64,000 bases of DNA from Stappia sp. 28M-7 (lineage in GTDB: Bacteria > Pseudomonadota > Alphaproteobacteria > Rhizobiales > Stappiaceae), in the NCBI RefSeq assembly GCF_014252955.1, contig NZ_JACMIA010000001.1:3866258-3930257 (forward strand), in the 5' to 3' direction. Shown here in pieces: positions 1 through 64,000 of the stretch (position 1 is its first letter; the number at the start of each line of letters is the position of its first letter). The position numbers were made by a program, and so were the translations under genes. The notes beneath the pieces were generated by a model. That model made no database searches and had not been told where the DNA came from. It saw nothing but the letters and a program-made list of their open reading frames with translations.

Positions 1-705
1 CCCCAGGACCATCGTGCCGAAGCGGGCGCGGATCTCGATATGGAAGTCGAGACCCTGGCGGGCGAAGATCTCGGCGAGGATCGCGCCGTAAGGGTCCGCC
101 GGGTCGATGCCGATCAGCGGAAAGGCGGCGATCTCCGCCGCGCCGACGCTGCTGCGTGCGGCAAGCGGGTGGTCGCGATGGGCGACACAGAACAGGTGCC
201 CCTGCGCCAGCGGCTCGAAGACGATCGAGGAATGCTCGAAGCGGTGGCTCATGCACACGAACTGGCCCTTGCCGAGCAGCAGGAAGTCGATGGCCTCCTC
301 GATCTTCAGGATCTCGATGTTCATGCGGATGTCGGGATAGCGGGCCTTCAGCCCGGCCGCCGCCAGCGGCACCATCACATTGGCGATGCTGGGCACGGAG
401 GCGAGCGAGATCTCGACATCGTGGCCGCGTTCCAGCTGGCCGATGGAGACCTGCAGGTGGACGAGCTTCTTGTGGACCTCCTGCAGCTGCAGGAACACCT
501 GCTGCGATTCCGGCGTCGGCACGTAGCGGCCGCCGCTGCGGGTGAAAAGCTTGATGCCGAGCGAAGCTTCCAGATGCTTCATCGTCCGGCTGATGCCGGG
601 CTGGGCGACGTTGAGAATGCGCGCGGCACCGGCAATCGAGCCCGCTACCATGACGGCGCGTAGCACTTCGATCTGGCGGAGCGTCAGCGGGGTCTCGTTG
701 GCCAT
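1..705 (-). CDS. LysR-family transcriptional regulator, 3' end outside window
   Basis: The gene reads leftwards from ATG at 705 and stays open for 235 codons to the window edge, so its C-terminus is missing. The N-terminus carries the LysR winged helix-turn-helix (LTLRQIEVLRAVMVAGSIAG..., then AARILNVAQPGISRTMKHLE at about residues 30-50), followed by the start of a periplasmic-binding-fold effector domain. LysR proteins usually have about 300 residues, so some 65 are lost. It lies behind the amidohydrolase gene in the same direction (60 bases apart), so it may be cotranscribed with it. The effector is unknown; a role in controlling the neighbouring carboxylate/aromatic acid genes is inference from position only. 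Confidence 0.88.
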   Translation of the reverse strand, partial: MANETPLTLRQIEVLRAVMVAGSIAGAARILNVAQPGISRTMKHLEASLGIKLFTRSGGRYVPTPESQQVFLQLQEVHKKLVHLQVSIGQLERGHDVEISLASVPSIANVMVPLAAAGLKARYPDIRMNIEILKIEEAIDFLLLGKGQFVCMSHRFEHSSIVFEPLAQGHLFCVAHRDHPLAARSSVGAAEIAAFPLIGIDPADPYGAILAEIFARQGLDFHIEIRARFGTMVLG

Positions 706-765
706 GCGCGGGCAAGGCTACAGCCGCGCCCGCCGCTTGGAAAGCGGCAGCTCGCCAAAGGCCCC

Positions 766-1545
766 TCAGGCGAGGGAAAGGCCGTAGAGCGCCTTCACCG
801 CCGCAGCATCGTCGCCGATGCCGAAGGCCTCGCGGCCGACGGCCGCCCGGTCGTAGTCGATGATGGCTTCGTGCTGGGTGTGCGGCCAGTCCGTGCCCCA
901 GACCACATGGTCCGGCGGCAGCAGGTCAAGCAGCGCGCGGGCATGCGGGGCGACATCGACCGGCGAGCGGTAGGGAGCGGAGAATTTCACGAAAAGCCGA
1001 GAAACGTCGCCGGCCTGCGCCAGCGCGCAAAGCCAGGGATCGCGGGCCGGATCCGCCTCGTCCGGCAGGCCGAAATGATCGACCACGACCGTGACGCCGC
1101 GCGACAGCAGCGGGCCGACGATGGTCGGCAGGCGCGGCCCCTCCAGCTGGATCTCCACATGCAGGCCGCGCTCGCGCAGGTGCTGAAGCAGCCCGGCGAC
1201 GGCTGGGCTCTCAAGGTCGGGGAGCGGCGCCCCGCGCACCAGGTTCCAGCGGATGCCGCGAATGCCGGCGGCGACCAGTGTATCGAGCGCGGCCGCCTCG
1301 ACATCGTCCGGCACGACCGCGACGCCGGCAAAGCGCTGCGGATCGAGCCGCGACAGGGCATCCAGCAGCTGGGAATTGTCGAAGCCGAGAAAACTGACCT
1401 GGACGATGACGCCGCCGGACAGGCCGTGCCGCGCCATCCCGGCCTGCCAACCGGCCAACGGCGCCGGCACCGCCGGCACGTAGCGCGCACCGCGCGTCGC
1501 CGTCACTTCCTCATAGACATGAACGTGGCAATCGAACCGGATCAT
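766..1545 (-). CDS. Amidohydrolase family 2 (2-pyrone-4,6-dicarboxylate lactonase-like)
   Basis: A 259-residue protein of the amidohydrolase_2 TIM-barrel family. The metal-site start is visible as FDCHVHVYEE near the N-terminus, with a conserved His at VVDHFGLPD in the middle and the terminal metal Asp at WGTDWPH near residue 220. Relatives hydrolyse lactones such as 2-pyrone-4,6-dicarboxylate or act as decarboxylases. The start at 1545 is chosen because GGGAG lies 6 bases upstream; an in-frame ATG at 1569 has no comparable site. It is divergent from the GntR gene at 1633 and the tricarboxylate-type transporter, which suggests hydrolysis of an imported cyclic or carboxylated substrate. The exact substrate cannot be read from the sequence. 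Confidence 0.82.
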   Translation of the reverse strand: MIRFDCHVHVYEEVTATRGARYVPAVPAPLAGWQAGMARHGLSGGVIVQVSFLGFDNSQLLDALSRLDPQRFAGVAVVPDDVEAAALDTLVAAGIRGIRWNLVRGAPLPDLESPAVAGLLQHLRERGLHVEIQLEGPRLPTIVGPLLSRGVTVVVDHFGLPDEADPARDPWLCALAQAGDVSRLFVKFSAPYRSPVDVAPHARALLDLLPPDHVVWGTDWPHTQHEAIIDYDRAAVGREAFGIGDDAAAVKALYGLSLA

Positions 1546-1580
1546 CCGCAACTCCCGAGAAGAATTCATATATATGACTA

Positions 1581-1599
1581 GTTGACTGAATGGGTCAAC
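1581..1599. promoter_or_regulatory. Inverted-repeat operator candidate between amidohydrolase and GntR genes
   Basis: The divergent spacer contains a perfect GTTGAC-N7-GTCAAC inverted repeat, about 35 bases before each start codon. The divergent layout and position make it a likely binding site for the GntR-family product of the gene at 1633. Symmetry is seen; binding is inferred. Confidence 0.55.
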
Positions 1600-1632
1600 A
1601 TCCGCTAAGGAAGATGCGCAGGAGGAGACGGA

Positions 1633-2364
1633 ATGGCCCACAGGATACCCAGCGCGGACGAGCGGCTGCCGGCCTATGCGAGGCTGCGCGACGCCCTTGC
1701 CTCCCGCATTGCCAGCGGCGAATGGGGTCCGAACCACCCGATCCCTTCCGAGGCGCGTCTGGCGCGCGAGTACGGCATCTCCATCGGCACGGTCCGCAAG
1801 GCGGTCGACGGGCTGGTGGCGGAAGGCCTGCTGGAACGGCGCCAGGGCTCGGGCACCTATCTGCGCCGCCCGTCCTTCGACGCGACGCTCTTCCGCTTCT
1901 TCCAGGTGCGTGGCCCCGACGGCGCCCCCTCCTCCATCCCGACCAGCGAGCTGATCCTGCGCGCCCGCACCAAGGCGCCGAAGGAAGCCGAGACGGCACT
2001 CGGCACCGGTGACGTCATCGGCATCATCCGTCTGCGCTCCCTGTCGGACGAGCCGGTCCTCTTCGAAGAGCTCTACATCCGCGCGGATCGCTTTGCCGGC
2101 TTCGAAAGCCTGCCCGACAGCGCCTTCGGGCCGCTGCTGTATCCGCTCTACTTCGAGCGCTTCGGCGTGCTGGTGAAGCGCGCGACGGACGACCTGTCCT
2201 TCGGCCGCGCCGACGAGCAGGTCGCCGCCCGGCTGAAGCTCAAAGCCGGCGACCCGCTGGCGATCATCCGGCGAACCGCCTTCGATATCGACGGAACGCC
2301 CGTCGAGTGGCGCATCGCCCGCGGCAGTGCCGCGCAATTCCACTACCGCAGCGAAATCGGCTGA
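1633..2364 (+). CDS. GntR-family regulator with UTRA effector domain
   Basis: A 243-residue HutC/FarR-type regulator. The N-terminal winged helix includes LPAYARLRDALASRIASGEW and REYGISIGTVRKAVDGLV (about residues 14-60), and the Arg-rich wing RRQGSGTYL follows. The remainder matches a UTRA ligand-binding domain (EELYIRADRFAGFE...). AGGAGGAGACGGA directly precedes the ATG, giving a strong ribosome binding site. The gene is 29 bases upstream of the TctC gene and in the same direction, so regulator and transporter are probably one transcript. It probably represses both itself and the divergent amidohydrolase in response to the transported acid or a product of it. Confidence 0.9.
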   Translation: MAHRIPSADERLPAYARLRDALASRIASGEWGPNHPIPSEARLAREYGISIGTVRKAVDGLVAEGLLERRQGSGTYLRRPSFDATLFRFFQVRGPDGAPSSIPTSELILRARTKAPKEAETALGTGDVIGIIRLRSLSDEPVLFEELYIRADRFAGFESLPDSAFGPLLYPLYFERFGVLVKRATDDLSFGRADEQVAARLKLKAGDPLAIIRRTAFDIDGTPVEWRIARGSAAQFHYRSEIG

Positions 2365-2393
2365 CAAAAGCCGCCTCACGGGAGAGAAACAAC

Positions 2394-3350
2394 ATGAAAA
2401 TCAACAAGATCATTGTCGCAGCAGCCCTGCTCGGCTGCACCTCCATGCCCGCTCTTGCCGACTATCCCGAGCGCCCCATCGAACTCACCATCCCGGCCGG
2501 TGCCGGCGGCGGCACCGACACCAGCGCCCGCAAGCTGGCCCTGCTGCTGGAAGAGAAGCTCGGCACCTCCATCGCCGTGCTCAATGTCGGCGGCGGCGGC
2601 GGCTCGGTCGGCGCCTCGCAGTTCATGCAGGCCAAGCCCGACGGCTACGCGCTCTTCGCCACCTGGAACAGCCCGCTGACCACCGTGCCGCAGGTCCAGA
2701 ACGTCGCCTACACGCTCGACAGCTTCACGCCCATCGCCTCGACCTCCGAGACGGCCTACACGCTGTGCGTCCATCCTGAGTTTCCGGCCGAGACGGGCGA
2801 AGAGTTCCTGGCCGAGCTCGCCGCCAATCCGGACAAGTACACCTACGGCAACGACGGCATCGGCGGCACGATGCAGCTGGCGGCTGAACGCATCTTCCAG
2901 GCCCGCGGCATCAAGGCGGTCGCCATCCCGTTCGGCGGCGCCGGCGAGACGCTGCAGAACTTCCTCGGCAAGCATGTCGACATCTATGGCGGCTCGATCT
3001 CGCCGGTCCTGCCTTACGTGGAGTCCAAGGAGGCCAAGTGCCTCGTGGTGACCTCGGCCGCGGACGTGCCGGCGCTGCCGCAGGCGGCCGGCCTCGAAAG
3101 CCTCGGCCTCGGCGACAAGGAAACCCTGCTGTGGCGGGCGATCCTGGGTCCGAAGGGTCTCGACCAGGCCATCGTCGACAAGCTCGCCGCCGTCATCGAC
3201 GAGGCGGTCAACGACCCGTCCTATGTCGAGTTCCTGGCCTCCAAGGGCGAGGTCCCGAACGTGGTCAAGGGCGAGGCGCTCGGCGAGCGGCTGAAGGCCG
3301 AGTTCGACGCGCTGGCCGTCGTCTCCAAGAACCTGGGCCTGGCGAAGTAA
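2394..3350 (+). CDS. TctC/Bug-type periplasmic substrate-binding protein of a TTT transporter
   Basis: A 318-residue binding protein with a clear Sec signal peptide (MKINKIIVAAALLGCTSMPALA, cleavage near residue 22). The mature part begins with the Bug-family signature YPERPIELTIPAGAGGGTD, and has SQFMQAKPDGYALF and the later GGAGETLQNFLGKHVDI block. Bug proteins usually have about 300 residues, so this is full length. The preceding GGGAGAGAAACAAC gives the start; the longer upstream reading frame is excluded because the signal peptide begins here. TctB and TctA follow at 1 base spacing and overlap, so this is a complete tripartite tricarboxylate transporter. The ligand is likely a carboxylate, not further identifiable. 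Confidence 0.93.
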   Translation: MKINKIIVAAALLGCTSMPALADYPERPIELTIPAGAGGGTDTSARKLALLLEEKLGTSIAVLNVGGGGGSVGASQFMQAKPDGYALFATWNSPLTTVPQVQNVAYTLDSFTPIASTSETAYTLCVHPEFPAETGEEFLAELAANPDKYTYGNDGIGGTMQLAAERIFQARGIKAVAIPFGGAGETLQNFLGKHVDIYGGSISPVLPYVESKEAKCLVVTSAADVPALPQAAGLESLGLGDKETLLWRAILGPKGLDQAIVDKLAAVIDEAVNDPSYVEFLASKGEVPNVVKGEALGERLKAEFDALAVVSKNLGLAK

Positions 3351-3351
3351 G

Positions 3352-3798
3352 ATGGAGCGCAGCCAGGACCTGGCCCTTGGCCTGCTCTTCGCGGGCCTCG
3401 GCCTGGCGGCCGCGTGGCAGGCCGGCTCCTATCAGGGAGCCGGCGGCACCTACCCGATGGTGCTGGGTCTGGTCCTGGCGCTGTGCGGCGCTCTGGTGAT
3501 GCTGCGCGCCGCCCGTTCGAAAACCGATGCGCCGCGGCGGCTCGTCGACGTGCCGGCCAACCTCGTGAAGGCGCTGGCCGCCGGCGTGATCTACGTGGCG
3601 CTGATCCTGCCGCTCGGCTTCTACACCGCCTCCGCGCTGCTGATGCTGGCGCTGCCGCCGGTGCTGGGCTTCCGCCGCCCGCTCTACACGGCGATCGTGG
3701 CGGCAAGCTTCGTCGCGCTGGTCTGGATCGTCTTCTCGCTGGTGCTCAACAAGCCGCTGCCGCCCGAGCTGTGGGCCGCCTCGCGCCTTGGAGGCTGA
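3352..3798 (+). CDS. TctB-family small membrane subunit of TTT transporter
   Basis: A 148-residue membrane protein with about four hydrophobic segments (around residues 5-20, 30-48, 72-105 and 112-133). Such short, poorly conserved proteins occur between TctC and TctA in tripartite tricarboxylate transporter operons. Start codon is one base after the TctC stop, and the gene ends just before the TctA start, so it is cotranslated with both. Identification rests on size, topology and position more than on sequence motifs. Confidence 0.85.
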   Translation: MERSQDLALGLLFAGLGLAAAWQAGSYQGAGGTYPMVLGLVLALCGALVMLRAARSKTDAPRRLVDVPANLVKALAAGVIYVALILPLGFYTASALLMLALPPVLGFRRPLYTAIVAASFVALVWIVFSLVLNKPLPPELWAASRLGG

Positions 3799-3799
3799 G

Positions 3800-5308
3800 A
3801 TGGACTTTTTCCTGAACGCCGCCTCCGCCGTGATGGCGACCGGGCCACTGGTCGCCATGCTGGGCGCGACGCTGCTCGGCGTGCTGATCGGCGCCCTGCC
3901 TGGCCTCAACCCGGTCATGGCCATCGCCCTCTTGCTGCCGCTGACCTACTCGATGGACCCGCTGGTGGCCCTTGCCATGGTCGCCGGCATCTACAACGGC
4001 TCGATGTATGGCGGCGCGATCCCGGCGATCCTGCTGCGCATTCCGGGCACCCCGGCTTCCATCGCCACCACCTTCGACGGCTTCCCGATGGCCGAGAAGG
4101 GCGAAGCGGCCAAGGCGCTGAAGATCGCCTGCTGGTCGTCGGCCATCGGCGGCATCGCCAGCGCGCTGGCCCTGATGACCGTCGGGCCGCTGCTGGCCCG
4201 CGCGACGCTCTATTTCGGCCCGGCCGAATATTTCTGGATCGCCATTTTCGGCATGGCCTCGGTCGGCGTCATGGTCGGCAGCGACCCGGTCAAGGGCATC
4301 ATGGCGGCGGTGCTCGGTCTGCTGCTCGGAACGGTCGGCATCGACCAGCTGTCGGGCCAGGCGCGCTACACGTTCGACCAGCCATGGCTGCTCGGCGGGC
4401 TCGACCTGGTGGTCGTGCTGGTCGGCCTCTACGCCTTGCCGCCGGTCCTGCAACTGGCCGAAAAGTGCGATTTGAAAGGCCTTTCGGCCGCCCAGCTGCG
4501 GCTTTCCAGCGTGCCGTTCCGCAAGGGCGAGGTCAAAGGCCTGCTGCCGACCTGGGGCCGCTCGTCGCTGATCGGCATCTTCGTCGGCATCCTGCCGGGC
4601 GCGGGCGGCAACATCGCCGCGTTCCTGAGCTACAACGCCGCCAAGAACGCCAGTTCCGAGCCCGACAGCTTCGGAAAGGGCAACCCGCAAGGCGTGGCGG
4701 CGGCGGAATGCGGCAACAATGCCGACAACGCCGCCTCGATGATTCCGGCTCTGACCCTTGGCATTCCTGGCAATGTGGTCGCCGCGCTGGTGCTGAGCGC
4801 GCTGATGATCCACGGGCTGCAGCCGGGGCCGCAGCTGTTCCACCAGAACCCGGTGCTGGTCGGCGGCTTCATGATCGAGATGCTGCTGACCTCGGTGCTG
4901 ATCCTGCTGGTCGGCGGCGCTGCCGCGACACGAATTTTCGCGCAGATTCAAAGGCTTCCGGGCGTCCTTCTGGTGCCCTCGATCCTGGTGCTGATGTGCG
5001 TCGGCGTCTATGTGATCAACGGACGGCCGGTCGACCTGTGGGTGATGCTGGCGGCGGGTGCTGCCGGCTACCTGCTCGAAAAGCTGAACGTGCCGCTGGC
5101 GCCGATCATCCTGGGCATGATCCTGGGACCGATGGCCGAGCAGAGCGTGCGCCGCGCGCTCTTGATCAGCCGGGGCGATCCGGTGGAGCTGCTGACGCGG
5201 CCGATCTCGGCGGTGCTGGCCGCGGCGACGCTGGCGATGATCCTGTGGCCCGTGATGAAGGCACTGAAGCGCCGCCGCACCAAAAAGATGAGCGAAAACA
5301 ACGCTTGA
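3800..5308 (+). CDS. TctA-family large permease of TTT transporter
   Basis: A 502-residue permease with about 12 membrane segments. Family motifs are easy to see: LIGALPGLNPVMAIALLLPL near the N-terminus, GGAIPAILLRIPGTPAS (about residues 70-87), and the second half repeat GILPGAGGNIAAFLSYNAAK plus AAECGNNADNAASMIPALTL. The two-fold repeat of the GLNP/PGAGG region is typical. An ATG at 3788 is in frame, but the GGAGG at 3790-3794 places the start at 3800. It moves the substrate delivered by the TctC protein across the inner membrane, using an ion gradient. It is the last gene of the operon. Confidence 0.93.
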   Translation: MDFFLNAASAVMATGPLVAMLGATLLGVLIGALPGLNPVMAIALLLPLTYSMDPLVALAMVAGIYNGSMYGGAIPAILLRIPGTPASIATTFDGFPMAEKGEAAKALKIACWSSAIGGIASALALMTVGPLLARATLYFGPAEYFWIAIFGMASVGVMVGSDPVKGIMAAVLGLLLGTVGIDQLSGQARYTFDQPWLLGGLDLVVVLVGLYALPPVLQLAEKCDLKGLSAAQLRLSSVPFRKGEVKGLLPTWGRSSLIGIFVGILPGAGGNIAAFLSYNAAKNASSEPDSFGKGNPQGVAAAECGNNADNAASMIPALTLGIPGNVVAALVLSALMIHGLQPGPQLFHQNPVLVGGFMIEMLLTSVLILLVGGAAATRIFAQIQRLPGVLLVPSILVLMCVGVYVINGRPVDLWVMLAAGAAGYLLEKLNVPLAPIILGMILGPMAEQSVRRALLISRGDPVELLTRPISAVLAAATLAMILWPVMKALKRRRTKKMSENNA

Positions 5309-5323
5309 GAGAATTTCGAGAAT

Positions 5324-5347
5324 TTTCGAGACGGATTTTGCAAAATT
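5324..5347. repeat. 24-bp dispersed intergenic repeat, copy 1
   Basis: A 24-base string beginning TTTCGAGACGG and ending TTGCAAAATT is repeated exactly at 62180-62203, also behind a transporter operon. It contains the palindrome ATTTTGCAAAAT. Copies of the shorter TTTCGAG lie around it at 5314, 5324 and 5345. Function unknown. Confidence 0.6.
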
Positions 5348-5380
5348 TCGAGAAATCTTGACGCAAGCGCTCTCAATCGT

Positions 5381-5419
5381 CTCAAAAAACGACGCCCGGA
5401 CGGTGTTCCGTCCGGGCGT
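5381..5419 (-). terminator. Rho-independent terminator behind the M20 peptidase gene
   Basis: A perfect 12-base stem (5392-5403 with 5408-5419) closed by a TGTT loop is flanked by CAAAAAAC, which reads as a T run on the minus strand directly behind the hairpin. It therefore ends the minus-strand peptide operon. The hairpin may also help stop plus-strand transcripts from the TctA gene, but no T run follows on that side. The rest of 5309-5580 holds no gene. Confidence 0.8.
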
Positions 5420-5580
5420 TGTCGTATGCGAGGATATCTCGAACCTATCCCCGGAAGCGGGCGACGACCGGCTGTACGCTTATCCCCGCCAGCAGTTTTC
5501 CAGTAATCCCCGCCGGTCCGACCCGTGGCATGATGGCGACGGATCGGACGAGCAGGTTTGCCGATTGAAGCGGCGGCGTC

Positions 5581-6996
5581 TCAGGCGGTCGCTTCGGCCG
5601 TCTTGCCGGCGCGGGCCGCGTTCGCCTCGCCGATGTCCCAGAACAGGCCGGCCATCATCGCCAGCGCTTCGCGGGTCATGGAATGGAGCGCGTGCTCGTT
5701 CGGCGCGTGCTGGGAGCAGCCGGGGTAGGAATGCGGCACCCAGACGGTCGGCAGGCCGAGAATGTCGGCGAAGGTCTCGTTCGGCAGCGAGCCGGCGAGA
5801 TTCGGCAGGATCGCCGGCTTCTTGCCCGTAGTCGCCTCGATAGAGGTCTTGACGCGCGTGACCCAGGGATGGTCGGGGTCGAGGCGCGTTGCATGGAAGA
5901 AGCCGCGGTCGGCCGGGACGATCTCGACCATCTGGAAGCCGTTGGCATCGAGATGGCGACGCAGCGCCGGCAGGATGTCGTCGGGATCCGTGCCGACCAC
6001 ATAGCGCAGCTGGCAATGGGCATGGGCTCGGCCCGAGATGGCGTTGACCGGAGCGGACGGCACGCCGCTCGTCTGGGCCAGAATGGCGAAGCTGTTCCAG
6101 CCGAAGACGCGCTCGGACGGGGTGAGGCTCTCCTCGCCCCAGTCGGTGTCGACGGAGGGGCCGTCGAAACCGCCGACCGGGCAATCCTTCAGCGCCTCGC
6201 GCACGGCCGGCGTCAGGCTGGTCGGGCGCCATTCCGGCACCTGGATCTGGCCGCGGCGGTCGGTGATGGAGGCGAGTGCATGGGCCAGCACCATGGCCGG
6301 GTCGCGCAGCAGCCCGCCCCAGTTGCCCGAATGGTGGGCGCCCTCGCGCAGCTCGACGCGCAGGTCGAAATTGACCGCGCCGCGCGAGCCCATGAACAGG
6401 GTCGGACGGTCGGGATGCAGGCGCGGGCCGTCGGAGGCGATCAGCACGTCGGCGGCGAAGGTCTCGCGGTTCTGCGAGAACAGCTCGGCAAGGCCGGGCG
6501 AGCCGCATTCCTCGCCCATCTCGATGATGATCTTGCAGTTGAAGCCGAGCGAGCCGCGCTCCTCAAGGATCGTCCGCAGCGCCGCGATATTGATGCAGTG
6601 CTGACCCTTGTTGTCGGCGGTGCCGCGCCCGTAGAGCTTGTCGCCCTCGCGCACCAGGCGGAAGGGATGCAGCCCCTCGCGCCACTGGTCGGTCTGGGCG
6701 CGGATGACGTCGCCATGGCCGTAGGTGAGCACGGTCTCGAAGGCCGGGTCCTCGATGCGCTCGGCGAAGAGGAAGGGCACGGACGGGTCAACCGGGTTGG
6801 TCATGATGCGGCAGGTGAAGCCGAGGCCGGTGAGCTTGGGCTCCATCTCCTCGACGAGGTAGCGCATCAGCTCCGAGCGGCGGGACGGATCCTGGCTCTC
6901 GGTCTCGAAGGCGAGCATGCGGGCAAGCTCGGTCTCGTAGCCGCCGCTCGAAAGGAAATTGTCGATGCGCGCGATGACGCTGTCACGGTTTGCCAC
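5581..6996 (-). CDS. M20-family metallopeptidase (dipeptidase/carboxypeptidase type)
   Basis: A 471-residue zinc peptidase of the M20 family. The expected metal and catalytic residues appear in order: YGHGDVI (His metal ligand, catalytic Asp), [10 protein letters not shown] (bridging Asp), [10 protein letters not shown] (catalytic Glu and Glu ligand), IASDGPR (Asp ligand) and a late HAPNEHAL (His ligand); the dimerisation domain lies between. The likely start is GTG at 6996, one base after the stop of the gamma-glutamyltransferase gene, with AGGGAG 6 bases upstream. It is the last gene of the peptide ABC operon and lacks a signal peptide, so it probably cleaves imported di- or oligopeptides, such as Cys-Gly left by the transferase, in the cytoplasm. 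Confidence 0.9.
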
Positions 6997-6997
6997 G

Positions 6998-8581
6998 TCA
7001 GGCTCCCTCGGTTTCGGGCACGGCGTCGCCCCATGGCGACATGATCTCCGTGCACCCCATGTTGATGCCGTCCTGCCGCAGCACGCCCGCCGGGCAGGCG
7101 AAGGCATACGGGAAGACGGTGCGGCGGGTGGCCGTCACCGGATGGACGGCGGACAGCGCGGACACGACCGACTGCGGCAGCGTCTCGTCGGCGAGGATCG
7201 CCTCGCCGCCGCTGTTGTCGATGCGCGGCTGGTGGAAGGCCCCTTCCAGGGACATGTCGAAGTCCATCAGGAAGGAGGTGAGGTTGAGCACGGCCGGCAG
7301 GATCTTGCGGCCGCCGGACGCGCCGATGGCGAAACGCCGGCCATCCTTCTCGCCGATGGCCGGGCAGACGTTCATCAGGCAGGCCTTGTTGGGCGCCAGC
7401 GAGTTCGGCTTGCCGGGCTCCGGATCGAACCACATGATGCCGTTGTTCATCAGGAGGCCGGTCGACGGCGAGACGACGCGCGAACCGAACACCGCCAGCA
7501 GCGTCTGGGTGACCGCGCACATGTTGCCGTGCCGGTCGACGACGCTGAAATGGGTGGTGCAGGACGGGGTGCCGGAGCCCTCCGCCTCGCCCGTGTCGCC
7601 CATTTCGCGCAGGCGCCGCTCGTAACTGGCCGACAGGGCGCGGGCCATCTCGGAATAGCTGGTGCCGTCCGGCGCGGAGGACGGCGTGAAGGCGGCCTCC
7701 ATCATCGCCAGGCATTCGACGAGATTGGCGCCCGCCGTCAGGCCGCGCGCGGCATGGACCGTGCCGCCGCGATAGGAGGTCTCCAGCGCGGGAGCGAGAA
7801 CCGCCCGGTAGGCGGCAAGGTCGGCCTGCGACAGCGAACCGCCCTTGGCCTGGACGTCGGCGGCCATCGCCGCGGCGATGTCGCCCTCGTAGAAGTCGCG
7901 CGCGCCGGCCTCGGCAATGCGCCGCAGCGTGCCGGCCAGCCGGGTCTGGTCGAGCCGCAGGTTGGGAACCGCGGTCCAGCCGGAGGATTTCGGCCAGATC
8001 CCGTCGTCGAGGAACATGGCCGCGGCATCGGGATCCTTGGCAAGCTCGCGCGCCACGGAGGAGATGATCAGCGAAGCGTACCAGTCGACCAGCATGCCCT
8101 CGGCGGCAAGGTCGGCGGCCGGCATGACAAGGTCCTTCCACCCCATCCGGCCCCAGGTGGCATGCGCCAGTTCCATGCCGGCAACGGTGCCGGGAACCGC
8201 GATCGCCGTGGCGCCCTGGACGTTGCGGTCCTCGACCACGGACGGCCAGGGGAAGAGGTCGTTCGACTTGCCCGCACCCGACAGCGGGTAGTCGGCCGGA
8301 TCGAGGGCGGCGGGCGAGCGCATGCCGAAATTGATGCTGTGCGCCTTCTGCTCGTCCTCGCGCCACAGGACCATGGCCCCGCCCCCCGCAGGGCCGCTCA
8401 TCCACGGCTCCAGCACGCCGACGGCGAAGGAGACGGCAACCGCCGCATCCACCGCATCGCCCCCGGCGGCCAGGACGGCGGCGCCGGTCTCGGCGGCCAC
8501 CCGGTGCTGGGAGGCGACGACGCCGCCCCTGGTCTCGATCACATGCTTGCGCATGGACTGGGTGCGCGAAAGATTGCTCAT
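6998..8581 (-). CDS. ggt: Gamma-glutamyltransferase family protein, cytoplasmic type
   Basis: A 527-residue Ntn-hydrolase of the gamma-glutamyltransferase family. The autocleavage site and nucleophile lie at [13 protein letters not shown], with Thr342 as the expected new N-terminus of the small subunit; the substrate-side [12 protein letters not shown] and the late ASGGRKI block are also present. Family members hydrolyse or transfer the gamma-glutamyl group of glutathione and related peptides. E. coli and most homologues are exported, but here the N-terminus ([20 protein letters not shown]) has no signal peptide, so it is predicted to act inside the cell. It sits between a peptide ABC importer and an M20 peptidase in one operon, which suggests uptake followed by intracellular breakdown of gamma-glutamyl peptides. 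It may act on a different gamma-glutamyl amide. Confidence 0.9.
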
Positions 8582-8623
8582 GGGCGGCTCCTCACCACAG
8601 ACGGGACGACGGTGCGGCGATGA

Positions 8624-9646
8624 TCAGCTGGCGGGCGCCGCGTGCAGATGGCAGTCGACATGGCCCTGCGGCCCGGCGACATGAGGGGGCGGGGTGGTCT
8701 TGCAGATGTCCATGACCTTCGCGCAGCGCGGATGGAAATGGCAGCCGGACGGCGGGTCGATGGGGTTGGGATAGGTCGCGCCGAGATGGGTGTCGGGCAC
8801 CGAAAGGTTCGGGTCCGGCGTCAGCACGGATTCCAGCAGCGCCTGCGTATAAGGGTGGCGCGGGCCGGCGAAGAGTTCGGACGCCGGGGCCTCCTCGACG
8901 ATCTTGCCGAGATACATGACGGCAACGCGCGTCGCCAGATGCTCGACCACCGCCAGATTGTGGCTGATGAACAGATAGGTGAGGCCCAGTTCCTCGCGCA
9001 GGTCGCCGAGCAGGTTGAGGATCTGCGACTGCACCGACACGTCGAGCGCCGAGGTCGGCTCGTCGCAGATGACGATTTCCGGGTTCATCACCAGCGCGCG
9101 GGCAATGGCGACGCGCTGGCGCTGGCCGCCCGACAGCTGGTTGGGATAGCCGCGCAGCACGCGCTGCGGCAGGCCGACGAGATCGAGCATGCGTGCAACG
9201 GACTTGGCCCGCGAGGCGCTGTCGCCGATCTTGTGGACCACCAGCGGCAGGGCGATGATGTCCTCGATGCTCTTGCGCGGGTTGAGCGAGGAGTACGGGT
9301 CCTGGAAGATCGGCTGGATCCGCCGGGCGAGCACGGTGCGCTCGCGCGCGGTGACCTCGCGCCCGTCGATCAGCACCTTGCCGGAGGTCGGCGCCTCCAG
9401 ACCCAGCAGGATCTTGGCGAGCGTGGACTTGCCGCAACCGCTCTCGCCGACGAGGCCGAGCACGTCCTTGCGGTGGATCTTCAGGTTGACGCCGCCGAGC
9501 GCATGCAGCGGCTTGGGGGCGGAGAACATGCCCTGCTTGACCCGGTAGGTCTTGGTGACGCCGGCGAGTTCCAGGACCGGAACGGCGCTGGCGTCGGACG
9601 CGGCGGCCGGGGCCGCGGCAGCTTCGGTCGTCGTGGTGGGGCTCAT
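8624..9646 (-). CDS. Peptide ABC transporter ATP-binding subunit, DppF/OppF type
   Basis: A 340-residue ATPase with Walker A GESGCGKST, signature LSGGQRQRVAIARAL, Walker B VICDEPTSALD and switch His ISHNLAVV. The C-terminal oligopeptide-transporter tail is present, with the Cys cluster characteristic of the family (GCHFHPRCAKVMDICKTTPP). It starts at ATG 9646 within the stop codon of the DppD-type gene (ATGA overlap), so the two ATPases are translationally coupled. Paired with the next gene it powers import by the two permeases upstream. Confidence 0.92.
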   Translation of the reverse strand: MSPTTTTEAAAAPAAASDASAVPVLELAGVTKTYRVKQGMFSAPKPLHALGGVNLKIHRKDVLGLVGESGCGKSTLAKILLGLEAPTSGKVLIDGREVTARERTVLARRIQPIFQDPYSSLNPRKSIEDIIALPLVVHKIGDSASRAKSVARMLDLVGLPQRVLRGYPNQLSGGQRQRVAIARALVMNPEIVICDEPTSALDVSVQSQILNLLGDLREELGLTYLFISHNLAVVEHLATRVAVMYLGKIVEEAPASELFAGPRHPYTQALLESVLTPDPNLSVPDTHLGATYPNPIDPPSGCHFHPRCAKVMDICKTTPPPHVAGPQGHVDCHLHAAPAS

Positions 9647-10629
9647 GACGGCGCTCCTGCCTGGACCTCGTGGATGCAGCGATACATGTGATCCTCGCCG
9701 GTCCGGCGCACCGGCACCTCCGAGGCACACACGGCCTCGGCCACGTCGCAGCGCGAACGGAAGGCGCAGCCTTCCACCTTGCCGATCAGCGAGGGCACGA
9801 TGCCCGGGATCGAGCCGAGATGCTCGCCGGGCTTGGTCTTGCCCGGGACCGGGATGCAGCGCAGCAGGCCGCGGGTGTAGGGATGGCGCGGGTTCTCGAA
9901 GATCTCGCGGGCGCTGCCCTTTTCCACCACCTCGCCGGCATACATCACCACCACCTTGTCGGCGATGCGGGCGACGACGCCGAGATCGTGGGTGACCAGG
10001 ATCATCGCCATGTTCATCTCGCGCTGGAGATCGGCGAGCAGGCGCAGGATCTGCGCCTGGATGGTGACGTCGAGCGCGGTGGTCGGCTCGTCGGCGATGA
10101 TCAGCTCCGGCTCGCACATGAGGGCCATGGCGATCATGACGCGCTGGCGCAGGCCGCCGGAGAGCTGGTGCGGATACTGGGAGAGCCGGCTTTCCGCCGC
10201 CGTGATGCCGACCTTGCCGAGCAGCTCGATGGCCCGGGCCCGCGCCTCGGCGCGGCTGACCGGACGGTGCAGCTGGAGCGCCTCCATCAGCTGGTCGCCG
10301 ATGGTGTAGGCCGGGTTGAGCGAGGTCATCGGCTCCTGGAAGATCATCGCCATGCGGTCGCCGCGCAGGGCGCGCATGGCCCGCGGCGACTGCTTGCGCA
10401 GGTCGATGCCGGAAAAGTTCAGCCCGGCCGCGTTGCAGCGCATCTTCTTCGACAGAAGGCCCATGATGGCGAGCGAGGTCAGCGACTTGCCGCTGCCGCT
10501 CTCGCCGACGATGCACAGGGTCTCGCCGCGCTTCAGCTCGAAGTCGATGCCGCGCACCGCGTGCAGGGTGCCCTGCGCCATCGGGATGTCGATGGTGAGG
10601 TTGTCTACCTTGAGGACAGGTTCGCTCAT
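9643..10629 (-). CDS. Peptide ABC transporter ATP-binding subunit, DppD/OppD type
   Basis: A 328-residue ATPase. Walker A GESGSGKS, signature LSGGLRQRVMIAMAL, Walker B IIADEPTTALD and switch region VTHDLGVVA are all intact. The tail contains the Cys-rich oligopeptide motif (GCAFRSRCDVAEAVC). The gene starts 5 bases after the second permease and overlaps the next ATPase by four bases. It forms the heterodimeric motor with the DppF-type protein. Substrate preference comes from the binding protein; the downstream transferase suggests gamma-glutamyl peptides or glutathione. Confidence 0.92.
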   Translation of the reverse strand: MSEPVLKVDNLTIDIPMAQGTLHAVRGIDFELKRGETLCIVGESGSGKSLTSLAIMGLLSKKMRCNAAGLNFSGIDLRKQSPRAMRALRGDRMAMIFQEPMTSLNPAYTIGDQLMEALQLHRPVSRAEARARAIELLGKVGITAAESRLSQYPHQLSGGLRQRVMIAMALMCEPELIIADEPTTALDVTIQAQILRLLADLQREMNMAMILVTHDLGVVARIADKVVVMYAGEVVEKGSAREIFENPRHPYTRGLLRCIPVPGKTKPGEHLGSIPGIVPSLIGKVEGCAFRSRCDVAEAVCASEVPVRRTGEDHMYRCIHEVQAGAPS

Positions 10630-10634
10630 GGATC

Positions 10635-11534
10635 TCAGCCCCTGTTTTCCGGTGCGGTGACGTCGCGAAGCCCGTCGCCGAGAAGGTTGATGGCCAGAAC
10701 CAGGATGAACAGCGCGACGCCCGGAATGGCGATCAGCCAGGGCTCGAACAGCATCATCTGCTTGCCTTCCGAGATCATCAGGCCCCAGGACGGGGTGGGC
10801 GGCTGCACGCCGAGGCCGAGGAACGAGAGCGCGGCCTCCAGCAGGATGGCGTGGGCCATTTCCAGCGTCGCGACGACGATCAGGTTGTTGACCACGTTCG
10901 GCATGATCTCGCGCAGGATGATGCGCCGGGTCGAGCAGCCGATGGCCTTGGCGGCGTTGACGTATTCGAGGTCGCGCACCTGCAGCACGGAGGAGCGCAT
11001 GACCACCGCGAACCGGTCCCACAGCAGCAGGCCGAGCACGCAGACCACCACCTGCAGCGAGCCGCCGAGGATGGCGACGACGGCCAGCGCCACCAGCACC
11101 ACCGGCATGGCGAGGCGCACGTTGATCAGGAAGGTGACGACGAGATCCACCCGGCCGCCGAAATAGCCGGCGGCAACGCCCATCGCCGTACCGATGAGGC
11201 CGGAGATCAGCGCCGCGAACAGGCCGATGGCGAGCGAGATGCGGGCGCCGTAGAGCAGCCGCGCGAGATAGTCGCGGCCGAGGAAGTCGGTGCCCAGCAG
11301 ATGGTTGGGGTCGGCGCCCGGCATCCAGAACGGCGGCTTCATGCGCGCCAGGAGGTCCTGGGCATACGGATCGTGCGGCGTCAGCAGCGGGGCGAACAGC
11401 GCCAGCGCGACGATGATCGCAAGGACGACGACGCCGAAGACGAGACCGTAGTGACCGAAGATGCGCTTGCGCAGGATCGCGGCCGGGCTCGGGGTGCGGA
11501 GGTCTTCCGCGACGGTTTCGATGGTGCGTGCCAT
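10635..11534 (-). CDS. Peptide ABC transporter permease, DppC type
   Basis: A 299-residue inner-membrane protein with a cytoplasmic N-terminus, then about six membrane segments, and the large loop between segments 1 and 2 found in DppC/OppC proteins (DPYAQDLLARMKPPF..., HLLGTDFLGRDYLARLLYGA). The EAA loop that contacts the ATPases is EAALSFLGLGVQPPTPSWG near residue 225. It starts 6 bases behind the DppB-type permease stop. Confidence 0.92.
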   Translation of the reverse strand: MARTIETVAEDLRTPSPAAILRKRIFGHYGLVFGVVVLAIIVALALFAPLLTPHDPYAQDLLARMKPPFWMPGADPNHLLGTDFLGRDYLARLLYGARISLAIGLFAALISGLIGTAMGVAAGYFGGRVDLVVTFLINVRLAMPVVLVALAVVAILGGSLQVVVCVLGLLLWDRFAVVMRSSVLQVRDLEYVNAAKAIGCSTRRIILREIMPNVVNNLIVVATLEMAHAILLEAALSFLGLGVQPPTPSWGLMISEGKQMMLFEPWLIAIPGVALFILVLAINLLGDGLRDVTAPENRG

Positions 11535-11540
11535 GTCGGA

Positions 11541-12458
11541 TCAGCCCACCCGGATGCGCGGATCGAGCCAGGCATTGACCAGATCCGACAGGAACGTGAA
11601 GACGATGTAGAACAGCGAGAAGATCAGGATCAGCGCCTGCACGGTCGGCAGGTCGTTGCGGGCGATCGACTCCCAGGCGAGATAGCCGGCGCCATGCAGG
11701 GCGAAGATGGACTCCACGACGATCGAGCCGCCCAGCATGAAGCCCATCTGCACGGCGGCGAGGCTGACCACCGGCACCACCGCGTTGCGCAGCGCATGCT
11801 TGAACATCACCCGCGTCTCGCTGGCGCCCTTGGCGCGCGCGGTGCGGATGTAGTCGGCGTTGAGCACCTCCAGCATGCCGGCGCGCGTCAGGCGCATGAT
11901 CGCCGGCATGGCGTAATAGCCGAGCACGACGGTCGGCATGATGAAGTGCTTCCAGGTCGCCGAGCCGGACGGCGGCAGCCAGCCGAGCTGGATCGAGAAG
12001 ACGACGATCAGCACCAGGCCGAACCAGAAGCTCGGCATCGCCTGGCCCATCACCGACAGGAACAGCGCGGTGCGGTCGATCAGCGAGTTCGGGCGCATCG
12101 CCGCGGCAACGCCGAGCGGAATGGCGGTGACCAGCGCGAAGGAGATGCCGCACACGCCGAGCAGCATCGTCGTCGACAGGCGCTCGCCGATCAGCTGGGC
12201 GACCGGGACGCGGAAATAGTAGCTCTGCCCGAAATCGCCCGACAGCGCCCCGAACAGCCAGTCGGCATATTGCACGAGGAAGGGCCGGTCGAAGCCGTAG
12301 AGGACGCGGATCGCCTCGATGTCGGTGGCGGACGCGTTCTCGCCGGCAATGGCCGAGGCCGGATCGCCGGACATGAACAGCAGGCTGAAGCTCAGCAGCG
12401 ACACGGTGAAGGTCACCAGAATGGCGAGCCCCAGCCGTTTCAGGGTGAACATAAGCAT
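11541..12458 (-). CDS. Peptide ABC transporter permease, DppB type
   Basis: A 305-residue permease with an N-terminal membrane anchor (LKRLGLAILVTFTVSLLSFS) and the family block YGFDRPFLVQYADWLFGAL, then about five further membrane segments and the loop RTARAKGASETRVMFKHALR. Two in-frame ATGs, 12458 and 12452, are possible; the first is taken. It is separated from the binding-protein gene by a 175-base spacer containing a strong hairpin, the only large gap in this operon. Confidence 0.9.
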   Translation of the reverse strand: MLMFTLKRLGLAILVTFTVSLLSFSLLFMSGDPASAIAGENASATDIEAIRVLYGFDRPFLVQYADWLFGALSGDFGQSYYFRVPVAQLIGERLSTTMLLGVCGISFALVTAIPLGVAAAMRPNSLIDRTALFLSVMGQAMPSFWFGLVLIVVFSIQLGWLPPSGSATWKHFIMPTVVLGYYAMPAIMRLTRAGMLEVLNADYIRTARAKGASETRVMFKHALRNAVVPVVSLAAVQMGFMLGGSIVVESIFALHGAGYLAWESIARNDLPTVQALILIFSLFYIVFTFLSDLVNAWLDPRIRVG

Positions 12459-12587
12459 CTCGGGTTCCGATCGTCAGGCGGCCGCGGCACGCGGGGGCGG
12501 AGCGAAACGGGCTCGCCAATACCCGGAAGACCGCGCTCCCTTGCGGGGTGCGGACGGCCGGTCACGGCAAGCTGCGAAAGGCACGAT

Positions 12588-12618
12588 CCGCGCCCGGCGA
12601 GAGGAAGGCCGGGCGCGG
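12588..12618 (-). terminator. Hairpin directly behind the peptide-binding-protein gene
   Basis: An 11-base perfect GC-rich stem with a 9-base loop begins 15 bases after the binding-protein stop codon. No T run follows, so it is more likely an mRNA-end stabiliser or partial terminator that favours binding-protein synthesis over the downstream permeases. Confidence 0.55.
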
Positions 12619-12633
12619 GTCGCGGCTTGGCGC

Positions 12634-14148
12634 TTAGTTCCAGCGAACGTGGAAGAAGCGCACGACCTCGTCCGGGGTCGGGGTGAAGGTGGCCTCCTTC
12701 GTGAACACGTAGTTCGCGTTGTAGGAGAACAGCGGCACCCAGTAGGCCTCGTCGGCGATCTTGTTCAGCGCCTTGGAGTAGTTCTCCTTGCGCACTGCCG
12801 GATCGACCGAGGTGTCGGCGACGTTGAGCCACTCCAGGACCTCGTCGTCACGGGCGAAGTCTTCCTTGCCGTGCTTGAAGAACTGGCTGGTGATCGCCGA
12901 GGCGTCGTTGACCGAGTAGGAGCCCCAGGTCTGGAAGCTCATGCTGGTCTCGCCCTTGTGGCGCATGTCGCGCAGGGCCGAGTACTGCAGGAACTTCAGG
13001 TTGGCCTGGATGCCGACATTGGCGAGGTAGGACAGCATCGCCTCGGCATAGGGACGGTCGCGATAGGCGTAGAAGTCGACCGAGAAGCCTTCCGGATAGC
13101 CGGCTTCCGCGAGCAGGGCCTTGGCCTTCTCCGGGTCGAACTCGTACTTGGTCACGTCCACATCGCAGCCGAACTGGCTCGGGAAGCAGGCCGAGTGCAC
13201 GACCTTCGAGGCGCCCTTGAGCAGGTTGTCGACGATGGCCTGGCGGTCGATCGCATGGGCGATGGCCTGACGCACCTTGGTCTTGGTCATCGGGTTGTCG
13301 GCGCCGCTGCGGCCCGCAGCGTCGAGCTCCAGATAGCCGACGCGCATGGTGCTCTCGTTGACCACGTTGACGCGGTCCATCATCGCCAGCTTCTCGGCCT
13401 GATCGGCCGGGACGCCCCAGATGAAGTCGAGGCCACCACTGAACAGCTCGGCGAGCTGGGTGTTGACGTCGGGAATGGTGCGGATGTCGATGGTGCCGAT
13501 GCTCGCCATGCCCTTCGGGCCGCCGTGATAGCCCTCGTACTTCTTCAGCACGAAATGCTTTCCGGGCTCGACGCTCTCGACCTGGTAGGGACCGGTGCCG
13601 ACCGGCTTCAGCGCCATGCCGGCGGGACCGGCCTCGGCGTAATACTCGTTCGGATAGATCGAGACCGGACCGGCGAGATACTCGAGCGCGGCCGGGAACG
13701 GGCCATTGGTGAAGATGCGGACGGTGTACTTGTCGACCTTTTCCGCGCCCTTCATCCAGTTGACGTTGCGCTGGACGACGACGCCGTTCTCCGGCTTGGC
13801 GACGAACTCGACCGTGTAGACCACGTCGTCGGCGTCGAACTCCTCACCGTTGTGGAACTTGACGCCCTCGCGCAGCTTCAGCTCCAGCGTGGTGTCGTCG
13901 ACCCAGGTCCAGGAGGTCGCGAGGTTGCCCTCGTACTCGCCGGTCTCCTGGTTGAGATAGAGCAGGCCGTCCCAGATGGACCGCTGCAGGATCACGCCCT
14001 CGCGGGCGGAATTGAAGTAGCTGTCGACCGATTCCAGTTCCTTGGTGAAGGCGGCGTTCAGCGTGTCATTGGCCTTGTCGGCCATGGCGCTGCCGGCAGT
14101 CATGACGACGGCCAGGGCAACGGTGCTCATCAGGAGGCGTGTCTTCAT
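12634..14148 (-). CDS. Family 5 peptide ABC substrate-binding protein
   Basis: A 504-residue periplasmic protein with signal peptide MKTRLLMSTVALAVVMTAGS, cleaved near AMA at residue 24. The mature part shows the family 5 (DppA/OppA/GsiB) pattern: REGVILQRSIWDGLLYLNQE, WTWVDDTTLELKLREGVKFH, and PVGTGPYQVES near the middle. Full length for the family. Start 14148 is chosen because the signal peptide begins there. It supplies ligand to the DppBCDF-type importer, and the downstream gamma-glutamyltransferase suggests glutathione-like peptides. A divergent IclR gene lies 177 bases away. Confidence 0.92.
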   Translation of the reverse strand: MKTRLLMSTVALAVVMTAGSAMADKANDTLNAAFTKELESVDSYFNSAREGVILQRSIWDGLLYLNQETGEYEGNLATSWTWVDDTTLELKLREGVKFHNGEEFDADDVVYTVEFVAKPENGVVVQRNVNWMKGAEKVDKYTVRIFTNGPFPAALEYLAGPVSIYPNEYYAEAGPAGMALKPVGTGPYQVESVEPGKHFVLKKYEGYHGGPKGMASIGTIDIRTIPDVNTQLAELFSGGLDFIWGVPADQAEKLAMMDRVNVVNESTMRVGYLELDAAGRSGADNPMTKTKVRQAIAHAIDRQAIVDNLLKGASKVVHSACFPSQFGCDVDVTKYEFDPEKAKALLAEAGYPEGFSVDFYAYRDRPYAEAMLSYLANVGIQANLKFLQYSALRDMRHKGETSMSFQTWGSYSVNDASAITSQFFKHGKEDFARDDEVLEWLNVADTSVDPAVRKENYSKALNKIADEAYWVPLFSYNANYVFTKEATFTPTPDEVVRFFHVRWN

Positions 14149-14190
14149 CTGCTCATTCAACCGGCGCGGCACCGGTCCCTCTGGTTTTCG

Positions 14191-14223
14191 ATTATTATAT
14201 AATAATACGTTTGACCGTATTAT
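14191..14223. promoter_or_regulatory. Two adjacent palindromes between peptide operon and IclR gene
   Basis: The perfect palindrome ATTATTATATAATAAT (14191-14206) is followed and overlapped by the perfect inverted repeat ATAATACG-N6-CGTATTAT (14202-14223). Both lie in the divergent control region, 43 bases or more from the binding-protein start. They are very AT-rich compared with the surroundings. Likely IclR operators and/or the promoter core; binding is inferred. Confidence 0.6.
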
Positions 14224-14325
14224 GGTTGAGCGTATTGTCCAGTTTGGAACGTGTCAAGAATCCAAACCTCACGCTATCCGCAAGATTCTTGCGCGAAAGA
14301 CGGAACGAAGGAACAGGGGAGGTCT

Positions 14326-15102
14326 ATGCCGAAGGGAAAGCAGGACACTTTGTTCGTCGGCTCGCTCGACAAGGGCTTGCGGGTGCTTAGCCTGTTCAAC
14401 GAGCACAACACGGTGCTGGGCCTGACCGAGATCGCCGAGCTGACGGGCCTCGACAAGAGCGCGGCGCAGCGGCTGACCAACACGCTGCACAAGACGGGCT
14501 ACCTCAACAAGGACCCGGAATCGCGGCGCTACAGCCCCTCCATCAAGTTCCTGGAGCTGGGCAACGCCTATCAATGGGCCGACCCGCTGGTGCAGCTCGC
14601 CATGCCCAAGGCGATCGAGCTCGGCCGCACGCTCGGCGAACGGGTCAACGTGGCGCGGCTCGCCGGCCAGGAGATCGTCTACGTCATCCGCATCCCGACC
14701 CAGCTCACCGCCTTCGGCGCGATGGTGGCCGGGCGCCGGCTGTCGGCGCTGACCACCTCGAGCGGGCGGGCCATGATCGCAAGGCTGAGCGAGGCCGAGC
14801 GCAAGGAGGCGGTCGAGACCTGGCCGATCAAGCCGCTGACGCCGAAGACGACGACGGACCGGAGCAAGATCGCCGAGGCCATCGAGGAGGCGGTCGCCTA
14901 TGGCTACGGGCTGACCCACAGCGAAAACATCATGAACGAGATCGGCATCGCCGCACCGATCATGTCCGGCGACGGCCGGCCCGTCGCCACGGTGCAATGC
15001 TCGGTTTCGAGCATGAAATGGAGTGTGGAGAGGGTGCGCGGGGAACTGGCCCCGCACCTGATCGAAGTCGCCAACTCGATCCACCTGCCGCGCGGCGCAT
15101 AG
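14326..15102 (+). CDS. IclR-family transcriptional regulator
   Basis: A 258-residue regulator. The N-terminal helix-turn-helix is GLTEIAELTGLDKSAAQRLT (about residues 33-52), preceded by LFVGSLDKGLRVLSLFNEHN. The C-terminal effector domain shows GERVNVARLAGQEIVYVIRI, TTSSGRAMIARLS and the terminal IGIAAPIM. The ATG at 14326 has GGGGAGG five bases upstream; an upstream in-frame ATG at 14251 lacks one and overlaps the control region. It is divergent from the peptide ABC operon, which it very probably controls, and convergent with the DUF1537 gene. Confidence 0.92.
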   Translation: MPKGKQDTLFVGSLDKGLRVLSLFNEHNTVLGLTEIAELTGLDKSAAQRLTNTLHKTGYLNKDPESRRYSPSIKFLELGNAYQWADPLVQLAMPKAIELGRTLGERVNVARLAGQEIVYVIRIPTQLTAFGAMVAGRRLSALTTSSGRAMIARLSEAERKEAVETWPIKPLTPKTTTDRSKIAEAIEEAVAYGYGLTHSENIMNEIGIAAPIMSGDGRPVATVQCSVSSMKWSVERVRGELAPHLIEVANSIHLPRGA

Positions 15103-15125
15103 GGCCGCGCCTCATGTCCTGCACG

Positions 15126-15147
15126 GTGACGCGCGCTTGCGCGTCAC
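15126..15147. terminator. Hairpin between convergent IclR and DUF1537 genes
   Basis: A perfect 9-base stem GTGACGCGC/GCGCGTCAC with a GCTT loop fills the 46-base spacer between two convergent genes. No T run is present; it may stop transcription from both sides. Confidence 0.5.
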
Positions 15148-15148
15148 G

Positions 15149-16414
15149 TCAGGCGGCGAACCGGTCGAAGAGGTCGAGAGGGCCGACCTGCCCGCCCTTG
15201 AGCAGCAAGCGCATGCCCTCCAGCAGCGTGCCCGGCGCGTGGCCGCGGCATACGGCAACGCCGGAGCCGGCGCGCGCCTCGAAGGAGAGGCTGTCGAAGC
15301 CGAGCCGGCGCACCACCGCCCCCGAGGTATCGCCGCCGGCGACCGCCAACGCGGCAACGGGATGCAGCGCCAGGATGCGCGCGGCAAGCTCGGCAAGGCT
15401 TTCGGACAGCGCATCGGGCGCAAGACCGTAATCCGCCTCCGGATCGAGATGGGCGAGCACGTTGGTGCCGGCGGCCAGCATCTGCGCGCAGCGCGCGGCA
15501 CAGGCCTCCCGCCCCTCGCCCGCAATATCTTTCGCACCGAGCGGAAGGCGCGTGTAGCGCGATGCGGCAGCGACCTGGGCCGCCGTCGCCGCAGAACGGC
15601 TGCCGGCAAGCGCAAGGCGCGGCCCGGCAACCGGTCCGAGCGCCGAGGCACCGGACCCCGCTGCCGCTGCCTTGCCCGCAACCGCCTCAGCAACGCCGCT
15701 GGCCCCGACCAGCAGCAGCGGCCGGCCGTGGGTTTCCAGCAGCGACAGGGCAAGGCCCAGCATCTCGATATCCGTATCGTCGACCGCATCGACCAGCACG
15801 CGGCGCCCGCCGCCCTCGGCCATGGCCGCAAGAACGGCGGCGGCACCGGCAAGCTCGGGCCGCGCCAGCAGCGCCAGATCGCCGAGCCCCTGTGCCGCCA
15901 GATGCCGGCGCAGGTCCGCCTCGCCCATCGGCGTGACAGGATGCCGGCTCATCACCGGATGGCGGTCGATGCGATGCACCGCCCCGTCGGGCGCACGCGC
16001 GAACAGCGTGCCGAACAGGCAGAAGCGCTGCAGGCTGGGCTGGCCGCCGAGGATGACGGTGAGTGCCGGCGACAGCTCCTCCTCCAGCACGGCGACAGCC
16101 GCGCCGACATTGCCCACATGCGGGGCGGAATCGAAGGTGGAGCAGATCTTGTAGTGCACGAAACGGGGCTGGCGCGCGCGCACCATCGGCATCAGGGCGC
16201 GCAGGCGCGGCTCGACCGCCTGCGGCGCGCAGGCGCGAAAGTCCGTGGCGATGCCGACGGCCGGAAACGCCCCCTGCCCGCGCGGCGTCTCGGGCAGACG
16301 GGACAGCGAGGGCCCTTCCACGCACAGGCGGGCGGCGATGCCCGCCTCGGCCAGCGTCGCCAGCGTGTCGGACGCGCCGGTAAAATCGTCTGCGATGAAG
16401 ACGTAGCCGCTCAT
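15149..16414 (-). CDS. Four-carbon acid sugar kinase family protein (DUF1537), OiaK-like
   Basis: A 421-residue kinase of the DUF1537 family. The N-terminal domain has the sugar-acid site motif FIADDFTGASDTLATLAEAG (residues 6-25); the C-terminal nucleotide domain contains AGGDTSGAVVRRLGFDSLS. Family members phosphorylate sugar acids such as threonate, erythronate or 3-oxo-isoapionate with ATP. It begins 5 bases after the RuBisCO-like gene, and that pairing is known from 3-oxo-isoapionate kinase (OiaK) with the RuBisCO-like OiaX/OiaT, whose substrate is the phosphorylated product. PdxA2 or aldolase genes that accompany threonate kinases are absent here. The exact substrate is inference. Confidence 0.88.
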   Translation of the reverse strand: MSGYVFIADDFTGASDTLATLAEAGIAARLCVEGPSLSRLPETPRGQGAFPAVGIATDFRACAPQAVEPRLRALMPMVRARQPRFVHYKICSTFDSAPHVGNVGAAVAVLEEELSPALTVILGGQPSLQRFCLFGTLFARAPDGAVHRIDRHPVMSRHPVTPMGEADLRRHLAAQGLGDLALLARPELAGAAAVLAAMAEGGGRRVLVDAVDDTDIEMLGLALSLLETHGRPLLLVGASGVAEAVAGKAAAAGSGASALGPVAGPRLALAGSRSAATAAQVAAASRYTRLPLGAKDIAGEGREACAARCAQMLAAGTNVLAHLDPEADYGLAPDALSESLAELAARILALHPVAALAVAGGDTSGAVVRRLGFDSLSFEARAGSGVAVCRGHAPGTLLEGMRLLLKGGQVGPLDLFDRFAA

Positions 16415-16419
16415 GCCCG

Positions 16420-17718
16420 TTACCCGGCCTTTTTCCCGAAGAAGGAGAGCGCCCCGGCGAGCTCCGGCCGCGAGCTTGCTGCCTGTTCCAGATCCTCGTT
16501 CGCGGCCACCGCCTCCCACGCCTGGCGCAGGCTGGCGACACCAGCCGCCGGGCCCGAAGGATGGGCGAGGATGCCCCCGCCCGCCATGAACAGGAAGTCG
16601 CTGGACCCGGCCGCACACGCGGTCACCGGCAGGGTGCCGGCCCACTGGCCGGAGGAGAACGCGGGCATCACCGCATCCGAGGCATCCGGCGCATCAAGGG
16701 CGAGCGGCTGCAGGCAGCGGCGCGCTGCCTCCTCGACTTCCCGAGGTGCGTCGGAGAACTTGCCGCCGATGCCGTGCACATGCATGTGGTCGACGCCGGC
16801 AAGGCGATAGAGCGCCTGATAGGCGTCGAAGCCGATGCCGAGCAGCGGATGGCGGGCGAAGGCGCCGTAACCGTTGCGATGGCCATGCACGACGAGCGGC
16901 GTGGAGCGGCGCAGCGACTGCATCGCCGACAGTCCGCACCAGTTGAGGCTGGCCATGACGCAGGACCCGCCCTCGCGCTCCACCAGGTCCGCATGGCGGC
17001 GCATGGCGTCGAGCTCGTCGGTGATGTTGAAGGCGACCATGACAGTGCGACCGGTGCGCTCGCGATAGGCGCGCACCTGCGCCATCACCGCGCGAACGCG
17101 CTCCTCCAGCGGCGCATGGACCGGATCGGCGCAGATCTCGTCATCCTTGATGAAGTCGACGCCGGCCTCGCACAGATCCGCGACCAGCGCGGCGATCTCG
17201 TCGGCGCTCAGGCCAACATTCGGCTTGATGATGGTGCCGAAGAGCGGCCGGCCGGAGACGCCGAGCGCGGAACGGGTGCCGGCGACGCCATGCCGGGGCA
17301 TGTCGAAGCGGGTGCGATAAGCCTGCGGCAGGGCGACATCGACGAGGCGAAGGCCCGTGACCTCGCCGAGATCGTAGAGATTGCCGGCAACCGTTGCGGC
17401 AAGGGTCGGCAGGTTGGCGCCGACATTGGCGAGCGGATAGGCGATGCGCACCCGCGCGCGCCGCCAGGGACCGGACGTGCCCTGCCGCTCGAGCCAGGCG
17501 CTGGCAAGGCTCGGGGCGCTGGCCGGCTCCAGCTCTTCCACGACGAGAACCTCGGCGCCGGCACGGGCGCGCAGCTCGTCGCTCTCGCCGGCAACGCGCA
17601 CGAAGGTGCCGCAGCTCTGCTCGCCGGCCATGATCGCCGCGACCTTTTCCGGCGCGAGCGGCGTCTCGACCAGATAGGTCGCCTCGACGCTGTCGGGCTT
17701 TAGGGGGATCGTCCGCAT
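16420..17718 (-). CDS. RuBisCO-like protein, probable sugar-acid phosphate decarboxylase or hydrolase
   Basis: A 432-residue member of the RuBisCO large-subunit superfamily. The activation site is intact: FIKDDE gives the carbamate Lys191 with Asp193 and Glu194 as metal ligands. Lys165 in IIKPNVGLS matches the first catalytic Lys, although the usual KPK reads KPN. HGHRNG (about 278-283), GIGGKFSD (Lys320, loop 6 position) and MAGGGILAHPSGPAAG complete the site. It is therefore metal-dependent, unlike enolase-only or redox forms that have lost these residues. With a DUF1537 kinase behind it, the best match is OiaX/OiaT of D-apiose breakdown (3-oxo-isoapionate 4-phosphate decarboxylase or transcarboxylase/hydrolase). 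It is not expected to fix CO2; there is no small subunit or phosphoribulokinase nearby. Confidence 0.9.
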   Translation of the reverse strand: MRTIPLKPDSVEATYLVETPLAPEKVAAIMAGEQSCGTFVRVAGESDELRARAGAEVLVVEELEPASAPSLASAWLERQGTSGPWRRARVRIAYPLANVGANLPTLAATVAGNLYDLGEVTGLRLVDVALPQAYRTRFDMPRHGVAGTRSALGVSGRPLFGTIIKPNVGLSADEIAALVADLCEAGVDFIKDDEICADPVHAPLEERVRAVMAQVRAYRERTGRTVMVAFNITDELDAMRRHADLVEREGGSCVMASLNWCGLSAMQSLRRSTPLVVHGHRNGYGAFARHPLLGIGFDAYQALYRLAGVDHMHVHGIGGKFSDAPREVEEAARRCLQPLALDAPDASDAVMPAFSSGQWAGTLPVTACAAGSSDFLFMAGGGILAHPSGPAAGVASLRQAWEAVAANEDLEQAASSRPELAGALSFFGKKAG

Positions 17719-17726
17719 CGCGCGCC

Positions 17727-18266
17727 TCAGATCGAGGTGAGGTCGGGGAAGGGACGGACCGGATCGCTGCCGTCCCACCCTTCGGAGGCGGCGCGGATCA
17801 GGTCGAACATGCGGCCCTTCGGCCCCATCACCTCCGACAGCTCGATCACCGTGCCGGGATGGGCCTCGCGGTCGAAATAGGCAAAGCGTCCGTTGGCCCC
17901 GACCTTGCCGCTCATCTTCACGCGGAAGCCTTCGGCCTCCATGCGGGCGAGATCCGCATCGTAGGCTTGCGTCCAGTAGGCGACGTGCTGCAGCCCGCGA
18001 TGACCGGCAAGGCGGAAGTCGCGATACATCGACGGGGCGTCGTTGCGGGTCTGGATCAGCTCGACCTGAACCGGGCCGCTGTTGGCCAGCGCGACGGAAT
18101 TGTGGACCTCGAAGGACTGGCCGTCATAGCGGTAGTCCTCGATGGGCACCTTGGGATTGTAGTACCACGGGCCGACGCCCATGACCTTGCACCAATGCTC
18201 CATCGCCGCTTCGATGTCGTCGACCACGTAGCCGAGCTGGCGGATTGCGCCGAGAAACCTGCTCAT
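17727..18266 (-). CDS. VOC-superfamily (glyoxalase/dioxygenase fold) protein
   Basis: A 179-residue protein with the paired betaalphabetabetabeta modules of the VOC superfamily. IRQLGYVVDDIEAAMEHWCK starts module one and GLQHVAYWTQAYDADLARME starts module two; candidate metal ligands are the second-module His (GLQHVAY) and late Glu (GTVIELSEV). The usual first-module ligand position appears as GYVV without His, so a standard metal site is uncertain. Members are isomerases, epimerases, lyases or dioxygenases. It lies between the TRAP permease and the RuBisCO-like gene, so an isomerisation of the imported sugar acid or its oxidised form is possible. No specific reaction can be named. Confidence 0.8.
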   Translation of the reverse strand: MSRFLGAIRQLGYVVDDIEAAMEHWCKVMGVGPWYYNPKVPIEDYRYDGQSFEVHNSVALANSGPVQVELIQTRNDAPSMYRDFRLAGHRGLQHVAYWTQAYDADLARMEAEGFRVKMSGKVGANGRFAYFDREAHPGTVIELSEVMGPKGRMFDLIRAASEGWDGSDPVRPFPDLTSI

Positions 18267-18274
18267 GAAGAACC

Positions 18275-19552
18275 CTATTGCGAGAGAAGTCGGGGAAGCC
18301 ACGTCGACACCGCCGGCACGGCCGAGACGACCAGCAGCGACAGCGCGAGGGGCAGGAAGAAGGGCAGCACGCCGCGAATGACCGAGTGGACCGGCATCTT
18401 GGCGACGATGGAGACCATGTAGAGGCTCATGCCGATGGGCGGCGTCAGCAGCCCGATCATCAGATTGAGCACGAAGACGATGCCGAGCTGCAGCGGATCG
18501 ACGCCGGCCTGGTGCAGCGCCGGGGCGACGATGGGCGCGATGATCAGGATCGCCGCGATGGATTCCAGGAACATGCCGACGACGAGCAGCAGCAGGTTGA
18601 CCAGAAGCAGCAGCACCAGCGGATTGTCGGAGAGGCCCAGCAGCACCTGGCCGGCCATCGCCGGCACCTGGTCGAGCGTGAGCACCCAGGCGAAGACGGC
18701 CGCCGTCGACACGATGAAGAGGATGCCGGCGGTCGCCTCCACCGTCTCGCGCAGGCTCTCCCACACGGCGCTGAAGGTCAGCGTGCGGTAGACGAGGAAG
18801 CCGATGGCCAGCGCATAGGCGACCGTGACGCCGGCGACCTCCGTCGGACCGAAATAGCCGCTGAGCAGGCCGCCGATCAGGATCACCGGGGCGACCAGCG
18901 CCGGCAGCGAGATCACCGCCTTGCGGGCGACGGCGGAAAGCGACGGGCTGACCGTGTCGCGCGGCAGGTTGTAGATGCGCGCCATGACGGCGACCTGAAC
19001 CATCAGGAAGAGCGTGATCAGCAGCGCCGGCACGATGCCGGCGACCAGCAGCTGCACCGCCGAGACATTGGTGACGCTGGCATAGATGATCAGCGGGATC
19101 GAGGGCGGGAAGATCGGCCCGATGGTGGCCGCGGCGATGGTGATGCCGGCGGCAAAGTCGCGCCGGTAGCCCTGCCCCGACATCTGGTCGATCTGGATCT
19201 TGCCGAGCGCGCCGATATCGGCGAGCGCGGCGCCCGAGACGCCAGAGAAGATCAGGCTGACGAGGATCGACACCTGCGCGACCGCGCCGCGGATGCGCCC
19301 GACGACGAGGCGCACCAGGTCGAAGATATGGGTGGTGACGCCCATCGCGTTGAGGAGGCTGGCGGCCAGGATGAACAGCGGCACGGCCAGCAGCGGTGTG
19401 GAATCGAGCGCGTTGATGCCGCGCTGCGCCAGGACATGCACCGGCAGGTCGAAGCCGACGATGGCCACCGCCGAGGCAAGGCCGAGGGCAACGGCGATCG
19501 GCGCGCCGAGCAGCAGCGCGGCGGCGAAGACGAGGAGAAGCACGAGGCTCAT
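18275..19552 (-). CDS. TRAP transporter large permease, DctM type
   Basis: A 425-residue membrane protein with about 12 segments, normal for DctM. Typical blocks are GAPIAVALGLASAVAIVGFD at the N-terminus, SGVSGAALADIGALGKIQID, AATIGPIFPPSIPLIIYASV (about residues 135-155) and a late PIGMSLYMVSIVAKMP. It overlaps the DctQ-type gene by four bases (ATGA) and is followed 8 bases later by the VOC gene. It carries out sodium-driven uptake of the ligand delivered by the DctP-type protein. Confidence 0.94.
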   Translation of the reverse strand: MSLVLLLVFAAALLLGAPIAVALGLASAVAIVGFDLPVHVLAQRGINALDSTPLLAVPLFILAASLLNAMGVTTHIFDLVRLVVGRIRGAVAQVSILVSLIFSGVSGAALADIGALGKIQIDQMSGQGYRRDFAAGITIAAATIGPIFPPSIPLIIYASVTNVSAVQLLVAGIVPALLITLFLMVQVAVMARIYNLPRDTVSPSLSAVARKAVISLPALVAPVILIGGLLSGYFGPTEVAGVTVAYALAIGFLVYRTLTFSAVWESLRETVEATAGILFIVSTAAVFAWVLTLDQVPAMAGQVLLGLSDNPLVLLLLVNLLLLVVGMFLESIAAILIIAPIVAPALHQAGVDPLQLGIVFVLNLMIGLLTPPIGMSLYMVSIVAKMPVHSVIRGVLPFFLPLALSLLVVSAVPAVSTWLPRLLSQ

Positions 19553-20073
19553 GGCAGGGCCTGATCGGAACCGGGGAGCGTGTCGCCGCGCAGGAGGGCG
19601 AGAAGACGGGCAAGGGTGACAAGCGCCAGCAGCACCATGGCGACGATGGCGGGCGCGTAGAACACCCAGTTGGGAATGCCGAGGGTCGGGGTGGCGAATT
19701 TCCACGCCCGGCCGAGAAAACGGTAGAGCCCATAGAGAAAGAAGAGCGAGAAGGCGAGCACGCAGAGCTCGACCAGCACGCCGGTCCAGCGACGGGCGGG
19801 CGCCGGCAGCGTCATCGGCACCAGCTCCACCGCCACGTGCCGTCCCTGCAGCGCCAGCAGCGGCACGCAGAGAAAGACCAGCGCGACACCGCAGAAGCGG
19901 GCGAGCTCGTCCGCCCAGGGCATGCCGAGATCGAGAAGGTTGCGGCCGAGCACCTGGCCGACCACCAGCACGCTCATCGCCGCCAGCAACAGGACGGCGA
20001 GAGTGCGGCAGCATGCCGCCGCACCCGCAAGGAGCCTGCCGCCCGGCGGGACGGGTTCAGTCGTGCCGGTCAT
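19549..20073 (-). CDS. TRAP transporter small permease, DctQ type
   Basis: A 174-residue membrane protein with four segments (around residues 24-42, 60-78, 102-122 and 140-160). The DctQ-family pattern is visible as VVGQVLGRNLLDLGMPWADE and LLALQGRHVAVELVPMTLPA. It joins the binding protein to the large permease in TRAP systems. The stop overlaps the DctM-type start (ATGA), indicating coupling. Confidence 0.92.
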   Translation of the reverse strand: MTGTTEPVPPGGRLLAGAAACCRTLAVLLLAAMSVLVVGQVLGRNLLDLGMPWADELARFCGVALVFLCVPLLALQGRHVAVELVPMTLPAPARRWTGVLVELCVLAFSLFFLYGLYRFLGRAWKFATPTLGIPNWVFYAPAIVAMVLLALVTLARLLALLRGDTLPGSDQALP

Positions 20074-20103
20074 GGCCGCACCTCTCGCTCACTGTTCGGG
20101 CGA

Positions 20104-21123
20104 TCAGGAGATCGCCCGGATCTTCTCGTAGAGGGCACCGTATTTTTCGCCGAAGCGGGCGTCGACGACCTTGCTGACCGAGGCGCGGAAGGCCTCCACG
20201 TCGAGACCGTCCTCGGGGCCGATCACCGTCATGCCGGCATCGCGCAGCGCCTGGGTGTCCTTGGCCTCGTTGTCCTGGATCGCCCTGGTGGCGCGCTCGC
20301 GGATCTCCAGCGCGGCGGCGGCAACCGCCTCCTTCTGCGCCGGCGACAGGGCCTGCCAGGCGTCCTCGTTCATCACGACGACCTCGGCATTGGACATGTG
20401 GCCGGTCAGCATGAGATGCGACTGCACCTCGTAGAGCTTGACGTTGAGGATGACGTTGACCGGGTTCTCCTGGCCAGCGACGACGCCGGTGGCGAGCGCC
20501 GTCGGCACTTCCGACCAGTCGACCGGGACGGGCGCGGCGCCCATGCCCTCGATGGCGGCCTGGTAGATCGGGAAAGGCACGGCGCGGATCTTCTCGCCGG
20601 CAAGGTCGGCCGGCTTGTACACGGCCTTGTTGGCGGTGAGATTGCGGCGGCCGAAATAGTGGGCGTAGATCACACGGACATTCGCCGCCTGGATCAGGCC
20701 CTGGTTGAGCTCCTGCATCACCGGCGAATTGATGTCCATCACCTTCATCAGGTGGTCGACGTCGCGGTAGAGATAGGGCGTGTCGAGCGCGGCGAAGGGC
20801 TCATAGAGCGAACCGATGCCGCCGGCGGTGTTGTGCGAGAAGGCGATGGTGCCGAGCGAGACCGCCTCGGCCAGCTCCTGCAGCTTGCCGAGCTGGGAGG
20901 AGGGATAGACCTGCACGGCGATGTCGCCGCCCGAATGCTTGCCCACCGCCTCGGCGAACCAGTCGGCCTGGGCGCCGGCGACGCTGGCCGGCTCGTTGTT
21001 GTGGCCGTAGCGCAGGGTCACGGACTGGGCGCGGGCAAGGCCGGGCACCATGGCGAAGGCACCCGCGCCGAGACCGAGCGCAAGGGCGCCGCGCCGCGTG
21101 ACGGAAAACAGCTGTCTGGTCAT
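20104..21123 (-). CDS. TRAP transporter substrate-binding protein, DctP type
   Basis: A 339-residue periplasmic protein with an RR-containing signal sequence (MTRQLFSVTRRGALALGLGA, cleavage after ARA near residue 32). The mature part has VTLRYGHNNEPASVAGAQAD, GGDIAVQVYPSSQLGKLQEL and the conserved Arg region GEKIRAVPFPIYQAAIEGMG (about residues 180-200) that usually binds the ligand carboxylate. GGGAGGATGCA precedes ATG 21123. It begins the TRAP-VOC-RuBisCO-like-kinase operon, so the ligand is expected to be the sugar acid metabolised by those enzymes. Confidence 0.94.
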   Translation of the reverse strand: MTRQLFSVTRRGALALGLGAGAFAMVPGLARAQSVTLRYGHNNEPASVAGAQADWFAEAVGKHSGGDIAVQVYPSSQLGKLQELAEAVSLGTIAFSHNTAGGIGSLYEPFAALDTPYLYRDVDHLMKVMDINSPVMQELNQGLIQAANVRVIYAHYFGRRNLTANKAVYKPADLAGEKIRAVPFPIYQAAIEGMGAAPVPVDWSEVPTALATGVVAGQENPVNVILNVKLYEVQSHLMLTGHMSNAEVVVMNEDAWQALSPAQKEAVAAAALEIRERATRAIQDNEAKDTQALRDAGMTVIGPEDGLDVEAFRASVSKVVDARFGEKYGALYEKIRAIS

Positions 21124-21169
21124 TGCATCCTCCCAAGATGGTTTCAAGGCTCGTTATTTCGGTGAGCCA

Positions 21170-21282
21170 TGAGGTATTTTGACGGCCTTCACTCCATGAA
21201 GATCGCCGAAATCCGTATCTCTTGACAAAAGGCTACGAAGCCGTGAGCATCACGTCAAACATCAAATATTGAGGTATTTTGA
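21170..21282. promoter_or_regulatory. Direct repeats TGAGGTATTTTGA flanking the divergent control region
   Basis: The 13-mer TGAGGTATTTTGA occurs exactly at 21170-21182 and 21270-21282, 100 bases apart. The second copy is preceded by TCAAATAT, giving a near-dyad TCAAATA-N6-TATTTTGA. Spacing near ten helical turns suits a regulator that binds two sites and loops DNA. The obvious binder is the LacI-type product of the adjacent gene. TTGACA at 21222-21227 could be a -35 element. Confidence 0.55.
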
Positions 21283-21283
21283 G

Positions 21284-22339
21284 GTGCCCTCAGGAGAGAT
21301 CCAGCTCCCCTCCCAGATCCCTTCCATGGCGGACCTGGCCGAAGCGGCAGGCGTGTCGCTGGCAACCGTCGACCGGGTGCTGAACCGCCGCAAGGGGGTG
21401 AAGGAGCGCACGGTCGCCCGGGTGCTGGCCGCCGCCGTGGAGCTCGGCTACATGAGCGCGGAGGAGCGCGCGAAGCTGGACGGGCAGCGCCCGCCCAATG
21501 TCGCCTTCCTGCTGCCGATGGGCACCAACCCCTATCTGCGCCTGCTCGGCGAGAAGGTGCGCGCTGTCGCCGACACCCAGACCCGCGATGCCTGCCCCTT
21601 GCGCTGCTTCTTCATCGACAGTTTCGATGCCGGCGCGCTGGCCGCCGCGCTGCGCCACCACGCCCGCTGGGCCGACGGCATAGCCTTCATGGCCATCGAC
21701 CACCCCTTGGTGCGCGAGGCGGCGGAAGAGGTGAGCGCGGCCGGCACCCGGCTCGTCACCATCGTCTCCGACCTGCCGCATCCGGCGCGCGAGACCTATG
21801 TCGGGCTCGACAACCAGGCGGCCGGGCGCACCGCCGCCCTGCTGCTCGGCCGGTTCTGCGGCGCACGCGAGGGCAGCGTCGCGCTGGTCGCCGGCAGCCG
21901 CACCTACCGCGCCCATGCGGAACGCGAGATGGGCTTTCTCGGCCTGCTGGAAGAAGCCTATCCGGACCTGAGGATCGTCGGCATGCGCGAGGGCCACGAC
22001 GACCGCAACGAGAACTACAACCACACCCGCTCGCTGCTGGAGCAGAACCCGGATCTCGTCGGCATCTACAATGTCGGCGGCTCGTCCGACGGCATCGCAA
22101 GGGCACTCGCCGAAAAAGGCATGGGCGAGCGGGTGGTGTTCATCGGCCACGGCCTGACCCAGGACACCCGCCGCCTGCTGATCGAGGGCACGATGGACGC
22201 GGTGATCAACTCCGACCCGGACCAGGTGATCGGCGAGACGCTGGCCCGCTTCGCCCGTCCGGCCGAGGCCGCGGGGCTGCGCCCGCCGCTGAAGATGGAC
22301 CTGATCTTCCGCGAGAACATCCCCTCGCAATATCTTTAA
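21284..22339 (+). CDS. LacI-family regulator with sugar-type (Peripla_BP_4) effector domain
   Basis: A protein of about 351 residues. The helix-turn-helix is MADLAEAAGVSLATVDRVLN, with the hinge helix VLAAAVELGYMS; the rest is a periplasmic-sugar-binding-like domain (PNVAFLLPMGTNPYLRLLGE ... GIYNVGGSSDGIARALAEKG). No ATG suits the family start: an ATG at 21326 would cut into the first helix, whereas GTG 21284 and TTG 21269 keep it; GTG is preferred with GAGG 9 bases upstream. One copy of the TGAGGTATTTTGA repeat overlaps this start, pointing to autoregulation. It probably controls the divergent TRAP/RuBisCO-like operon, with the imported sugar or a metabolite as effector. Confidence 0.88.
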   Translation: MPSGEIQLPSQIPSMADLAEAAGVSLATVDRVLNRRKGVKERTVARVLAAAVELGYMSAEERAKLDGQRPPNVAFLLPMGTNPYLRLLGEKVRAVADTQTRDACPLRCFFIDSFDAGALAAALRHHARWADGIAFMAIDHPLVREAAEEVSAAGTRLVTIVSDLPHPARETYVGLDNQAAGRTAALLLGRFCGAREGSVALVAGSRTYRAHAEREMGFLGLLEEAYPDLRIVGMREGHDDRNENYNHTRSLLEQNPDLVGIYNVGGSSDGIARALAEKGMGERVVFIGHGLTQDTRRLLIEGTMDAVINSDPDQVIGETLARFARPAEAAGLRPPLKMDLIFRENIPSQYL

Positions 22340-22402
22340 CCGGCAAATCCAGACCCACCCTGAAGCCGCTGACACGGCTTGCAAACTTTCCCCTACGTCC
22401 GG

Positions 22403-22428
22403 GGAACCAAATCACCCCGACGGACGTT
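22403..22428 (+). promoter_or_regulatory. EcfG-type promoter, GGAAC-N17-CGTT
   Basis: Exact match to the alphaproteobacterial general-stress sigma consensus (GGAAC, 17 bases, CGTT), 113 bases before the PLDc_N-type gene. The spacer 22340-22541 holds nothing else. Confidence 0.75.
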
Positions 22429-22541
22429 CACCTCCCGACTACCGAGTACGCCGCCGCAGCGCAGGGCCGAACCTCCGGCCCGCCAGGCGCCCGGCGGACA
22501 AGAGTACATGCCGCTCCGGCGGCCATGAAAGGAGTGCGAAC

Positions 22542-22733
22542 ATGGGTATCGAGGTGGGGGGCCTGCTCGGCCTCGTCATTCTGGTTCTGGACGTTTACGC
22601 CATCGTCAAGATCATCGGCTCGGGCGCCTCCACGCTCGCTAAGGTCATCTGGATCGTGCTCATCCTGGCCCTGCCCGTTCTTGGCTTCCTCGTGTGGCTC
22701 GTGGCGGGTCCGTCGCGCCCGGCAACGGCCTGA
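22542..22733 (+). CDS. Small PLDc_N-domain membrane protein
   Basis: A 63-residue protein with two membrane segments (residues about 4-24 and 34-56), the second ending LALPVLGFLVWLVAGPSRP. This is the phospholipase D nuclease N-terminal-type (PLDc_N) membrane domain found alone in many small bacterial proteins; there is no catalytic domain. AAGGAG lies 8 bases before the ATG. An exact EcfG-type promoter upstream makes it a likely general-stress protein. Molecular role unknown. Confidence 0.85.
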   Translation: MGIEVGGLLGLVILVLDVYAIVKIIGSGASTLAKVIWIVLILALPVLGFLVWLVAGPSRPATA

Positions 22734-22789
22734 TTCAGGCCTGTCACCGCCCCACGCAATTCGTATCGGCAAAAAGTTCAAGGCCAGGT

Positions 22790-22814
22790 GGAACCAAATC
22801 CTCACTGGTGCGTT
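22790..22814 (+). promoter_or_regulatory. EcfG-type promoter of nepR1-ecfG1, GGAAC-N16-CGTT
   Basis: Exact consensus 33 bases before the nepR1 start, so the anti-sigma/sigma pair is probably under its own or the paralogous EcfG control (positive autoregulation). Confidence 0.8.
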
Positions 22815-22847
22815 GTCGGTGCGGAGCTGAAGAAGGATTTGCTGCCT

Positions 22848-23042
22848 ATGCTAAATTACAGCGAGAAACCCCGGAACGGAGAGCCGCCCAAAGCCTCGGA
22901 CACCGACGTCCACTCTCGCATCAGCAATCAGCTGCAAACCTACTACAACGAGGTGCTGACCCAGCCTCTGCCCCAAAGGTTCGAGGATCTGCTGAAACGT
23001 TTGGACGAACAGAGCGGTTCCGAGGGGGAGGCCCGGTCATGA
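22848..23042 (+). CDS. nepR: NepR-family anti-sigma factor (copy 1)
   Basis: A 64-residue protein with the NepR core SRISNQLQTYYNEVLTQPLP followed by QRFEDLLKRLDEQ. NepR binds and blocks EcfG sigma factors until phosphorylated PhyR removes it. ATG 22848 is chosen; AAGGA lies upstream and an exact EcfG-type promoter 33 bases before it. Its stop overlaps the sigma gene start (ATGA), the usual coupling. A second nepR-ecfG pair lies at 27.9-28.6 kb. Confidence 0.92.
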   Translation: MLNYSEKPRNGEPPKASDTDVHSRISNQLQTYYNEVLTQPLPQRFEDLLKRLDEQSGSEGEARS

Positions 23043-23617
23043 ACGAGCACAGTCTCGAGCTGAAAGACGAGATGGTGTCCTGCATTCCCAGCCTGCGCGC
23101 CTTCGCGGCGTCGCTGGTGGGGATGGGCGACCGCGCCGACGATCTGGTCCAGGAAGCCCTGATGAAGGCCTGGTCCAACCTCGGCCGCTTCGAGCCGGGC
23201 ACCAACATGAAGGCCTGGCTGTTCACGATCCTGCGCAACACGCTCTACTCGACGCATCGCAAGCGCAAGCGCGAGGTGCAGGACGTGGACGGACGCTACT
23301 CGGCAACGCTCGCCTCCCATCCGAATCAGACGGGTCATCTCGACCTCGACGACTTCTGCCGGGCGCTCGACCAGCTCCCCGACGACCAGCGTGAAGCGCT
23401 GATCCTCATTGGTGCTTCCGGCTTTTCTTATGAGGAAGCTGCTGAAATTTGCGGTTGTGCCATCGGCACGGTAAAAAGTCGCGTCAACCGCGCCCGTGCC
23501 CGGCTGGCCGACATCATGGGGACAGAGTCGACGAGCGAGTTCGGACCGGATCGAGCCGTGGAAGCTGTTCTCGCCCTCTCTCCCGCCTCGACGGTGAAGA
23601 TCAGTGCCATGGAGTAA
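23039..23617 (+). CDS. ecfG: EcfG-family general stress sigma factor (copy 1)
   Basis: A 192-residue ECF sigma factor. Region 2 includes RADDLVQEALMKAWSNLGRF and the -10 contact segment NMKAWLFTILRNTLYSTHRK; region 4 is the EcfG-typical LPDDQREALILIGASGFSYE with EEAAEICGCAIGTVKSRVNR. It directs RNA polymerase to GGAAC/CGTT promoters, several of which lie in this cluster. It overlaps the nepR gene in front and the histidine kinase gene behind. A C-terminal extension of about 25 residues distinguishes it from the second copy. Confidence 0.93.
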   Translation: MNEHSLELKDEMVSCIPSLRAFAASLVGMGDRADDLVQEALMKAWSNLGRFEPGTNMKAWLFTILRNTLYSTHRKRKREVQDVDGRYSATLASHPNQTGHLDLDDFCRALDQLPDDQREALILIGASGFSYEEAAEICGCAIGTVKSRVNRARARLADIMGTESTSEFGPDRAVEAVLALSPASTVKISAME

Positions 23618-25256
23618 ATTGCCGCCCAACAGCACCCGGCTCGATCGACGGCTGTTCGCCCATATCGCGGCAGCCCTGATCCCCCTTGCCGCTCTTGCCT
23701 TCCTGCTGTCCTACTCCGATCTCGAGCGACGCTCCCAGGATGAACACCGACGCTTCCTGGACTATGCCCGCCTCATCGGACAGTCCAGCGCGAAGGCAAT
23801 TGCGCGTGCTGAAGGCTATGCAAGCGCCCTGACCTCCCTGGACCCGCAGGCCCTGGGAGAGTGCCGGCGCGTATTCTCCGCCATGCGCGAGGACCTGATC
23901 GAGGCGACGGAGCTCACCATCTTCCGCGGCGAGGCGACGATCTGCGCCATCGGCCTGGGCGAAGACGGCAAGATGATCCAGCGCCAGCTCGACGCGCCGA
24001 GCGAGGCCGTCACCGGCCCCGCCGCCAAGACGATCACCATCTCCCGCACCAACGAGGCCAACGGAACCCGCATCGACATCGGCCTGCGGCCGCAGACGCT
24101 GCTGATCGCCCCGATCACCGCGACCGCGGCGACGAATATCGGCTTTGCCCTGGTCGACAAGAACAGCGCGGTGCTCGCCTCCCATGTCTATGAGGAGAAC
24201 GACATCGGCAGCTTCCTGCAGGTGGTCGGCGAGACGCGTGCGGACGGGGCGGATTTTTCCGAAAGCGACAGCGGCTGGTTCATCGGCTCCAGCGTGCTGC
24301 CGGGCACCGAGTACCGGGTGGTCACCGCCAGCCGGCCATCGGAGCACCGGCTGGAACTGTGGCTCACGGTGCTGCGCGCCCTGCTGCCGCCGCTCATCCT
24401 GCTGGCGGTGGTTTTCGTGGTTCTGCGCTACGGCATCCAGCGGTTCCTGCTGCGCTATCTCAGCCACATCTATTCGACCTTCCGCCAATACGGCACCGGC
24501 AACACGCGCGCGCGCGTCGGCCAGCTGGCGGCCGCACCGCCCGAGATCGACCTCCTGGGCGTGACCTTCGACATGATGGCCGACCGCATCGAACGGCGCA
24601 CCCACGACACCGAGGCCGCGCTGGCCGAACAGCGCCGCCTCAGCCGCGAATTGCATCACCGCATCAAGAACACCCTTCAGATGATCATCAGCCTGGTGAG
24701 CATGCAGCGGCGCGATGCGACGGGCCCGCGCGAAAAAGCGGCCCTGCGGGTGACGCTGGAACGGATCCTGGCGATCTCCGCCGCCTATCGCGTCTCCTAC
24801 GCCTCGACCGAGGGCACCAACGTGGCACTGACCGCCCTGGTGCATGAAGTGGTGGAGGCCTTGCGCGGACCGGCATTGCTGCCGCAGGGCCGGGTCCGGA
24901 TCCAGACCAATGCGGGCGCCAACGCGGCGGAGATCGATCTCGACCGCGCGATTCCGCTCGCCTTCATCCTGGCCGAGCTGCTGCCGCCACGGTTCGACTG
25001 CCTGCTGCCGGGAGAGGTCCTCACCATAGAGCTGACCGGGGCCGACAGGATCGCCATGGTGATTTCCGGCGCCAGCCAGATCAACGACACGCTGGACGGC
25101 AACGAGACGGGCACACCCGCCTCGCTGCGCTCGCGCCTGGTCCATGCCTATCTGCATCAGCTCGACGCGACCTGCGGCATGGAAGACGCCATGGCGCGGC
25201 TGGAGATCCCGCTGCACCCGGTTCCCGGGCCGCAGGCGTCTGCCTCCATGCACTGA
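23604..25256 (+). CDS. HisKA_2-type sensor protein with degraded ATPase domain, PhyR-pathway regulator
   Basis: A 550-residue membrane sensor: membrane segments at about residues 17-37 and 252-276 enclose a periplasmic domain, then a HAMP-like linker and the HisKA_2 box LSRELHHRIKNTLQMIISLV with His352. The ATPase domain looks broken. Where kinases have an N box (HELxxNAxKH), this protein reads LAFILAELLPPRFDCLLPGE with no Asn, and the G1 DxGxG is replaced by SGASQINDTLDGN. It may therefore act as a PhyR phosphatase or phosphotransfer partner and not as a kinase. GTG 23604 overlaps the ecfG1 end by 14 bases; TTG 23619 is an alternative. Cotranscribed with nepR1-ecfG1. Confidence 0.85.
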   Translation: MPWSKLPPNSTRLDRRLFAHIAAALIPLAALAFLLSYSDLERRSQDEHRRFLDYARLIGQSSAKAIARAEGYASALTSLDPQALGECRRVFSAMREDLIEATELTIFRGEATICAIGLGEDGKMIQRQLDAPSEAVTGPAAKTITISRTNEANGTRIDIGLRPQTLLIAPITATAATNIGFALVDKNSAVLASHVYEENDIGSFLQVVGETRADGADFSESDSGWFIGSSVLPGTEYRVVTASRPSEHRLELWLTVLRALLPPLILLAVVFVVLRYGIQRFLLRYLSHIYSTFRQYGTGNTRARVGQLAAAPPEIDLLGVTFDMMADRIERRTHDTEAALAEQRRLSRELHHRIKNTLQMIISLVSMQRRDATGPREKAALRVTLERILAISAAYRVSYASTEGTNVALTALVHEVVEALRGPALLPQGRVRIQTNAGANAAEIDLDRAIPLAFILAELLPPRFDCLLPGEVLTIELTGADRIAMVISGASQINDTLDGNETGTPASLRSRLVHAYLHQLDATCGMEDAMARLEIPLHPVPGPQASASMH

Positions 25257-25461
25257 CCGCAGGGCGCTTACGGCTGCGCGGCGCGGCAACCCGGGAACGC
25301 CGCGCGCGCTGCTTCCCACACCCCAGCCTCTCAGCCATGCCCCACAACCATATGGCGTGCCCTCGAGCGCGCCTTTGCTTGCAGCCGATGGGACAGCCCG
25401 TCGGCTGCGAGCGTTTCGGCCGGCAGGAATCGCACGGGCCAGAGCCCCCGGTACCAGCCAC

Positions 25462-25496
25462 AAAAAAGGCGCCGCGGGAGGGAGGCCCCGCGGCGC
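25462..25496 (-). terminator. Rho-independent terminator behind the DUF1328 gene
   Basis: A 10-base GC stem (25469-25478 with 25487-25496) flanked by AAAAAA on its left, which is a T run for the minus strand. It lies 70 bases beyond the DUF1328 stop and also separates the kinase transcript. Nothing else is recognisable in 25257-25564. Confidence 0.75.
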
Positions 25497-25564
25497 AGAA
25501 AGCAGACGGACAAACGAGGGAGGAGTGAGCAGGCCGCCTGCGTCGACAGGTCGATCGGCCGCAA

Positions 25565-25744
25565 TCAGACCGTCGGAGGACGACGGCCGCTGATCAGGCC
25601 ATAGACCAGCGAAATCACGAAGAGGATGATCGCCACGACGAAAATCAGCTTGGCGATGCCCATGGCCGTACCGGCAATGCCGCCAAAGCCCAACACCGCC
25701 GCGATAAGCGCGACAACCAGGAAGGTCAGAGCCCAACCAAACAT
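25565..25744 (-). CDS. DUF1328 small membrane protein
   Basis: A 59-residue protein with two membrane helices ([20 protein letters not shown] and [20 protein letters not shown]), matching the DUF1328 family common in proteobacteria and often stress-induced. AAGGAG is located 7 bases before ATG 25744. I found no GGAAC/CGTT promoter in front of it, so its link to the EcfG regulon rests on location only. Confidence 0.88.
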
Positions 25745-26453
25745 GTTATTTCTCCTTTGAACAGCTTCCCGATTGCCGCGAACTTTCTTGGCGGAACCGG
25801 TACTCATGTCCCATGCGGTGGCAAGAACGGGCCGATTACTGAAGCAACCCCACTTGCCTTACGCTTGCACCATCGTGCATGGTCATGAAGTCAACCCACC
25901 AGCGGCGAATTTGTTCAATCTGATCTGAACTTTTTTGAAGGGCCGCCGCTCCCGTCTTGCAGAGCACCGTTTTTCCGCGCCCAGGACAGCCGGCCTTCGA
26001 GGCACGGCGCGGGCGTCTTTCATGCGCTTTCGGCCTTGCGGATTTTTCCTGGCGCCCGTTTTCGCCCCCTCGACCCTCGCATACCGGCCCGCCGGTTCCT
26101 TGATCGGATTTTTTGCCGCCGGCGTTTTTCCCAAAACGGCGATCTCAAAAAAATATCGCGGCAAAAAACATCCCGCCGGAACGGGGGCGAGACGGGTCCC
26201 CCTATACGCGCGTGTATCGCGCGCGCGTGCGCGCGTTCCTCTTACAGGCCGGCGCAACCACGATGACGGCAAGGCATCGCCAGGACATCAGGCGAAAAAG
26301 AAAAGCACACGTAAAAATCGAAAAATCGGGAACGCGGCCGGAACCTTTCTCCCGCGAGAGGGTTCTTCTACCGTGACCGGAACGAAACCTGAGCCGAACC
26401 CAAGATCGGCACGCAGGTTGGGTCACAAGCCAACAAATCAGGAGACTAAAGAC
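25745..26453. other. 709-base spacer without a convincing gene
   Basis: Open frames run through this stretch but none has family features, codon pattern or a ribosome site. It contains an alternating pyrimidine-purine tract of CG/CA/TA steps at about 26204-26232 (possible left-handed DNA) and the EcfG-like promoter at 26340-26364. A small RNA cannot be excluded. Confidence 0.5.
26340..26364 (+). promoter_or_regulatory. EcfG-like promoter, GGAAC-N16-GGTT
   Basis: GGAAC and GTT match; the first base of the -10 box differs (GGTT for CGTT). It is 90 bases before the PRC-barrel gene. Confidence 0.6.
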
Positions 26454-26999
26454 ATGATCCGCACGCTTCTGACGACAACCGCCCTTGCCGCCGCTCTGAC
26501 CACCGGCGCCCTCGCTCAGGACCAGAAACTGAACGACGATGCCGGCATGACCCCGGCGGCTCCCGAGATGAACGCGACCCAGCCGGCTCCGGCAGGTGAC
26601 GCCGCGACCCCGAGCATGGACGCTCCGGCGACCACCGGCGACACCGCCACCGCTCCGGCCGTCGAAGAGCGCGACATTCTCGCCGAGGTCGGCGTGACCA
26701 CCGCCGAGGAGCTGATCGGCAGCACCGTCTACAGCGCTGACGACAGCGACATCGGCGAGGTTTCCGACGTGGTCGTGTCGAGCGCCGGCAAGATCGAGGC
26801 GATGGTGATCGACGTCGGCGGCTTCCTGGGCATCGGTGCCAAGCCGGTTGCCGTGGAGCTCTCCTCGCTGGAGGTTCGCCGCGACGAGAACGGTGACCCG
26901 CGCATCTACACCACGCAGACCCAGGAGACCCTGGAGGCGATGCCGGAATACTCTGCTGACGCCGTTGACGGTGTCCGCGACGCCGCGCCGGTCGAGTAA
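26454..26999 (+). CDS. Exported PRC-barrel domain protein
   Basis: A 181-residue protein with a signal peptide (MIRTLLTTTALAAALTTGAL, cleavage after LAQ) and an Ala/Pro/Thr-rich linker (about residues 28-70). A PRC-barrel domain follows: GSTVYSADDSDIGEVSDVVV, KIEAMVIDVGGFLGIGAKPV and the C-terminal strand region. Periplasmic PRC-barrel proteins are typical of stress-induced genes in Rhizobiales, but their function is not established. AGGAGACTAAAGAC precedes the ATG. A strong terminator follows. Confidence 0.87.
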   Translation: MIRTLLTTTALAAALTTGALAQDQKLNDDAGMTPAAPEMNATQPAPAGDAATPSMDAPATTGDTATAPAVEERDILAEVGVTTAEELIGSTVYSADDSDIGEVSDVVVSSAGKIEAMVIDVGGFLGIGAKPVAVELSSLEVRRDENGDPRIYTTQTQETLEAMPEYSADAVDGVRDAAPVE

Positions 27000-27021
27000 T
27001 CGAGCGACACAGGCAGTCAAG

Positions 27022-27051
27022 GGAGGCGCCGGCGCAGTCGGCGCCTCCTTT
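27022..27051 (+). terminator. Terminator behind the PRC-barrel gene
   Basis: A perfect 10-base stem GGAGGCGCCG/CGGCGCCTCC with a 7-base loop, followed by TTTGT. It lies 22 bases after the stop codon. Confidence 0.75.
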
Positions 27052-27106
27052 GTCCGTGCCCCCGCCGCATGACGGCGGGCGCGCTTCTTCCATCAAGGAG
27101 ACTTCC

Positions 27107-27448
27107 ATGCCGACCACCGCCGACACCAAGACCGCTGCCAAGGCCGCCCGCGCCGAGGACGAAGCCGCGACCATCCAGGAGAATATCGAGCGCCTGCGCG
27201 GCGACATCTCCTCCCTCGCCAAGTCGATCTCGCGCTACGGCACCGAGAAGACCGGCGAATATACCGAGCGCGCCAGCAAGGCAGGCAAGGACATTGCCGA
27301 TGTCTCGCAGCAGACGCTCGACAGCCTGACCGAGGAGCTCAACCGCCTGGAGCGGTCGCTGACCTCGCATGTTCGCCGCAAGCCGCTGCAGTCGCTCGGC
27401 ATCGCTGCCGGCATCGGCTTCCTGATCGCCCTGCTGTCGCGGCGTTGA
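27107..27448 (+). CDS. DUF883-like (ElaB/YqjD-type) membrane-anchored protein
   Basis: A 113-residue protein: a long charged amphipathic helix (ATIQENIERLRGDISSLAKS ... LTEELNRLERSLTSHVRRKP) and a C-terminal membrane segment LGIAAGIGFLIALLSRR. This layout matches the ElaB/YqjD/DUF883 family, whose E. coli members sit in the inner membrane and bind ribosomes in stationary phase. AAGGAG is 6 bases before the ATG. The next gene, a holin-like protein, starts 5 bases after it, recalling the yqjD-yqjE pair. Confidence 0.82.
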   Translation: MPTTADTKTAAKAARAEDEAATIQENIERLRGDISSLAKSISRYGTEKTGEYTERASKAGKDIADVSQQTLDSLTEELNRLERSLTSHVRRKPLQSLGIAAGIGFLIALLSRR

Positions 27449-27453
27449 CCGCA

Positions 27454-27882
27454 ATGTTGCGTCTTGCCCCGATCCTGGCATCGATGCTGTCGGTGGACCT
27501 CGGCGCAGCCCTGCGCCGAGCCCGCCGCTCCGCCCTGTTCTGGGCCTTGGCCGGGCTGTTCGCCCTGGCCGCCTACGCAGCGGCGCTCGTCTCCGCCGGC
27601 CTGGCGCTCGCAGCGCACTATCCGCCCGCGACCGCGGCGCTGATGGTCTGCCTGTCGCAGCTGGGCCTGGCCGCACTCGCCCTTCTGGGCCTTGCGATCA
27701 GCAATGCGGTGGAGCGACGCCGCCGGAGAAAGAACGACAGCCAGCGCACCCTGGCAACGACGGCGGTGATCGCCGCCGCGCTGCCGATGCTGCAGTCGCG
27801 CAAGGGGCTGGCCTTCGCCGCCCTGGCCGGACTGGCGGTGATCCTGGCGACCCGCGGCGGCGGCGACAGCGACGCGGAGTGA
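27454..27882 (+). CDS. Holin-like (YqjE-type) inner membrane protein
   Basis: A 142-residue protein with two central membrane helices (residues about 27-53 and 57-82), a basic stretch ERRRRRKNDSQR, and a further hydrophobic C-terminal segment. Small holin-superfamily proteins of this kind often follow DUF883 genes (YqjD-YqjE-YqjK in E. coli). No clear ribosome site precedes ATG 27454, so translation is probably coupled to the preceding gene. Function unknown; a lytic role is not implied. Confidence 0.72.
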   Translation: MLRLAPILASMLSVDLGAALRRARRSALFWALAGLFALAAYAAALVSAGLALAAHYPPATAALMVCLSQLGLAALALLGLAISNAVERRRRRKNDSQRTLATTAVIAAALPMLQSRKGLAFAALAGLAVILATRGGGDSDAE

Positions 27883-27891
27883 CGCGCGGCC

Positions 27892-28431
27892 TCAGGTCGT
27901 GGAGCCGACCGGCTCGTTCCCCTCTCCCTCGGGAAGGACCATGAGCTCGCGCAGCCGCGCCCGCGCCCGGTGCACGCGGCTTTTCAGCGTGCCGGTGGCG
28001 CAGCCGCAGATCTCGGCCGCCTCCTCATAGGAAAAGCCGGAAGCGCCGACGAGGACGATCGCCTCGCGCTGGTCGCTCGGCAGGGCGTCGAGCGCAGCCC
28101 GGAATTCGTTCATGGCAAGGGAGGCGTGCTGGCTGGGCGCCACCGCGAGCTGCCCGGCGAGCTTTTCATCCTCATCCTCGACCTCTCGGGAGGACTTGCG
28201 CAGCAGGCTGTAGAAGCAGTTGCGCAGGATGCGAAACAGCCAGGCCCGCATGTTGGTGCCGGCAATGAAACTCTGCCTCGCCTTCCAGGCATTGAGGATC
28301 GCGTCCTGGACAAGATCGTCGGCAAGATCGGCGCGCCCGCAGAGCGAGACGGCAAAGGCTCGCAGGGCCGGAAGCTGTGCCAACATCTCGCGCTTGAAAT
28401 CCGCCGAGGAGAGCGCCGGCCCAGTCGTCAT
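27892..28431 (-). CDS. ecfG: EcfG-family general stress sigma factor (copy 2)
   Basis: A 179-residue ECF sigma factor. It has RADLADDLVQDAILNAWKAR and NMRAWLFRILRNCFYSLLRK in region 2, and LPSDQREAIVLVGASGFSYE plus EEAAEICGCATGTLKSRVHR in region 4. It is very similar to the copy at 23 kb but differs in the linker (SSREVEDEDEKLAGQLAVAP) and C-terminus. Location next to nepR2 and divergent from phyR is the classical EcfG locus, so this is probably the primary copy. Its start overlaps the nepR2 stop by four bases. Confidence 0.93.
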   Translation of the reverse strand: MTTGPALSSADFKREMLAQLPALRAFAVSLCGRADLADDLVQDAILNAWKARQSFIAGTNMRAWLFRILRNCFYSLLRKSSREVEDEDEKLAGQLAVAPSQHASLAMNEFRAALDALPSDQREAIVLVGASGFSYEEAAEICGCATGTLKSRVHRARARLRELMVLPEGEGNEPVGSTT

Positions 28432-28610
28432 TTGTCGTTTTTCTCCGAGGCCGCCTTTTCTGCCTCGTCGAGCTGCGCCAGAAGATCGAGGAACCGCCCC
28501 GGCGTGCCCTCGTCCTGCACGGTGTCGTAAAGCTCACGCAGCCGCTGCGTGATATATTCCTGACTTGCAGCAGCAGCGCCCCCCGCTCCCGTCTTTTTTG
28601 TTCCGTTCAT
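28428..28610 (-). CDS. nepR: NepR-family anti-sigma factor (copy 2)
   Basis: A 60-residue protein with the core YITQRLRELYDTVQDEGTPG followed by RFLDLLAQLDEAE. The Gly-Thr-Pro replaces the more usual acidic-Pro-(Ile/Val)-Pro turn. It should hold EcfG2, and perhaps EcfG1, until PhyR-P releases it. Coupled to ecfG2 by ATGA. No consensus GGAAC/CGTT promoter is visible on its own strand in the spacer to phyR. Confidence 0.9.
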   Translation of the reverse strand: MNGTKKTGAGGAAAASQEYITQRLRELYDTVQDEGTPGRFLDLLAQLDEAEKAASEKNDK

Positions 28611-28677
28611 TCCACAGCACCCGGTTTGTCCGTTTCGCCCACTATAGCTGGCAATGAAAAAAAATGGTGCGAGGGAG

Positions 28678-28702
28678 GGAACTTTTCTCCCCGGCCCACG
28701 TT
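28678..28702 (+). promoter_or_regulatory. EcfG-type promoter of phyR, GGAAC-N16-CGTT
   Basis: Exact consensus 45 bases before the phyR start, implying positive feedback on the response regulator. Confidence 0.8.
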
Positions 28703-28746
28703 AGAGTGAGTGTTGAGCGCCCGGACGGGCAGACAGGGAGTTCCAC

Positions 28747-29541
28747 ATGCCACTTTCGAACCGCATCGCGCCCCATCTCCCCTACTTGCGTCGATACGCA
28801 AGAGCGGTGACCGGGTCGCAGCAGTCAGGCGACGCCTATGTCGCCACCACGCTGGAGACGCTGATCGCGGATGTCTCCTCGTTCCCCGAGACCGGCAGTG
28901 ATCGCGTATCCCTGTACAAGGTTTTCGCGGCCGTCTTCGGATCCGTCCAGATGGACATTCCGGCCCTCGATTCGCCCTTCGCCTGGGAACGCCGGGCCAC
29001 GGCGAATCTCGCCATGCTTCCCTCCCCCGAGCGGCAGGCGTTTCTGCTGACCTCCGTGGAAGGCTTCACGCCCGAGGAAACGGGCAAGATCCTCGACGCG
29101 ACGGTCGAAGAGGTCGAGGCGCTTCTGTCGGATGCGGCCCGCAACATCTCCCAGCAGATCGCGACGGACATCCTCATCATCGAGGACGAGCCGCTGATCG
29201 CCATGGATATCGAGCATATCGTGACGGAGCTGGGTCACCGGGTCTGCGGCGTTGCCCGCACCCACAAGGAAGCGGTCGAGCTGTTCACGCGCAAGAAGCC
29301 GCGGATGATTCTCGCCGACATCCAGCTGGCCGACGGCAGCTCGGGCATCGACGCGGTGAACGACATCCTGAAGAGCGAGCCGATGCCGGCCATCTTCATC
29401 ACCGCCTTCCCCGAGCGTCTGCTGACGGGCGAGCGCCCCGAGCCGGCCTTCCTGATCACCAAGCCGTTCAATCCCGACATGGTGCGGGCCCTGATCAGCC
29501 AGGCGCTGTTCTTCGACCAGACGGTCGAAGCCGCAGCCTGA
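28747..29541 (+). CDS. phyR: PhyR general stress response regulator
   Basis: A 264-residue protein with the PhyR architecture: an N-terminal sigma-factor-like domain (about residues 1-130, including LPSPERQAFLLTSVEGFTPE in the region-4-like part) and a C-terminal receiver domain with DILIIEDEP and the phosphoacceptor Asp191 in ILADIQLADGSSG. Lys and Thr switch residues are in FITAFPERL and LITKPFNPD. After phosphorylation, the sigma-like part captures NepR and frees EcfG. Divergent from nepR2-ecfG2 and preceded by an exact EcfG-type promoter. Two HWE/HisKA_2 sensors lie within 5 kb. Confidence 0.97.
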   Translation: MPLSNRIAPHLPYLRRYARAVTGSQQSGDAYVATTLETLIADVSSFPETGSDRVSLYKVFAAVFGSVQMDIPALDSPFAWERRATANLAMLPSPERQAFLLTSVEGFTPEETGKILDATVEEVEALLSDAARNISQQIATDILIIEDEPLIAMDIEHIVTELGHRVCGVARTHKEAVELFTRKKPRMILADIQLADGSSGIDAVNDILKSEPMPAIFITAFPERLLTGERPEPAFLITKPFNPDMVRALISQALFFDQTVEAAA

Positions 29542-29565
29542 TTGGTGTTACCCGTCCAAATCCGG

Positions 29566-29594
29566 CCCCGCGCCACCTCATCGGTGGCGCGGGG
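29566..29594. terminator. Bidirectional hairpin between phyR and csbD-like gene
   Basis: A perfect 12-base stem (29566-29577 with 29583-29594) and 5-base loop centred between two convergent genes, about 24 bases from each stop. CATTTC follows on the plus side. Confidence 0.7.
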
Positions 29595-29618
29595 CATTTC
29601 ATGCAAAGCGCCGGAAGC

Positions 29619-29816
29619 TTACGAACGGCTCAGCCAGTCGTCGACCTCGCGCTGGGCCTTCTCCTCGGCCATGCCGTATCGCTCCTGGATCTTGCCGACC
29701 AGCTGCTTGCGATTGCCGGCAATCACGTCCACGTCGTCGCCGGTGAGGTGTCCCCAGCGCTCCTGGACCTTGCCCTTGAATTGTTCCCAGTTGCCTTCGA
29801 TCTGGTTCCAGTTCAT
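29619..29816 (-). CDS. CsbD-family stress protein
   Basis: A 65-residue hydrophilic protein with the CsbD signature MNWNQIEGNWEQFKGKVQER and DDVDVIAGNRKQLVGKIQER, ending EREVDDW-like (QREVDDWLSRS). CsbD proteins are controlled by general stress sigma factors in many bacteria; biochemical role unknown. AAGGAGAG is 5-8 bases before ATG 29816. An EcfG-like promoter lies about 46 bases upstream on the same strand. Confidence 0.93.
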   Translation of the reverse strand: MNWNQIEGNWEQFKGKVQERWGHLTGDDVDVIAGNRKQLVGKIQERYGMAEEKAQREVDDWLSRS

Positions 29817-29861
29817 GAAACTCTCCTTGTAGTTCGATGCGAGCCAACCTCGCATCAAATC

Positions 29862-29886
29862 AACCCTTGGTCGGGCGAAAGGTTCC
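29862..29886 (-). promoter_or_regulatory. EcfG-like promoter of csbD-type gene, GGAAC-N16-GGTT
   Basis: On the minus strand, GGAAC (29886-29882), 16 bases, then GGTT (29865-29862). Same variant -10 as the PRC-barrel promoter. Confidence 0.62.
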
Positions 29887-29987
29887 CGACCGGGCCTGAA
29901 GACGTGCCGTTCCCGCAGGGGCCGTAGTGGGGCGGAGCGCAGGCGAGGCTGCGCAAGCGAGGGATTTCGGCACTATGGAAAAATGAC

Positions 29988-31595
29988 GTGATCCGGCTTC
30001 TGCCTGCGAGCATTCTGATAATCGTCGCCCTGGCCGGCGCAGGGATGACAATGGTCGTCTACCGGGCCGAAAACGCCGCCGACCGGATCCGTTTCGAAAC
30101 CATCGCGCATGCCGCCGCAGACCGCGTCGTCAACCGCACCCGCCAGCACATCGCCCTGCTCGTTTCCACCCACGCCTTCTTCGTCGCCCACGAGAGCGAA
30201 GTCTCGCGCGATGCCTTCGCGCGCTTCACCGCCTCGCTGAGCCTGGAGAAGGATTACGAGGGCATCCGCGGCATCGGCTATGCCCGGCTGATCCGCACCG
30301 GCGAAGAGGCCGAGGCCGAGCGCGACATCGCCGCCGCCTATGGCATCGAGCGCAGGATCTGGCCGGAGACGACGCTGGACCGTCGCACCCCCATCGTGAT
30401 GCTGGAGCCGCCGGACGAGATGAACCGGGCCGCTCTCGGCCTGGACATGTTCGCCGAGCAGCACCGGCGCGAGGCGATGCTGGCGGCGCTGGAAAGCGGT
30501 GCCCCGCGCGCCAGCGCGCCTGTCGAGCTGGCCCAGGAGATCACCGAGGACAAGCAGGCCGGCTTCCTCGTCTACATCCCCTTCCGCCCGCGCGCGGACG
30601 GGCCGGCCGCCGGCTTCGTCTATGCCCCCTTCCGTGCCGGAGACCTTCATGCCGCCGCCCTCGGCGGCCCGGACCGCCTGCCGCTGACCTTCCAGACCCT
30701 GGACACGACGGGCGAGGAGGCAGTGCCACTGTACCGCTCGCAAGGCTATGGCGAGAGCGAGGCCTACAAGAACCTGAAGACCCAGAGCGTGGTGGACGTG
30801 GCCGGGCGCCAGTGGACCTTCAATGTCCATGCAACGCCGGAGTTCCGGAGCCGGGTCCAGCATCTCTATTCCATGGTGACGGGCGCAATCTCGCTACTGC
30901 TGGCGCTCGCGCTGGCCATGTCGACGCGCTTCCAGATCAAGTCCGTGCAGGCGGCGCGCGCGCTGCAGGCCGCCTCGCACAAAGCGGTCCAGGAAAAGGA
31001 CCTGATGCTTCAGGAGATGAAGCACCGGATCAAGAACTCCATCGCAAGGGTGCTGGCCATCGCCCGCCAGACCGCCGCGGTCTCCGAGACCATCGACGAT
31101 TTCTCCCAGTCCTTCTCCGCCCGCCTGTCCGCGATGGCGAACGCCCAGGACATGCTGACCCGCTCGCACTGGCGCCAGGCGGACCTGCGCGAGCTGCTGG
31201 CCACCGAGCTGAAGCAGGTCCTGGGATCCGACTTCGACGAGCGGATCGACGGGCCGAAGGTGCTGCTCGACGAACGCACCACCCAGGCGCTTGGCCTGAC
31301 CTTCCACGAACTGGCCACCAACGCCCTGAAATACGGCGGCATCTCCTCCGGCGAAGGCGACCTGCGCATCTCCTGGACGGTGACCGGCCGGCGCAAGCAC
31401 CGGGAGCTGCGGCTTGACTGGGTGGAAACCTCGTCGGTCCCGATCGAAACCGCCGGTGGGTTCAGCACCGGCTCCGGCTTCGGCACACGCCTGATCGACG
31501 CCAATATCCGCGGCGAACTGGGCGGCCAGCTGGAGCGCGAGCTGCGGCCCGAAGGGATGAGCGTGCGCATGGTGATCCCGCTGCACGACGCCTGA
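29988..31595 (+). CDS. CHASE-domain HWE-family sensor histidine kinase
   Basis: A 535-residue membrane kinase. N-terminal helix LLPASILIIVALAGAGMTMV, then a CHASE-type extracytoplasmic domain (about residues 70-260; YEGIRGIGYARLIR, PIVMLEPPDEMNRAALGLDM), a second helix at about residues 297-315, and an HWE kinase core. The phosphoacceptor is His in EMKHRIKNSIARV, the N box is HELATNALKYGG, the HWE-specific WVE segment is LDWVETSSVPI, and G2 is GFGTRLI. All catalytic residues are intact. GTG 29988 is the first suitable start; frames from nearby ATGs stop at once. Lying next to phyR, it is the best candidate PhyR kinase here. Confidence 0.9.
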   Translation: MIRLLPASILIIVALAGAGMTMVVYRAENAADRIRFETIAHAAADRVVNRTRQHIALLVSTHAFFVAHESEVSRDAFARFTASLSLEKDYEGIRGIGYARLIRTGEEAEAERDIAAAYGIERRIWPETTLDRRTPIVMLEPPDEMNRAALGLDMFAEQHRREAMLAALESGAPRASAPVELAQEITEDKQAGFLVYIPFRPRADGPAAGFVYAPFRAGDLHAAALGGPDRLPLTFQTLDTTGEEAVPLYRSQGYGESEAYKNLKTQSVVDVAGRQWTFNVHATPEFRSRVQHLYSMVTGAISLLLALALAMSTRFQIKSVQAARALQAASHKAVQEKDLMLQEMKHRIKNSIARVLAIARQTAAVSETIDDFSQSFSARLSAMANAQDMLTRSHWRQADLRELLATELKQVLGSDFDERIDGPKVLLDERTTQALGLTFHELATNALKYGGISSGEGDLRISWTVTGRRKHRELRLDWVETSSVPIETAGGFSTGSGFGTRLIDANIRGELGGQLERELRPEGMSVRMVIPLHDA

Positions 31596-31623
31596 ACAGG
31601 GCCCTCCACACCCCGCCTTTCCG

Positions 31624-31648
31624 GGAACCTTTTGCCGGCTGCCGCGTT
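31624..31648 (+). promoter_or_regulatory. EcfG-type promoter, GGAAC-N16-CGTT
   Basis: Exact consensus, 101 bases before the AI-2E-family permease start and just behind the kinase gene. Confidence 0.75.
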
Positions 31649-31748
31649 GATACAGGCAAGCCGTTTGCCGCCGTTATCGGGACAGCGCGAACGGCCGGAC
31701 CGACGCATCGCGGGCAAGCCCGGCGGGGCGGTCCGGAAACCCCGGGGG

Positions 31749-32900
31749 ATGGAGACGCTCTTGTCCGCGACGGATTGGGAAACGGTGCTGGCCAACGCGG
31801 CGCGCCTGTCGGTAATCGTGATCGGTCTGCTCGTGGCTATTACCGCCATCGACTACGCCCAGATGATCCTCGCCCCGATCTTCCTTGCCGTGGTCATCGG
31901 GCTGATGTTCGGCCCGCTCTCCGACACGATCGAGCAGTTCGGCATTCCCACCTGGATCTCGGCGCTCGGCGTCGTCGCAGCCTTTCTCACCCTCATCGCC
32001 ATCACCGGGACGGCCTTCGCGGTGCCGCTGTCGGACTGGATGGACAAGCTTCCGGACATCTGGGAGAAGCTGCAGTCGCAGCTGACCAGCTGGCAGGGCG
32101 TCATCGCCTCCTTCGGCGGCATACAGGAGGAGCTGCGGTCCGCGCTCGGCCAGACGACCGGCATGAAGGTGGAGGTGGACGACACATCGGCGGTGGAGAG
32201 CGTCGCCTATTTCGCCCCGGCGCTGATGGCGCAGATCGTGCTCTTCCTGGCCAGCATGTATTTCTTCATCGCCACGCGGAAGCAGTTCCGCGAAGCGGTG
32301 CTCGCCTTCTGCCCGACCTCGGCCCTGCGCGCCAGCGCAAGGCGCATCTTCGAGGACATCGAGACCCGGGTGTCGCGCTATCTGCTGTCGATCACCGCGG
32401 TCAACATCATCCTCGGCCTCGCCGTGTCGCTGGCCCTGTGGGTGCTGGGCGTGCCCTCGCCGATGCTGTGGGGCCTGCTCGCCGGCGTGCTCAACTACGT
32501 GATCTATATCGGCCCGGCGGTCATGGCCCTGCTGCTGACCGGCGTCGGCCTGGCCACGTCGGACACGACCTTCGGCATCCTCGCCCCGCCGCTGGTCTAT
32601 CTGTCCCTCAACCTGCTGGAGGCGCAGTTCCTGACCCCGGCAGTGCTGGGCCGCACGATGACGCTCAACCCCTTCGTGGTGCTGCTGGCCATCGCCCTGT
32701 GGATCTGGCTGTGGGGACCGGTGGGCGGCTTCATCGCCGTCCCCTGCCTGCTGATCCTCGACACGGTGCTGACCAACATGCTGCCGCTGAACGAGGTGAC
32801 CGACGCAGCGCAAAGCGAAGCCTCGCCCATCGGCGTGGCCGTACCGCCGCCGAGCGCCGGCCCGTCTCAGGCGCCGGCCGCCCCCTCCGGCAGCGCATAG
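31749..32900 (+). CDS. AI-2E family (PerM/YhhT-type) transporter
   Basis: A 383-residue membrane protein with about eight segments and the PerM/AI-2E exporter pattern: an N-terminal pair of helices, a soluble middle domain (DWMDKLPDIWEKLQSQLTSW), and the conserved C-terminal half (LWGLLAGVLNYVIYIGPAVM, LNLLEAQFLTPAVLGRTMTL, PVGGFIAVPCLLILD). A Pro/Ala-rich cytoplasmic tail ends it. Substrates of this family vary (signals, Na+/H+ exchange). An exact EcfG-type promoter precedes it, suggesting stress control. Its 3' end overlaps the convergent siderophore ATPase gene by 34 bases. Confidence 0.88.
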   Translation: METLLSATDWETVLANAARLSVIVIGLLVAITAIDYAQMILAPIFLAVVIGLMFGPLSDTIEQFGIPTWISALGVVAAFLTLIAITGTAFAVPLSDWMDKLPDIWEKLQSQLTSWQGVIASFGGIQEELRSALGQTTGMKVEVDDTSAVESVAYFAPALMAQIVLFLASMYFFIATRKQFREAVLAFCPTSALRASARRIFEDIETRVSRYLLSITAVNIILGLAVSLALWVLGVPSPMLWGLLAGVLNYVIYIGPAVMALLLTGVGLATSDTTFGILAPPLVYLSLNLLEAQFLTPAVLGRTMTLNPFVVLLAIALWIWLWGPVGGFIAVPCLLILDTVLTNMLPLNEVTDAAQSEASPIGVAVPPPSAGPSQAPAAPSGSA

Positions 32901-33646
32901 GTGGTCACGAACTGGCCCTCCAGCCGGTGCGCCGCGATGGGAATGTCGTAGATCGCCGTCAGGTTGGCGCCGGTCATGACCTCCTCGGCGCTGCCGTGGC
33001 ACAGGACCCGCCCCTGTTTCATGCCGATGACGCGGTCGGAGAAATTGCCCGCGATGTTGATGTCGTGCAGCACGACCACCACCGCCTTGCCGAAGCGCCG
33101 CGAGGCATCGCGCAACAGGTGCATCATCGACACCGCATGGCGGATGTCGAGGCTGGCGAGCGGCTCGTCGAACAGCATGTAGTCCGTGTCCTGCGCCAGC
33201 ACCATGGCGACATAGGCGCGCTGGCGCTGGCCGCCGGACAGCTCGTCCAGGAAGCGGCCCGCAATCGGCTCCAGCCCGAGATAGGAGAGCGCCCGGCCGA
33301 TCATCGCATGGTCCGCCTCCCCCAGCCTCCCGCGCGAATGCGGATAGCGGCCGAAGGCGACCAGATCGCGCACGGTGAGCCGGGCGGCGATGCTGTTGTC
33401 CTGCTTCAGGACCGACAGGCGGCGCGACAGCTCCTCCCCAGGCGTGGCGGCGACATCCAGCCCGTCGACGGTGACCGTGCCGCGATCGGCAGCAAGCAGC
33501 CGCGCGATCAGGCCGAGCAGCGTCGACTTGCCCGCCCCGTTCGGCCCGATGATGCCGGTGAGCCCGCCGCGCGGGATGGTCAGGCTGACGCCGTCGACGA
33601 CGACATGCCCGTCATAGGCCTTGGTCAGTCCCTCGATCTCGATCAA
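32867..33646 (-). CDS. Iron-siderophore ABC transporter ATP-binding protein
   Basis: A 259-residue ATPase with Walker A GPNGAGKST, signature ELSGGQRQRAYVAMVLAQD, Walker B YMLFDEPLASLD and switch His VLHDINIA. The DNSIAARLTVRDLVAFGRYP segment after Walker A is typical of FepC/FecE/YclP-type importers. No ATG is available; a TTG at 33646 overlapping the permease stop (TTGA) is the likely start and indicates translational coupling. Terminal gene of the siderophore operon. Confidence 0.88.
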   Translation of the reverse strand: MIEIEGLTKAYDGHVVVDGVSLTIPRGGLTGIIGPNGAGKSTLLGLIARLLAADRGTVTVDGLDVAATPGEELSRRLSVLKQDNSIAARLTVRDLVAFGRYPHSRGRLGEADHAMIGRALSYLGLEPIAGRFLDELSGGQRQRAYVAMVLAQDTDYMLFDEPLASLDIRHAVSMMHLLRDASRRFGKAVVVVLHDINIAGNFSDRVIGMKQGRVLCHGSAEEVMTGANLTAIYDIPIAAHRLEGQFVTTYALPEGAAGA

Positions 33647-34668
33647 CGCGCCATTCCCCTCAGCAGCATGACGATGAACAGGATGCCGCCGATGAACTCG
33701 GTGACGATGCCGACCGCCGAGCCGAAGCCCAGCAGCTGTTCCAGCACCAGCTGGCCGCCGGCCAGCAGCAGGATGCCGATGAGCGCCGCCCCGGCCAGCA
33801 CATGCGCATGGCGGAAGCCCGGCACCAGGAGATAGGCAACATTGGCGACCAGCAGGCCGAAGAAGCTGACCGGCTCGAAGCCGTTGAGCGGGCCGACAAG
33901 GGCGGTGGCGACGCAGACCTGCAGCGAGACGAGGATCAGGATCAGCGAGACGGTGCGCCGGTAGTCGATGCCCAGATTGATCGCCTGGTCGCGGCCGAGC
34001 AGCAGCACGTCGAGCCGGCCGCGCAGGCGCCACAGCACCACCGACACGGCGACAATCACCAGCGTGGCGATACCCAGAAGGTCCGGCGCGACGCCGTTGA
34101 AGCTGGCGAAGAGGCGGTCCTGCAGCACGACGAATTCGTTCGGATCGATGATCCGCTGCAACAGCACCATGGTGCCGCGGAACAGCAGGCCGAAGACGAC
34201 GCCGACCAGCAGCAGCACCTGCAGGCCCCGCCGCGCGCCGAGGAACAGCCAGCGATAGAGCACCAGCGAGAACGCGAGCATCGCCGCCGTTTCCACCACG
34301 AAGAGCAGCCGGGTGTCGACGCTGGCGAGCCGCGCGGAGCCGAGGAAGAAGACGAAGCACGTCTGCAGCAGCGCATAGAGCGCGTCGAACCCCATGATCG
34401 ACGGGGTGAGGATGCGGTTGCCGGCAATCGTCTGGAAGATCACCGTCGAGATGGCGATGGCGCTCGCCACCACGCAGATCGCCAGCAGCTTGCGCCCGCG
34501 AAAGGCGAGCGCGAACTCCCAGTTGCCCTTGACCCCGACGGTCATGAAGGCAACCGCGACGACGAGAACCGCCAGCGCCAGCAGGGACAGGACCACGGCG
34601 GGCCGGCGCAAGCTGTCCTTGAGGCCACGGCCGGAGGGCGCGGCCGGGAGAGCGCGATCATGCGGCAC
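33643..34668 (-). CDS. FecCD-family siderophore permease (FatC/YclO-type)
   Basis: A 341-residue permease with nine to ten membrane segments. Family motifs are FQTIAGNRILTPSIMGFDAL, LVGPLNGFEPVSFFGLLVAN (about residues 240-260) and the C-terminal FIGGILFIVMLLRG. It most resembles the petrobactin-type FatC/YclO branch because of the ...TPSIMGFDALY region. GTG 34668 is taken as start; it overlaps the preceding permease by 11 bases and no ATG fits. Confidence 0.87.
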   Translation of the reverse strand: MPHDRALPAAPSGRGLKDSLRRPAVVLSLLALAVLVVAVAFMTVGVKGNWEFALAFRGRKLLAICVVASAIAISTVIFQTIAGNRILTPSIMGFDALYALLQTCFVFFLGSARLASVDTRLLFVVETAAMLAFSLVLYRWLFLGARRGLQVLLLVGVVFGLLFRGTMVLLQRIIDPNEFVVLQDRLFASFNGVAPDLLGIATLVIVAVSVVLWRLRGRLDVLLLGRDQAINLGIDYRRTVSLILILVSLQVCVATALVGPLNGFEPVSFFGLLVANVAYLLVPGFRHAHVLAGAALIGILLLAGGQLVLEQLLGFGSAVGIVTEFIGGILFIVMLLRGMAR

Positions 34669-35659
34669 GGGAGGGACGTCCCAGTAGGAGGTAGAGGAAG
34701 ACGAGACTGCCGAGCACGCCGAAGACGGTGCCGGCCGGGATCTCGTAGGGCGCGACGATGAGGCGGCCGGCAATGTCGCAGGCGAGCACCAGACCGGCAC
34801 CGCAAAGCGCCATCCACGGCAGCGAGCGACGCAGGTTGTCGCCCATGGCAAGGCTGACGAGATTGGGCACCACCAGCCCGAGGAAGGGAATCGAGCCGAC
34901 GGTCGTCACCACCAGCGCCGAGATCAACGAGACGATGACGAGGCCGACAATGAGCGTGCGCCCGTGGTCGAGGCCGAGATTGCGGCTCATGTCGCGCCCG
35001 AGGCCGGCAATGGTGAAGCGGTCGGCGGCGAGATAGGCAGGGACGCTCAAGGCGAGCGTCAGCCACAAGAGCTCGTAGCGGCCGGCAATCACCACCGAGA
35101 AGTCGCCGTTGCGCCAGGCGCCGAGCGACTGGATCAGCCCGTAGTGATGGGCGATGTAGGCGGTGAGCGAGCCGATGATGCCGCCGAACATGATGCCGGT
35201 AAGCGGCACGAGAAGCGGCGAGCCGGGCGGTATCGCACGCAGCAGGCGCAGGAACAGCGCCGTGCCGGCGCAGGCAAAGCCGGCGGCGACCAGCGACTTC
35301 ACCACCACCGGGCTACCTGGAAAGAACAGCAGCATCACCAGCATGCCGAGGCCGGCGGCCTCCGTGGTGCCGGCGGTGGTCGGCTCGACGAAGCGGTTGC
35401 GCGTCAGCATCTGCATGATGACGCCGGCAATCGCCAGGCACGAGCCGGCAAGCATCAGGGCGGCGGTGCGCGGCAGCCGGCTCTCGAGAAGCGCGACCAG
35501 GGCCGCCTCGCGCGTTGCCGGGTCGAGTAGCCGGCCGGGGGTGAGGTCGGCGACGCCGACGAAGAGGCTGACGCTCGCCAGCGCCAGCAAGGCAAGCAGC
35601 CCTGCGGCAAGGCCTCCCGCAGCCCAGCCGTCCGGGGAGCCGAAACGTCTCGTCGCCAT
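34658..35659 (-). CDS. FecCD-family siderophore permease (FatD/YclN-type)
   Basis: A 333-residue permease with about nine segments. Seen are RLPRTAALMLAGSCLAIAGV, QMLTRNRFVEPTTAGTTEAA (about residues 82-102, typical of the FatD/YclN branch), VGSIPFLGLVVPNLVSLAMG and GTVFGVLGSLVFLYLLLGR. It forms a heterodimer with the following permease. It starts 43 bases after the binding-protein stop. Confidence 0.88.
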   Translation of the reverse strand: MATRRFGSPDGWAAGGLAAGLLALLALASVSLFVGVADLTPGRLLDPATREAALVALLESRLPRTAALMLAGSCLAIAGVIMQMLTRNRFVEPTTAGTTEAAGLGMLVMLLFFPGSPVVVKSLVAAGFACAGTALFLRLLRAIPPGSPLLVPLTGIMFGGIIGSLTAYIAHHYGLIQSLGAWRNGDFSVVIAGRYELLWLTLALSVPAYLAADRFTIAGLGRDMSRNLGLDHGRTLIVGLVIVSLISALVVTTVGSIPFLGLVVPNLVSLAMGDNLRRSLPWMALCGAGLVLACDIAGRLIVAPYEIPAGTVFGVLGSLVFLYLLLGRPSRAA

Positions 35660-35702
35660 GTCAGGTATCGCTGTTCATCGAAGGGGCCGCACGACGGGAC
35701 GC

Positions 35703-36629
35703 TCAGTCGAGCGCTGCGGCGATCTCGTCCACCATCGCCTGCATGGCGGTGAGGCCGGTGCCGCTCAAATACCAGCTGTCGGGATCGAGATACACCACCC
35801 GGCCGTTGGTCCAGGCCTTGGTCCTGCGGACGATCTCGTTGTCGAGCAGGACGCTGGCCGCCTGCCCGCGCCGGCCGATGGCCGCATCGCGGTCGATGAC
35901 GAAGAGCGTGTCCGGGTCGGTCTTGAGGAGGAATTCGTAGGAGACCGCCTGGCCGTGGGTCGCGACCGCAAGGTCGGCAGCAGCCGGCGCAACGCCGAAC
36001 ACCGTGTGGATGATGCCGAAGCGCGAACCGGGACCATAGGCGCTCATGCGCCCGCCCGTGGTCATGAGGATGAGGCCGGTGCCGGCGCCCTTCGCCTTGC
36101 CCTTGAGCGCAGCGATGGAGGCATCGAGCGCGGCGATGCGGCGCTCGGCCTCCTCCTCGCGCTGGGTGATGCGCGCCAGGAGCCGCACCTTGTCCTTGGC
36201 GTCCTCGATATAGCGGGAGGCATCGACCGTGACGTCGACGGTCGGGGCGATGCCGGCAAGCTCGGCATATTTGGCGGCCGAGCGTCCGCCGGTGACGATG
36301 AGATCGGGCGCGGCGGCCGCCACCGCCTCGAAATCCGGCTCGAACAGCGAACCGATCTTGGGATAGGCGGCCTCATCGTATTTGCGGAGATAGGCCGGCT
36401 TCACCCCTTCCGGCACGCCGGCAACGGGAACGCCCAGCGTATCCAGCGTGTCGAGCGCGGCAAGATCGAAGACGAGGATCGTCTTGGGGCCGAGCGGCAC
36501 CTCGCTGGTGCCCTGCGCATGTTCGACCGTGATCGTCTCGGCGCGCAGGGGCGCGGCAACGCCGAGCAGCAACGCGCAGGCCGCAAGGGCGGACAGCAGG
36601 GAGAAGCGGAAGCGGGGAGCAACTGACAT
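35703..36629 (-). CDS. Siderophore-binding protein (FatB/CeuE/YclQ-type)
   Basis: About 308 residues, with a signal sequence (FRFSLLSALAACALLLGVAA, cleavage near LRA). It begins ETITVEHAQGTSEVPLGPKT and contains PKIGSLFEPDFEAVAAAAPD and LIVTGGRSAAKYAELAGIAP, the class III binding-protein pattern of FatB/YclQ/CeuE, which take petrobactin or linear catecholates. An in-frame ATG three codons upstream (36638) is possible, but GGA four bases before 36629 favours the latter. The preceding secreted esterase suggests hydrolysed catecholate ligands. Confidence 0.88.
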   Translation of the reverse strand: MSVAPRFRFSLLSALAACALLLGVAAPLRAETITVEHAQGTSEVPLGPKTILVFDLAALDTLDTLGVPVAGVPEGVKPAYLRKYDEAAYPKIGSLFEPDFEAVAAAAPDLIVTGGRSAAKYAELAGIAPTVDVTVDASRYIEDAKDKVRLLARITQREEEAERRIAALDASIAALKGKAKGAGTGLILMTTGGRMSAYGPGSRFGIIHTVFGVAPAAADLAVATHGQAVSYEFLLKTDPDTLFVIDRDAAIGRRGQAASVLLDNEIVRRTKAWTNGRVVYLDPDSWYLSGTGLTAMQAMVDEIAAALD

Positions 36630-36676
36630 GTCATCCATCCGTTGGATGTGGGAAACGGTCGGCGGGCGAAGCAGGC

Positions 36677-37672
36677 TCACTCGGTGCAATCGATGGCGAG
36701 TTGCACCGCATCGAGCGCGGCAAGGATGCGGGACGTCTGGTGGGTGCGGCCCTCGTATTCCTCGTAGGAAAAGCGCAGGTGACCCTCGCCCTTTTCTTCG
36801 ACAAGGCCTGCAAGCGCGCGGGCATTGGTCACCATCGCGTTGTTGGCGACCCAGCGGCGACGGGCCTCCACCTCCTCGCCGGCGCGCGCGTCCTGTGGGC
36901 CGAACTCTTCCTCCGCGCCTCCGACGGTGACGCGCAGGCCCGGCACGGGCGCATCGGCGGAAGCTGCCGGCGGGCGGGCGAGAAGACGGTCAAGGTCGGC
37001 CAGGATCTGACGGTCGTCGACCCAGATCGACGGGCTGCTGGCCGCATAGCAGGCAAAGCTGTCCGGATCCGTGACGAGGCGGTGCAGCACCATCAGCCCG
37101 CCGAGCGAATGGCCGAACAGGGTCTGCGGCCCGGTCCGACCGCCCAGCGCCTCGCGCACCAGCGGCTTCATCTCGTCCTCGATGAGGGCAAGGAAGGCAT
37201 CGCCGCCGCCGAGTTTCGGCCAGGGCCGGCCATTGGGTCGCTCCGGCATGACATGGACGCCGTCCGCTCGCGCGGTCGGCGGGGTCATGTCGTAAACGCG
37301 CCGGTCGACGCTGGCGCGGCCCCTCGGCCAGGCGATGGCGGCGACCGCGACCGGCGAACGGCCCGTGCGGGCCGCGAGCCCGTTGAGCGTGCGGGCAATG
37401 TCGGCGAGAAGCGCGAAACTGTCCTCGCCGTCGAAACTGTAGAGCACCGGCCAGCCGCCGGCCGGCGCCTCTCCGTCCGGGCGCAACAGCAACAGGCGGA
37501 ACGGCTCGCCGCTCGCCTTCGCCGTGAAGGCGATCTCCTCCGCCCCCTCGATCCGCACGGGCTCGGAGGCGCGCGCAGGGGTGCCGGCCGCGATCAGCGC
37601 GGCAAGAGTGCCAGCCGCGATCAGCGCGGCGAGGCAAGGCACGATCAGGGATCGCAGGGCAGGCAGCGACAT
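36677..37672 (-). CDS. Exported alpha/beta-hydrolase esterase, probable siderophore esterase
   Basis: A 331-residue esterase-D/Fes-like hydrolase. A signal peptide ends near ARA, and the catalytic Ser lies in the nucleophile elbow TLFGHSLGGLMVLHRLV; candidate acid and His are in the C-terminal third (YEGRTHQTSRIL). IroE, PfeE and Cee are periplasmic members that cut enterobactin-type trilactones. Lying between the TonB receptor and a CeuE-like binding protein, this enzyme probably opens or trims the siderophore in the periplasm. The signal peptide contains an exact duplication of nine residues (LAALIAAGT twice). Confidence 0.85.
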   Translation of the reverse strand: MSLPALRSLIVPCLAALIAAGTLAALIAAGTPARASEPVRIEGAEEIAFTAKASGEPFRLLLLRPDGEAPAGGWPVLYSFDGEDSFALLADIARTLNGLAARTGRSPVAVAAIAWPRGRASVDRRVYDMTPPTARADGVHVMPERPNGRPWPKLGGGDAFLALIEDEMKPLVREALGGRTGPQTLFGHSLGGLMVLHRLVTDPDSFACYAASSPSIWVDDRQILADLDRLLARPPAASADAPVPGLRVTVGGAEEEFGPQDARAGEEVEARRRWVANNAMVTNARALAGLVEEKGEGHLRFSYEEYEGRTHQTSRILAALDAVQLAIDCTE

Positions 37673-37678
37673 CGAGGC

Positions 37679-37966
37679 TCAGTCCTTGGGTTGCCAGACG
37701 ATCTCCGGCTTTTCCCGCCAGGAGAAGCGCTCGAGATGGTCGTGGACGACGAACTTGGTGCGCGCCAGCGTCTCCTCGGTCTCCGAGACGCATTCGATCT
37801 TCAGCTGCTCCGCATCCGCCCACAGGCGGCAGTCGCCGAAGGGAAAGTCGACCTCGCCGCGGGTCGCATCGAAACGGGCCTCCACCTTGTGGGCGAAGTG
37901 CTTGCACAGCTGCTGCAGGTAGCGCGATGCGTTGGCGGTGGTCACCGTTGTCTGAATGCCCGGCAT
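37679..37966 (-). CDS. DUF2218 protein of siderophore cluster
   Basis: A 95-residue cytoplasmic protein of the DUF2218 family (YLQQLCKHFAHKVEARFDAT ... LERFSWREKPEIVWQP). Members often stand next to TonB-receptor and siderophore-ABC genes, and siderophore-interacting proteins, but have no defined activity. It starts 90 bases after the receptor stop and ends 6 bases before the esterase start. A role in siderophore handling is inference from gene order. Confidence 0.83.
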   Translation of the reverse strand: MPGIQTTVTTANASRYLQQLCKHFAHKVEARFDATRGEVDFPFGDCRLWADAEQLKIECVSETEETLARTKFVVHDHLERFSWREKPEIVWQPKD

Positions 37967-37992
37967 GAATGGCTGTCCGCTATCAGGTTGCG

Positions 37993-38023
37993 CGGGACGG
38001 GGCGAAGAGAAGTCTCCGTCCCG
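37993..38023 (-). terminator. Hairpin behind TonB receptor gene
   Basis: An 8-base perfect stem CGGGACGG/CCGTCCCG with a 15-base loop lies 34 bases behind the receptor stop. No T run, so attenuation or mRNA-end protection is more likely than full termination. Confidence 0.4.
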
Positions 38024-38056
38024 TCCGTGTCGTTTGGTGCTTCCCCGGGGAAGCGA

Positions 38057-40249
38057 TCAGAACTTCGCCGAGAGCCGGAAGGTCGCGCTGCGCGGCTCGC
38101 CGTAGAAGTTGAACACCGAGTTCCCGCCGACGCGCGAATAGTACTTCTCGTCGAAGATGTTGTTCACGTTCAGCGTCGCGGTGAAGTTGTCGTTGATCCG
38201 GTAACCGGCCATCAGGTCGGCGGTGACATAGCCCGGCGCCTTGATGGTGACGCCGCCCGACACGCTCGAGAACGAGCTGAACGCGGTGACGCCGCCGCCC
38301 ACGAACACGCCCTCGAAGGCCCCGAAGCGCTCGTCGAACGAGTACTTGGTCCACAGCTGGAACATGTGCTGCGGGGTGTAGGTGCTGAAGGTCTGGCCGG
38401 CCTGGGCCGTGTTGAGATAGGTGCTGTCGGTATAGGTGTAACCGCCGGCGATCTCCCAGCCCGGCAGCGGCGAGCCCGACGCCTCGAACTCGATGCCCTG
38501 CACCTCGACCTCGCCCTGGGCGATGGAGGCGCCCGGCGTGGTCGGGTCGGCGACCGCGCGGTTCGTGTCGCGCAGGTTGAAATAGGCGAGCGAGGCGTTG
38601 ACGCCGCTGTCGAACAGCTCCGCCTTCAGGCCCGCCTCGTACTGCCGGCCCTCGCGCGGGTCGATCATGTTGCCGGCCACGTCGGTCGCGGTCTGCGGCT
38701 GGAAGATCTCCGTGTAGCTGGAATAGGCGGAGAGCCAGTCGGTCAGGTCGAAGACGACGCCGGCATAGGGCGTGAACTTGGCATCGACGTCCTGCTTGCT
38801 CGTGACCGCGCCTGTGACGAGGTTGGTCGTCGAGGCGCTGTACCAGCTCAACCGGCCGCCGCCGATCAGGGTCAGCCGCTCGATCGGCTTCACCCGCAGC
38901 TGGCCGTAGACGCCGAAGCGGTCGGAATCGGTGCCCGTCTGGACGTTGTAATTGACCACCGGCTCGGGCAGCGCGGAGTTCCAGTTGTAGATGTTCTGGT
39001 TGCCGGCGATGGTGCCGGCGCCCTGCAGCAGCGTGGCGTCGGTGTTCTGGTAGTCGACGCCGACGATGATGTTGTGTTCCTGGCCGAACAGCTCGAACGG
39101 CTTGCTGACATGCGCATCGAGAGCGAGCGAGCCAGCCTTGTAGTCGCGCGCCAGCCAGCGGGTGTCGGCCGTGTCGCCGCCGCCGGAGATGATGTTGCCG
39201 CCCGCGCCCACATAGCCGTTGGCCCAGGCGTAGAGGAAGTCGACATCCGTATCCTGGTAGCGGGCCGAGACCTTGGCATGGCCGCCGTCGTCGAACTTGT
39301 GCTCCAGCTCGGCGATGTAGTCGGTGACGGAATTGTCGAACTGGTTCCAGTCGGCGCCGGTGAAGGTGGAGCGGTCGAGGTCGAGCAGGCCGCCCGTCTG
39401 CGTCGTCGGCAGGCCGTTGAACGGGGTGATGTCGCGGACCTGGTGGCTGACCGAGAAGGTGGCCGTGGTGCTCTCGCCGATATCGGCCTGGATCGTGCCG
39501 TAGGCGACGCCGACGCCGTTCTCGGTCGTGTCGACGAAGCCCTTGTCGTGCTGCAGCACGCCGACGAAGCGGCCGCGCACCGAGCCCGATTCGTTGAGAC
39601 GGCCGGTCACGTCGACCTCGCCGCGCTTGTGCTCCCAGGAGCCGAAAGCGCCCTCGAAGCGGGCCTCGAAATCGCTCTTGGCCTGCTTCAGGCGCATGTT
39701 GATGGCGCCCGCCGGCTCGCCCGCCCCGCCGAACAGGCCGGCCGGACCGCGCAGGATTTCCACATGGTCGATGATTGCCATGTCGGGCTGGGTGCCGTAG
39801 ACGCTCGACAGCGGCGCAGGCAGGCCGTTGAAGTAGAGATTGTCGAACTCGAAGCCGCGCGAGAACAGGCTGGACCGGCCGTTGTCGTTGTTGAGCACGA
39901 CGATGCCCGGGGTCTCCCGCAGGGCCGTGTCGAGCGAGGTGTAGCCGCCGTCCTCCAGCCGCTCCCGGGTCAGGACGGTGGTCGACTGCGGGATCTGGCG
40001 GACGGGCACGACGTCCTTCTCGCCGACGCTGACGAGATTGGTGGTGTAGCTGTCGCTCTCGTCCGTCTCGTAGCTGGCGCCCTGCACGACGATGCGATCG
40101 AGCACCGTCGGTGCCACGTCCTGCGCGAGCGCCGTAGCGGGAAGGACGAGACCGAGAGCGGTCGTCGCGAGCAGAAGCCGGCCAATCCGGGGCGAAGCCT
40201 CGCCCGGTACCGCCTGGTGGCCAATCTTCGTAACCATGTACACCCCCAT
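38057..40249 (-). CDS. TonB-dependent siderophore receptor
   Basis: A 730-residue outer membrane receptor. Signal sequence around ASPRIGRLLLATTALGLVLP (cleavage after LAQ), then the plug domain with VPVRQIPQSTTVLTRERLED and RGPAGLFGGAGEPAGAINMR, and a 22-strand barrel ending with Phe (SATFRLSAKF). These features match the ferrichrome/catecholate receptor group; the TonB box is probably near DRIVVQGAS. Starts at 40249 (MGVYM) or 40237 (MVTK) are both possible. First gene of the siderophore operon, with a TGA-N9-TCA iron box 34 bases upstream. The ligand is likely a xenosiderophore, since no biosynthetic genes are present. Confidence 0.95.
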   Translation of the reverse strand: MGVYMVTKIGHQAVPGEASPRIGRLLLATTALGLVLPATALAQDVAPTVLDRIVVQGASYETDESDSYTTNLVSVGEKDVVPVRQIPQSTTVLTRERLEDGGYTSLDTALRETPGIVVLNNDNGRSSLFSRGFEFDNLYFNGLPAPLSSVYGTQPDMAIIDHVEILRGPAGLFGGAGEPAGAINMRLKQAKSDFEARFEGAFGSWEHKRGEVDVTGRLNESGSVRGRFVGVLQHDKGFVDTTENGVGVAYGTIQADIGESTTATFSVSHQVRDITPFNGLPTTQTGGLLDLDRSTFTGADWNQFDNSVTDYIAELEHKFDDGGHAKVSARYQDTDVDFLYAWANGYVGAGGNIISGGGDTADTRWLARDYKAGSLALDAHVSKPFELFGQEHNIIVGVDYQNTDATLLQGAGTIAGNQNIYNWNSALPEPVVNYNVQTGTDSDRFGVYGQLRVKPIERLTLIGGGRLSWYSASTTNLVTGAVTSKQDVDAKFTPYAGVVFDLTDWLSAYSSYTEIFQPQTATDVAGNMIDPREGRQYEAGLKAELFDSGVNASLAYFNLRDTNRAVADPTTPGASIAQGEVEVQGIEFEASGSPLPGWEIAGGYTYTDSTYLNTAQAGQTFSTYTPQHMFQLWTKYSFDERFGAFEGVFVGGGVTAFSSFSSVSGGVTIKAPGYVTADLMAGYRINDNFTATLNVNNIFDEKYYSRVGGNSVFNFYGEPRSATFRLSAKF

Positions 40250-40282
40250 ACACTGCCCGGCAGCCGGTGCCGAGCAGAAACT

Positions 40283-40297
40283 TGATAAAAACACTCA
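40283..40297. promoter_or_regulatory. Iron-responsive operator candidate, TGA-N9-TCA
   Basis: TGA-TAAAAACAC-TCA matches the RirA/IRO consensus of Rhizobiales and lies 34 bases before the receptor start codon at 40249. It is a short motif, so chance is possible; the place is right for iron repression. Confidence 0.5.
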
Positions 40298-40469
40298 TGT
40301 TTGTTAGAGGAAGCACCTGACCAATGCCACCGCCGGACCTTTGCGCAGGCGTCAAAGATGTTTGCGCGGCGCGCGGTGCCCGCAGGACAGGCGGCCGAGC
40401 GGTCCGCCGCCGCAGATCGAAGCAGGACCGGAGGCCGTTACCGGCACAATTGTGAGTCCACGACCGAAG

Positions 40470-41474
40470 ATGGCGACCGGCTGCAATATCAGGGACAACG
40501 ACGTTCTGGCGAACGACCTGCAGGACTGCGCGGCCGTCACGGGCCCCGGGTTCCAGCTGCTGCGGCCGCTGACCTCCTCGCGCTCGGCGGTGCTGCACGG
40601 CGACCACCGCATGACGCGCCTGCGCACGGGGCTGAACGTGCACACCTCCGACACGGTGACGCTGCAGGACATCGCCACCACCATCGAGCAACCGCCCGGC
40701 CTGACGCTGATGCTGTTCCTGGACGGCGGCGTCGACGCGACCATCGGCGGGGTGCCGCTCAATGTCGGCCGGCACGAGAACGAGCCGGTGCGCGGCGTGA
40801 TGATCTCGCGCACCCGGCCCGACCGGTTCGTCCGACATGCCCGCAAGGGCGACCGGCTGCGCAAGGTGATCGTCACCATGTCACCGCAATGGCTGGCCGA
40901 AAGCGGCATCGACGACATTGCCGGGCGCGAGACGGTGCGCACGTTCTGCGACACCCATCTTGCCCGCTTCGACTGGGTGGCCAGCCCGGCGATGATCGCC
41001 ATTGCCGAGCAGATGCTGCATCCCCCGCATGACGGCAGCTTTTCCGAGAGCCTGTATCTGGAAAGCCGGGCGCTCGACCTTGTCGCCGAGGCCTTCGCCG
41101 CGCTGGCAAGCGAAGGACGCGAGGCGCTGCGCACCGAGCTGTCGCCGGTCGAGCAGCGCCGCCTGCAGGCGATCAAGGACGTGCTGGCCGACCCGGAGGC
41201 CGAGGGCCTGTCGCTGGATCAGCTCGCCCGGCAATGCGGGGTCAGCCTCAGCAAGATGCAGCGCCTGTTTCGCCTCGCCCATGGCGGCACGGTGTCGGAA
41301 TATGTCCGCAGCACCCGTCTGGTGCGGGCCCGCCAGCTGCTGGAGCGCGAGGGCATCACCGTCGCCGAGGCCGCCCATGCCGCCGGCTACAGCAGCCCGG
41401 CCAACTTCGCCACCGCCTTCAAGCGTGCATTCGGCATCTCCCCGCGCGAGGCGCGGCGCAGCGCCCGCGCCTGA
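40470..41474 (+). CDS. AraC-family regulator (PchR-like) of siderophore uptake
   Basis: A 334-residue protein. The C-terminal AraC domain has two helix-turn-helix units: LSLDQLARQCGVSLSKMQRL and ITVAEAAHAAGYSSPANFAT, ending FKRAFGISPREARR. The N-terminal part (LTLMLFLDGGVDATIGGVPL) resembles PchR-type regulators, which bind ferric siderophores and activate receptor genes. Divergent from the receptor, 220 bases away. ATG 40470 is used; GTG 40452 is an in-frame alternative. Confidence 0.9.
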   Translation: MATGCNIRDNDVLANDLQDCAAVTGPGFQLLRPLTSSRSAVLHGDHRMTRLRTGLNVHTSDTVTLQDIATTIEQPPGLTLMLFLDGGVDATIGGVPLNVGRHENEPVRGVMISRTRPDRFVRHARKGDRLRKVIVTMSPQWLAESGIDDIAGRETVRTFCDTHLARFDWVASPAMIAIAEQMLHPPHDGSFSESLYLESRALDLVAEAFAALASEGREALRTELSPVEQRRLQAIKDVLADPEAEGLSLDQLARQCGVSLSKMQRLFRLAHGGTVSEYVRSTRLVRARQLLEREGITVAEAAHAAGYSSPANFATAFKRAFGISPREARRSARA

Positions 41475-41523
41475 AACGGGGCTTCAGCCAGGACGCCGGG
41501 CTCCGGCCCACCCACCTCATGCA

Positions 41524-41559
41524 ATCGGCCCGAAAACCGGAAGAAGTTTTCGGGCCGAT
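41524..41559. terminator. Bidirectional terminator hairpin, 14-base stem
   Basis: Perfect inverted repeat ATCGGCCCGAAAAC/GTTTTCGGGCCGAT with an 8-base loop in the 140-base spacer between convergent AraC and phosphodiesterase genes. The stem ends in A and T runs, giving a T-rich end in both directions. Confidence 0.72.
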
Positions 41560-41614
41560 GCAGGTCTTCAGATCGATCTTTCGTCCTGTGCGCCCTGGAA
41601 GGCGCGGCGCGATC

Positions 41615-42424
41615 TCAGACGCCGAGGAACGGATGCGGCCCGTCGAAGCGGCCGACCGGGATCCAGTGGCTGAGCAGCACGCCGTCGCGTAGCTCGTGCA
41701 GCATCATCGCGCCCGGCTCCACCGTCAGGCTGTTGCCGGCATTGGCGCGCTGGTCGAGCGTCACCGCATGCGAGGTGCCGGGGCAGACCTGGCAGATGCG
41801 CCCGTCGAGAAGGCCGGCGATAGAGCGGTGCAAGTGACCGCAGACGATCCGCACCTCGCCCTTGTAGCCGGCGATCACGTCCCGAAGCGCGCCCGCATTG
41901 TGGAGGTTGTTGGCGTCCATCGCGGCAATGCCGGAAGTGATCGGCGGATGATGCAGGCCGAGCAGCACCGGCTTGTCGCCAAGGACGGCAAGGCGCGCCG
42001 ACAGGCTCTCCAGGCTCTGCGGCGCCAGCTCGCCATGCGGGCGACCCTCGACCAGGGTATCGAGGCAGATCACCGCGAGGTCGTCGAACTCCGCCACCCA
42101 GTCGATGGGACCGCTCGCCGGCATCCAGCCGCTGGAGGCAAGGCTCGCGCGCATCGGCTCGCGGGCGTCGTGATTGCCCGGCACGGCGCGCCAGGGCAGC
42201 TGCAGCGGCGCCATGATGTCCTGGAAACGGCGGTATTCCTCTTCGGTACCGTGCTCGGTCACGTCGCCGGTGACGATGACCATCGCCACCGGGCCGATGG
42301 CCGGCAGCCAGCGGTTGATGGTGGCGACCGTATCGGCAAGCGCTGCTGCGGTATCGACCTTCTCGTAGGCCAGCTGGCCCTCGGGAACGATATGAATGTC
42401 TGAAATCTGGATGATCTTGGTCAT
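41615..42424 (-). CDS. GpdQ/CpdA-like metallophosphodiesterase
   Basis: A 269-residue binuclear metallophosphoesterase. All metal motifs are present in order: ISDIHI (residues 7-12), VTGDVTE, PGNHDARE, LHHPP and CGHLHRS. The N-terminal YEKVDTAAALADTVATINRW spacing recalls GpdQ, the glycerophosphodiesterase of Enterobacter, more than plain CpdA. It is the last gene of a LacI-SBP-permease-permease-ATPase operon. That context favours hydrolysis of an imported phosphodiester, such as glycerophospho-alcohols, over cAMP turnover. No signal peptide, so cytoplasmic. Confidence 0.88.
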   Translation of the reverse strand: MTKIIQISDIHIVPEGQLAYEKVDTAAALADTVATINRWLPAIGPVAMVIVTGDVTEHGTEEEYRRFQDIMAPLQLPWRAVPGNHDAREPMRASLASSGWMPASGPIDWVAEFDDLAVICLDTLVEGRPHGELAPQSLESLSARLAVLGDKPVLLGLHHPPITSGIAAMDANNLHNAGALRDVIAGYKGEVRIVCGHLHRSIAGLLDGRICQVCPGTSHAVTLDQRANAGNSLTVEPGAMMLHELRDGVLLSHWIPVGRFDGPHPFLGV

Positions 42425-42451
42425 GCGAAGAACAGCTCCCTGAGCTGGGAT

Positions 42452-43480
42452 TTACGAACGGTCCTGGGGAAGAACGAGAAGATCGCCGGCATCGATACGC
42501 AGGCGAACCGCCTCGCCCGGACGCGGCGCCTGCCGGCCGGGATGCGTGGCGAACAGCGTCTCGTTCGTAACGCCGGCAATGCCGATCCGGTAGTGCCCGC
42601 CGGAAAAGGCGACCGTCTCGACCGTGCCCGACAGCGGGCCGGCCTCGTCCAGATGCACGTCCTCGGCACGCACGAACACCTCGACGCCGGCCGATCCGGC
42701 CGGCAGCGGCAGGTGGCCGCCGGGCAGCACCAGACGCCCGTCGACGATGGAGCCGGGAAGCGGCATGGCATTGCCGATGAAGCGGGCGACAAAGGCGGAA
42801 ACCGGCGTGCGGTAAAGCTCCTCCGGCGGTCCGACCTGCTGCATCTGTCCATGCGACATGACCGCGATGCGGTCGGCGATGGCAAGCGCCTCAGCCTGGT
42901 CGTGGGTGACGAAGACGGCGGTGATGCGGAACTGGCGCAGCATGGCGGCGAGCTCGTCGCGCAGGCTGTCGCGCAGCGCCGCATCCAGCGCCGACAGCGG
43001 CTCGTCGAGCAGCAGGATGCGCGGGCGCGGCGCCATGGCACGGGCCAGCGCCACGCGCTGCCGCTGGCCGCCGGACAGCGCGGTCACCGCACGCTCGGCA
43101 TAGTCGCCGAGCCGGCACAGGGCCAGCACCTCGTCGACGCGCTGCTCGCGCTCGGCCTTCGGGACCTTCCGCACCTTGAGGCCATAGCCGATATTCGCCC
43201 TGACCGACATGTTGGGGAACAGGGCGTAGGACTGGAACACCATGCCGACATTGCGGTGCTCGACAGCAAGACGGGTCACGTCCTCGTCGTCGAAACGCAC
43301 CTCGGTACCGGCATCCGGCGTCTCCAGCCCGGCGATGATGCGCAGCAGCGTGGTCTTGCCGCAGCCCGAGGGGCCGAGCAGCGACAGGATCTCGCCCTCG
43401 CCGACCGTCAGGTCGGTCGGCAGCAGGGCACGGGTGCCGTCGGGATAGGTCTTGCTGGCGTTGCGAATGGTCAGCGTCAT
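42452..43480 (-). CDS. Fbp/Phn/Pot-type ABC ATP-binding protein (phosphodiester operon)
   Basis: A 342-residue ATPase: Walker A GPSGCGKTT, signature LSGGQRQRVALARAM, Walker B ILLLDEPLSALD, switch VTHDQAEAL. A C-terminal TOBE-type regulatory domain follows (VFVRAEDVHLDEAGPLSGTV). Start overlaps the second permease stop by four bases. It energises the two separate permeases encoded upstream. Confidence 0.92.
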   Translation of the reverse strand: MTLTIRNASKTYPDGTRALLPTDLTVGEGEILSLLGPSGCGKTTLLRIIAGLETPDAGTEVRFDDEDVTRLAVEHRNVGMVFQSYALFPNMSVRANIGYGLKVRKVPKAEREQRVDEVLALCRLGDYAERAVTALSGGQRQRVALARAMAPRPRILLLDEPLSALDAALRDSLRDELAAMLRQFRITAVFVTHDQAEALAIADRIAVMSHGQMQQVGPPEELYRTPVSAFVARFIGNAMPLPGSIVDGRLVLPGGHLPLPAGSAGVEVFVRAEDVHLDEAGPLSGTVETVAFSGGHYRIGIAGVTNETLFATHPGRQAPRPGEAVRLRIDAGDLLVLPQDRS

Positions 43481-44268
43481 CGGGAAATCCTCTGTGCCCT
43501 GTCGGTGGCCCACTGCATCGCCATCAGCAGCGGCACGATCATCACGAAGAAGACGAGCGTGTAGGCCGAGGCGATCTCCAGGCGCATCGAGGCGTAGCTA
43601 TCGGCCAGGCCCACGGGCAGCGTCTTCAGATAGGGGGTGTGCAGCATCCAGGTCAGGTTGAACTCGCCGATCGACAGCGTGACCACGGTCAGCGCGCCGG
43701 CGAGAATGCCCGGCATGGCATTGGGCACGACGATGGTGCGGAAGCGCGTGGGAGCCGAAGCGCCGAGCGTTGCCGCGCTCTCTTCCAGCGACTTCAGGTC
43801 CATCGCCATCAGCACGGCCAGCACCGACCGCACCATGAAGGGCAGCGTGTAGAGCACATGGCCGACCAGGATGAAGGTCCACGACGTGCGGAAGCCCGTC
43901 ATCGAGCCGTAGAGCTGCAGCAGGGCGAGCGCCAGCGCAAGGCCCGGCACCGCCAGCGGCAGCGAGATGAACTCCTCGAGAACCCGCGACATGCGGCCGG
44001 GATTCTTGGCCAGCGCATAGGCCGCCGGCACGCCGATCACCAGGGTCACGGCAAGACAGGCGATGGCAAGGCCCATCGACAGCAGGATGCTGTCCGCATA
44101 GAGCCGCCAGACCTCGTCGACCCAGCGCAGGGTCATGCCCGACGACAGGCCGCGGAAATAGTTGACGGTGAGGCCGGCAAGGATCGACTGGATCGCCGGG
44201 ACGATGAGGAAGGCGGCCGTCAGAAGGGTGACGGCCAGCTGCAGGAAACGGGGGAGGGTCAGGCGCAT
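43477..44268 (-). CDS. ABC permease 2 of the phosphodiester operon
   Basis: A 263-residue permease with six segments and the ATPase-contact EAA loop [20 protein letters not shown] (about residues 180-200). It resembles PotC/PhnV-type subunits. ATG 44268 lies 4 bases behind the first permease stop, and the gene overlaps the ATPase gene by ATGA. Upstream frame extension to 44340 is not used, because it would overlap permease 1 heavily. Confidence 0.9.
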
Positions 44269-44272
44269 CGCA

Positions 44273-45076
44273 TCAGCCTCCCGCCGCGACGGTGGCACCG
44301 GCGAAACTGCGCGCGACCAGCAGCAGAACCCAGGTGGCAATGCCGAGCAGCACCGACAGGGCCGAGGCCATGGCGATGTTCGCCGACAGGGTGAACTCGG
44401 TGTAGATCACCATCGGCAGCACGTCGATGTCGGTCGCCAGCGTGAAGGCCGTCCCGAAGGCGCCCATGGCGGTGGCGAAGGCGATCGCGCCGGCTGCGAC
44501 CAACGAGGGCGCCAGTCCGGGCAGGATCACGTCGAAGATGATCCGGTAGGGCGAGGCACCGAGCGTGCGCGCGGCTTCCTCCAGCGAGGGATCCAGCTTC
44601 TCCGTCGCTGCCATCACCGTCAGCAGCACACGCGGGATCGAAAAGTAGAGATAGCCCAGGAACAGGCCGAGCAGCGAATAGGCGAAGACCACATGGCCCG
44701 GCAGCATCATGTTGAACAGGCCCTGGCGGCCGCCCAGCAGGATGATCAGGAAGCCGACCACCACGCCGGGAAAGGCAAGCGGCAGGGTCAGGATCGACAG
44801 CAGCGCGCCGCGTCCGGGAAAGCGGTTGCGGGCCAGGAACAGCCCCGCGGTGGTGGAGATCGCGAGTGCCACGACGCTCACCGCCAGCGAGACGAGCACC
44901 GTCTGCAGCAGCGTCTGGAGATAGCGCGGTGTCTGCAGGATCTGCAGGTAGATACCCCAGCCCTCGGCCCCCTCGCCAGACGCCATCACCAGCCGCACCA
45001 GGGGCAGGGCAAGAAAGGCGAGCGAGAAGACGGCGAGCGGCAGCAGGCAGAGCGCAATGAAAGTGCGATTGGCCAT
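44273..45076 (-). CDS. ABC permease 1 of the phosphodiester operon
   Basis: A 267-residue permease with six segments; the EAA loop is LEEAARTLGASPYRIIFDVI (about residues 167-187). It is of PotB/PhnU type, with the conserved LPLAFPGVVVGFLII segment. It follows the binding-protein gene after a 117-base spacer that includes a hairpin. Confidence 0.9.
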   Translation of the reverse strand: MANRTFIALCLLPLAVFSLAFLALPLVRLVMASGEGAEGWGIYLQILQTPRYLQTLLQTVLVSLAVSVVALAISTTAGLFLARNRFPGRGALLSILTLPLAFPGVVVGFLIILLGGRQGLFNMMLPGHVVFAYSLLGLFLGYLYFSIPRVLLTVMAATEKLDPSLEEAARTLGASPYRIIFDVILPGLAPSLVAAGAIAFATAMGAFGTAFTLATDIDVLPMVIYTEFTLSANIAMASALSVLLGIATWVLLLVARSFAGATVAAGG

Positions 45077-45145
45077 GGCGGTCCGTCGTCATGTTCATGT
45101 CGGAAAGCCCGCGCCGAAACCGGCACGCGGGCGAGAACCACGGAT

Positions 45146-45173
45146 GCCGGGCGCGCGTTGCCGCACGCCCGGC
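45146..45173 (-). terminator. Hairpin between binding-protein and permease genes
   Basis: Stem GCCGGGCG/CGCCCGGC with a 12-base loop, 20 bases behind the binding-protein stop. No T run; probably sets the expression ratio within the operon. Confidence 0.45.
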
Positions 45174-45193
45174 CCCATGGGAGGATGGCAGCG

Positions 45194-46189
45194 TTACTTG
45201 ACTTCGTTCAGGTAGCGCTCGCCGAAGGTCGCCTGGGCCTTTTCCATCTCGGCATAGTCGACCGCGACGGCCCGCTCGTAGTCCGAGGCCGGCAGGAACT
45301 TGGCGGCAACATCGGCCGGCAGCTCGACCGGACGGGCCGGCTGCAGGTAGGCGTTGGTCCAGATCGCCTGGCCTTCGTCGGAGAGGATGAAGTCGAGCAC
45401 CTTCTTGCCCGTCTCCTCATGCGGCGCGCCGGCCACAAGGCTCATGACGTAGGGAACGCGGATCGAGCCCTCGCACGGCAGGACGAACTCGAAATTGCCG
45501 TCCTCCTCGTACTTGCCGCGATAGGCGTTAAAGTCGTAGTCGAACAGGATCGGGATCTCGCCGGACACGACGCGCGCGAACGAGGTCTGCTTGGGGACCA
45601 TCGGATCGTTCTGCGCCAGCTCCTTGAAGAACTTGATGGCCGGATCGAAATTCTTCAGGTCGCCGCCGAAGGCGATGTTCGCGGCCACCGCGCCGGCATA
45701 GCCGACAAAGGCCGAGGACGGATCGAGATAACCGACCATGCCGCGATACTCGGGCTTCTTCAGGTCGGCGAAGCACTGCGGCACCGGAGCCCCGCCCAGC
45801 GCGTCGACATTCACGAAGAAGCCGAGCGTACCGTAATGAACGGCGAACCAGCGGCCGTCGGCATCCTTGAGGCCCGCGGGGATCTCGTCGAAGCCGGCCG
45901 GCTTGTAGGCGGTCGCGACGCCCTCGTTGGCGGCCTTGATGCCCGTGGTCACGCCGTAATAGGCAACGTCCGCAACCGGGCTCGCCTTCTCGGCCAGCAG
46001 CTGGCTGAGCGCCTGGCCCGAGTTCTTGTTGTCATGCGGCATCTTGACGCCGAGCTTTTCCTCGACGGCCTTCAGCATCGAGGCCCAGTCTGCCCATTGC
46101 GGCGGACAGTTGTAGCAAACAGCGTCTTCGGCCTGAGCCGGCAAAACGGCGACCATTGTCATTGCAGTTGCAAGAAGCATATGTTTCAC
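45194..46189 (-). CDS. Fe/putrescine/aminophosphonate-type ABC substrate-binding protein
   Basis: A 331-residue periplasmic protein with signal MKHMLLATAMTMVAVLPAQA. The mature protein begins EDAVCYNCPPQWADWASMLK, with two Cys close together (possibly a disulfide), and contains DVAYYGVTTGIKAANEGVAT and GMVGYLDPSSAFVGYAGAVA, typical of the SBP_bac_6/8 group (AfuA, PhnS, PotD relatives). GTG 46189 is the start, with AGGAG upstream. Together with the GpdQ-like enzyme, a glycerophosphodiester or similar ligand is the working guess. Confidence 0.88.
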   Translation of the reverse strand: MKHMLLATAMTMVAVLPAQAEDAVCYNCPPQWADWASMLKAVEEKLGVKMPHDNKNSGQALSQLLAEKASPVADVAYYGVTTGIKAANEGVATAYKPAGFDEIPAGLKDADGRWFAVHYGTLGFFVNVDALGGAPVPQCFADLKKPEYRGMVGYLDPSSAFVGYAGAVAANIAFGGDLKNFDPAIKFFKELAQNDPMVPKQTSFARVVSGEIPILFDYDFNAYRGKYEEDGNFEFVLPCEGSIRVPYVMSLVAGAPHEETGKKVLDFILSDEGQAIWTNAYLQPARPVELPADVAAKFLPASDYERAVAVDYAEMEKAQATFGERYLNEVK

Positions 46190-46220
46190 GGCGGTGACTC
46201 CTGCGGTTCGGTAGCTCGGG

Positions 46221-47285
46221 TTACTGTCTCGACGGCGGGGAAGTTGCCGCTTCTCCGCCGTCTGTGCTTCCCGGCGCTGGCGGTCCGAGACTGCCGCCCT
46301 GCCGGAAACTGAAAGTCCTGGCCGGATTCGGCCGCGCCGGCGGCGTCTTGCCGGCTAGCCGTGCCAGGACGGTTCTTGCCGCCCCCTCGCCCATAGCCCG
46401 CGGATCGGTCACCACGGTGGCAAGGTTCGGCTCCACCATCAGGCCCGTCGAGATGCCGTCGAAACCGACGATCGACAGGTCCTGGGGAATGCGCATGCCA
46501 AGGCCTCGCGCCGCCTTCATGGCCGCGAGCGCCAGATAGTCGTTCGATGCGAAGATGCCGGTGACGTCCCTGTGCGCGGACAGCAGCGCGCGCAGCAGCT
46601 CCAGCAGCTGGCCCTCCTGCTCGGCGATCTCCAGCAGCACGGGCGGCGCCATGCCGAGCGCAGCGCAGGCCTCGGCAAACCCCTCGAAGCGCTCGCGCGA
46701 GCGGTCCGAGCGGCCGAATTCCAGCGCCAGAAAACCGGTGTGCCGATGGCCGAGCCGGGAGAACTCTCGCGCAACGGCGGCCGCGGCCGCCCGGTTGTCG
46801 ACCGTCCAGGCCGGAAAGCCCTCGCAAGAGCGGTTGTAGACCAGCGCGCAAGGCACCCCGCGCGCCACCACCTGCTGCAGCCCCTCGCTCTCGTCGGCAT
46901 TGCCGACCGTGACGATCAGCCCGTCGACCTGCTTGGCGAGCAGGGTGCGGATCGCCCGGCTTTCCAGCTCGGCGTCGTAGTCGGAACAGGCAAGGATGAG
47001 CTGATAGCCGGCGCGGTTGGCCTCGGCCTGGGCGGCCTGCACCACGTCGGCGAACACCGGATTGGCGAGCGAGGGCACCACGCAGCCGATCGTGCGGGTC
47101 GTGCTGCTTTGCAGGGAGCGTCCGAGATCGCTGAACTCGAAGCCGAGTTCGGCGGCGGCGGCGAGCACCTTCTCGCGCGTCTTCTCGCTCGTCGACCCCC
47201 GTCCGTTCAGGACGCGGCTGGCCGTCGCGATACCGCAAGCGGCGCGCTCTGCCACATCCTTGATCGTAGGTGGTCGAATTTTCAC
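46221..47285 (-). CDS. LacI-family repressor of the phosphodiester ABC operon
   Basis: A 354-residue LacI protein. Helix-turn-helix TIKDVAERAACGIATASRVL (the usual GVS reads CGI), then hinge VLAAAAELGFEFSDLGRSLQ, and a sugar-binding-type effector domain with DGLIVTVGNADESEG, FASNDYLALAAMKAARGLGM and IVGFDGISTG. GTG start with GGGAGG upstream. It is first in the operon, 31 bases before the binding protein, and an 18-base perfect palindrome lies 52 bases upstream, so it probably represses the whole operon including itself. Confidence 0.92.
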   Translation of the reverse strand: MKIRPPTIKDVAERAACGIATASRVLNGRGSTSEKTREKVLAAAAELGFEFSDLGRSLQSSTTRTIGCVVPSLANPVFADVVQAAQAEANRAGYQLILACSDYDAELESRAIRTLLAKQVDGLIVTVGNADESEGLQQVVARGVPCALVYNRSCEGFPAWTVDNRAAAAAVAREFSRLGHRHTGFLALEFGRSDRSRERFEGFAEACAALGMAPPVLLEIAEQEGQLLELLRALLSAHRDVTGIFASNDYLALAAMKAARGLGMRIPQDLSIVGFDGISTGLMVEPNLATVVTDPRAMGEGAARTVLARLAGKTPPARPNPARTFSFRQGGSLGPPAPGSTDGGEAATSPPSRQ

Positions 47286-47336
47286 CAGTCCCTCCCAAGC
47301 CGGCTACGGATCGGTACAATACCGCCGAAATCGGAA

Positions 47337-47354
47337 AATGGAAACGTTTCCATT
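47337..47354. promoter_or_regulatory. LacI-type operator, 18-base perfect palindrome
   Basis: AATGGAAACGTTTCCATT is fully self-complementary with a central CG, the classic shape of LacI/GalR operators. Located 52 bases before the LacI gene start. Nothing else is seen in 47355-47519. Confidence 0.78.
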
Positions 47355-47519
47355 ACACATACAGCGCGCAAATGTCAGTTTGATGAAAGCAAGCGCCTGC
47401 CCAAGACGCAGGCAGCCCCGCCCACGGAAGCTGCCGAAACGGCGGCCTCGCCTGTCGTATCAAGGCCTTGGCAGATTTCTGGAGGGTCGGCGCAGGGCGC
47501 GAACGGGCGCGCCCTTGCG

Positions 47520-47534
47520 AAAAAATCTCGAAAC
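47520..47534. repeat. Dispersed 15-mer, copy 1
   Basis: AAAAAATCTCGAAAC, repeated exactly at 58009-58023 in another intergenic region. It resembles, in reverse complement, the TTTCGAGA start of the 24-bp repeat at 5324 and 62180. Confidence 0.45.
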
Positions 47535-47565
47535 AAAAAATGGCGCCGTCCGGGGACGGCGCCAT
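47531..47565 (-). terminator. Terminator behind the second ABC operon
   Basis: Perfect 11-base stem ATGGCGCCGTC/GACGGCGCCAT with a CGGG loop. The flanking AAACAAAAAA reads as a T run for the minus strand. It follows the ATPase stop at 47589 by 24 bases. Confidence 0.82.
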
Positions 47566-47588
47566 GATCTTGCGCGAAGTGCTCTCCC

Positions 47589-48686
47589 TCAGCGGGCGAG
47601 GATCACGCCCTGCCCCGGCACCACGCGCAGCATCACCTTGGTGCCGGCCGCACGCCGGTCGCCGCCGCGCCGGTGCACTTCGTCCACCAGCACCGAGCGG
47701 TCGCCGATCTCCACGAAGTAGCGAATCGTGTCGCCGAGGAACTCGCTGCCCGAGATGGTGCCGGCGATCTCTCCGGCGCCATCATCGGCGAATTCCAGCC
47801 CGCGCGGCCGCAGCACGAAGCTCGCCTCGCCTTCGCCATGCGTCCCCTGCAGCGGGATCGACGAGCGCTCGTCGAGCACGAAGCGGCAGGCGCCGTCGCG
47901 CACGATCACGCGGCCGTCGAGGATGTTGGCGGTGCCCAGGAACCGCGCCACGAAGCTGTTGGCCGGCTGGTCGTAGACATGGTCGGGCTCGCCGACCTGC
48001 TGCACCACCCCGTCCGACAGCACCGCGATTCGGTCGCAGATCGTGTTCGCCTCTTCCTGGTCGTGGGTCACGAAGATCGTCGTGATGCCGAGCCGCCGCT
48101 GCAGGGCCAGAAGGTCCTGCCGCATCTGGACGCGCAGGTTGGCGTCGAGATTGGACAGCGGCTCGTCGAGCAGCAGCACCTTGGGCTCGATCACCACGGT
48201 GCGGGCCAGCGCCACGCGCTGCTGCTGGCCACCCGACAGCTGCGAGGGATAGCGGTCGGCATAGGCATCGAGCCCGACGAGCTCCAGCGCCTCGCGCACC
48301 CGGCGGCGGATCTCCTCCGCCGGCCGACGCCGTTCCTCCAGCCCGTAGGCGACGTTCTGGCGAACGGTCATGTGCGGCCACAGCGCGTAGCTCTGGAACA
48401 CCATGCCGACATCGCGCTTCCAGGGCTGGAGCCCGATGACGTTGCGCTCGCCGAGCAGGATCTCGCCGCTCGGCCGTGGTCCGAAGCCGGCGATCGCCCG
48501 CAACAGGGTCGACTTGCCGGAGCCGGACGGGCCGAGGAAGGCGAAGAACTCGCCGGCCCCGATATCGAGGTCGATGCCCTTGAGCACCTTGGTGGTGCCG
48601 AAGGACAGGGTCAGGTTGCGGATCCGGATCGGCGTCGCGCCGCCGGAGGTCCCGGACTGACCGGTGGTCTCAATCGCTTGAAGCAT
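47589..48686 (-). CDS. FbpC-type ABC ATP-binding protein (sigma54-controlled operon)
   Basis: A 365-residue ATPase: Walker A GPSGSGKST, signature LSGGQQQRVALARTV, Walker B VLLLDEPLSNLD, switch VTHDQEEAN, and a C-terminal TOBE domain (FVLRPRGLEFADDGAGEIAG). GGAG lies upstream of ATG 48686. It serves the fused permease encoded just before it. Last gene of the transporter operon. Confidence 0.92.
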   Translation of the reverse strand: MLQAIETTGQSGTSGGATPIRIRNLTLSFGTTKVLKGIDLDIGAGEFFAFLGPSGSGKSTLLRAIAGFGPRPSGEILLGERNVIGLQPWKRDVGMVFQSYALWPHMTVRQNVAYGLEERRRPAEEIRRRVREALELVGLDAYADRYPSQLSGGQQQRVALARTVVIEPKVLLLDEPLSNLDANLRVQMRQDLLALQRRLGITTIFVTHDQEEANTICDRIAVLSDGVVQQVGEPDHVYDQPANSFVARFLGTANILDGRVIVRDGACRFVLDERSSIPLQGTHGEGEASFVLRPRGLEFADDGAGEIAGTISGSEFLGDTIRYFVEIGDRSVLVDEVHRRGGDRRAAGTKVMLRVVPGQGVILAR

Positions 48687-48701
48687 GATCGTGCTCCGTT
48701 G

Positions 48702-50432
48702 TCAGTGCGAGCCGGCGGACGCGGATTGCTCCCGTCGCGCCTTCTCCACGAGATGTTGGGCGAAGTAGGTGGCAAGGCCGACGATCACGACCGTGATCAC
48801 GCCGAGGGCCGCACCGGGACCGCGCCCCGCCGCCGACTGCATGAACAGGTAGAGGCCGTAGGCGAGCGGCGCGTCGCTTTCCTGCGCCACCAGCATGATC
48901 GTCGCCGACAGTTCGACGGCGGCCGTCGCGAAGCTGGTGACAAAGCCGGCGACGAGACCGGCGGCCATCAGCGGCAGCACGATCCTGCGCACCGTGCGCA
49001 CCTTCGGAGCACCGAGGTTTTCCGAGGCCTCCTCCAGCGACGGGCTCACCTGCTGCAGCGCCGCCGAGCACGAGCGCAGCGCGTAAGGCAGTCGCCGGGT
49101 CGCCAGCGCGATGACGATGATGCCCCACCATGTGGCGAGGGGCGCACCGGTGAACGGCATGTCGACGCTGTAGAACAGGCGCAGATAGCCGATGCCGAGC
49201 ACGACGCCGGGAACCGCGAGCGCGGCCATGGCGATATAGTCCAGCCACTTGCGCCCGATCAGCGTCGTGCGCGCCGCCAGATAAGCGATGGCCGTGCCCA
49301 GCAGCACGTCGATCAGCGCGGCGATGCCGGCATAAAGCAGCGTGTTCTTGATGAACGGCCAGGCCTTGTTGACCGCCACCGCATAGTGCTCGGTGGTGAA
49401 GCCGTCCGGCAGGACCGAGAAGGACCACACCGTGCCGAGCGACAGCAGCAGCAGGCCGATATGCGGCGCCAGCACGATGGCCAGCAGCGCCAGCACCACG
49501 AGATAGCAACCGGCCGTTTCCAGTGCGCCGAGATCCCGCTTGGACAGGCCCCCGCCGCCCTTCTGGGTGGTGGAATAGTCCTTGCCGCGCATCGCGCTGA
49601 TCGACACCCACATGGCGAAGATCGAGCAGACGATGAGGATGACCGAGATCACGTAGCCCATCGGGTCGGAGATGCCGACCGAGGAGATGCGCAGGTAGGC
49701 CTGCGGCGCCAGCATGTTGTTGACGTTCAGCAGCAAGGGCGTGCCGAGGTCGTCGAACACCTTGACGAAGACCAGCGAGGCGCCGGCGATGTAGCCGGGC
49801 ATGGCCAGCGGCAGCACGATGCGGCGGAACAGCCGCATGCCGTGCGAGCCCAGCATCTGCGCAGATTCCTCCATCGACCGGTCGATGTTGCGAAGGCTCG
49901 CCGACAGGTTGATCAGGATGAAGGGGAAGTAGTGGATCGACTGGACGAGGATCACCCCGTTCAGCCCCTCCATGAAGGGCAGCGTGATGCCGAACCAGTC
50001 ACGCAGCAGCAGGTTGACGCTGCCGTTGGAGCCGAACAGAAGCTGCATCGCCACCGCGCCGATGAAGGGCGGCATGATCAGCGGAACGAAGCCGAGCGTC
50101 TGGATCAGCACCGCGCCGCGGAAGTTGAAGCGCGAGGTGATGTAGGCGAGCGGCAGGGCGAAGATGGTGGCGAGCACCACCGACATCGCGGCCACGTAGA
50201 AGGAATTGTAGAAGGACTCGCGGAACAGCGCGCTCCGGAAGAAGTCCATGAAGTTGGCCAGCGTCAGCTGGCCGCTGCCGGGATCGGTGAAGGCGACATA
50301 GATCACCATCGCCACGGGCAGGATCAGGAAAGCGACAAGGAAGAGCAGGATACCGAGCGCGGCCGTCAGCGGCCCCCAGGATATGCGCTGCCCGAAACTT
50401 GCACGCGAAGGGACGGTCGACAGCGCAGCCAT
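48702..50432 (-). CDS. FbpB-type fused double permease
   Basis: A 576-residue permease with two homologous halves, each with about six segments and its own EAA loop: MEESAQMLGSHGMRLFRRIV (about residues 190-210) and LEEASENLGAPKVRTVRRIV (about 460-480). A single polypeptide thus replaces a permease pair, as in FbpB/AfuB. GAGGAGG lies 7 bases before the ATG. It sits behind the binding protein, with a hairpin in the gap. Confidence 0.93.
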   Translation of the reverse strand: MAALSTVPSRASFGQRISWGPLTAALGILLFLVAFLILPVAMVIYVAFTDPGSGQLTLANFMDFFRSALFRESFYNSFYVAAMSVVLATIFALPLAYITSRFNFRGAVLIQTLGFVPLIMPPFIGAVAMQLLFGSNGSVNLLLRDWFGITLPFMEGLNGVILVQSIHYFPFILINLSASLRNIDRSMEESAQMLGSHGMRLFRRIVLPLAMPGYIAGASLVFVKVFDDLGTPLLLNVNNMLAPQAYLRISSVGISDPMGYVISVILIVCSIFAMWVSISAMRGKDYSTTQKGGGGLSKRDLGALETAGCYLVVLALLAIVLAPHIGLLLLSLGTVWSFSVLPDGFTTEHYAVAVNKAWPFIKNTLLYAGIAALIDVLLGTAIAYLAARTTLIGRKWLDYIAMAALAVPGVVLGIGYLRLFYSVDMPFTGAPLATWWGIIVIALATRRLPYALRSCSAALQQVSPSLEEASENLGAPKVRTVRRIVLPLMAAGLVAGFVTSFATAAVELSATIMLVAQESDAPLAYGLYLFMQSAAGRGPGAALGVITVVIVGLATYFAQHLVEKARREQSASAGSH

Positions 50433-50483
50433 GCGCGGTCCTCCTCATCAACGGGCGGATTGTGTGGGACTGAAGGAACCGGA

Positions 50484-50512
50484 GCGGGCGATCCCGTGCC
50501 GGGACCGCCCGC
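50484..50512 (-). terminator. Hairpin between binding-protein and fused permease genes
   Basis: A 13-base stem with one mismatch (50484-50496 with 50500-50512) and a TGC loop begins 16 bases after the binding-protein stop. No T run follows. Confidence 0.5.
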
Positions 50513-50528
50513 AGACGCTGGTCTTGCG

Positions 50529-51872
50529 TCAGTTCGCGGACTTCGCCTTCTCGGCCAGGTCCACCGCCTTCGCATAGTTCTCGACGATGCGGGCGTCCCA
50601 CTCCTGCTCGACCTCGGCCTGGCGGCCGCTGGACTTGTCGTCCTCGCTCTTGCGCTTGGTCGTGAAGATGGCGCCGAAGGCCGGATCGTTCGCCGTCTCC
50701 AGGTCGACCGGGGTCCAGGCCACCAGGGCGCGCGCCTCTTTGATCAGGTCCTTGGCCGCCTGCGAACCGCCCTCACCCACGGCCGCCTCGGCCTCGTGGA
50801 TGGCCTTCACGGCCGCGGCCAGCTCCTTGTGGCGATAGGTGATCATGCTGTCGAACAACGCGTTGACCGCGTTGTAATGCGCCTTGGAGGCTTCGCTGTC
50901 GAAGCTCACGCTGGCCTTGATCGTGTCGCCGACGAACGGGTTCGGGAAGCCCTCGGGCGCGTTGGCATAGGCTTCCGGATTGACCGGCAGACGCATGATC
51001 TTCGGGTCGAGCAGCAGCTCCTGGCCCTTCGCCGACAGCAGGAAGTCGACGAACTTCTTGGCATTGTCCTCGTTCGGCGCGTTGCTGACGACGCCGACAT
51101 TGGCCGGCACCAGGGCGGTCACGTCCGGATAGACGAAATCGACCGGGAAGCCCGAGGAACGCGAGGAGAAGCCGAAGAAGTCGATCACCACGCCGAAGCC
51201 GAAGGAGCCGGTGTTGACGCCGTCCGGCACGCCGAAGGAGCGCTCGGTGATGGTGTAGGAGTTGCCGCCGATCCACTTGATCTGCTCCCAGCCCTTCTCC
51301 CAGCCCTCGCCCTGCAGGATCGTCTCGATCGTCAGGTGCGTGGTGCCGGAGCGCGAGGGCGAGGAAATGCCGACATGGCCGAAATACTGCGCCTTGGTCA
51401 GGTCCGACCACTGCTTCGCCGGCTCAAGGCTGTAGGACTGGGCATAGCGGGTGTTCCACATGATGCCGTAGCCCGACAGGGCAAAGCCCGTGTAGAAGCC
51501 GTCCGGATCGTTGATCGGATAGGCGCCGATCTTCTCCGGCAGGCCCTCGACCGACGAGGTGTACTTGACCAGGAGGCCATCGGCCTTCAGCACCTCGAAC
51601 GCGTCCGGAGCCGAGGCCCAGAAGATGTCGGCGGAATTGTTCGACGTCGTTTCCTTCAGGAACTTCACGCCCGAGCTGGTGCTCTTGTTGACCACCTCGA
51701 CGGTGACGCCGGGATGGGCCTGCTCGAAGGCGTTCTTGTAGACGTCGGTGACGTCGGCCGGATAGGACGTGACGATGGTCAGCTTGTCGCTGGCGAGCGC
51801 GAGCGTTGTCATGGACACACTCGCGAACAGAGCGGCCGCCCCCGCGGCTGCTTTCAGGGCAAAAGAGCTCAC
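50529..51872 (-). CDS. ABC substrate-binding protein, paralogue of the adjacent sensor-operon protein
   Basis: A 447-residue periplasmic protein with signal FALKAAAGAAALFASVSMTT, mature start near SDKLTIVTSYPADVTD. It contains KSTSSGVKFLKETTSNNSAD, SPSRSGTTHLTIETILQGEG and RSFGVPDGVNTGSFGFGVVI. The same blocks occur in the protein at 55527-56918, so the two are paralogues. The C-terminal 90 residues are helical and unlike standard iron-binding proteins. GTG 51872 with GGGAGG upstream is the start. A sigma54-type promoter lies 53 bases before it. The PgtC/Afu-like character suggests a phosphorylated ligand. Confidence 0.9.
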   Translation of the reverse strand: MSSFALKAAAGAAALFASVSMTTLALASDKLTIVTSYPADVTDVYKNAFEQAHPGVTVEVVNKSTSSGVKFLKETTSNNSADIFWASAPDAFEVLKADGLLVKYTSSVEGLPEKIGAYPINDPDGFYTGFALSGYGIMWNTRYAQSYSLEPAKQWSDLTKAQYFGHVGISSPSRSGTTHLTIETILQGEGWEKGWEQIKWIGGNSYTITERSFGVPDGVNTGSFGFGVVIDFFGFSSRSSGFPVDFVYPDVTALVPANVGVVSNAPNEDNAKKFVDFLLSAKGQELLLDPKIMRLPVNPEAYANAPEGFPNPFVGDTIKASVSFDSEASKAHYNAVNALFDSMITYRHKELAAAVKAIHEAEAAVGEGGSQAAKDLIKEARALVAWTPVDLETANDPAFGAIFTTKRKSEDDKSSGRQAEVEQEWDARIVENYAKAVDLAEKAKSAN

Positions 51873-51924
51873 TTGTATTCCTCCCAATGGATCCGACCTT
51901 TGACGGCCGGTGCCCTTTCCCCTC

Positions 51925-51939
51925 TCAAATGCCGTGCCA
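51925..51939 (-). promoter_or_regulatory. Sigma54 promoter candidate of the ABC operon
   Basis: Minus strand TGGCACGGCATTTGA matches the -24/-12 form TGGCAC-N5-TTGC, with one difference (TTGA). The preceding base is C, as in the consensus. It lies 53 bases before the binding-protein start and below the paired operators at 52037-52077. Confidence 0.7.
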
Positions 51940-52036
51940 GATCCGGAAATCCGGCCGAGAAAATCGATAATCAAAGGATTTCAATCGAATAGAAAATCCG
52001 ACCGCGGAGGACGGCCGACAGGGCTGTTCCGGAAGT

Positions 52037-52077
52037 GACTCACCTCAGCAGCAAGAGGTGAGTCGAAATCGACTCAC
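52037..52077. promoter_or_regulatory. Upstream activator sites: overlapping inverted repeats of GACTCAC
   Basis: GACTCACCT (52037) pairs with AGGTGAGTC (52056-52064), and the latter overlaps a second dyad GTGAGTCGA-AA-TCGACTCAC (52058-52077). Three half-sites stand about 100-140 bases upstream of the sigma54-type promoter, the usual distance for an NtrC-type activator. They directly follow the response-regulator gene, whose product is the probable binder. Confidence 0.7.
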
Positions 52078-52079
52078 TG

Positions 52080-53429
52080 TCAGGTGCCGCGCTCGGGCAG
52101 TTCGATGCCCAGCTTCTCCATCCTGAGATAGAGCTTCTTGCGCGGGATGCCGAGCTGGCGGGCGACCGCCGACAGATTGCCGGACGAGGCCTCGATGGCC
52201 TCGCGGATCGCCGCTTCCTCGAAACTGTCGAGCCGCTCCGGCAGGCTCGCCGCGGCCCCGCTCTCACCCGCCGGCTGGCGGGAGCCGAGGCCCAGCGCCA
52301 GCCGTTCGGCCCGGTTGCGCAGCTCGCGCACATTGCCCCGCCACCGCTCGCCGATCAGCCCGGCCATCACCGCCGGCGCGATCGCCGGGCATTCGCGCTG
52401 ACGCGAGGCCGCCGCCTCGCCCGCGAAATGGCGGAAGAGAACGGGAATGTCCTCCGCCCGCTCGCGCAAGGGCGGAATGCGGATCTCGGCCATGTTGAGG
52501 CGGTAGAACAGGTCCTCGCGGAACGTGCCCGCATCCGCCGCCTCGCGCAGGTCGACCTTGGTCGCCGCCACCACCTTGACGTCGATGGGCACCGGCTCGT
52601 TGCTGCCGACGCGCTCGATGGCCCGCTCCTGCAACGCGCGCAGGAGCTGGGTCTGGAGGTGCAGCGGCATGCTCTCGACCTCGTCGAGAAACAGCGTTCC
52701 CCCCGAGGCATGCTCGAACCGGCCGATGCGCCGCTTCACCGCGCCGGTGAAGGCGCCGGCCTCGTGGCCGAACAGCTCGCTGGCGATCAGGTTCTCCGGG
52801 AGCGCGCCGCAGTTGATCGCGACGAACTGGCCATGCCCGCGCGGGCTGAAGCGGTGCAGGCACCGCGCCACCAGCTCCTTGCCGGTGCCCGTCTCGCCGT
52901 GGATGAGCGTGTCGACATCGGCCGCGGCCACCGCCAGCACCTCGTCGCGCAGCAGCGCCATCGCCCGCGAGATGCCGATCAGGACGCCGGATATCTCGCG
53001 ATCCGCTTCCCGCTGGCCGCGAAGGCGCCGGTTGTCGAGCTCCAGCGCCCGCAGCCGCAGGGCATTGGCCGTGAGCGCGATCAGGTAGTCAGGATCGGCC
53101 GGCTTTTCCAGGAAGTCGAAGGCGCCGGAGCGCATCGCCTCGACGGCGCGCGGCACATCACCATGGCCGGTCACCAGGATGAAGGGGATCGACGGATCGG
53201 CGCCATGCACCCGCGCCATCAGCTCCAGCCCGTCCATCTCCGGCATGCGCAGATCCGAGATCACGACGCCAGCAAAGCGGCTGTCGAGCCCGGCAAGCGC
53301 CGCCAGCGGCTCGCCATGGGCACGCACCGAATACCCCTCCAGCACCAGGGTCTCGCGCATGGCCTCCAGCACCGCAGGATCGTCGTCCACCAGCACCACC
53401 GTGCCGCCAATGTCCCTAGATCCCGCCAT
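52080..53429 (-). CDS. Sigma54-dependent response regulator, PgtA/DctD-like
   Basis: A 449-residue three-domain regulator. Receiver: VVLVDDDPAVLEAMRET with phospho-acceptor Asp59 in VVISDLRMPEMDG. AAA+ domain: Walker A HGETGTGKELVARCLH, the sigma54 contact GAFTGA in ELFGHEAGAFTGAVKRR, Walker B GGTLFLDEVESM. C-terminal Fis-type helix-turn-helix NLSAVARQLGIPRKKLYLRM. It overlaps the kinase gene by 14 bases. The sigma54-type promoter and symmetrical sites of the ABC operon lie just downstream, so it should activate that transporter. Confidence 0.95.
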   Translation of the reverse strand: MAGSRDIGGTVVLVDDDPAVLEAMRETLVLEGYSVRAHGEPLAALAGLDSRFAGVVISDLRMPEMDGLELMARVHGADPSIPFILVTGHGDVPRAVEAMRSGAFDFLEKPADPDYLIALTANALRLRALELDNRRLRGQREADREISGVLIGISRAMALLRDEVLAVAAADVDTLIHGETGTGKELVARCLHRFSPRGHGQFVAINCGALPENLIASELFGHEAGAFTGAVKRRIGRFEHASGGTLFLDEVESMPLHLQTQLLRALQERAIERVGSNEPVPIDVKVVAATKVDLREAADAGTFREDLFYRLNMAEIRIPPLRERAEDIPVLFRHFAGEAAASRQRECPAIAPAVMAGLIGERWRGNVRELRNRAERLALGLGSRQPAGESGAAASLPERLDSFEEAAIREAIEASSGNLSAVARQLGIPRKKLYLRMEKLGIELPERGT

Positions 53430-55530
53430 GCGCCGCGCCTCGTGCCTCCTCGTCATCCGCCAGGTGCAATTCCAGGATCGCACGCGTGCCGCCGCCCTCG
53501 GCATCGGCAAAGCGCAGGCTGCCGTCGAAATCGCGGACGATGTTGTAGGAGATCGACAAGCCGAGACCAAGCCCCCGGCCCGGCCCCTTGGTGGTGAAGA
53601 ACGGATCGAACACCTTGGCGAGCACACCTTCGGGAATGCCGCAGCCATTGTCCGCGACCTCGATCTTCACCCGGTCTTCGGCCGCCCGCACCGCGACGGC
53701 GACCCGCGGCGCCTCGCTTGCCTCCACCGCGTCGACCGCATTGCCGATGAGGTTGATCAGCACCTGCTCAAGCCGGTTGGCGTCGGCCCGCACCATCGGC
53801 CCGCCTGCCTCCTGCGGCAGGTCGAAGGCGATGCGCGCCGCGCCGGGCTGCATGCGGAACAGCTCCGCTGCCCGCAACACGATGGGCACCGGATCGCAGC
53901 TTGCCGCCTCGCGGGTGCGCCGGCGCGCCAGCGTCTTCAGGTGGTTGGACGTGTCGGCCAGCCGCAGCACCAGGTCGGAGACCTGCTCCAGCTTCTCCTG
54001 CACCTTCCCCGTGTTGGCCTGGTCGAGATAGCGCCGCGCATTGTGCAGGTAGGAGCGCATGGCGGCGAGCGGCTGGTTGAACTCGTGCGCGATGCCCGCC
54101 GACAGCTGGCCGAGCGCCGCCATCTTGCCCGCCTGCACCAGCTCCTCCTGGGTCTCCAGCAGCTTGGCCTCCACCTGCCGGCGCTCGCCGATCTCGTGGG
54201 TGAGCCGCTCGTTGATCTCCACCAGCTCCAGCCGCCGCCGCCGGGCGAGCTGGCTGCGCCCCTGCAGCGTGCGCAGCGCATCGGCGAGCTGGCCCATCTC
54301 GTCCCGCCCGGTGACGTTGACCGGCGCGTCGAGCTCGCCTTCCGCGATTGCCCGCATGGATTTCAGCAGGCTGGACAGGCGCGGAATGAACTGCCGGCCG
54401 ACCGTCAGCCAGCCGACCACCAGCGCCACCACGGCGAGCGAGCCGCCGAGCCCGAGCAGCAGCACCGTGCCGCGCGCCAGCGCATCGCGCGCAGACGCCG
54501 CCGCCTCGACCGAACGCCGGCCGGCGGACGCGACCGCCCCGCTGACCAGGCGCGACAGCCGGTCGAGCTTGTCGCCCGCCTCGTCGACGATCACCGCGCT
54601 CTCGCCCGCCAGCGCCGCCTCGCTCAGCTTCAGATCGAACAGCTCGCCCCCCGGCGCGCCGAGCCTTGCGATATCCGCCAGCGCCTGGCGCAGGGTCACC
54701 GTGCTCGCCGCCTGCGCCAGCAGCGAGACCATGTCTCCGGTGCCGGCCACCGCCTCGCCGACGTCCTGGCGCAGCAGTTCGATCACGTCGCGGTCCTGCG
54801 CCTGGGCAACGCGCAACAGCTTGCCGATCAGCAGGTTGACATGGGCATGCGCGCTCCACAGCGTCTCGGCAAAGCTCAGCTCGCCCTCCAGCAGCTCCGT
54901 CTGGGGAGCCGCCCCCTGCACGGCGGGCGCTGCGCTCTCCATCGCGTCCAGCGCAACGCGGATGTTGAAGTCGGTGTCGACGATCAGCGGCTCGATCTCG
55001 CGCAGAGCCTCGTCGTGCAACCGGTTGAGGCGCACGACCAGCGCATCCACCTGCTGGCGGATCTCCAGGTGCCGGGCGACATTCCCGTCGATGCGGGCGA
55101 TGTCGCCGGCCAGCGCCTGCGGCAGGTCGGCGGCAAGGTCCGCACTGCCCGGCAGCTCGTCGTTGAGCGTGCGGCCGATGCGCTCCAGCAGATCGGCAAG
55201 GCTCGCCACCGCCGCCTCGAGCCGCGCCCGGCTTTCCTGCCGGGTTTCCGTGCTGCGGGCGAAAACGAGGCGCGGCATGTCGGCGCGAATGCCCGTCGCC
55301 ACCTCGGCGAAGCGCGAGATGTCCGCCTGCCGCCCGCTCTCGATGGCGACGAGATCGCTCACCGTCTCGCCGTAGCTGGAAAAGACGTAGACGGAGAGCG
55401 CTGCCGTGCCTATGCCGACCGTCGCGATGATCGCCAGCGCCGCGATCAGGCGGAAGCCGATGAAGGAATGCAGCCGCTCCGGCCGCGGTGAACCGCCGTC
55501 CTGCCCACCGCCATTCATGAGCGCGGTCAC
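53416..55530 (-). CDS. Sensor histidine kinase, PgtB/DctB-like
   Basis: A 704-residue kinase. Membrane helices at about residues 27-49 and 350-373 enclose a large helical periplasmic domain, then HAMP (FIPRLSSLLKSMRAIAEGEL), a coiled segment and the HisKA box GQLSAGIAHEFNQPLAAMRS. The ATPase domain is complete: INLIGNAVDAV, ADNGCGIPEG and GLGLGLSIS. GTG 55530 overlaps the stop of the binding-protein-like gene (GTGA), so the three genes are coupled. PgtB of Salmonella works with the periplasmic PgtC in the same way; the ligand-loaded PgtC-like partner probably docks here. Confidence 0.93.
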   Translation of the reverse strand: MTALMNGGGQDGGSPRPERLHSFIGFRLIAALAIIATVGIGTAALSVYVFSSYGETVSDLVAIESGRQADISRFAEVATGIRADMPRLVFARSTETRQESRARLEAAVASLADLLERIGRTLNDELPGSADLAADLPQALAGDIARIDGNVARHLEIRQQVDALVVRLNRLHDEALREIEPLIVDTDFNIRVALDAMESAAPAVQGAAPQTELLEGELSFAETLWSAHAHVNLLIGKLLRVAQAQDRDVIELLRQDVGEAVAGTGDMVSLLAQAASTVTLRQALADIARLGAPGGELFDLKLSEAALAGESAVIVDEAGDKLDRLSRLVSGAVASAGRRSVEAAASARDALARGTVLLLGLGGSLAVVALVVGWLTVGRQFIPRLSSLLKSMRAIAEGELDAPVNVTGRDEMGQLADALRTLQGRSQLARRRRLELVEINERLTHEIGERRQVEAKLLETQEELVQAGKMAALGQLSAGIAHEFNQPLAAMRSYLHNARRYLDQANTGKVQEKLEQVSDLVLRLADTSNHLKTLARRRTREAASCDPVPIVLRAAELFRMQPGAARIAFDLPQEAGGPMVRADANRLEQVLINLIGNAVDAVEASEAPRVAVAVRAAEDRVKIEVADNGCGIPEGVLAKVFDPFFTTKGPGRGLGLGLSISYNIVRDFDGSLRFADAEGGGTRAILELHLADDEEARGAAHGGI

Positions 55531-56918
55531 CGTGACGCCGGCGAAACGGCGACAGCGGCCGCCATGCGGCGCTGCGCCTGCTCGACCAATGCCCCGGCCT
55601 CGGCAAGCCGCTCGCGCGTCTCCCGGTGCCAGCTTTCCATCAGCCGCTCGCGAAAGGCGCGGTTTTCCAGCCGCTCGGGACCGCCGGGCGAGAACACCCG
55701 CACCAATGCCGGATCATGCGCCATGAAGGCACGCACCGGCACGCCGGTCGCCCGGCGATAGGCCTGGTCGAGCAGGGAGCGCGCCTCGCGCGCGGCCCCT
55801 CCATCTCCCGAAACCGTCGCGTCGACCTCCCGCCAGCGTCGCCAGAACCGCCGGTGCTCGTCGAGCTGGTAGGTCACCAGCTGGTCGAACAGCGCCACCA
55901 CCACGTCGCGCCGGGTGGAGGCGAGCAGATAGTCGAACCGCTCCTCGAAGGGCGTTGCCTGCCGGGCAGCGGCCAGCGGAATGCGCGCCACCTGCGGATC
56001 GGCCAGCAGCGCCTGACCCGCTTGCCCTTGCAGGAATGCGACGAAGCGGCGCGCGCCCTGCGCATGACGGGCGGTGCTGAGCGCGGCAACGCCGGCCGGC
56101 AGCATCACGTCCTCGGGCGCGGCGAGAAAGGCGAGCTGCTCGCCGTTCGTCGGCTGGGTGCGGGCAAGGAACCCGACGCCGATGCCGACCGGGAAGCGGC
56201 CATGGGCCAGCCCCTCCGGCACGCCGAAGGAGCGCGCCGTCACCGTCGCCAGATTGCCGGCCAGCTGCTGCAGATAGGCCCAGCCTTCGTCCCAGCCGAG
56301 CGATTGCAGCACCAGTTCGACGAAGAGCAGCGTCGTACCCGAACGCGCCGGCGCGGACATGGCGACCATGCCCGCATAGTCCGGTGAGAGCAGCGATGCG
56401 AGATCGGCTGGCGCAGGCAGGCCCCTGGCGCGCATCAGGTCGGGCCGCCACATGATGCCGAGCTGCGAATAGGCGAAGGCATGAAGCCGCGGGGCAGAAG
56501 GCTCCGGCTCGCTCGCCGCCGCCTCGCCCGCCCGCTCCGGCCGCGCCAGCAGCCGCGCCCGTGCAAGCTCCGCAATGGCGATCGGCGAGCTGGTCCACAC
56601 CACGTCGGCGCGCGGCAGGCGCTCGCTCGTGACATGCTCGATGAGCGCGTGGGTCGACTTGTGCAGGAAGCGCAGTTCCTCGCCCGGATGAGCGCGCGAA
56701 TAGGCGACTGCCACCGCCTGCGCGAACGGCTCGGGATAGGACGTCAGCACGATGGTCGGCGGGCCGCCGGCTAGTGCAGCGGGCGGGCCGGCATCCTGCG
56801 CGACCAGAGGGCGGGGCAGCAGGGCAAGGGCGAGCGCTACCAATCCGGCAACGATCTTCCACGGGCGGCCGCCCCCTCCTCCCGGGGCGGACCGGACTGC
56901 AAGACGTGAGAGTGTCAT
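55527..56918 (-). CDS. PgtC-like periplasmic binding protein of the two-component system
   Basis: A 463-residue exported protein (signal around WKIVAGLVALALALLPRPLV, cleavage after AQ). The mature part reads PTIVLTSYPEPFAQAVAVAY, KSTHALIEHVTSERLPRADV, APARSGTTLLFVELVLQSLG and RSFGVPEGLAHGRFPVGIGV, block for block like the ABC binding protein at 50529-51872. It lacks its own permease and is translationally coupled to the kinase, so it is probably a sensing subunit derived from a transport protein. AGGAAAGACA precedes ATG 56918. The C-terminal region is rich in Arg and predicted helical. Confidence 0.88.
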   Translation of the reverse strand: MTLSRLAVRSAPGGGGGRPWKIVAGLVALALALLPRPLVAQDAGPPAALAGGPPTIVLTSYPEPFAQAVAVAYSRAHPGEELRFLHKSTHALIEHVTSERLPRADVVWTSSPIAIAELARARLLARPERAGEAAASEPEPSAPRLHAFAYSQLGIMWRPDLMRARGLPAPADLASLLSPDYAGMVAMSAPARSGTTLLFVELVLQSLGWDEGWAYLQQLAGNLATVTARSFGVPEGLAHGRFPVGIGVGFLARTQPTNGEQLAFLAAPEDVMLPAGVAALSTARHAQGARRFVAFLQGQAGQALLADPQVARIPLAAARQATPFEERFDYLLASTRRDVVVALFDQLVTYQLDEHRRFWRRWREVDATVSGDGGAAREARSLLDQAYRRATGVPVRAFMAHDPALVRVFSPGGPERLENRAFRERLMESWHRETRERLAEAGALVEQAQRRMAAAVAVSPASR

Positions 56919-57113
56919 TGTCTTTCCTGTGCCCGGTCCGGCGCGCTGCTCCTCCGCAGCGCCCGCGATACCGGTCACGGTGATCACGATTGCGGCATTT
57001 GGCCACAAGGACGCCGGCTCTTCAAGGCGCACAACCCGGCTCTTCCACCATGGGAAGTTCTGACCAGGCTTGCCTTGACGGCCGGACCGTGCCCCTATTC
57101 CCAATGAGACAAA

Positions 57114-57129
57114 TGTTCGATTTCGAACA
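57114..57129. promoter_or_regulatory. GlpR-like operator, TGTTCGA-TT-TCGAACA
   Basis: Perfect 7-base arms around TT, very close to the TGTTCG...CGAACA pattern of E. coli GlpR sites. It lies 68 bases before the DeoR-type gene, and a related site stands before the ABC genes. It also covers possible upstream start codons at 57104 and 57113, which argues for the later start. Confidence 0.68.
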
Positions 57130-57196
57130 AAATAGCGAAACCGAGGGGCGATCGAGAGATCGTCGAGGGACCCGGGGGCGGCAAGAGAAACAGCGG

Positions 57197-57976
57197 ATGC
57201 GGACGGACGAAAACCCCAAGAAGAAGACCCTGCGCCAGCAGGAAGTCATGAGCTTCCTGGAGAAATCCGGCTATGCCTCGGTCGAGGAACTGACCCAGCG
57301 CTTCGCCGTGACGTCCCAGACGATCCGCCGCGACATCGGCGAACTGGCGCAGACCGGCCGCGTGCGGCGCCATCATGGCGGCGTCGCGCTGGCGAGCCCC
57401 ATCGACGCCCATACCTACCGCCAGCGCCGTGTCGACCGGGCCAGCGCCAAGCGCCGTATTGCCCGCCGTGTCGCGGAACTGGTCCCTGACGGAGCCTCGG
57501 TTTTCCTCGACACGGGCTCGACCTGCGAGGCGGTGGCCGAGGCCCTGTGCGAGCGCACCGGCCTGCGCGTCGTCACCTACGGCCTGCGGGCGGCCGTTAC
57601 CCTGATCGACCGGACGGACTTCACGGTCGCGGTTCCCGGCGGCTTCGTCCAGAACGTCGCCGGCAGTGTGATGGGCGAGGACATCGCGGAGTTCATTCGC
57701 CGCTTCCGCTTCGACGTGGCGATCATCGCCGTCAGCGGCATCGCCGAAGACGGCGGCATGGGAGACGATGACCAGAACGAGGTGTCGATCGTCCGCGCTG
57801 CCATCGGCCAGGCACGCTCGACACTGCTTGCGAGCGATTCCAGCAAGTTCTACCGCACTGCACTGGTGCATCTGGGACCGGTGACGGAGGTTTCCGACCT
57901 CGTGACCGATGCGGCGCCGCAAGGTGCACTGCAGCAGATCCTTGCCTCATCTGAGGTCAGGTTGCACATTGCGTGA
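57197..57976 (+). CDS. DeoR/GlpR-family transcriptional repressor
   Basis: A 259-residue regulator. The DeoR helix-turn-helix is LRQQEVMSFLEKSGYASVEE / LTQRFAVTSQTIRRDIGELA (about residues 10-50), with VRRHHGGVA following. The effector domain has the sugar-phosphate isomerase-like motifs ASVFLDTGSTCEAVAEALCE and SGIAEDGGMGDDDQNEV. GlpR proteins sense phosphorylated sugars or glycerol 3-phosphate. It precedes the third ABC importer in the same direction. ATG 57197 follows the operator and is the first to give a standard N-terminus. Confidence 0.9.
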   Translation: MRTDENPKKKTLRQQEVMSFLEKSGYASVEELTQRFAVTSQTIRRDIGELAQTGRVRRHHGGVALASPIDAHTYRQRRVDRASAKRRIARRVAELVPDGASVFLDTGSTCEAVAEALCERTGLRVVTYGLRAAVTLIDRTDFTVAVPGGFVQNVAGSVMGEDIAEFIRRFRFDVAIIAVSGIAEDGGMGDDDQNEVSIVRAAIGQARSTLLASDSSKFYRTALVHLGPVTEVSDLVTDAAPQGALQQILASSEVRLHIA

Positions 57977-58008
57977 TCGCAAGCTCGCCGAAAATCCGTT
58001 CGGCGGCT

Positions 58009-58023
58009 AAAAAATCTCGAAAC
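58009..58023. repeat. Dispersed 15-mer, copy 2
   Basis: Same AAAAAATCTCGAAAC as at 47520-47534. It follows a small hairpin (GCCGAA/TTCGGC, about 57987-58004) behind the DeoR gene. Function unknown. Confidence 0.45.
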
Positions 58024-58083
58024 TTGTATTTAGACTGTTGTGAAGCCGCGCCATTTGAGCGTTAAATGTCGCAAAAAGAAAAA

Positions 58084-58099
58084 TGTTGCCTTTCGAACA
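58084..58099. promoter_or_regulatory. Second, imperfect GlpR-like site before the ABC binding-protein gene
   Basis: TGTTGCCTTTCGAACA shares 13 of 16 positions with the palindrome at 57114-57129. It ends 14 bases before the start codon and abuts the ribosome site GAGGAG, a position suited to repression. Confidence 0.55.
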
Positions 58100-58112
58100 G
58101 AGGAGAACGGAG

Positions 58113-59120
58113 ATGCACCTGACAAAGAGGTCCGCACTGGCCGCCCTTGCAGCGATGATGCTGTCGGGCACGGCAATGGCCGACACGATCACGGTCTACA
58201 CGTCCTATGAGGAGGACGAGGCCGCGGCCTTCCTCGAGGAGGCGAAGAAGGCGCTTCCCGATCTCGAGGTGAACATGCTGCGCCTGTCGACCGGCGACCT
58301 GGCTGCGCGCATCATCGCCGAGAAGGCCAATCCCCAGCACGACGTGCTGTGGGGCTTTGCCGTCACCTCGATGGTCAATCCGGAAATCCTCGAGGGTCTG
58401 GAAACCTACAAGCCGGCCGGCATCGACCAGGTTCCCGAGCGGTTCCGCGATGCGGACGGCAAGTGGTTCGCCGTCACCGGCTACATGGCCGCGCTCTGCG
58501 TCAACAACGAGCGGCTGAAGGACAAGGGCCTGAAGATGCCCACCTCCTGGGCCGATCTGACGGACCCGTCCTTCAAGGACGAGGTGGTCATGCCCAATCC
58601 GGCCAGCTCCGGCACCGGCTACATCCAGATCAACTCGCTGCTGCAGCTGATGGGCGAGGAGAAGGGCTGGGAATTCCTCGACAAGCTCGACAAGAACGTC
58701 GCCCAGTACATCAAGTCGGGCTCGCGGCCCTGCAACGCCGCGTCAGCCGGCGAGTACACGGTCGGCGCTTCGTTCGGCCTGCGCGCCGTCAAGAACATCG
58801 AGGAAGGCTATCCGATCACGCTCGTCGTCCCGTCCGAGGGCGCCGGCAACGAGATGGAAGCCAACGCCCTTGTCGCCGCCTCCAAGAACAAGGACGCTGC
58901 CAAGCGCTTCCTCGACTGGACCCTCAGCGAACAGGCCGCCAACGTCTATTACGACTGGAAGGCCATCGTCACCGTGCCGGGCGGCAAGATGCCCGAGCGC
59001 TTCACCTCTGCCGGCCTGCCGGACGACGTGTCGAAGGTGCTGTTCCCGGTCGACTTCAAGGCCGCAGCCGAGGAGCGCGCCCGGATCGTCCAGACCTGGC
59101 AGGAAAAATACGAGCGTTGA
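58113..59120 (+). CDS. ABC substrate-binding protein (AfuA/PhnS-like) under DeoR-type control
   Basis: A 335-residue periplasmic protein: signal MHLTKRSALAALAAMMLSGT, cleavage after AMA, mature start DTITVYTSYEEDEAAAFLEE. Seen are STGDLAARIIAEKANPQHDV, VMPNPASSGTGYIQINSLLQ and LVVPSEGAGNEMEANALVAA, the pattern of Fe3+/hexose-phosphate (AfuA) and 2-aminoethylphosphonate (PhnS) binding proteins. Tyr residues that bind iron in FbpA are not evident at the C-terminal end, so an organic phosphate is more likely. GAGGAGAACGGAG precedes the ATG. Confidence 0.9.
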   Translation: MHLTKRSALAALAAMMLSGTAMADTITVYTSYEEDEAAAFLEEAKKALPDLEVNMLRLSTGDLAARIIAEKANPQHDVLWGFAVTSMVNPEILEGLETYKPAGIDQVPERFRDADGKWFAVTGYMAALCVNNERLKDKGLKMPTSWADLTDPSFKDEVVMPNPASSGTGYIQINSLLQLMGEEKGWEFLDKLDKNVAQYIKSGSRPCNAASAGEYTVGASFGLRAVKNIEEGYPITLVVPSEGAGNEMEANALVAASKNKDAAKRFLDWTLSEQAANVYYDWKAIVTVPGGKMPERFTSAGLPDDVSKVLFPVDFKAAAEERARIVQTWQEKYER

Positions 59121-59129
59121 GAACGGCTT

Positions 59130-59150
59130 GAGCCGGCTCCCGGCCGGCTC
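59130..59150 (+). terminator. Hairpin behind the third ABC binding-protein gene
   Basis: GAGCCGGC/GCCGGCTC with a 5-base loop, 9 bases after the stop. The rest of the 221-base spacer to the ATPase gene holds further GC-rich dyads and a TTTCGAACA half-site at 59313-59321, but no gene. Confidence 0.5.
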
Positions 59151-59312
59151 TGCGACCGGCTTTCCGGCGGTCTTGCGCAAACGCTGGACCGCCGGTTGAG
59201 CCCGGCCTCGTAAACCGCTGCCGCCGGCGCCGGCCCTTGCGGGACGGTGCCGGCCGCGACCTTCGGGCGGTTCGGGCCCCTGGCCCGCGCGCGCCTTGCC
59301 CGGCCGTCATCC

Positions 59313-59321
59313 TTTCGAACA
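59313..59321. promoter_or_regulatory. TTTCGAACA half-site before the ATPase gene
   Basis: Third occurrence of the half-site seen at 57121-57129 and 58091-58099, here without a matching left arm. It is 21 bases before the ATPase start. May be chance. Confidence 0.3.
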
Positions 59322-59341
59322 CACGCCCGCAGGAAAGCCTC

Positions 59342-60400
59342 ATGGACCTTTCTATCCACGATCTCGTCAAGCGCTTCGGCAAGCTTACCGCGCTCGACCA
59401 TGTCTCGCTGGAGGTGGCCCAGGGCTCCTTCGTCTGTTTCCTCGGCCCCTCGGGCTGCGGCAAGACCACCTTGCTGCGCGTCATCGCCGGGCTGGAGGAG
59501 GCCGACGGCGGCAGCATCCGTCTCGGCGGTTCCGACCTGTCCGCAATCCCCGCCAGGAACCGCAATTTCGGCGTGGTCTTCCAGTCCTACTCGCTGTTTC
59601 CCAACATGACGGCCGCCCGCAATGTCGGCTACGGGCTGGAATGCCGGGGCTGGGACAAGGCGCGGATGCAGGCCCGCATCCGGGAAATGCTCGACCTCGT
59701 CCATCTTGCCGACCAGGCCGAGAAGTTGCCCTCGCAGATGTCCGGCGGCCAGCAGCAGCGCATCGCGCTGGCGCGGGCGCTGGCTCCCGACCCGTCCGCC
59801 CTGCTGCTCGACGAACCGTTGTCCGCGCTCGACGCCAAGGTTCGCGAGGAACTGCGCATCGAGATCCGCGCGGTCCAGAAGCGCCTGGGCATCACCACCA
59901 TCATGGTCACCCACGACCAGGAAGAGGCGCTGGCCATGGCCGACCTGATCGTCGTCATGAGCAAGGGCCACATCGAGCAGATCGGCACGCCGCAACAGCT
60001 CTATCGCGAGCCGGCCACCGCCTTCGTCGCCGACTTCATCGGCCGCATGAACGTGCTGCCGCTCGACCCGGGAACGGCCGGCGGATTCAGCTTCGGCGGC
60101 GTCCCGCTGGAAGTGGCAACGCATGCCAACGGCGGCAAAGGTCCCGCAACGCCGGCCGCCCTCGGCATTCGTCCGGAAGCCGTCGCACTGACCGACGTGG
60201 GCACCAGCGGGGCAAATATCCTCCCCGCCAGCGTGCGCTCGGTCTCCTTCCTAGGAAACATCACCCGCGTCGAACTGGAGCCGGAAAACCGGCCGGAAAC
60301 CGGCATTGTCGCCGAGCTGCACGGCACCGCCGCCATCCCGGAAGCAGGAGCCCGGCTGGCCGTGTCTCTCCCCGCCGACGCGCTGCGGGTGCTGTCATGA
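59342..60400 (+). CDS. PhnT/FbpC-type ABC ATP-binding protein
   Basis: A 352-residue ATPase: Walker A GPSGCGKTT, signature MSGGQQQRIALARAL, Walker B ALLLDEPLSALD, switch VTHDQEEALA, and a TOBE domain (LGIRPEAVALTDVGTSGANI). AGGAAAG precedes ATG 59342. It overlaps the permease start by four bases (ATGA). Gene order SBP-ATPase-permease resembles PhnSTU-type aminophosphonate importers. Confidence 0.92.
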   Translation: MDLSIHDLVKRFGKLTALDHVSLEVAQGSFVCFLGPSGCGKTTLLRVIAGLEEADGGSIRLGGSDLSAIPARNRNFGVVFQSYSLFPNMTAARNVGYGLECRGWDKARMQARIREMLDLVHLADQAEKLPSQMSGGQQQRIALARALAPDPSALLLDEPLSALDAKVREELRIEIRAVQKRLGITTIMVTHDQEEALAMADLIVVMSKGHIEQIGTPQQLYREPATAFVADFIGRMNVLPLDPGTAGGFSFGGVPLEVATHANGGKGPATPAALGIRPEAVALTDVGTSGANILPASVRSVSFLGNITRVELEPENRPETGIVAELHGTAAIPEAGARLAVSLPADALRVLS

Positions 60401-62085
60401 GCACGGCGGCCGCACGCGGCGCGCAATCGGTCGGCAGAACCGCCGGCTGGGCCAGCGACCGCTCGATAACCATGGGCCTGTCGGTCCTCGCGGCGATCCC
60501 GATCCTGCTGTTCCTGCTGCTGCCTCTGACCGGCATCCTGCTGCGCGGCTTCGAGACGCCGACCGGCTTCGGCATCGGCAATTTCACCGAGACCTTCGGG
60601 GCCGAACGCTTCTGGCGGCTGGTCCTCAACAGCATTTCCATGTCGCTGACCGCGACGCTGGCCGCCGTCGGCCTTGCCTATTTCTACGCTTATGCCCTGC
60701 AGCGCGCGGCCATTCCCTTCAAGCCGTTCCTGCGGATCGCGGTACTGACACCGCTGTTCGCCCCCTCGCTGGTGCAGGCGCAGGGACTTATCCTCCTGCT
60801 CGGCCGCAACGGCGTGTTCAACCGCTTCCTCGGCTTCGACATTGATATCTATGGCTTTTGGGGAACGGCAATCGCCAACGCGCTCTATGCGTTTCCCTAT
60901 GCCTACCTGATCCTGTCCGCGGCGCTCGCCGTCGCCGACGCCCGCATCTACGAGAGTGCCGAGACGCTCGGTGCGGGGCCGGCGCGGATCTTCCGTGACG
61001 TAACGCTGCCGGCGACGCGCTTTGGCCTCGCGGCGGCGATCTTCGTCGTCTTCACCCTGGTGATGACCGATTTCGGCAACCCGATGGTGATCGGCGGCGA
61101 CTTCAGCGTCCTGGCCACCGAGGTCTACAACCAGGTCATCGGGCAGGCGCAATTCGGCCTCGGTGCAGTGATCGGCATCGTCCTCCTGGTGCCCGCTATC
61201 CTCGCCAAACTGATCGAGAAGCGCATCTCCAGCCGCCAGCACGCGCTGGTCACCGCCCAGTCCAAGCCCCTGGAAGTAAAGCCCTCTCGCGGCCGCGACC
61301 TCGCCTTCTCGCTCTATGCCTACGTGATCGTGTCGCTGATCCTCAGCGTGCTTGTCATCGTCGTGGTGGCGAGCTTCGTGCGGCTGTGGCCCTACAACAT
61401 GAGCTTCACGCTCAAGCACTACGAGTTCGACGTCCAGAACGGTACGGCGCCGCTGTGGAACAGCGTCGGTGTGTCGCTGGCCACCGCCATCGCCGGCGTC
61501 GCGATCACCGGCCTGACCGCCATCGTGGTGCAGAAGTTCCGGAACCCTCTCACCGGGCCGCTGTCGCTGCTGGCGATCCTGCCGGCGGCCGTTCCCGGCA
61601 TGGTGCTGGGCCTCGGCTACGTGCTGACCTTCAACGAGCCGGCCAACCCGCTCAACGTGCTCTATGGCAGCTTCGCGCTGATCGTTATCCTCAGCGTCTA
61701 CTACAACCACGCCCACGCTTTCCTGATCTCCTCGACCAGTCTCAAGCAGATAGGCCCGGTCTTCGACGAGGCCTCGACAACGCTCGGCGGCAGCACGCTG
61801 ACCACCCTGCGCAAGGTGACGCTGCCACTTCTGTGGCCGACGCTGCTCGGCGTCGGGGTGTTCTATTTCATGCGGACGATGGTCTCTCTGTCGGCAGTTA
61901 TCTTCCTGGTGACGCCGTCGACGCAGCTCGCCGCCGTCTCGGTCCTGCAGCTGTCCGACCGGGGCGCGGTCAACCAGGCGGCCGCCTTTTCGGTCTGCAT
62001 CATGGCCATCGTGATCGGGTGCCTGTTGATCGTGCGGGCGATCCTCTGGCTGGCGGGCGCGAAGAACGTCACCCTGATCCGCTAG
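60397..62085 (+). CDS. Fused double ABC permease (Fbp/PhnUV-type)
   Basis: A 562-residue permease with two halves of about six segments each. EAA-type loops occur in both: YESAETLGAGPARIFRDVTL (about residues 187-207) and FDEASTTLGGSTLTTLRKVT (about 459-479). The middle linker (EKRISSRQHALVTAQSKPLE) is cytoplasmic. Completes the importer with the preceding ATPase and binding protein; translationally coupled to the ATPase. Confidence 0.93.
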   Translation: MSTAAARGAQSVGRTAGWASDRSITMGLSVLAAIPILLFLLLPLTGILLRGFETPTGFGIGNFTETFGAERFWRLVLNSISMSLTATLAAVGLAYFYAYALQRAAIPFKPFLRIAVLTPLFAPSLVQAQGLILLLGRNGVFNRFLGFDIDIYGFWGTAIANALYAFPYAYLILSAALAVADARIYESAETLGAGPARIFRDVTLPATRFGLAAAIFVVFTLVMTDFGNPMVIGGDFSVLATEVYNQVIGQAQFGLGAVIGIVLLVPAILAKLIEKRISSRQHALVTAQSKPLEVKPSRGRDLAFSLYAYVIVSLILSVLVIVVVASFVRLWPYNMSFTLKHYEFDVQNGTAPLWNSVGVSLATAIAGVAITGLTAIVVQKFRNPLTGPLSLLAILPAAVPGMVLGLGYVLTFNEPANPLNVLYGSFALIVILSVYYNHAHAFLISSTSLKQIGPVFDEASTTLGGSTLTTLRKVTLPLLWPTLLGVGVFYFMRTMVSLSAVIFLVTPSTQLAAVSVLQLSDRGAVNQAAAFSVCIMAIVIGCLLIVRAILWLAGAKNVTLIR

Positions 62086-62106
62086 GCATCGAGACCAAAA
62101 ACAAAA

Positions 62107-62138
62107 GCGGATGCAAGGGCTTGCGCCTTTGCGTCCGC
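62107..62138 (+). terminator. Hairpin at the end of the third ABC operon
   Basis: A 14-pair stem with two G-U pairs on the plus-strand RNA and a TTGC loop, 21 bases behind the permease stop. No T run follows on the plus strand; on the minus strand a T-rich stretch follows, but two pairs become mismatches. Confidence 0.5.
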
Positions 62139-62179
62139 AGGCGGGGCGCGACTTGTCCCCCTTGCGGAAACTTGAGAAA

Positions 62180-62203
62180 TTTCGAGACGGATTTTGCAAA
62201 ATT
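62180..62203. repeat. 24-bp dispersed intergenic repeat, copy 2
   Basis: Exact copy of 5324-5347, including the ATTTTGCAAAAT palindrome. Again located in a convergent spacer behind a transporter permease gene. Confidence 0.6.
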
Positions 62204-62428
62204 CCGCGCCGAAATCGCCGAAATTCGAGAAACGCGTCGCAATTCCCGCTCGCGTGCCGGATCGCTCGGTTCGCCGCAACAAACGCAAGACAAGCACGCA
62301 GGCCGACAAGCAGACGGGCGCGCCGCCCGCACGGGGACAAGTGCGCACGAGGCCGGGGACAAACCGCCGAAACGCCGATGCCCCGGCCCGCAGCCGTGCC
62401 GTCGACCGGGCGCGCCGTCAGCTGCCCG

Positions 62429-64000
62429 CTACTCCGCTGCCTTGTAGGTGAGGTTCTCGGAAACCGCGTCGAGCGGGTTCGAGCTTCCCTCCTTGCGCAG
62501 CTCCGACCAGGGCGCGTGCATCGACCAGTAGAGACCGTCCGGACGATACTCCAGCGTCACGCTGGCCGAAAACGCCGCGGCCGCGTGGCGCTCGATGATG
62601 ACCGAGCCGAAGCCGCTCCGCTCGGGCGGTGTGACGGCCGGGCCGCCTTCCTCGCGCCATTCCAGCAGCACGCCGGGCTCGTCCCGCCGCTCGCCGGCAC
62701 TGGCCCAGGAAATGCGGATGCAGCCGAGCGGGCTTTGCAGCGCACCGTACTTGATCGAGTTGGTGGCAAGCTCGTGCAGCACCAGGCCGAGATTCTGCAC
62801 CGCGCTGACGCCGAGCACGAAATCCTCGCCCTCGATCGCCCGCTGGTCGGGCGACACGCCAACGGTCGACAGGTGCTGGTCGATCAGGCTGTGTATCGAC
62901 ACGCCGTACCAGTTTTCCTGGGCCAGCAGTTCGACGGACTGGGCAAGGCCCTGCAATCTGGTGTCGGCCGCCTCCTGGAACTCCTCCTTGGTGGCGGACT
63001 GGCGCGCGATCTGGCGCAGGATCGCCTGCACCAGGGTCAGGACGTTCTTGGTGCGGTGGACCAGTTCGCGCAGCAGCAGATGCACGCGGTTTTCGGCCTC
63101 GCTGCGGTCGAAGGACGCGTTGCACAGGGCAACCGCGATCTGGTTGACCTCGCTCACCCTTGTTTCCAGCGGCGCGACGATCTCGCCCCGCCCCATCCGC
63201 TCCGCCATCCGCGAAAGCTGCCGCACGGAGCGGCTGAGCTGGCGGGCAACGAGATAGGCGAGCAGCATGCTCATGGCGATGAAGGCGATGCTGCCGAAGA
63301 GCAGCAGCTTCCACGTCACGACCTGCGACTGAACCGAGGCGACAGGCCCCGACACGACCACCACCCAGGGGAAGTTCGGCAGCCGGGCGTAACCGCTCAC
63401 CATCGCCTCGCCGGCCTGCTCGAACTCCATGGAACCGCTGAAACTGCCGAACCCGCGATGCGGGGTGCCGGGAAACGGAGTGGCGATCGGCAGGCCGTTG
63501 GCGCCGCTGGATGCGATGACCATGTCGTTCTGGTCGATGACGGCCGCGCTCCAGCCCGGCGGGATCACCTCGCGGGACAGCACCGCCTGCACCTGGTCGG
63601 TGCCCTGGGTCAGGATCAGCGCGGCACCGACACCGCGCAGGGTTTCGGGCAGCGGCATGGTGACGTTGAACACCCACTCGCCGCTCGTCTTGCCGAAGAA
63701 GATGTCGGAAACGCTGATCTTGTCGCTGGCAAGGGCCGCCTCCAGCGCGGCCAGATTGGAGGTGATGCCGAGCGGCGTGCCGTAGGGAACCCGGGTGTTG
63801 AGCAGTTGCTGGCCGTTCTCGTCCATCAGGATGAGATACATGGCGTGCGACGACAGGATGTGCTGCGTCCGGTTCTGGAAGCCCTGGAGGTCTCCGTCCT
63901 CCAGCTCCGGAAACACGGAAAGCAGCCGGAGCGTCGACGTCATGTCGGTAAGATGGCGCTCGACGATGCGTCCGAGCGTGCGCGCATCGGTGGTCGCCCG
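62429..64000 (-). CDS. HWE-family sensor histidine kinase, 5' end outside window
   Basis: The frame is open from the right edge to the stop at 62429 (523 residues seen), so the true start lies beyond 64000. The visible extracytoplasmic part resembles a dCache/PAS-like sensor (YLILMDENGQQLLNTRVPYG, WSAAVIDQNDMVIASSG), then a membrane helix (KLLLFGSIAFIAMSMLLAYL), HAMP and the HWE kinase core: His in LRELVHRTKNVLTLV, N box LHELATNSIKYGAL, LEWREEGG, GFGSVIIERH. All catalytic residues present. It may feed the PhyR pathway or a separate response regulator outside the window. Confidence 0.9.
   Translation of the reverse strand, partial: RATTDARTLGRIVERHLTDMTSTLRLLSVFPELEDGDLQGFQNRTQHILSSHAMYLILMDENGQQLLNTRVPYGTPLGITSNLAALEAALASDKISVSDIFFGKTSGEWVFNVTMPLPETLRGVGAALILTQGTDQVQAVLSREVIPPGWSAAVIDQNDMVIASSGANGLPIATPFPGTPHRGFGSFSGSMEFEQAGEAMVSGYARLPNFPWVVVVSGPVASVQSQVVTWKLLLFGSIAFIAMSMLLAYLVARQLSRSVRQLSRMAERMGRGEIVAPLETRVSEVNQIAVALCNASFDRSEAENRVHLLLRELVHRTKNVLTLVQAILRQIARQSATKEEFQEAADTRLQGLAQSVELLAQENWYGVSIHSLIDQHLSTVGVSPDQRAIEGEDFVLGVSAVQNLGLVLHELATNSIKYGALQSPLGCIRISWASAGERRDEPGVLLEWREEGGPAVTPPERSGFGSVIIERHAAAAFSASVTLEYRPDGLYWSMHAPWSELRKEGSSNPLDAVSENLTYKAAE

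Follow-up and report, generated by a model that had tools for sequence, protein, structure and literature searches.

We analysed a window of 64,000 nucleotides from Stappia sp. 28M-7, in which an earlier note had described a six-gene operon with a divergent LacI gene. All seven genes were found at the place and on the strand reported there and matched the expected families:

15149..16414, minus strand: predicted DUF1537 kinase (SBD_N 165.7 and NBD_C 69.2 bits)
16420..17718, minus strand: RuBisCO-like protein (RLP) of clade A (RuBisCO_large 215 bits)
17727..18266, minus strand: VOC-fold enzyme (Glyoxalase_4 88.2 bits)
18275..19552, minus strand: DctM, TRAP large permease (PF06808 361.8 bits; dctM 373.4 bits, above the cut-off)
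19549..20073, minus strand: DctQ, TRAP small permease (PF04290 96.7 bits)
20104..21123, minus strand: DctP, TRAP binding protein type 1 (PF03480 200.2 bits)
21170..21182, plus strand: putative LacI operator copy 1, TGAGGTATTTTGA (exact repeat)
21270..21282, plus strand: putative LacI operator copy 2, TGAGGTATTTTGA (identical to copy 1 and 100 nt away from it)
21326..22339, plus strand: LacI-family regulator (LacI 48.3 and Peripla_BP_4 131.8 bits)

The LacI gene is divergent from the order DctP-DctQ-DctM-VOC-RLP-DUF1537, in which intergenic gaps do not exceed 30 nt: 30 nt separate DctP from DctQ, 8 nt DctM from VOC, 8 nt VOC from RLP and 5 nt RLP from DUF1537, while the reading frames of DctQ and DctM overlap by 4 nt. 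A promoter and terminator scan of the locus returned nothing useful. Since one operator copy sits at 21270, in our judgement LacI starts at the ATG at 21326 rather than at 21269 as previously proposed. The motif TGAKGNNTTTTGA is present in the gaps of 69 of 85 relatives, compared to 0 of 85 for a backward control, and the LacI gene itself is kept in 89 of 90 relatives' loci. Three operator-like sites were detected in the Stappia genome (control: 0), two of them at the cassette. The only further site falls within a coding frame, judged from its sequence to encode a tRNA methyltransferase; we therefore rejected a regulon extending beyond the cassette.

We compared the locus with 90 relatives, comprising 10 plasmids and 80 genome contigs, with RLP identities of 63–97%. 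VOC, RLP and DUF1537 are adjacent in 90/90, with DUF1537 beside the RLP even where kinase identity falls to 36%. The trio is thus not a chance arrangement; its loss among relatives, named beforehand as grounds for refutation, was not observed, and the comparison supports the VOC enzyme as an integral part of the operon pathway, as the earlier note had supposed. The importers are exchanged: 32 loci carry the type 1 TRAP system, 54 a type 2 TRAP system and 3 an ABC system (assigned by reading the sequence), and one locus is cut by a contig end. Beside the cassette no further gene at constant position was seen among the 90 loci except in close kin (Burkholderiaceae), given a partial gene caller (RLP called in 80/90, VOC in 62/90) that a small conserved gene could escape. 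The most widely shared outside clusters were a common ABC-ATPase family, at scattered positions in 19 loci, and an Lrp gene in 17 Burkholderiaceae loci and one elsewhere. Among the 10 plasmid loci, an SDR gene lies between LacI and DctP in a single one (L049). Many of the hosts are soil and marine bacteria. Because the trio is constant, the importers are exchanged, no other gene is constant and two of the three operator-like sites lie at this locus, the three enzymes and the importer seem, by sequence, to make up a mobile catabolic unit that is complete in itself. The cassette very probably constitutes a self-contained pathway, in line with the earlier expectation that an OiaT-like reaction would need no further dedicated enzymes: none is conserved across the 90 loci.

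The RLP reads KPN instead of KPK at 165–167 and carries K191, D193, E194 and K320, so that the residues noted previously are borne out by the alignment. In a FastTree phylogeny with midpoint root, from a set including no RLP named OiaT and no Ochrobactrum anthropi hamamelose RLP, 25 OiaX sequences were monophyletic (1.0) and the window RLP fell into a separate clade A of 104 sequences (0.97), nested with RLPs linked to ApnO, which are probably of the OiaT type. Assignment as OiaX was rejected by this placement and by a score of 391.9 bits on NF042437 (cut-off 700), on which true OiaX proteins from 25 genomes reach 758–791 bits. Clustering with MtnW, the other outcome proposed as a refutation, did not materialise (TIGR03332, 135.4 bits, cut-off 513.6), and a bona fide RuBisCO was rejected by the KPN motif and a type III score of 243 bits (TIGR03326, cut-off 497). 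All 104 clade A RLPs keep K165, K191, D193, E194, H280, R281, H313, K320 and N113. Among these, N113, H313 and K320 are residues of RuBisCO-type CO2 addition, which we take to be the equivalents of RuBisCO N123, H327 and K334. N113 and H313 are also kept in ApnO-type RLPs and are replaced by G and Q, respectively, in 25/25 OiaX; the residues hence favour OiaT-like over OiaX-like chemistry. Residues found in clade A only are N167, F/Y284, H315, G319 and T362. Position 284 is F or Y in 104/104 clade A sequences and W in 43/43 ApnO-type and OiaX sequences, suggesting room for an extra carbon in the substrate. The solved structure 3nwr (652 bits to the window RLP) is a near-complete match to the RLP of a cassette-bearing locus (L091; 935 bits over 419 aa). 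This Paraburkholderia xenovorans LB400 protein is by sequence a member of clade A, and no assigned function was found for it in the literature searched.

Both domains of the kinase exceed their cut-offs for the DUF1537 superfamily (25 bits for SBD_N, 28.3 for NBD_C). Identification as OiaK was rejected at 212.4 bits on NF042436 (cut-off 700), and the 3-oxo-tetronate kinase (OtnK) model gave 164 bits (cut-off 350). The kinase is predicted to phosphorylate the CH2OH group of a branched 3-oxo acid, and we consider it fairly likely that kinase and RLP act on such a phosphorylated acid.

The first metal position of the VOC enzyme had been described as atypical. It is no defect: Q10, E69, H94 and E142 are invariant in 93/93 cassette VOCs and the solved relative 3gm5 likewise has Q at the position of Q10. 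The set conforms to a glyoxalase-I-type metal site (Q/H-E-H-E) and is presumably that of human glyoxalase I. In a structure model of pLDDT 92 the nearest fold neighbours were 3gm5 and methylmalonyl-CoA epimerases, with glyoxalases lower; a methylmalonyl-CoA epimerase was nonetheless rejected (TIGR03081, 21.1 bits, cut-off 115). A role as carbonyl-shifting isomerase ahead of kinase and RLP has, in our estimate, an even chance.

For the type 1 DctP the best solved relative, 4p9k, gave only 149 bits, and assigning a ligand by homology was dropped for want of a close solved relative. Type 2 DctP proteins match the solved 4oan with 448 bits (cassette locus) and 402 bits (alternative locus); a structure model of type 2 DctP was poor (pLDDT 63). 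The ligand of 4oan, which we take to be acetolactate, was not carried over to type 2 DctP because the 4oan gene's own locus is without VOC, kinase or RLP. The part of PMC5812351 available to us lists 2-acetolactate among the EFI TRAP ligands and gives no PDB code with it.

Three genomes (L166–L168) bear a related LacI-TRAP-VOC set in which a PdxA-family gene replaces the RLP, two of them also with an OiaK-like kinase and a DhnA/LsrF-like aldolase. Their VOC and DctP proteins nest within the cassette's own trees, and the Q-E-H-E ligand set recurs in 10/10 VOCs of alternative loci, 7 of which differ at H55/N56. The aldolase scores 134 bits on the LsrF model (cut-off 297) and resembles other DhnA aldolases more (190.7 bits; MJ0400 128 bits vs LsrF 90 bits). 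To serve RLP and PdxA-family enzyme alike, a substrate would need a carboxylate, a carbonyl and a beta-hydroxyl. The contig of the cassette also holds, at a distance of 3.8 Mb, a second RLP (47% identical) with its own DUF1537, divergent from an ApnO-like (PGDH_C) gene; the earlier observation that an oxidoisomerase is missing thus holds for the operon and fails for the genome. Second RLPs are commoner in cassette genomes within the genus (5/5 vs 2/9), order (7/14 vs 52/383) and phylum (2/7 vs 16/391), in counts that include the Stappia genome and ignore kinship. By genus, the order sample gives 4/9 vs 19/132 genera (p 0.039); as same-genome and same-genus counts are mixed in it, we do not argue from this figure.

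The earlier proposal is partly supported: comparison favours a predicted sugar-acid pathway related to the part of apiose breakdown that runs through 3-oxo-isoapionate. The TRAP system would import a branched acid, perhaps originating from plant cell walls. Through a metal-bound enediolate the VOC enzyme would shift the carbonyl by one carbon, converting a 3-C-carboxy-aldose OHC-CH(OH)-C(OH)(COOH)-R to the 3-oxo acid HOCH2-CO-C(OH)(COOH)-R, whose CH2OH the DUF1537 enzyme would phosphorylate in an OiaK-like manner. The product would be a look-alike of RuBP with a carboxyl group on C3. An OiaT-type RLP might then decarboxylate it, add the CO2 back onto C2 and hydrolyse the adduct to 3-phosphoglycerate and R-COOH. 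That the cassette is a self-contained unit for one small branched sugar acid by these steps falls slightly short of an even chance. If R is CH(OH)CH3, the cell would import L-aceric acid, a constituent of pectin rhamnogalacturonan-II, and R-COOH would be lactate; if R is CH2OH, the pathway would pass through 3-oxo-isoapionate and R-COOH would be glycolate. L-aceric acid is the best, though tentative, candidate substrate; the phosphate derived from it has all three groups that the RLP/PdxA exchange demands. We likewise give a modest chance to a three-enzyme route from L-aceric acid to 3-phosphoglycerate and lactate, with a sister route through PdxA and an LsrF-like thiolase to DHAP and acetyl-CoA. 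Against this explanation count the epimerases as nearest VOC folds, the kinase's low OiaK score, the aldolase's score below the LsrF cut-off, the H55/N56 differences in alternative VOCs and the absence of VOC, kinase and RLP from the locus of 4oan. No pectin genes were seen near cassette loci and many hosts are marine, which counts against a pectin substrate.

A smaller substrate, a C5 branched acid (3-C-carboxy-tetrose or 3-oxo-isoapionate) that kinase and RLP would convert as an additional OiaK and OiaT to 3-phosphoglycerate and glycolate, appears unlikely. It would suit the nesting of clade A with ApnO-type RLPs and a locus (L169) where VOC and type 2 TRAP accompany a 56% identical RLP bearing ApnO-type residues, together with a kinase scoring 551 bits on OiaK. 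However, the residues specific to clade A and the low OiaK score of the window kinase suggest another substrate, and the Stappia genome already holds an ApnO-linked set. Still less probable is a linear acid, with the VOC enzyme isomerising or epimerising a 2-oxo or 3-oxo aldonate (as OtnI), DUF1537 phosphorylating C4 and the RLP only decarboxylating (as OtnC), for example to DHAP. The epimerase folds and the OtnK score point in this direction, but the OiaK model outscores OtnK on the window kinase (212 vs 164 bits), kin of the RLP use a branched substrate according to the accessible part of PMC6302742, and an oxidation by a PdxA-family enzyme that takes over from the RLP does not fit easily with a linear 3-oxo acid. 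Very unlikely, finally, is cleavage of a phosphorylated ketose with O2 by the RLP, a reaction reported from hamamelose breakdown in Ochrobactrum anthropi. As excerpted, PMC8914248 cites an RLP pathway ending in 3-phosphoglycerate and glycolate (Kim et al. 2018) and PMC10176493 lists oxygenations among RLP reactions; the hamamelose RLP, however, is flanked by assimilation genes (PMC8914248, same excerpt), none of which is conserved at the cassette.

If the branched-acid reading is true, catabolism by the RuBisCO superfamily would gain another branch, where a near-whole RuBisCO active site performs carboxylation chemistry on a substrate supplying its own CO2. A testable role would fall to 3nwr and one of a new type to a VOC enzyme, and the pathway might account for what becomes of L-aceric acid, whose bacterial breakdown was not found in the partly accessible literature searched. 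Being compact and mobile, the cassette is testable in one laboratory host. Titles and abstract beginnings in the literature searched contained no description of a LacI-importer-VOC-RLP-DUF1537 cassette.

Among known systems, the threonate and erythronate pathways employ the isomerase OtnI, the DUF1537 kinase OtnK and the decarboxylase OtnC. The cassette would resemble them in the order isomerase, kinase, decarboxylase and differs in having VOC for OtnI and RLP for OtnC, with the OtnK model below its cut-off. With the D-hamamelose pathway of Ochrobactrum anthropi (Kim et al. 2018, as far as quoted in PMC8914248) it would share a terminal RLP leading from a branched sugar to 3-phosphoglycerate; there other assimilation genes surround the RLP, whereas the cassette has only VOC and kinase. 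The D-apiose pathway through OiaX (3-oxo-isoapionate-4-phosphate decarboxylase) likewise pairs DUF1537 with an RLP of common ancestry, from which the cassette RLP is set apart by its sub-threshold OiaX score and by N113 and H313 in place of G and Q. Compared to the D-apiose pathway through OiaK and OiaT (3-oxo-isoapionate-4-phosphate transcarboxylase/hydrolase), the cassette operon has neither ApnO, the linkage marking OiaT, nor another dehydrogenase, has gained a VOC enzyme and forms a separate RLP clade; in both, DUF1537 adjoins the RLP, and the cassette RLP keeps N113, H313 and K320 as ApnO-type RLPs do.

An earlier note had described an operon for a RuBisCO-like protein (RLP), a DUF1537 kinase, a VOC-fold protein and a TRAP importer, with most RLP key residues kept, and gene positions, spacing, family scans and a residue check bear this description out. 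Family scans gave the following genes:

15149–16414, minus strand, DUF1537 gene
16420–17718, minus strand, RLP
17727–18266, minus strand, VOC-fold gene
18275–19552, minus strand, DctM
19549–20073, minus strand, DctQ
20104–21123, minus strand, DctP
divergent from the operon, LacI gene

From DctP through DctQ, DctM, VOC and RLP to DUF1537 the spacings are 30, -4, 8, 8 and 5 nt. The RLP contains K165, K191, D193, E194, H280, R281, H313 and K320, with KPN in place of KPK, and its closest named relative is from Stappia indica (97% identity). By frame reading alone, the stretch adjoining the 3' end of the operon (8624–15102) holds genes for an ABC transporter of the peptide type, together with a binding protein and an IclR regulator. 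The stretch 22694–31595 reads as a general stress response region, with two sigma-70-like factors, histidine-kinase-like genes and a response regulator that has a sigma-like part.

LacI, importer, VOC, RLP and kinase genes form a cassette that is a real, conserved and mobile catabolic unit. We read 90 neighbourhoods, 10 from the 302 plasmid records with a match and 80 from the 373 named-genome relatives. The VOC-RLP-DUF1537 adjacency is kept in all 90, and LacI was seen in 89, the remaining locus being a contig end. Identity to the window was 63–97% for RLP, 65–97% for VOC, 36–93% for DUF1537 and 42–95% for LacI, in hosts including Stappia, Mesorhizobium, Azospirillum, Bosea, Variovorax, Paraburkholderia, Sulfitobacter and Paracoccus. 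VOC and kinase also flanked the RLP in 14/14 loci of the VOC-linked RLPs (clade A) in an order sample and in 5/5 new ones in a phylum sample, some species being shared with the 90. At L209, a phylum-sample locus with an RLP 50% identical, VOC was absent from the 1.5-kb flanks. Clustering of genes outside the cassette yielded a common ABC-ATPase family at scattered positions (19 loci) and an Lrp gene (18 loci, 17 of them Burkholderiaceae); all other clusters reached at most 9 loci, with some genes missed by the gene caller.

The window's TRAP type occurs in 32 of the 90 loci and a second type with fused DctQM, whose DctP is 26–31% identical to that of the window, in 54; three carry an amino-acid-type ABC transporter instead (sequence reading), and in one the importer is cut off by the contig end. 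At the loci L097, L115 and L117 (about 5200–8450) the transporter replacing TRAP reads as a polar-amino-acid ABC type. The window's LacI-DctP gap contains two exact copies of TGAGGTATTTTGA, a putative operator. Among 85 relatives whose gap could be read, 69 carry TGAKGNNTTTTGA there one or more times and 29 two or more times; its backward control occurs in 0/85. The strain's own genome holds TGAKGNNTTTTGA three times, as the two window copies and one within a coding frame, and no backward control. Since these sites lie only at the operon and in a coding frame, the putative regulon would be this operon alone; with a regulon so limited, the three enzymes and the importer should suffice, as the earlier note had guessed for the case of an OiaT-like reaction. 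A Neorhizobium plasmid cassette (L049) has an additional SDR dehydrogenase gene (4593–5399) between LacI and DctP, and this gene may allow a more reduced precursor to be oxidised first.

On curated models the window RLP scored 392 bits for OiaX of D-apiose breakdown (cut-off 700) and 135 bits for MtnW, another RLP clade (cut-off 513.6). We therefore rejected both assignments. The phylogeny that had been proposed agrees for OiaX: in a FastTree tree of 149 distinct RLPs, OiaX (n=25, 758–791 bits) forms its own clade (support 1.0). Clade A (n=104) is monophyletic (0.97) and nested with a group (0.76) that has ApnO within 1.5 kb in 10/16 loci and is only probably OiaT. N113 and H313, which we take to be carboxylase N123 and H327 in RuBisCO numbering, are retained in clade A and the ApnO-type group, and 25/25 OiaX have G and Q there. 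Because of these retained residues, we take it as a sign that clade A chemistry would be OiaT-like rather than plain decarboxylation. N167, F/Y284, H315, G319 and T362 are unique to clade A. PMC6302742 attributes decarboxylation of 3-oxo-isoapionate-4-phosphate, or its transcarboxylation and hydrolysis, to the Agrobacterium radiobacter and Xanthobacter autotrophicus RLPs. The literature searched assigned no function to clade A RLPs. PDB 3nwr aligns near end-to-end (935 bits over 419 aa) with the RLP of L091, a cassette-bearing locus of P. xenovorans LB400; by this match it is a solved clade A member. At locus L201, a type-2 TRAP paralogue, an SDR, an OiaK-like kinase, an ApnO-type RLP and another SDR possibly form a further branched-sugar pathway.

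In the VOC protein, Q10, E69, H94 and E142 are invariant in 93/93 cassette sequences and in 10/10 from the alternative loci described below; this is the Q-E-H-E set of human glyoxalase I. 3gm5 and methylmalonyl-CoA epimerases come nearest in fold to its confident AlphaFold model (pLDDT 92), and glyoxalases rank lower. The chemistry common to these relatives is proton transfer beside a carbonyl, and the cassette VOC may either isomerise or epimerise.

A VOC homologue search in 397 genomes of the order gave 47 matches in 45 genomes, and 20 places were fetched. Ten of them (L166–L168, L170–L175, L183) point to an apparent sister pathway: VOC, with TRAP beside it, has in its vicinity a PdxA-family gene and/or an OiaK-like DUF1537 together with DeoR and a DhnA-type class I aldolase. 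Eight have the full set, L171 is cut short by its contig end and L166 has the PdxA-family gene only. The aldolase scores 134 bits on the LsrF model (cut-off 297) and is nearer other DhnA members. L166, L167 and L168 probably handle the cassette's substrate without the RLP, because their DctP (77–79% identical to the window) and VOC (74–75%) nest in the cassette's trees and an operator-like site is kept. The remaining seven have a type-2 DctP sister to that of the cassette and a VOC differing at H55/N56. The other fetched places comprise L169 with VOC, RLP (56%) and kinase, L165 (genome G206) with LacI, TRAP and VOC and neither kinase nor RLP in 16 kb, and eight with VOC relatives in other settings. 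The L165 set adjoins an isopropylmalate/tartrate-dehydrogenase-like and a lactonase-like gene.

The strain's own genome encodes a second RLP, 47% identical and 3.8 Mb distant on the same contig (L003, contig C1, 96000–114000), with its own DUF1537 and a divergent ApnO-like gene (PGDH_C family). Nearby are also a tartrate dehydrogenase (536 bits, above cut-off) and further regulators and transporters; frame reading adds an aldehyde dehydrogenase and one more TRAP set. As this cluster looks like an apiose-type arrangement, the window operon would be a parallel system. With kinship uncorrected, a second RLP is commoner in cassette genomes in the genus (5/5 vs 2/9, p 0.021), order (7/14 vs 52/383, p 0.0017) and phylum samples (2/7 vs 16/391, p 0.035); leaving out the strain's own genome brings the cassette groups to 4/4, 6/13 and 1/6.

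After VOC and kinase, a substrate fitting both routes would need a carboxylate, besides a carbonyl on which the RLP can act and a beta-hydroxyl that the PdxA-family enzyme can use; POCH2-CO-C(OH)(COOH)-CH(OH)CH3 would supply all three. An OiaT-type RLP would convert it to 3-phosphoglycerate and lactate. In the sister route, oxidation and decarboxylation of the same phosphate would give 3-hydroxy-2,4-pentanedione-5-phosphate, the LsrF substrate going by that model's name, and a thiolase would yield DHAP and acetyl-CoA. Aceric acid is 3-C-carboxy-5-deoxy-xylose, and this would be the parent aldose. PMC12168206 and PMC6353982 place aceric acid in pectin RG-II. The mechanism is reasoned from gene anatomy and would account for the window operon needing no redox enzyme; co-occurrence with a second RLP lends it weak support. 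Marine hosts, the lack of pectin genes seen near the cassette, and the origin of 4oan, a solved type-2 DctP relative, from another kind of locus count against it. L-aceric acid is our leading candidate for the substrate, at low confidence. DUF1537/RLP sugar-acid pathways are a kind already known, to which the cassette belongs; what is new compared with them is the VOC step and the substrate.
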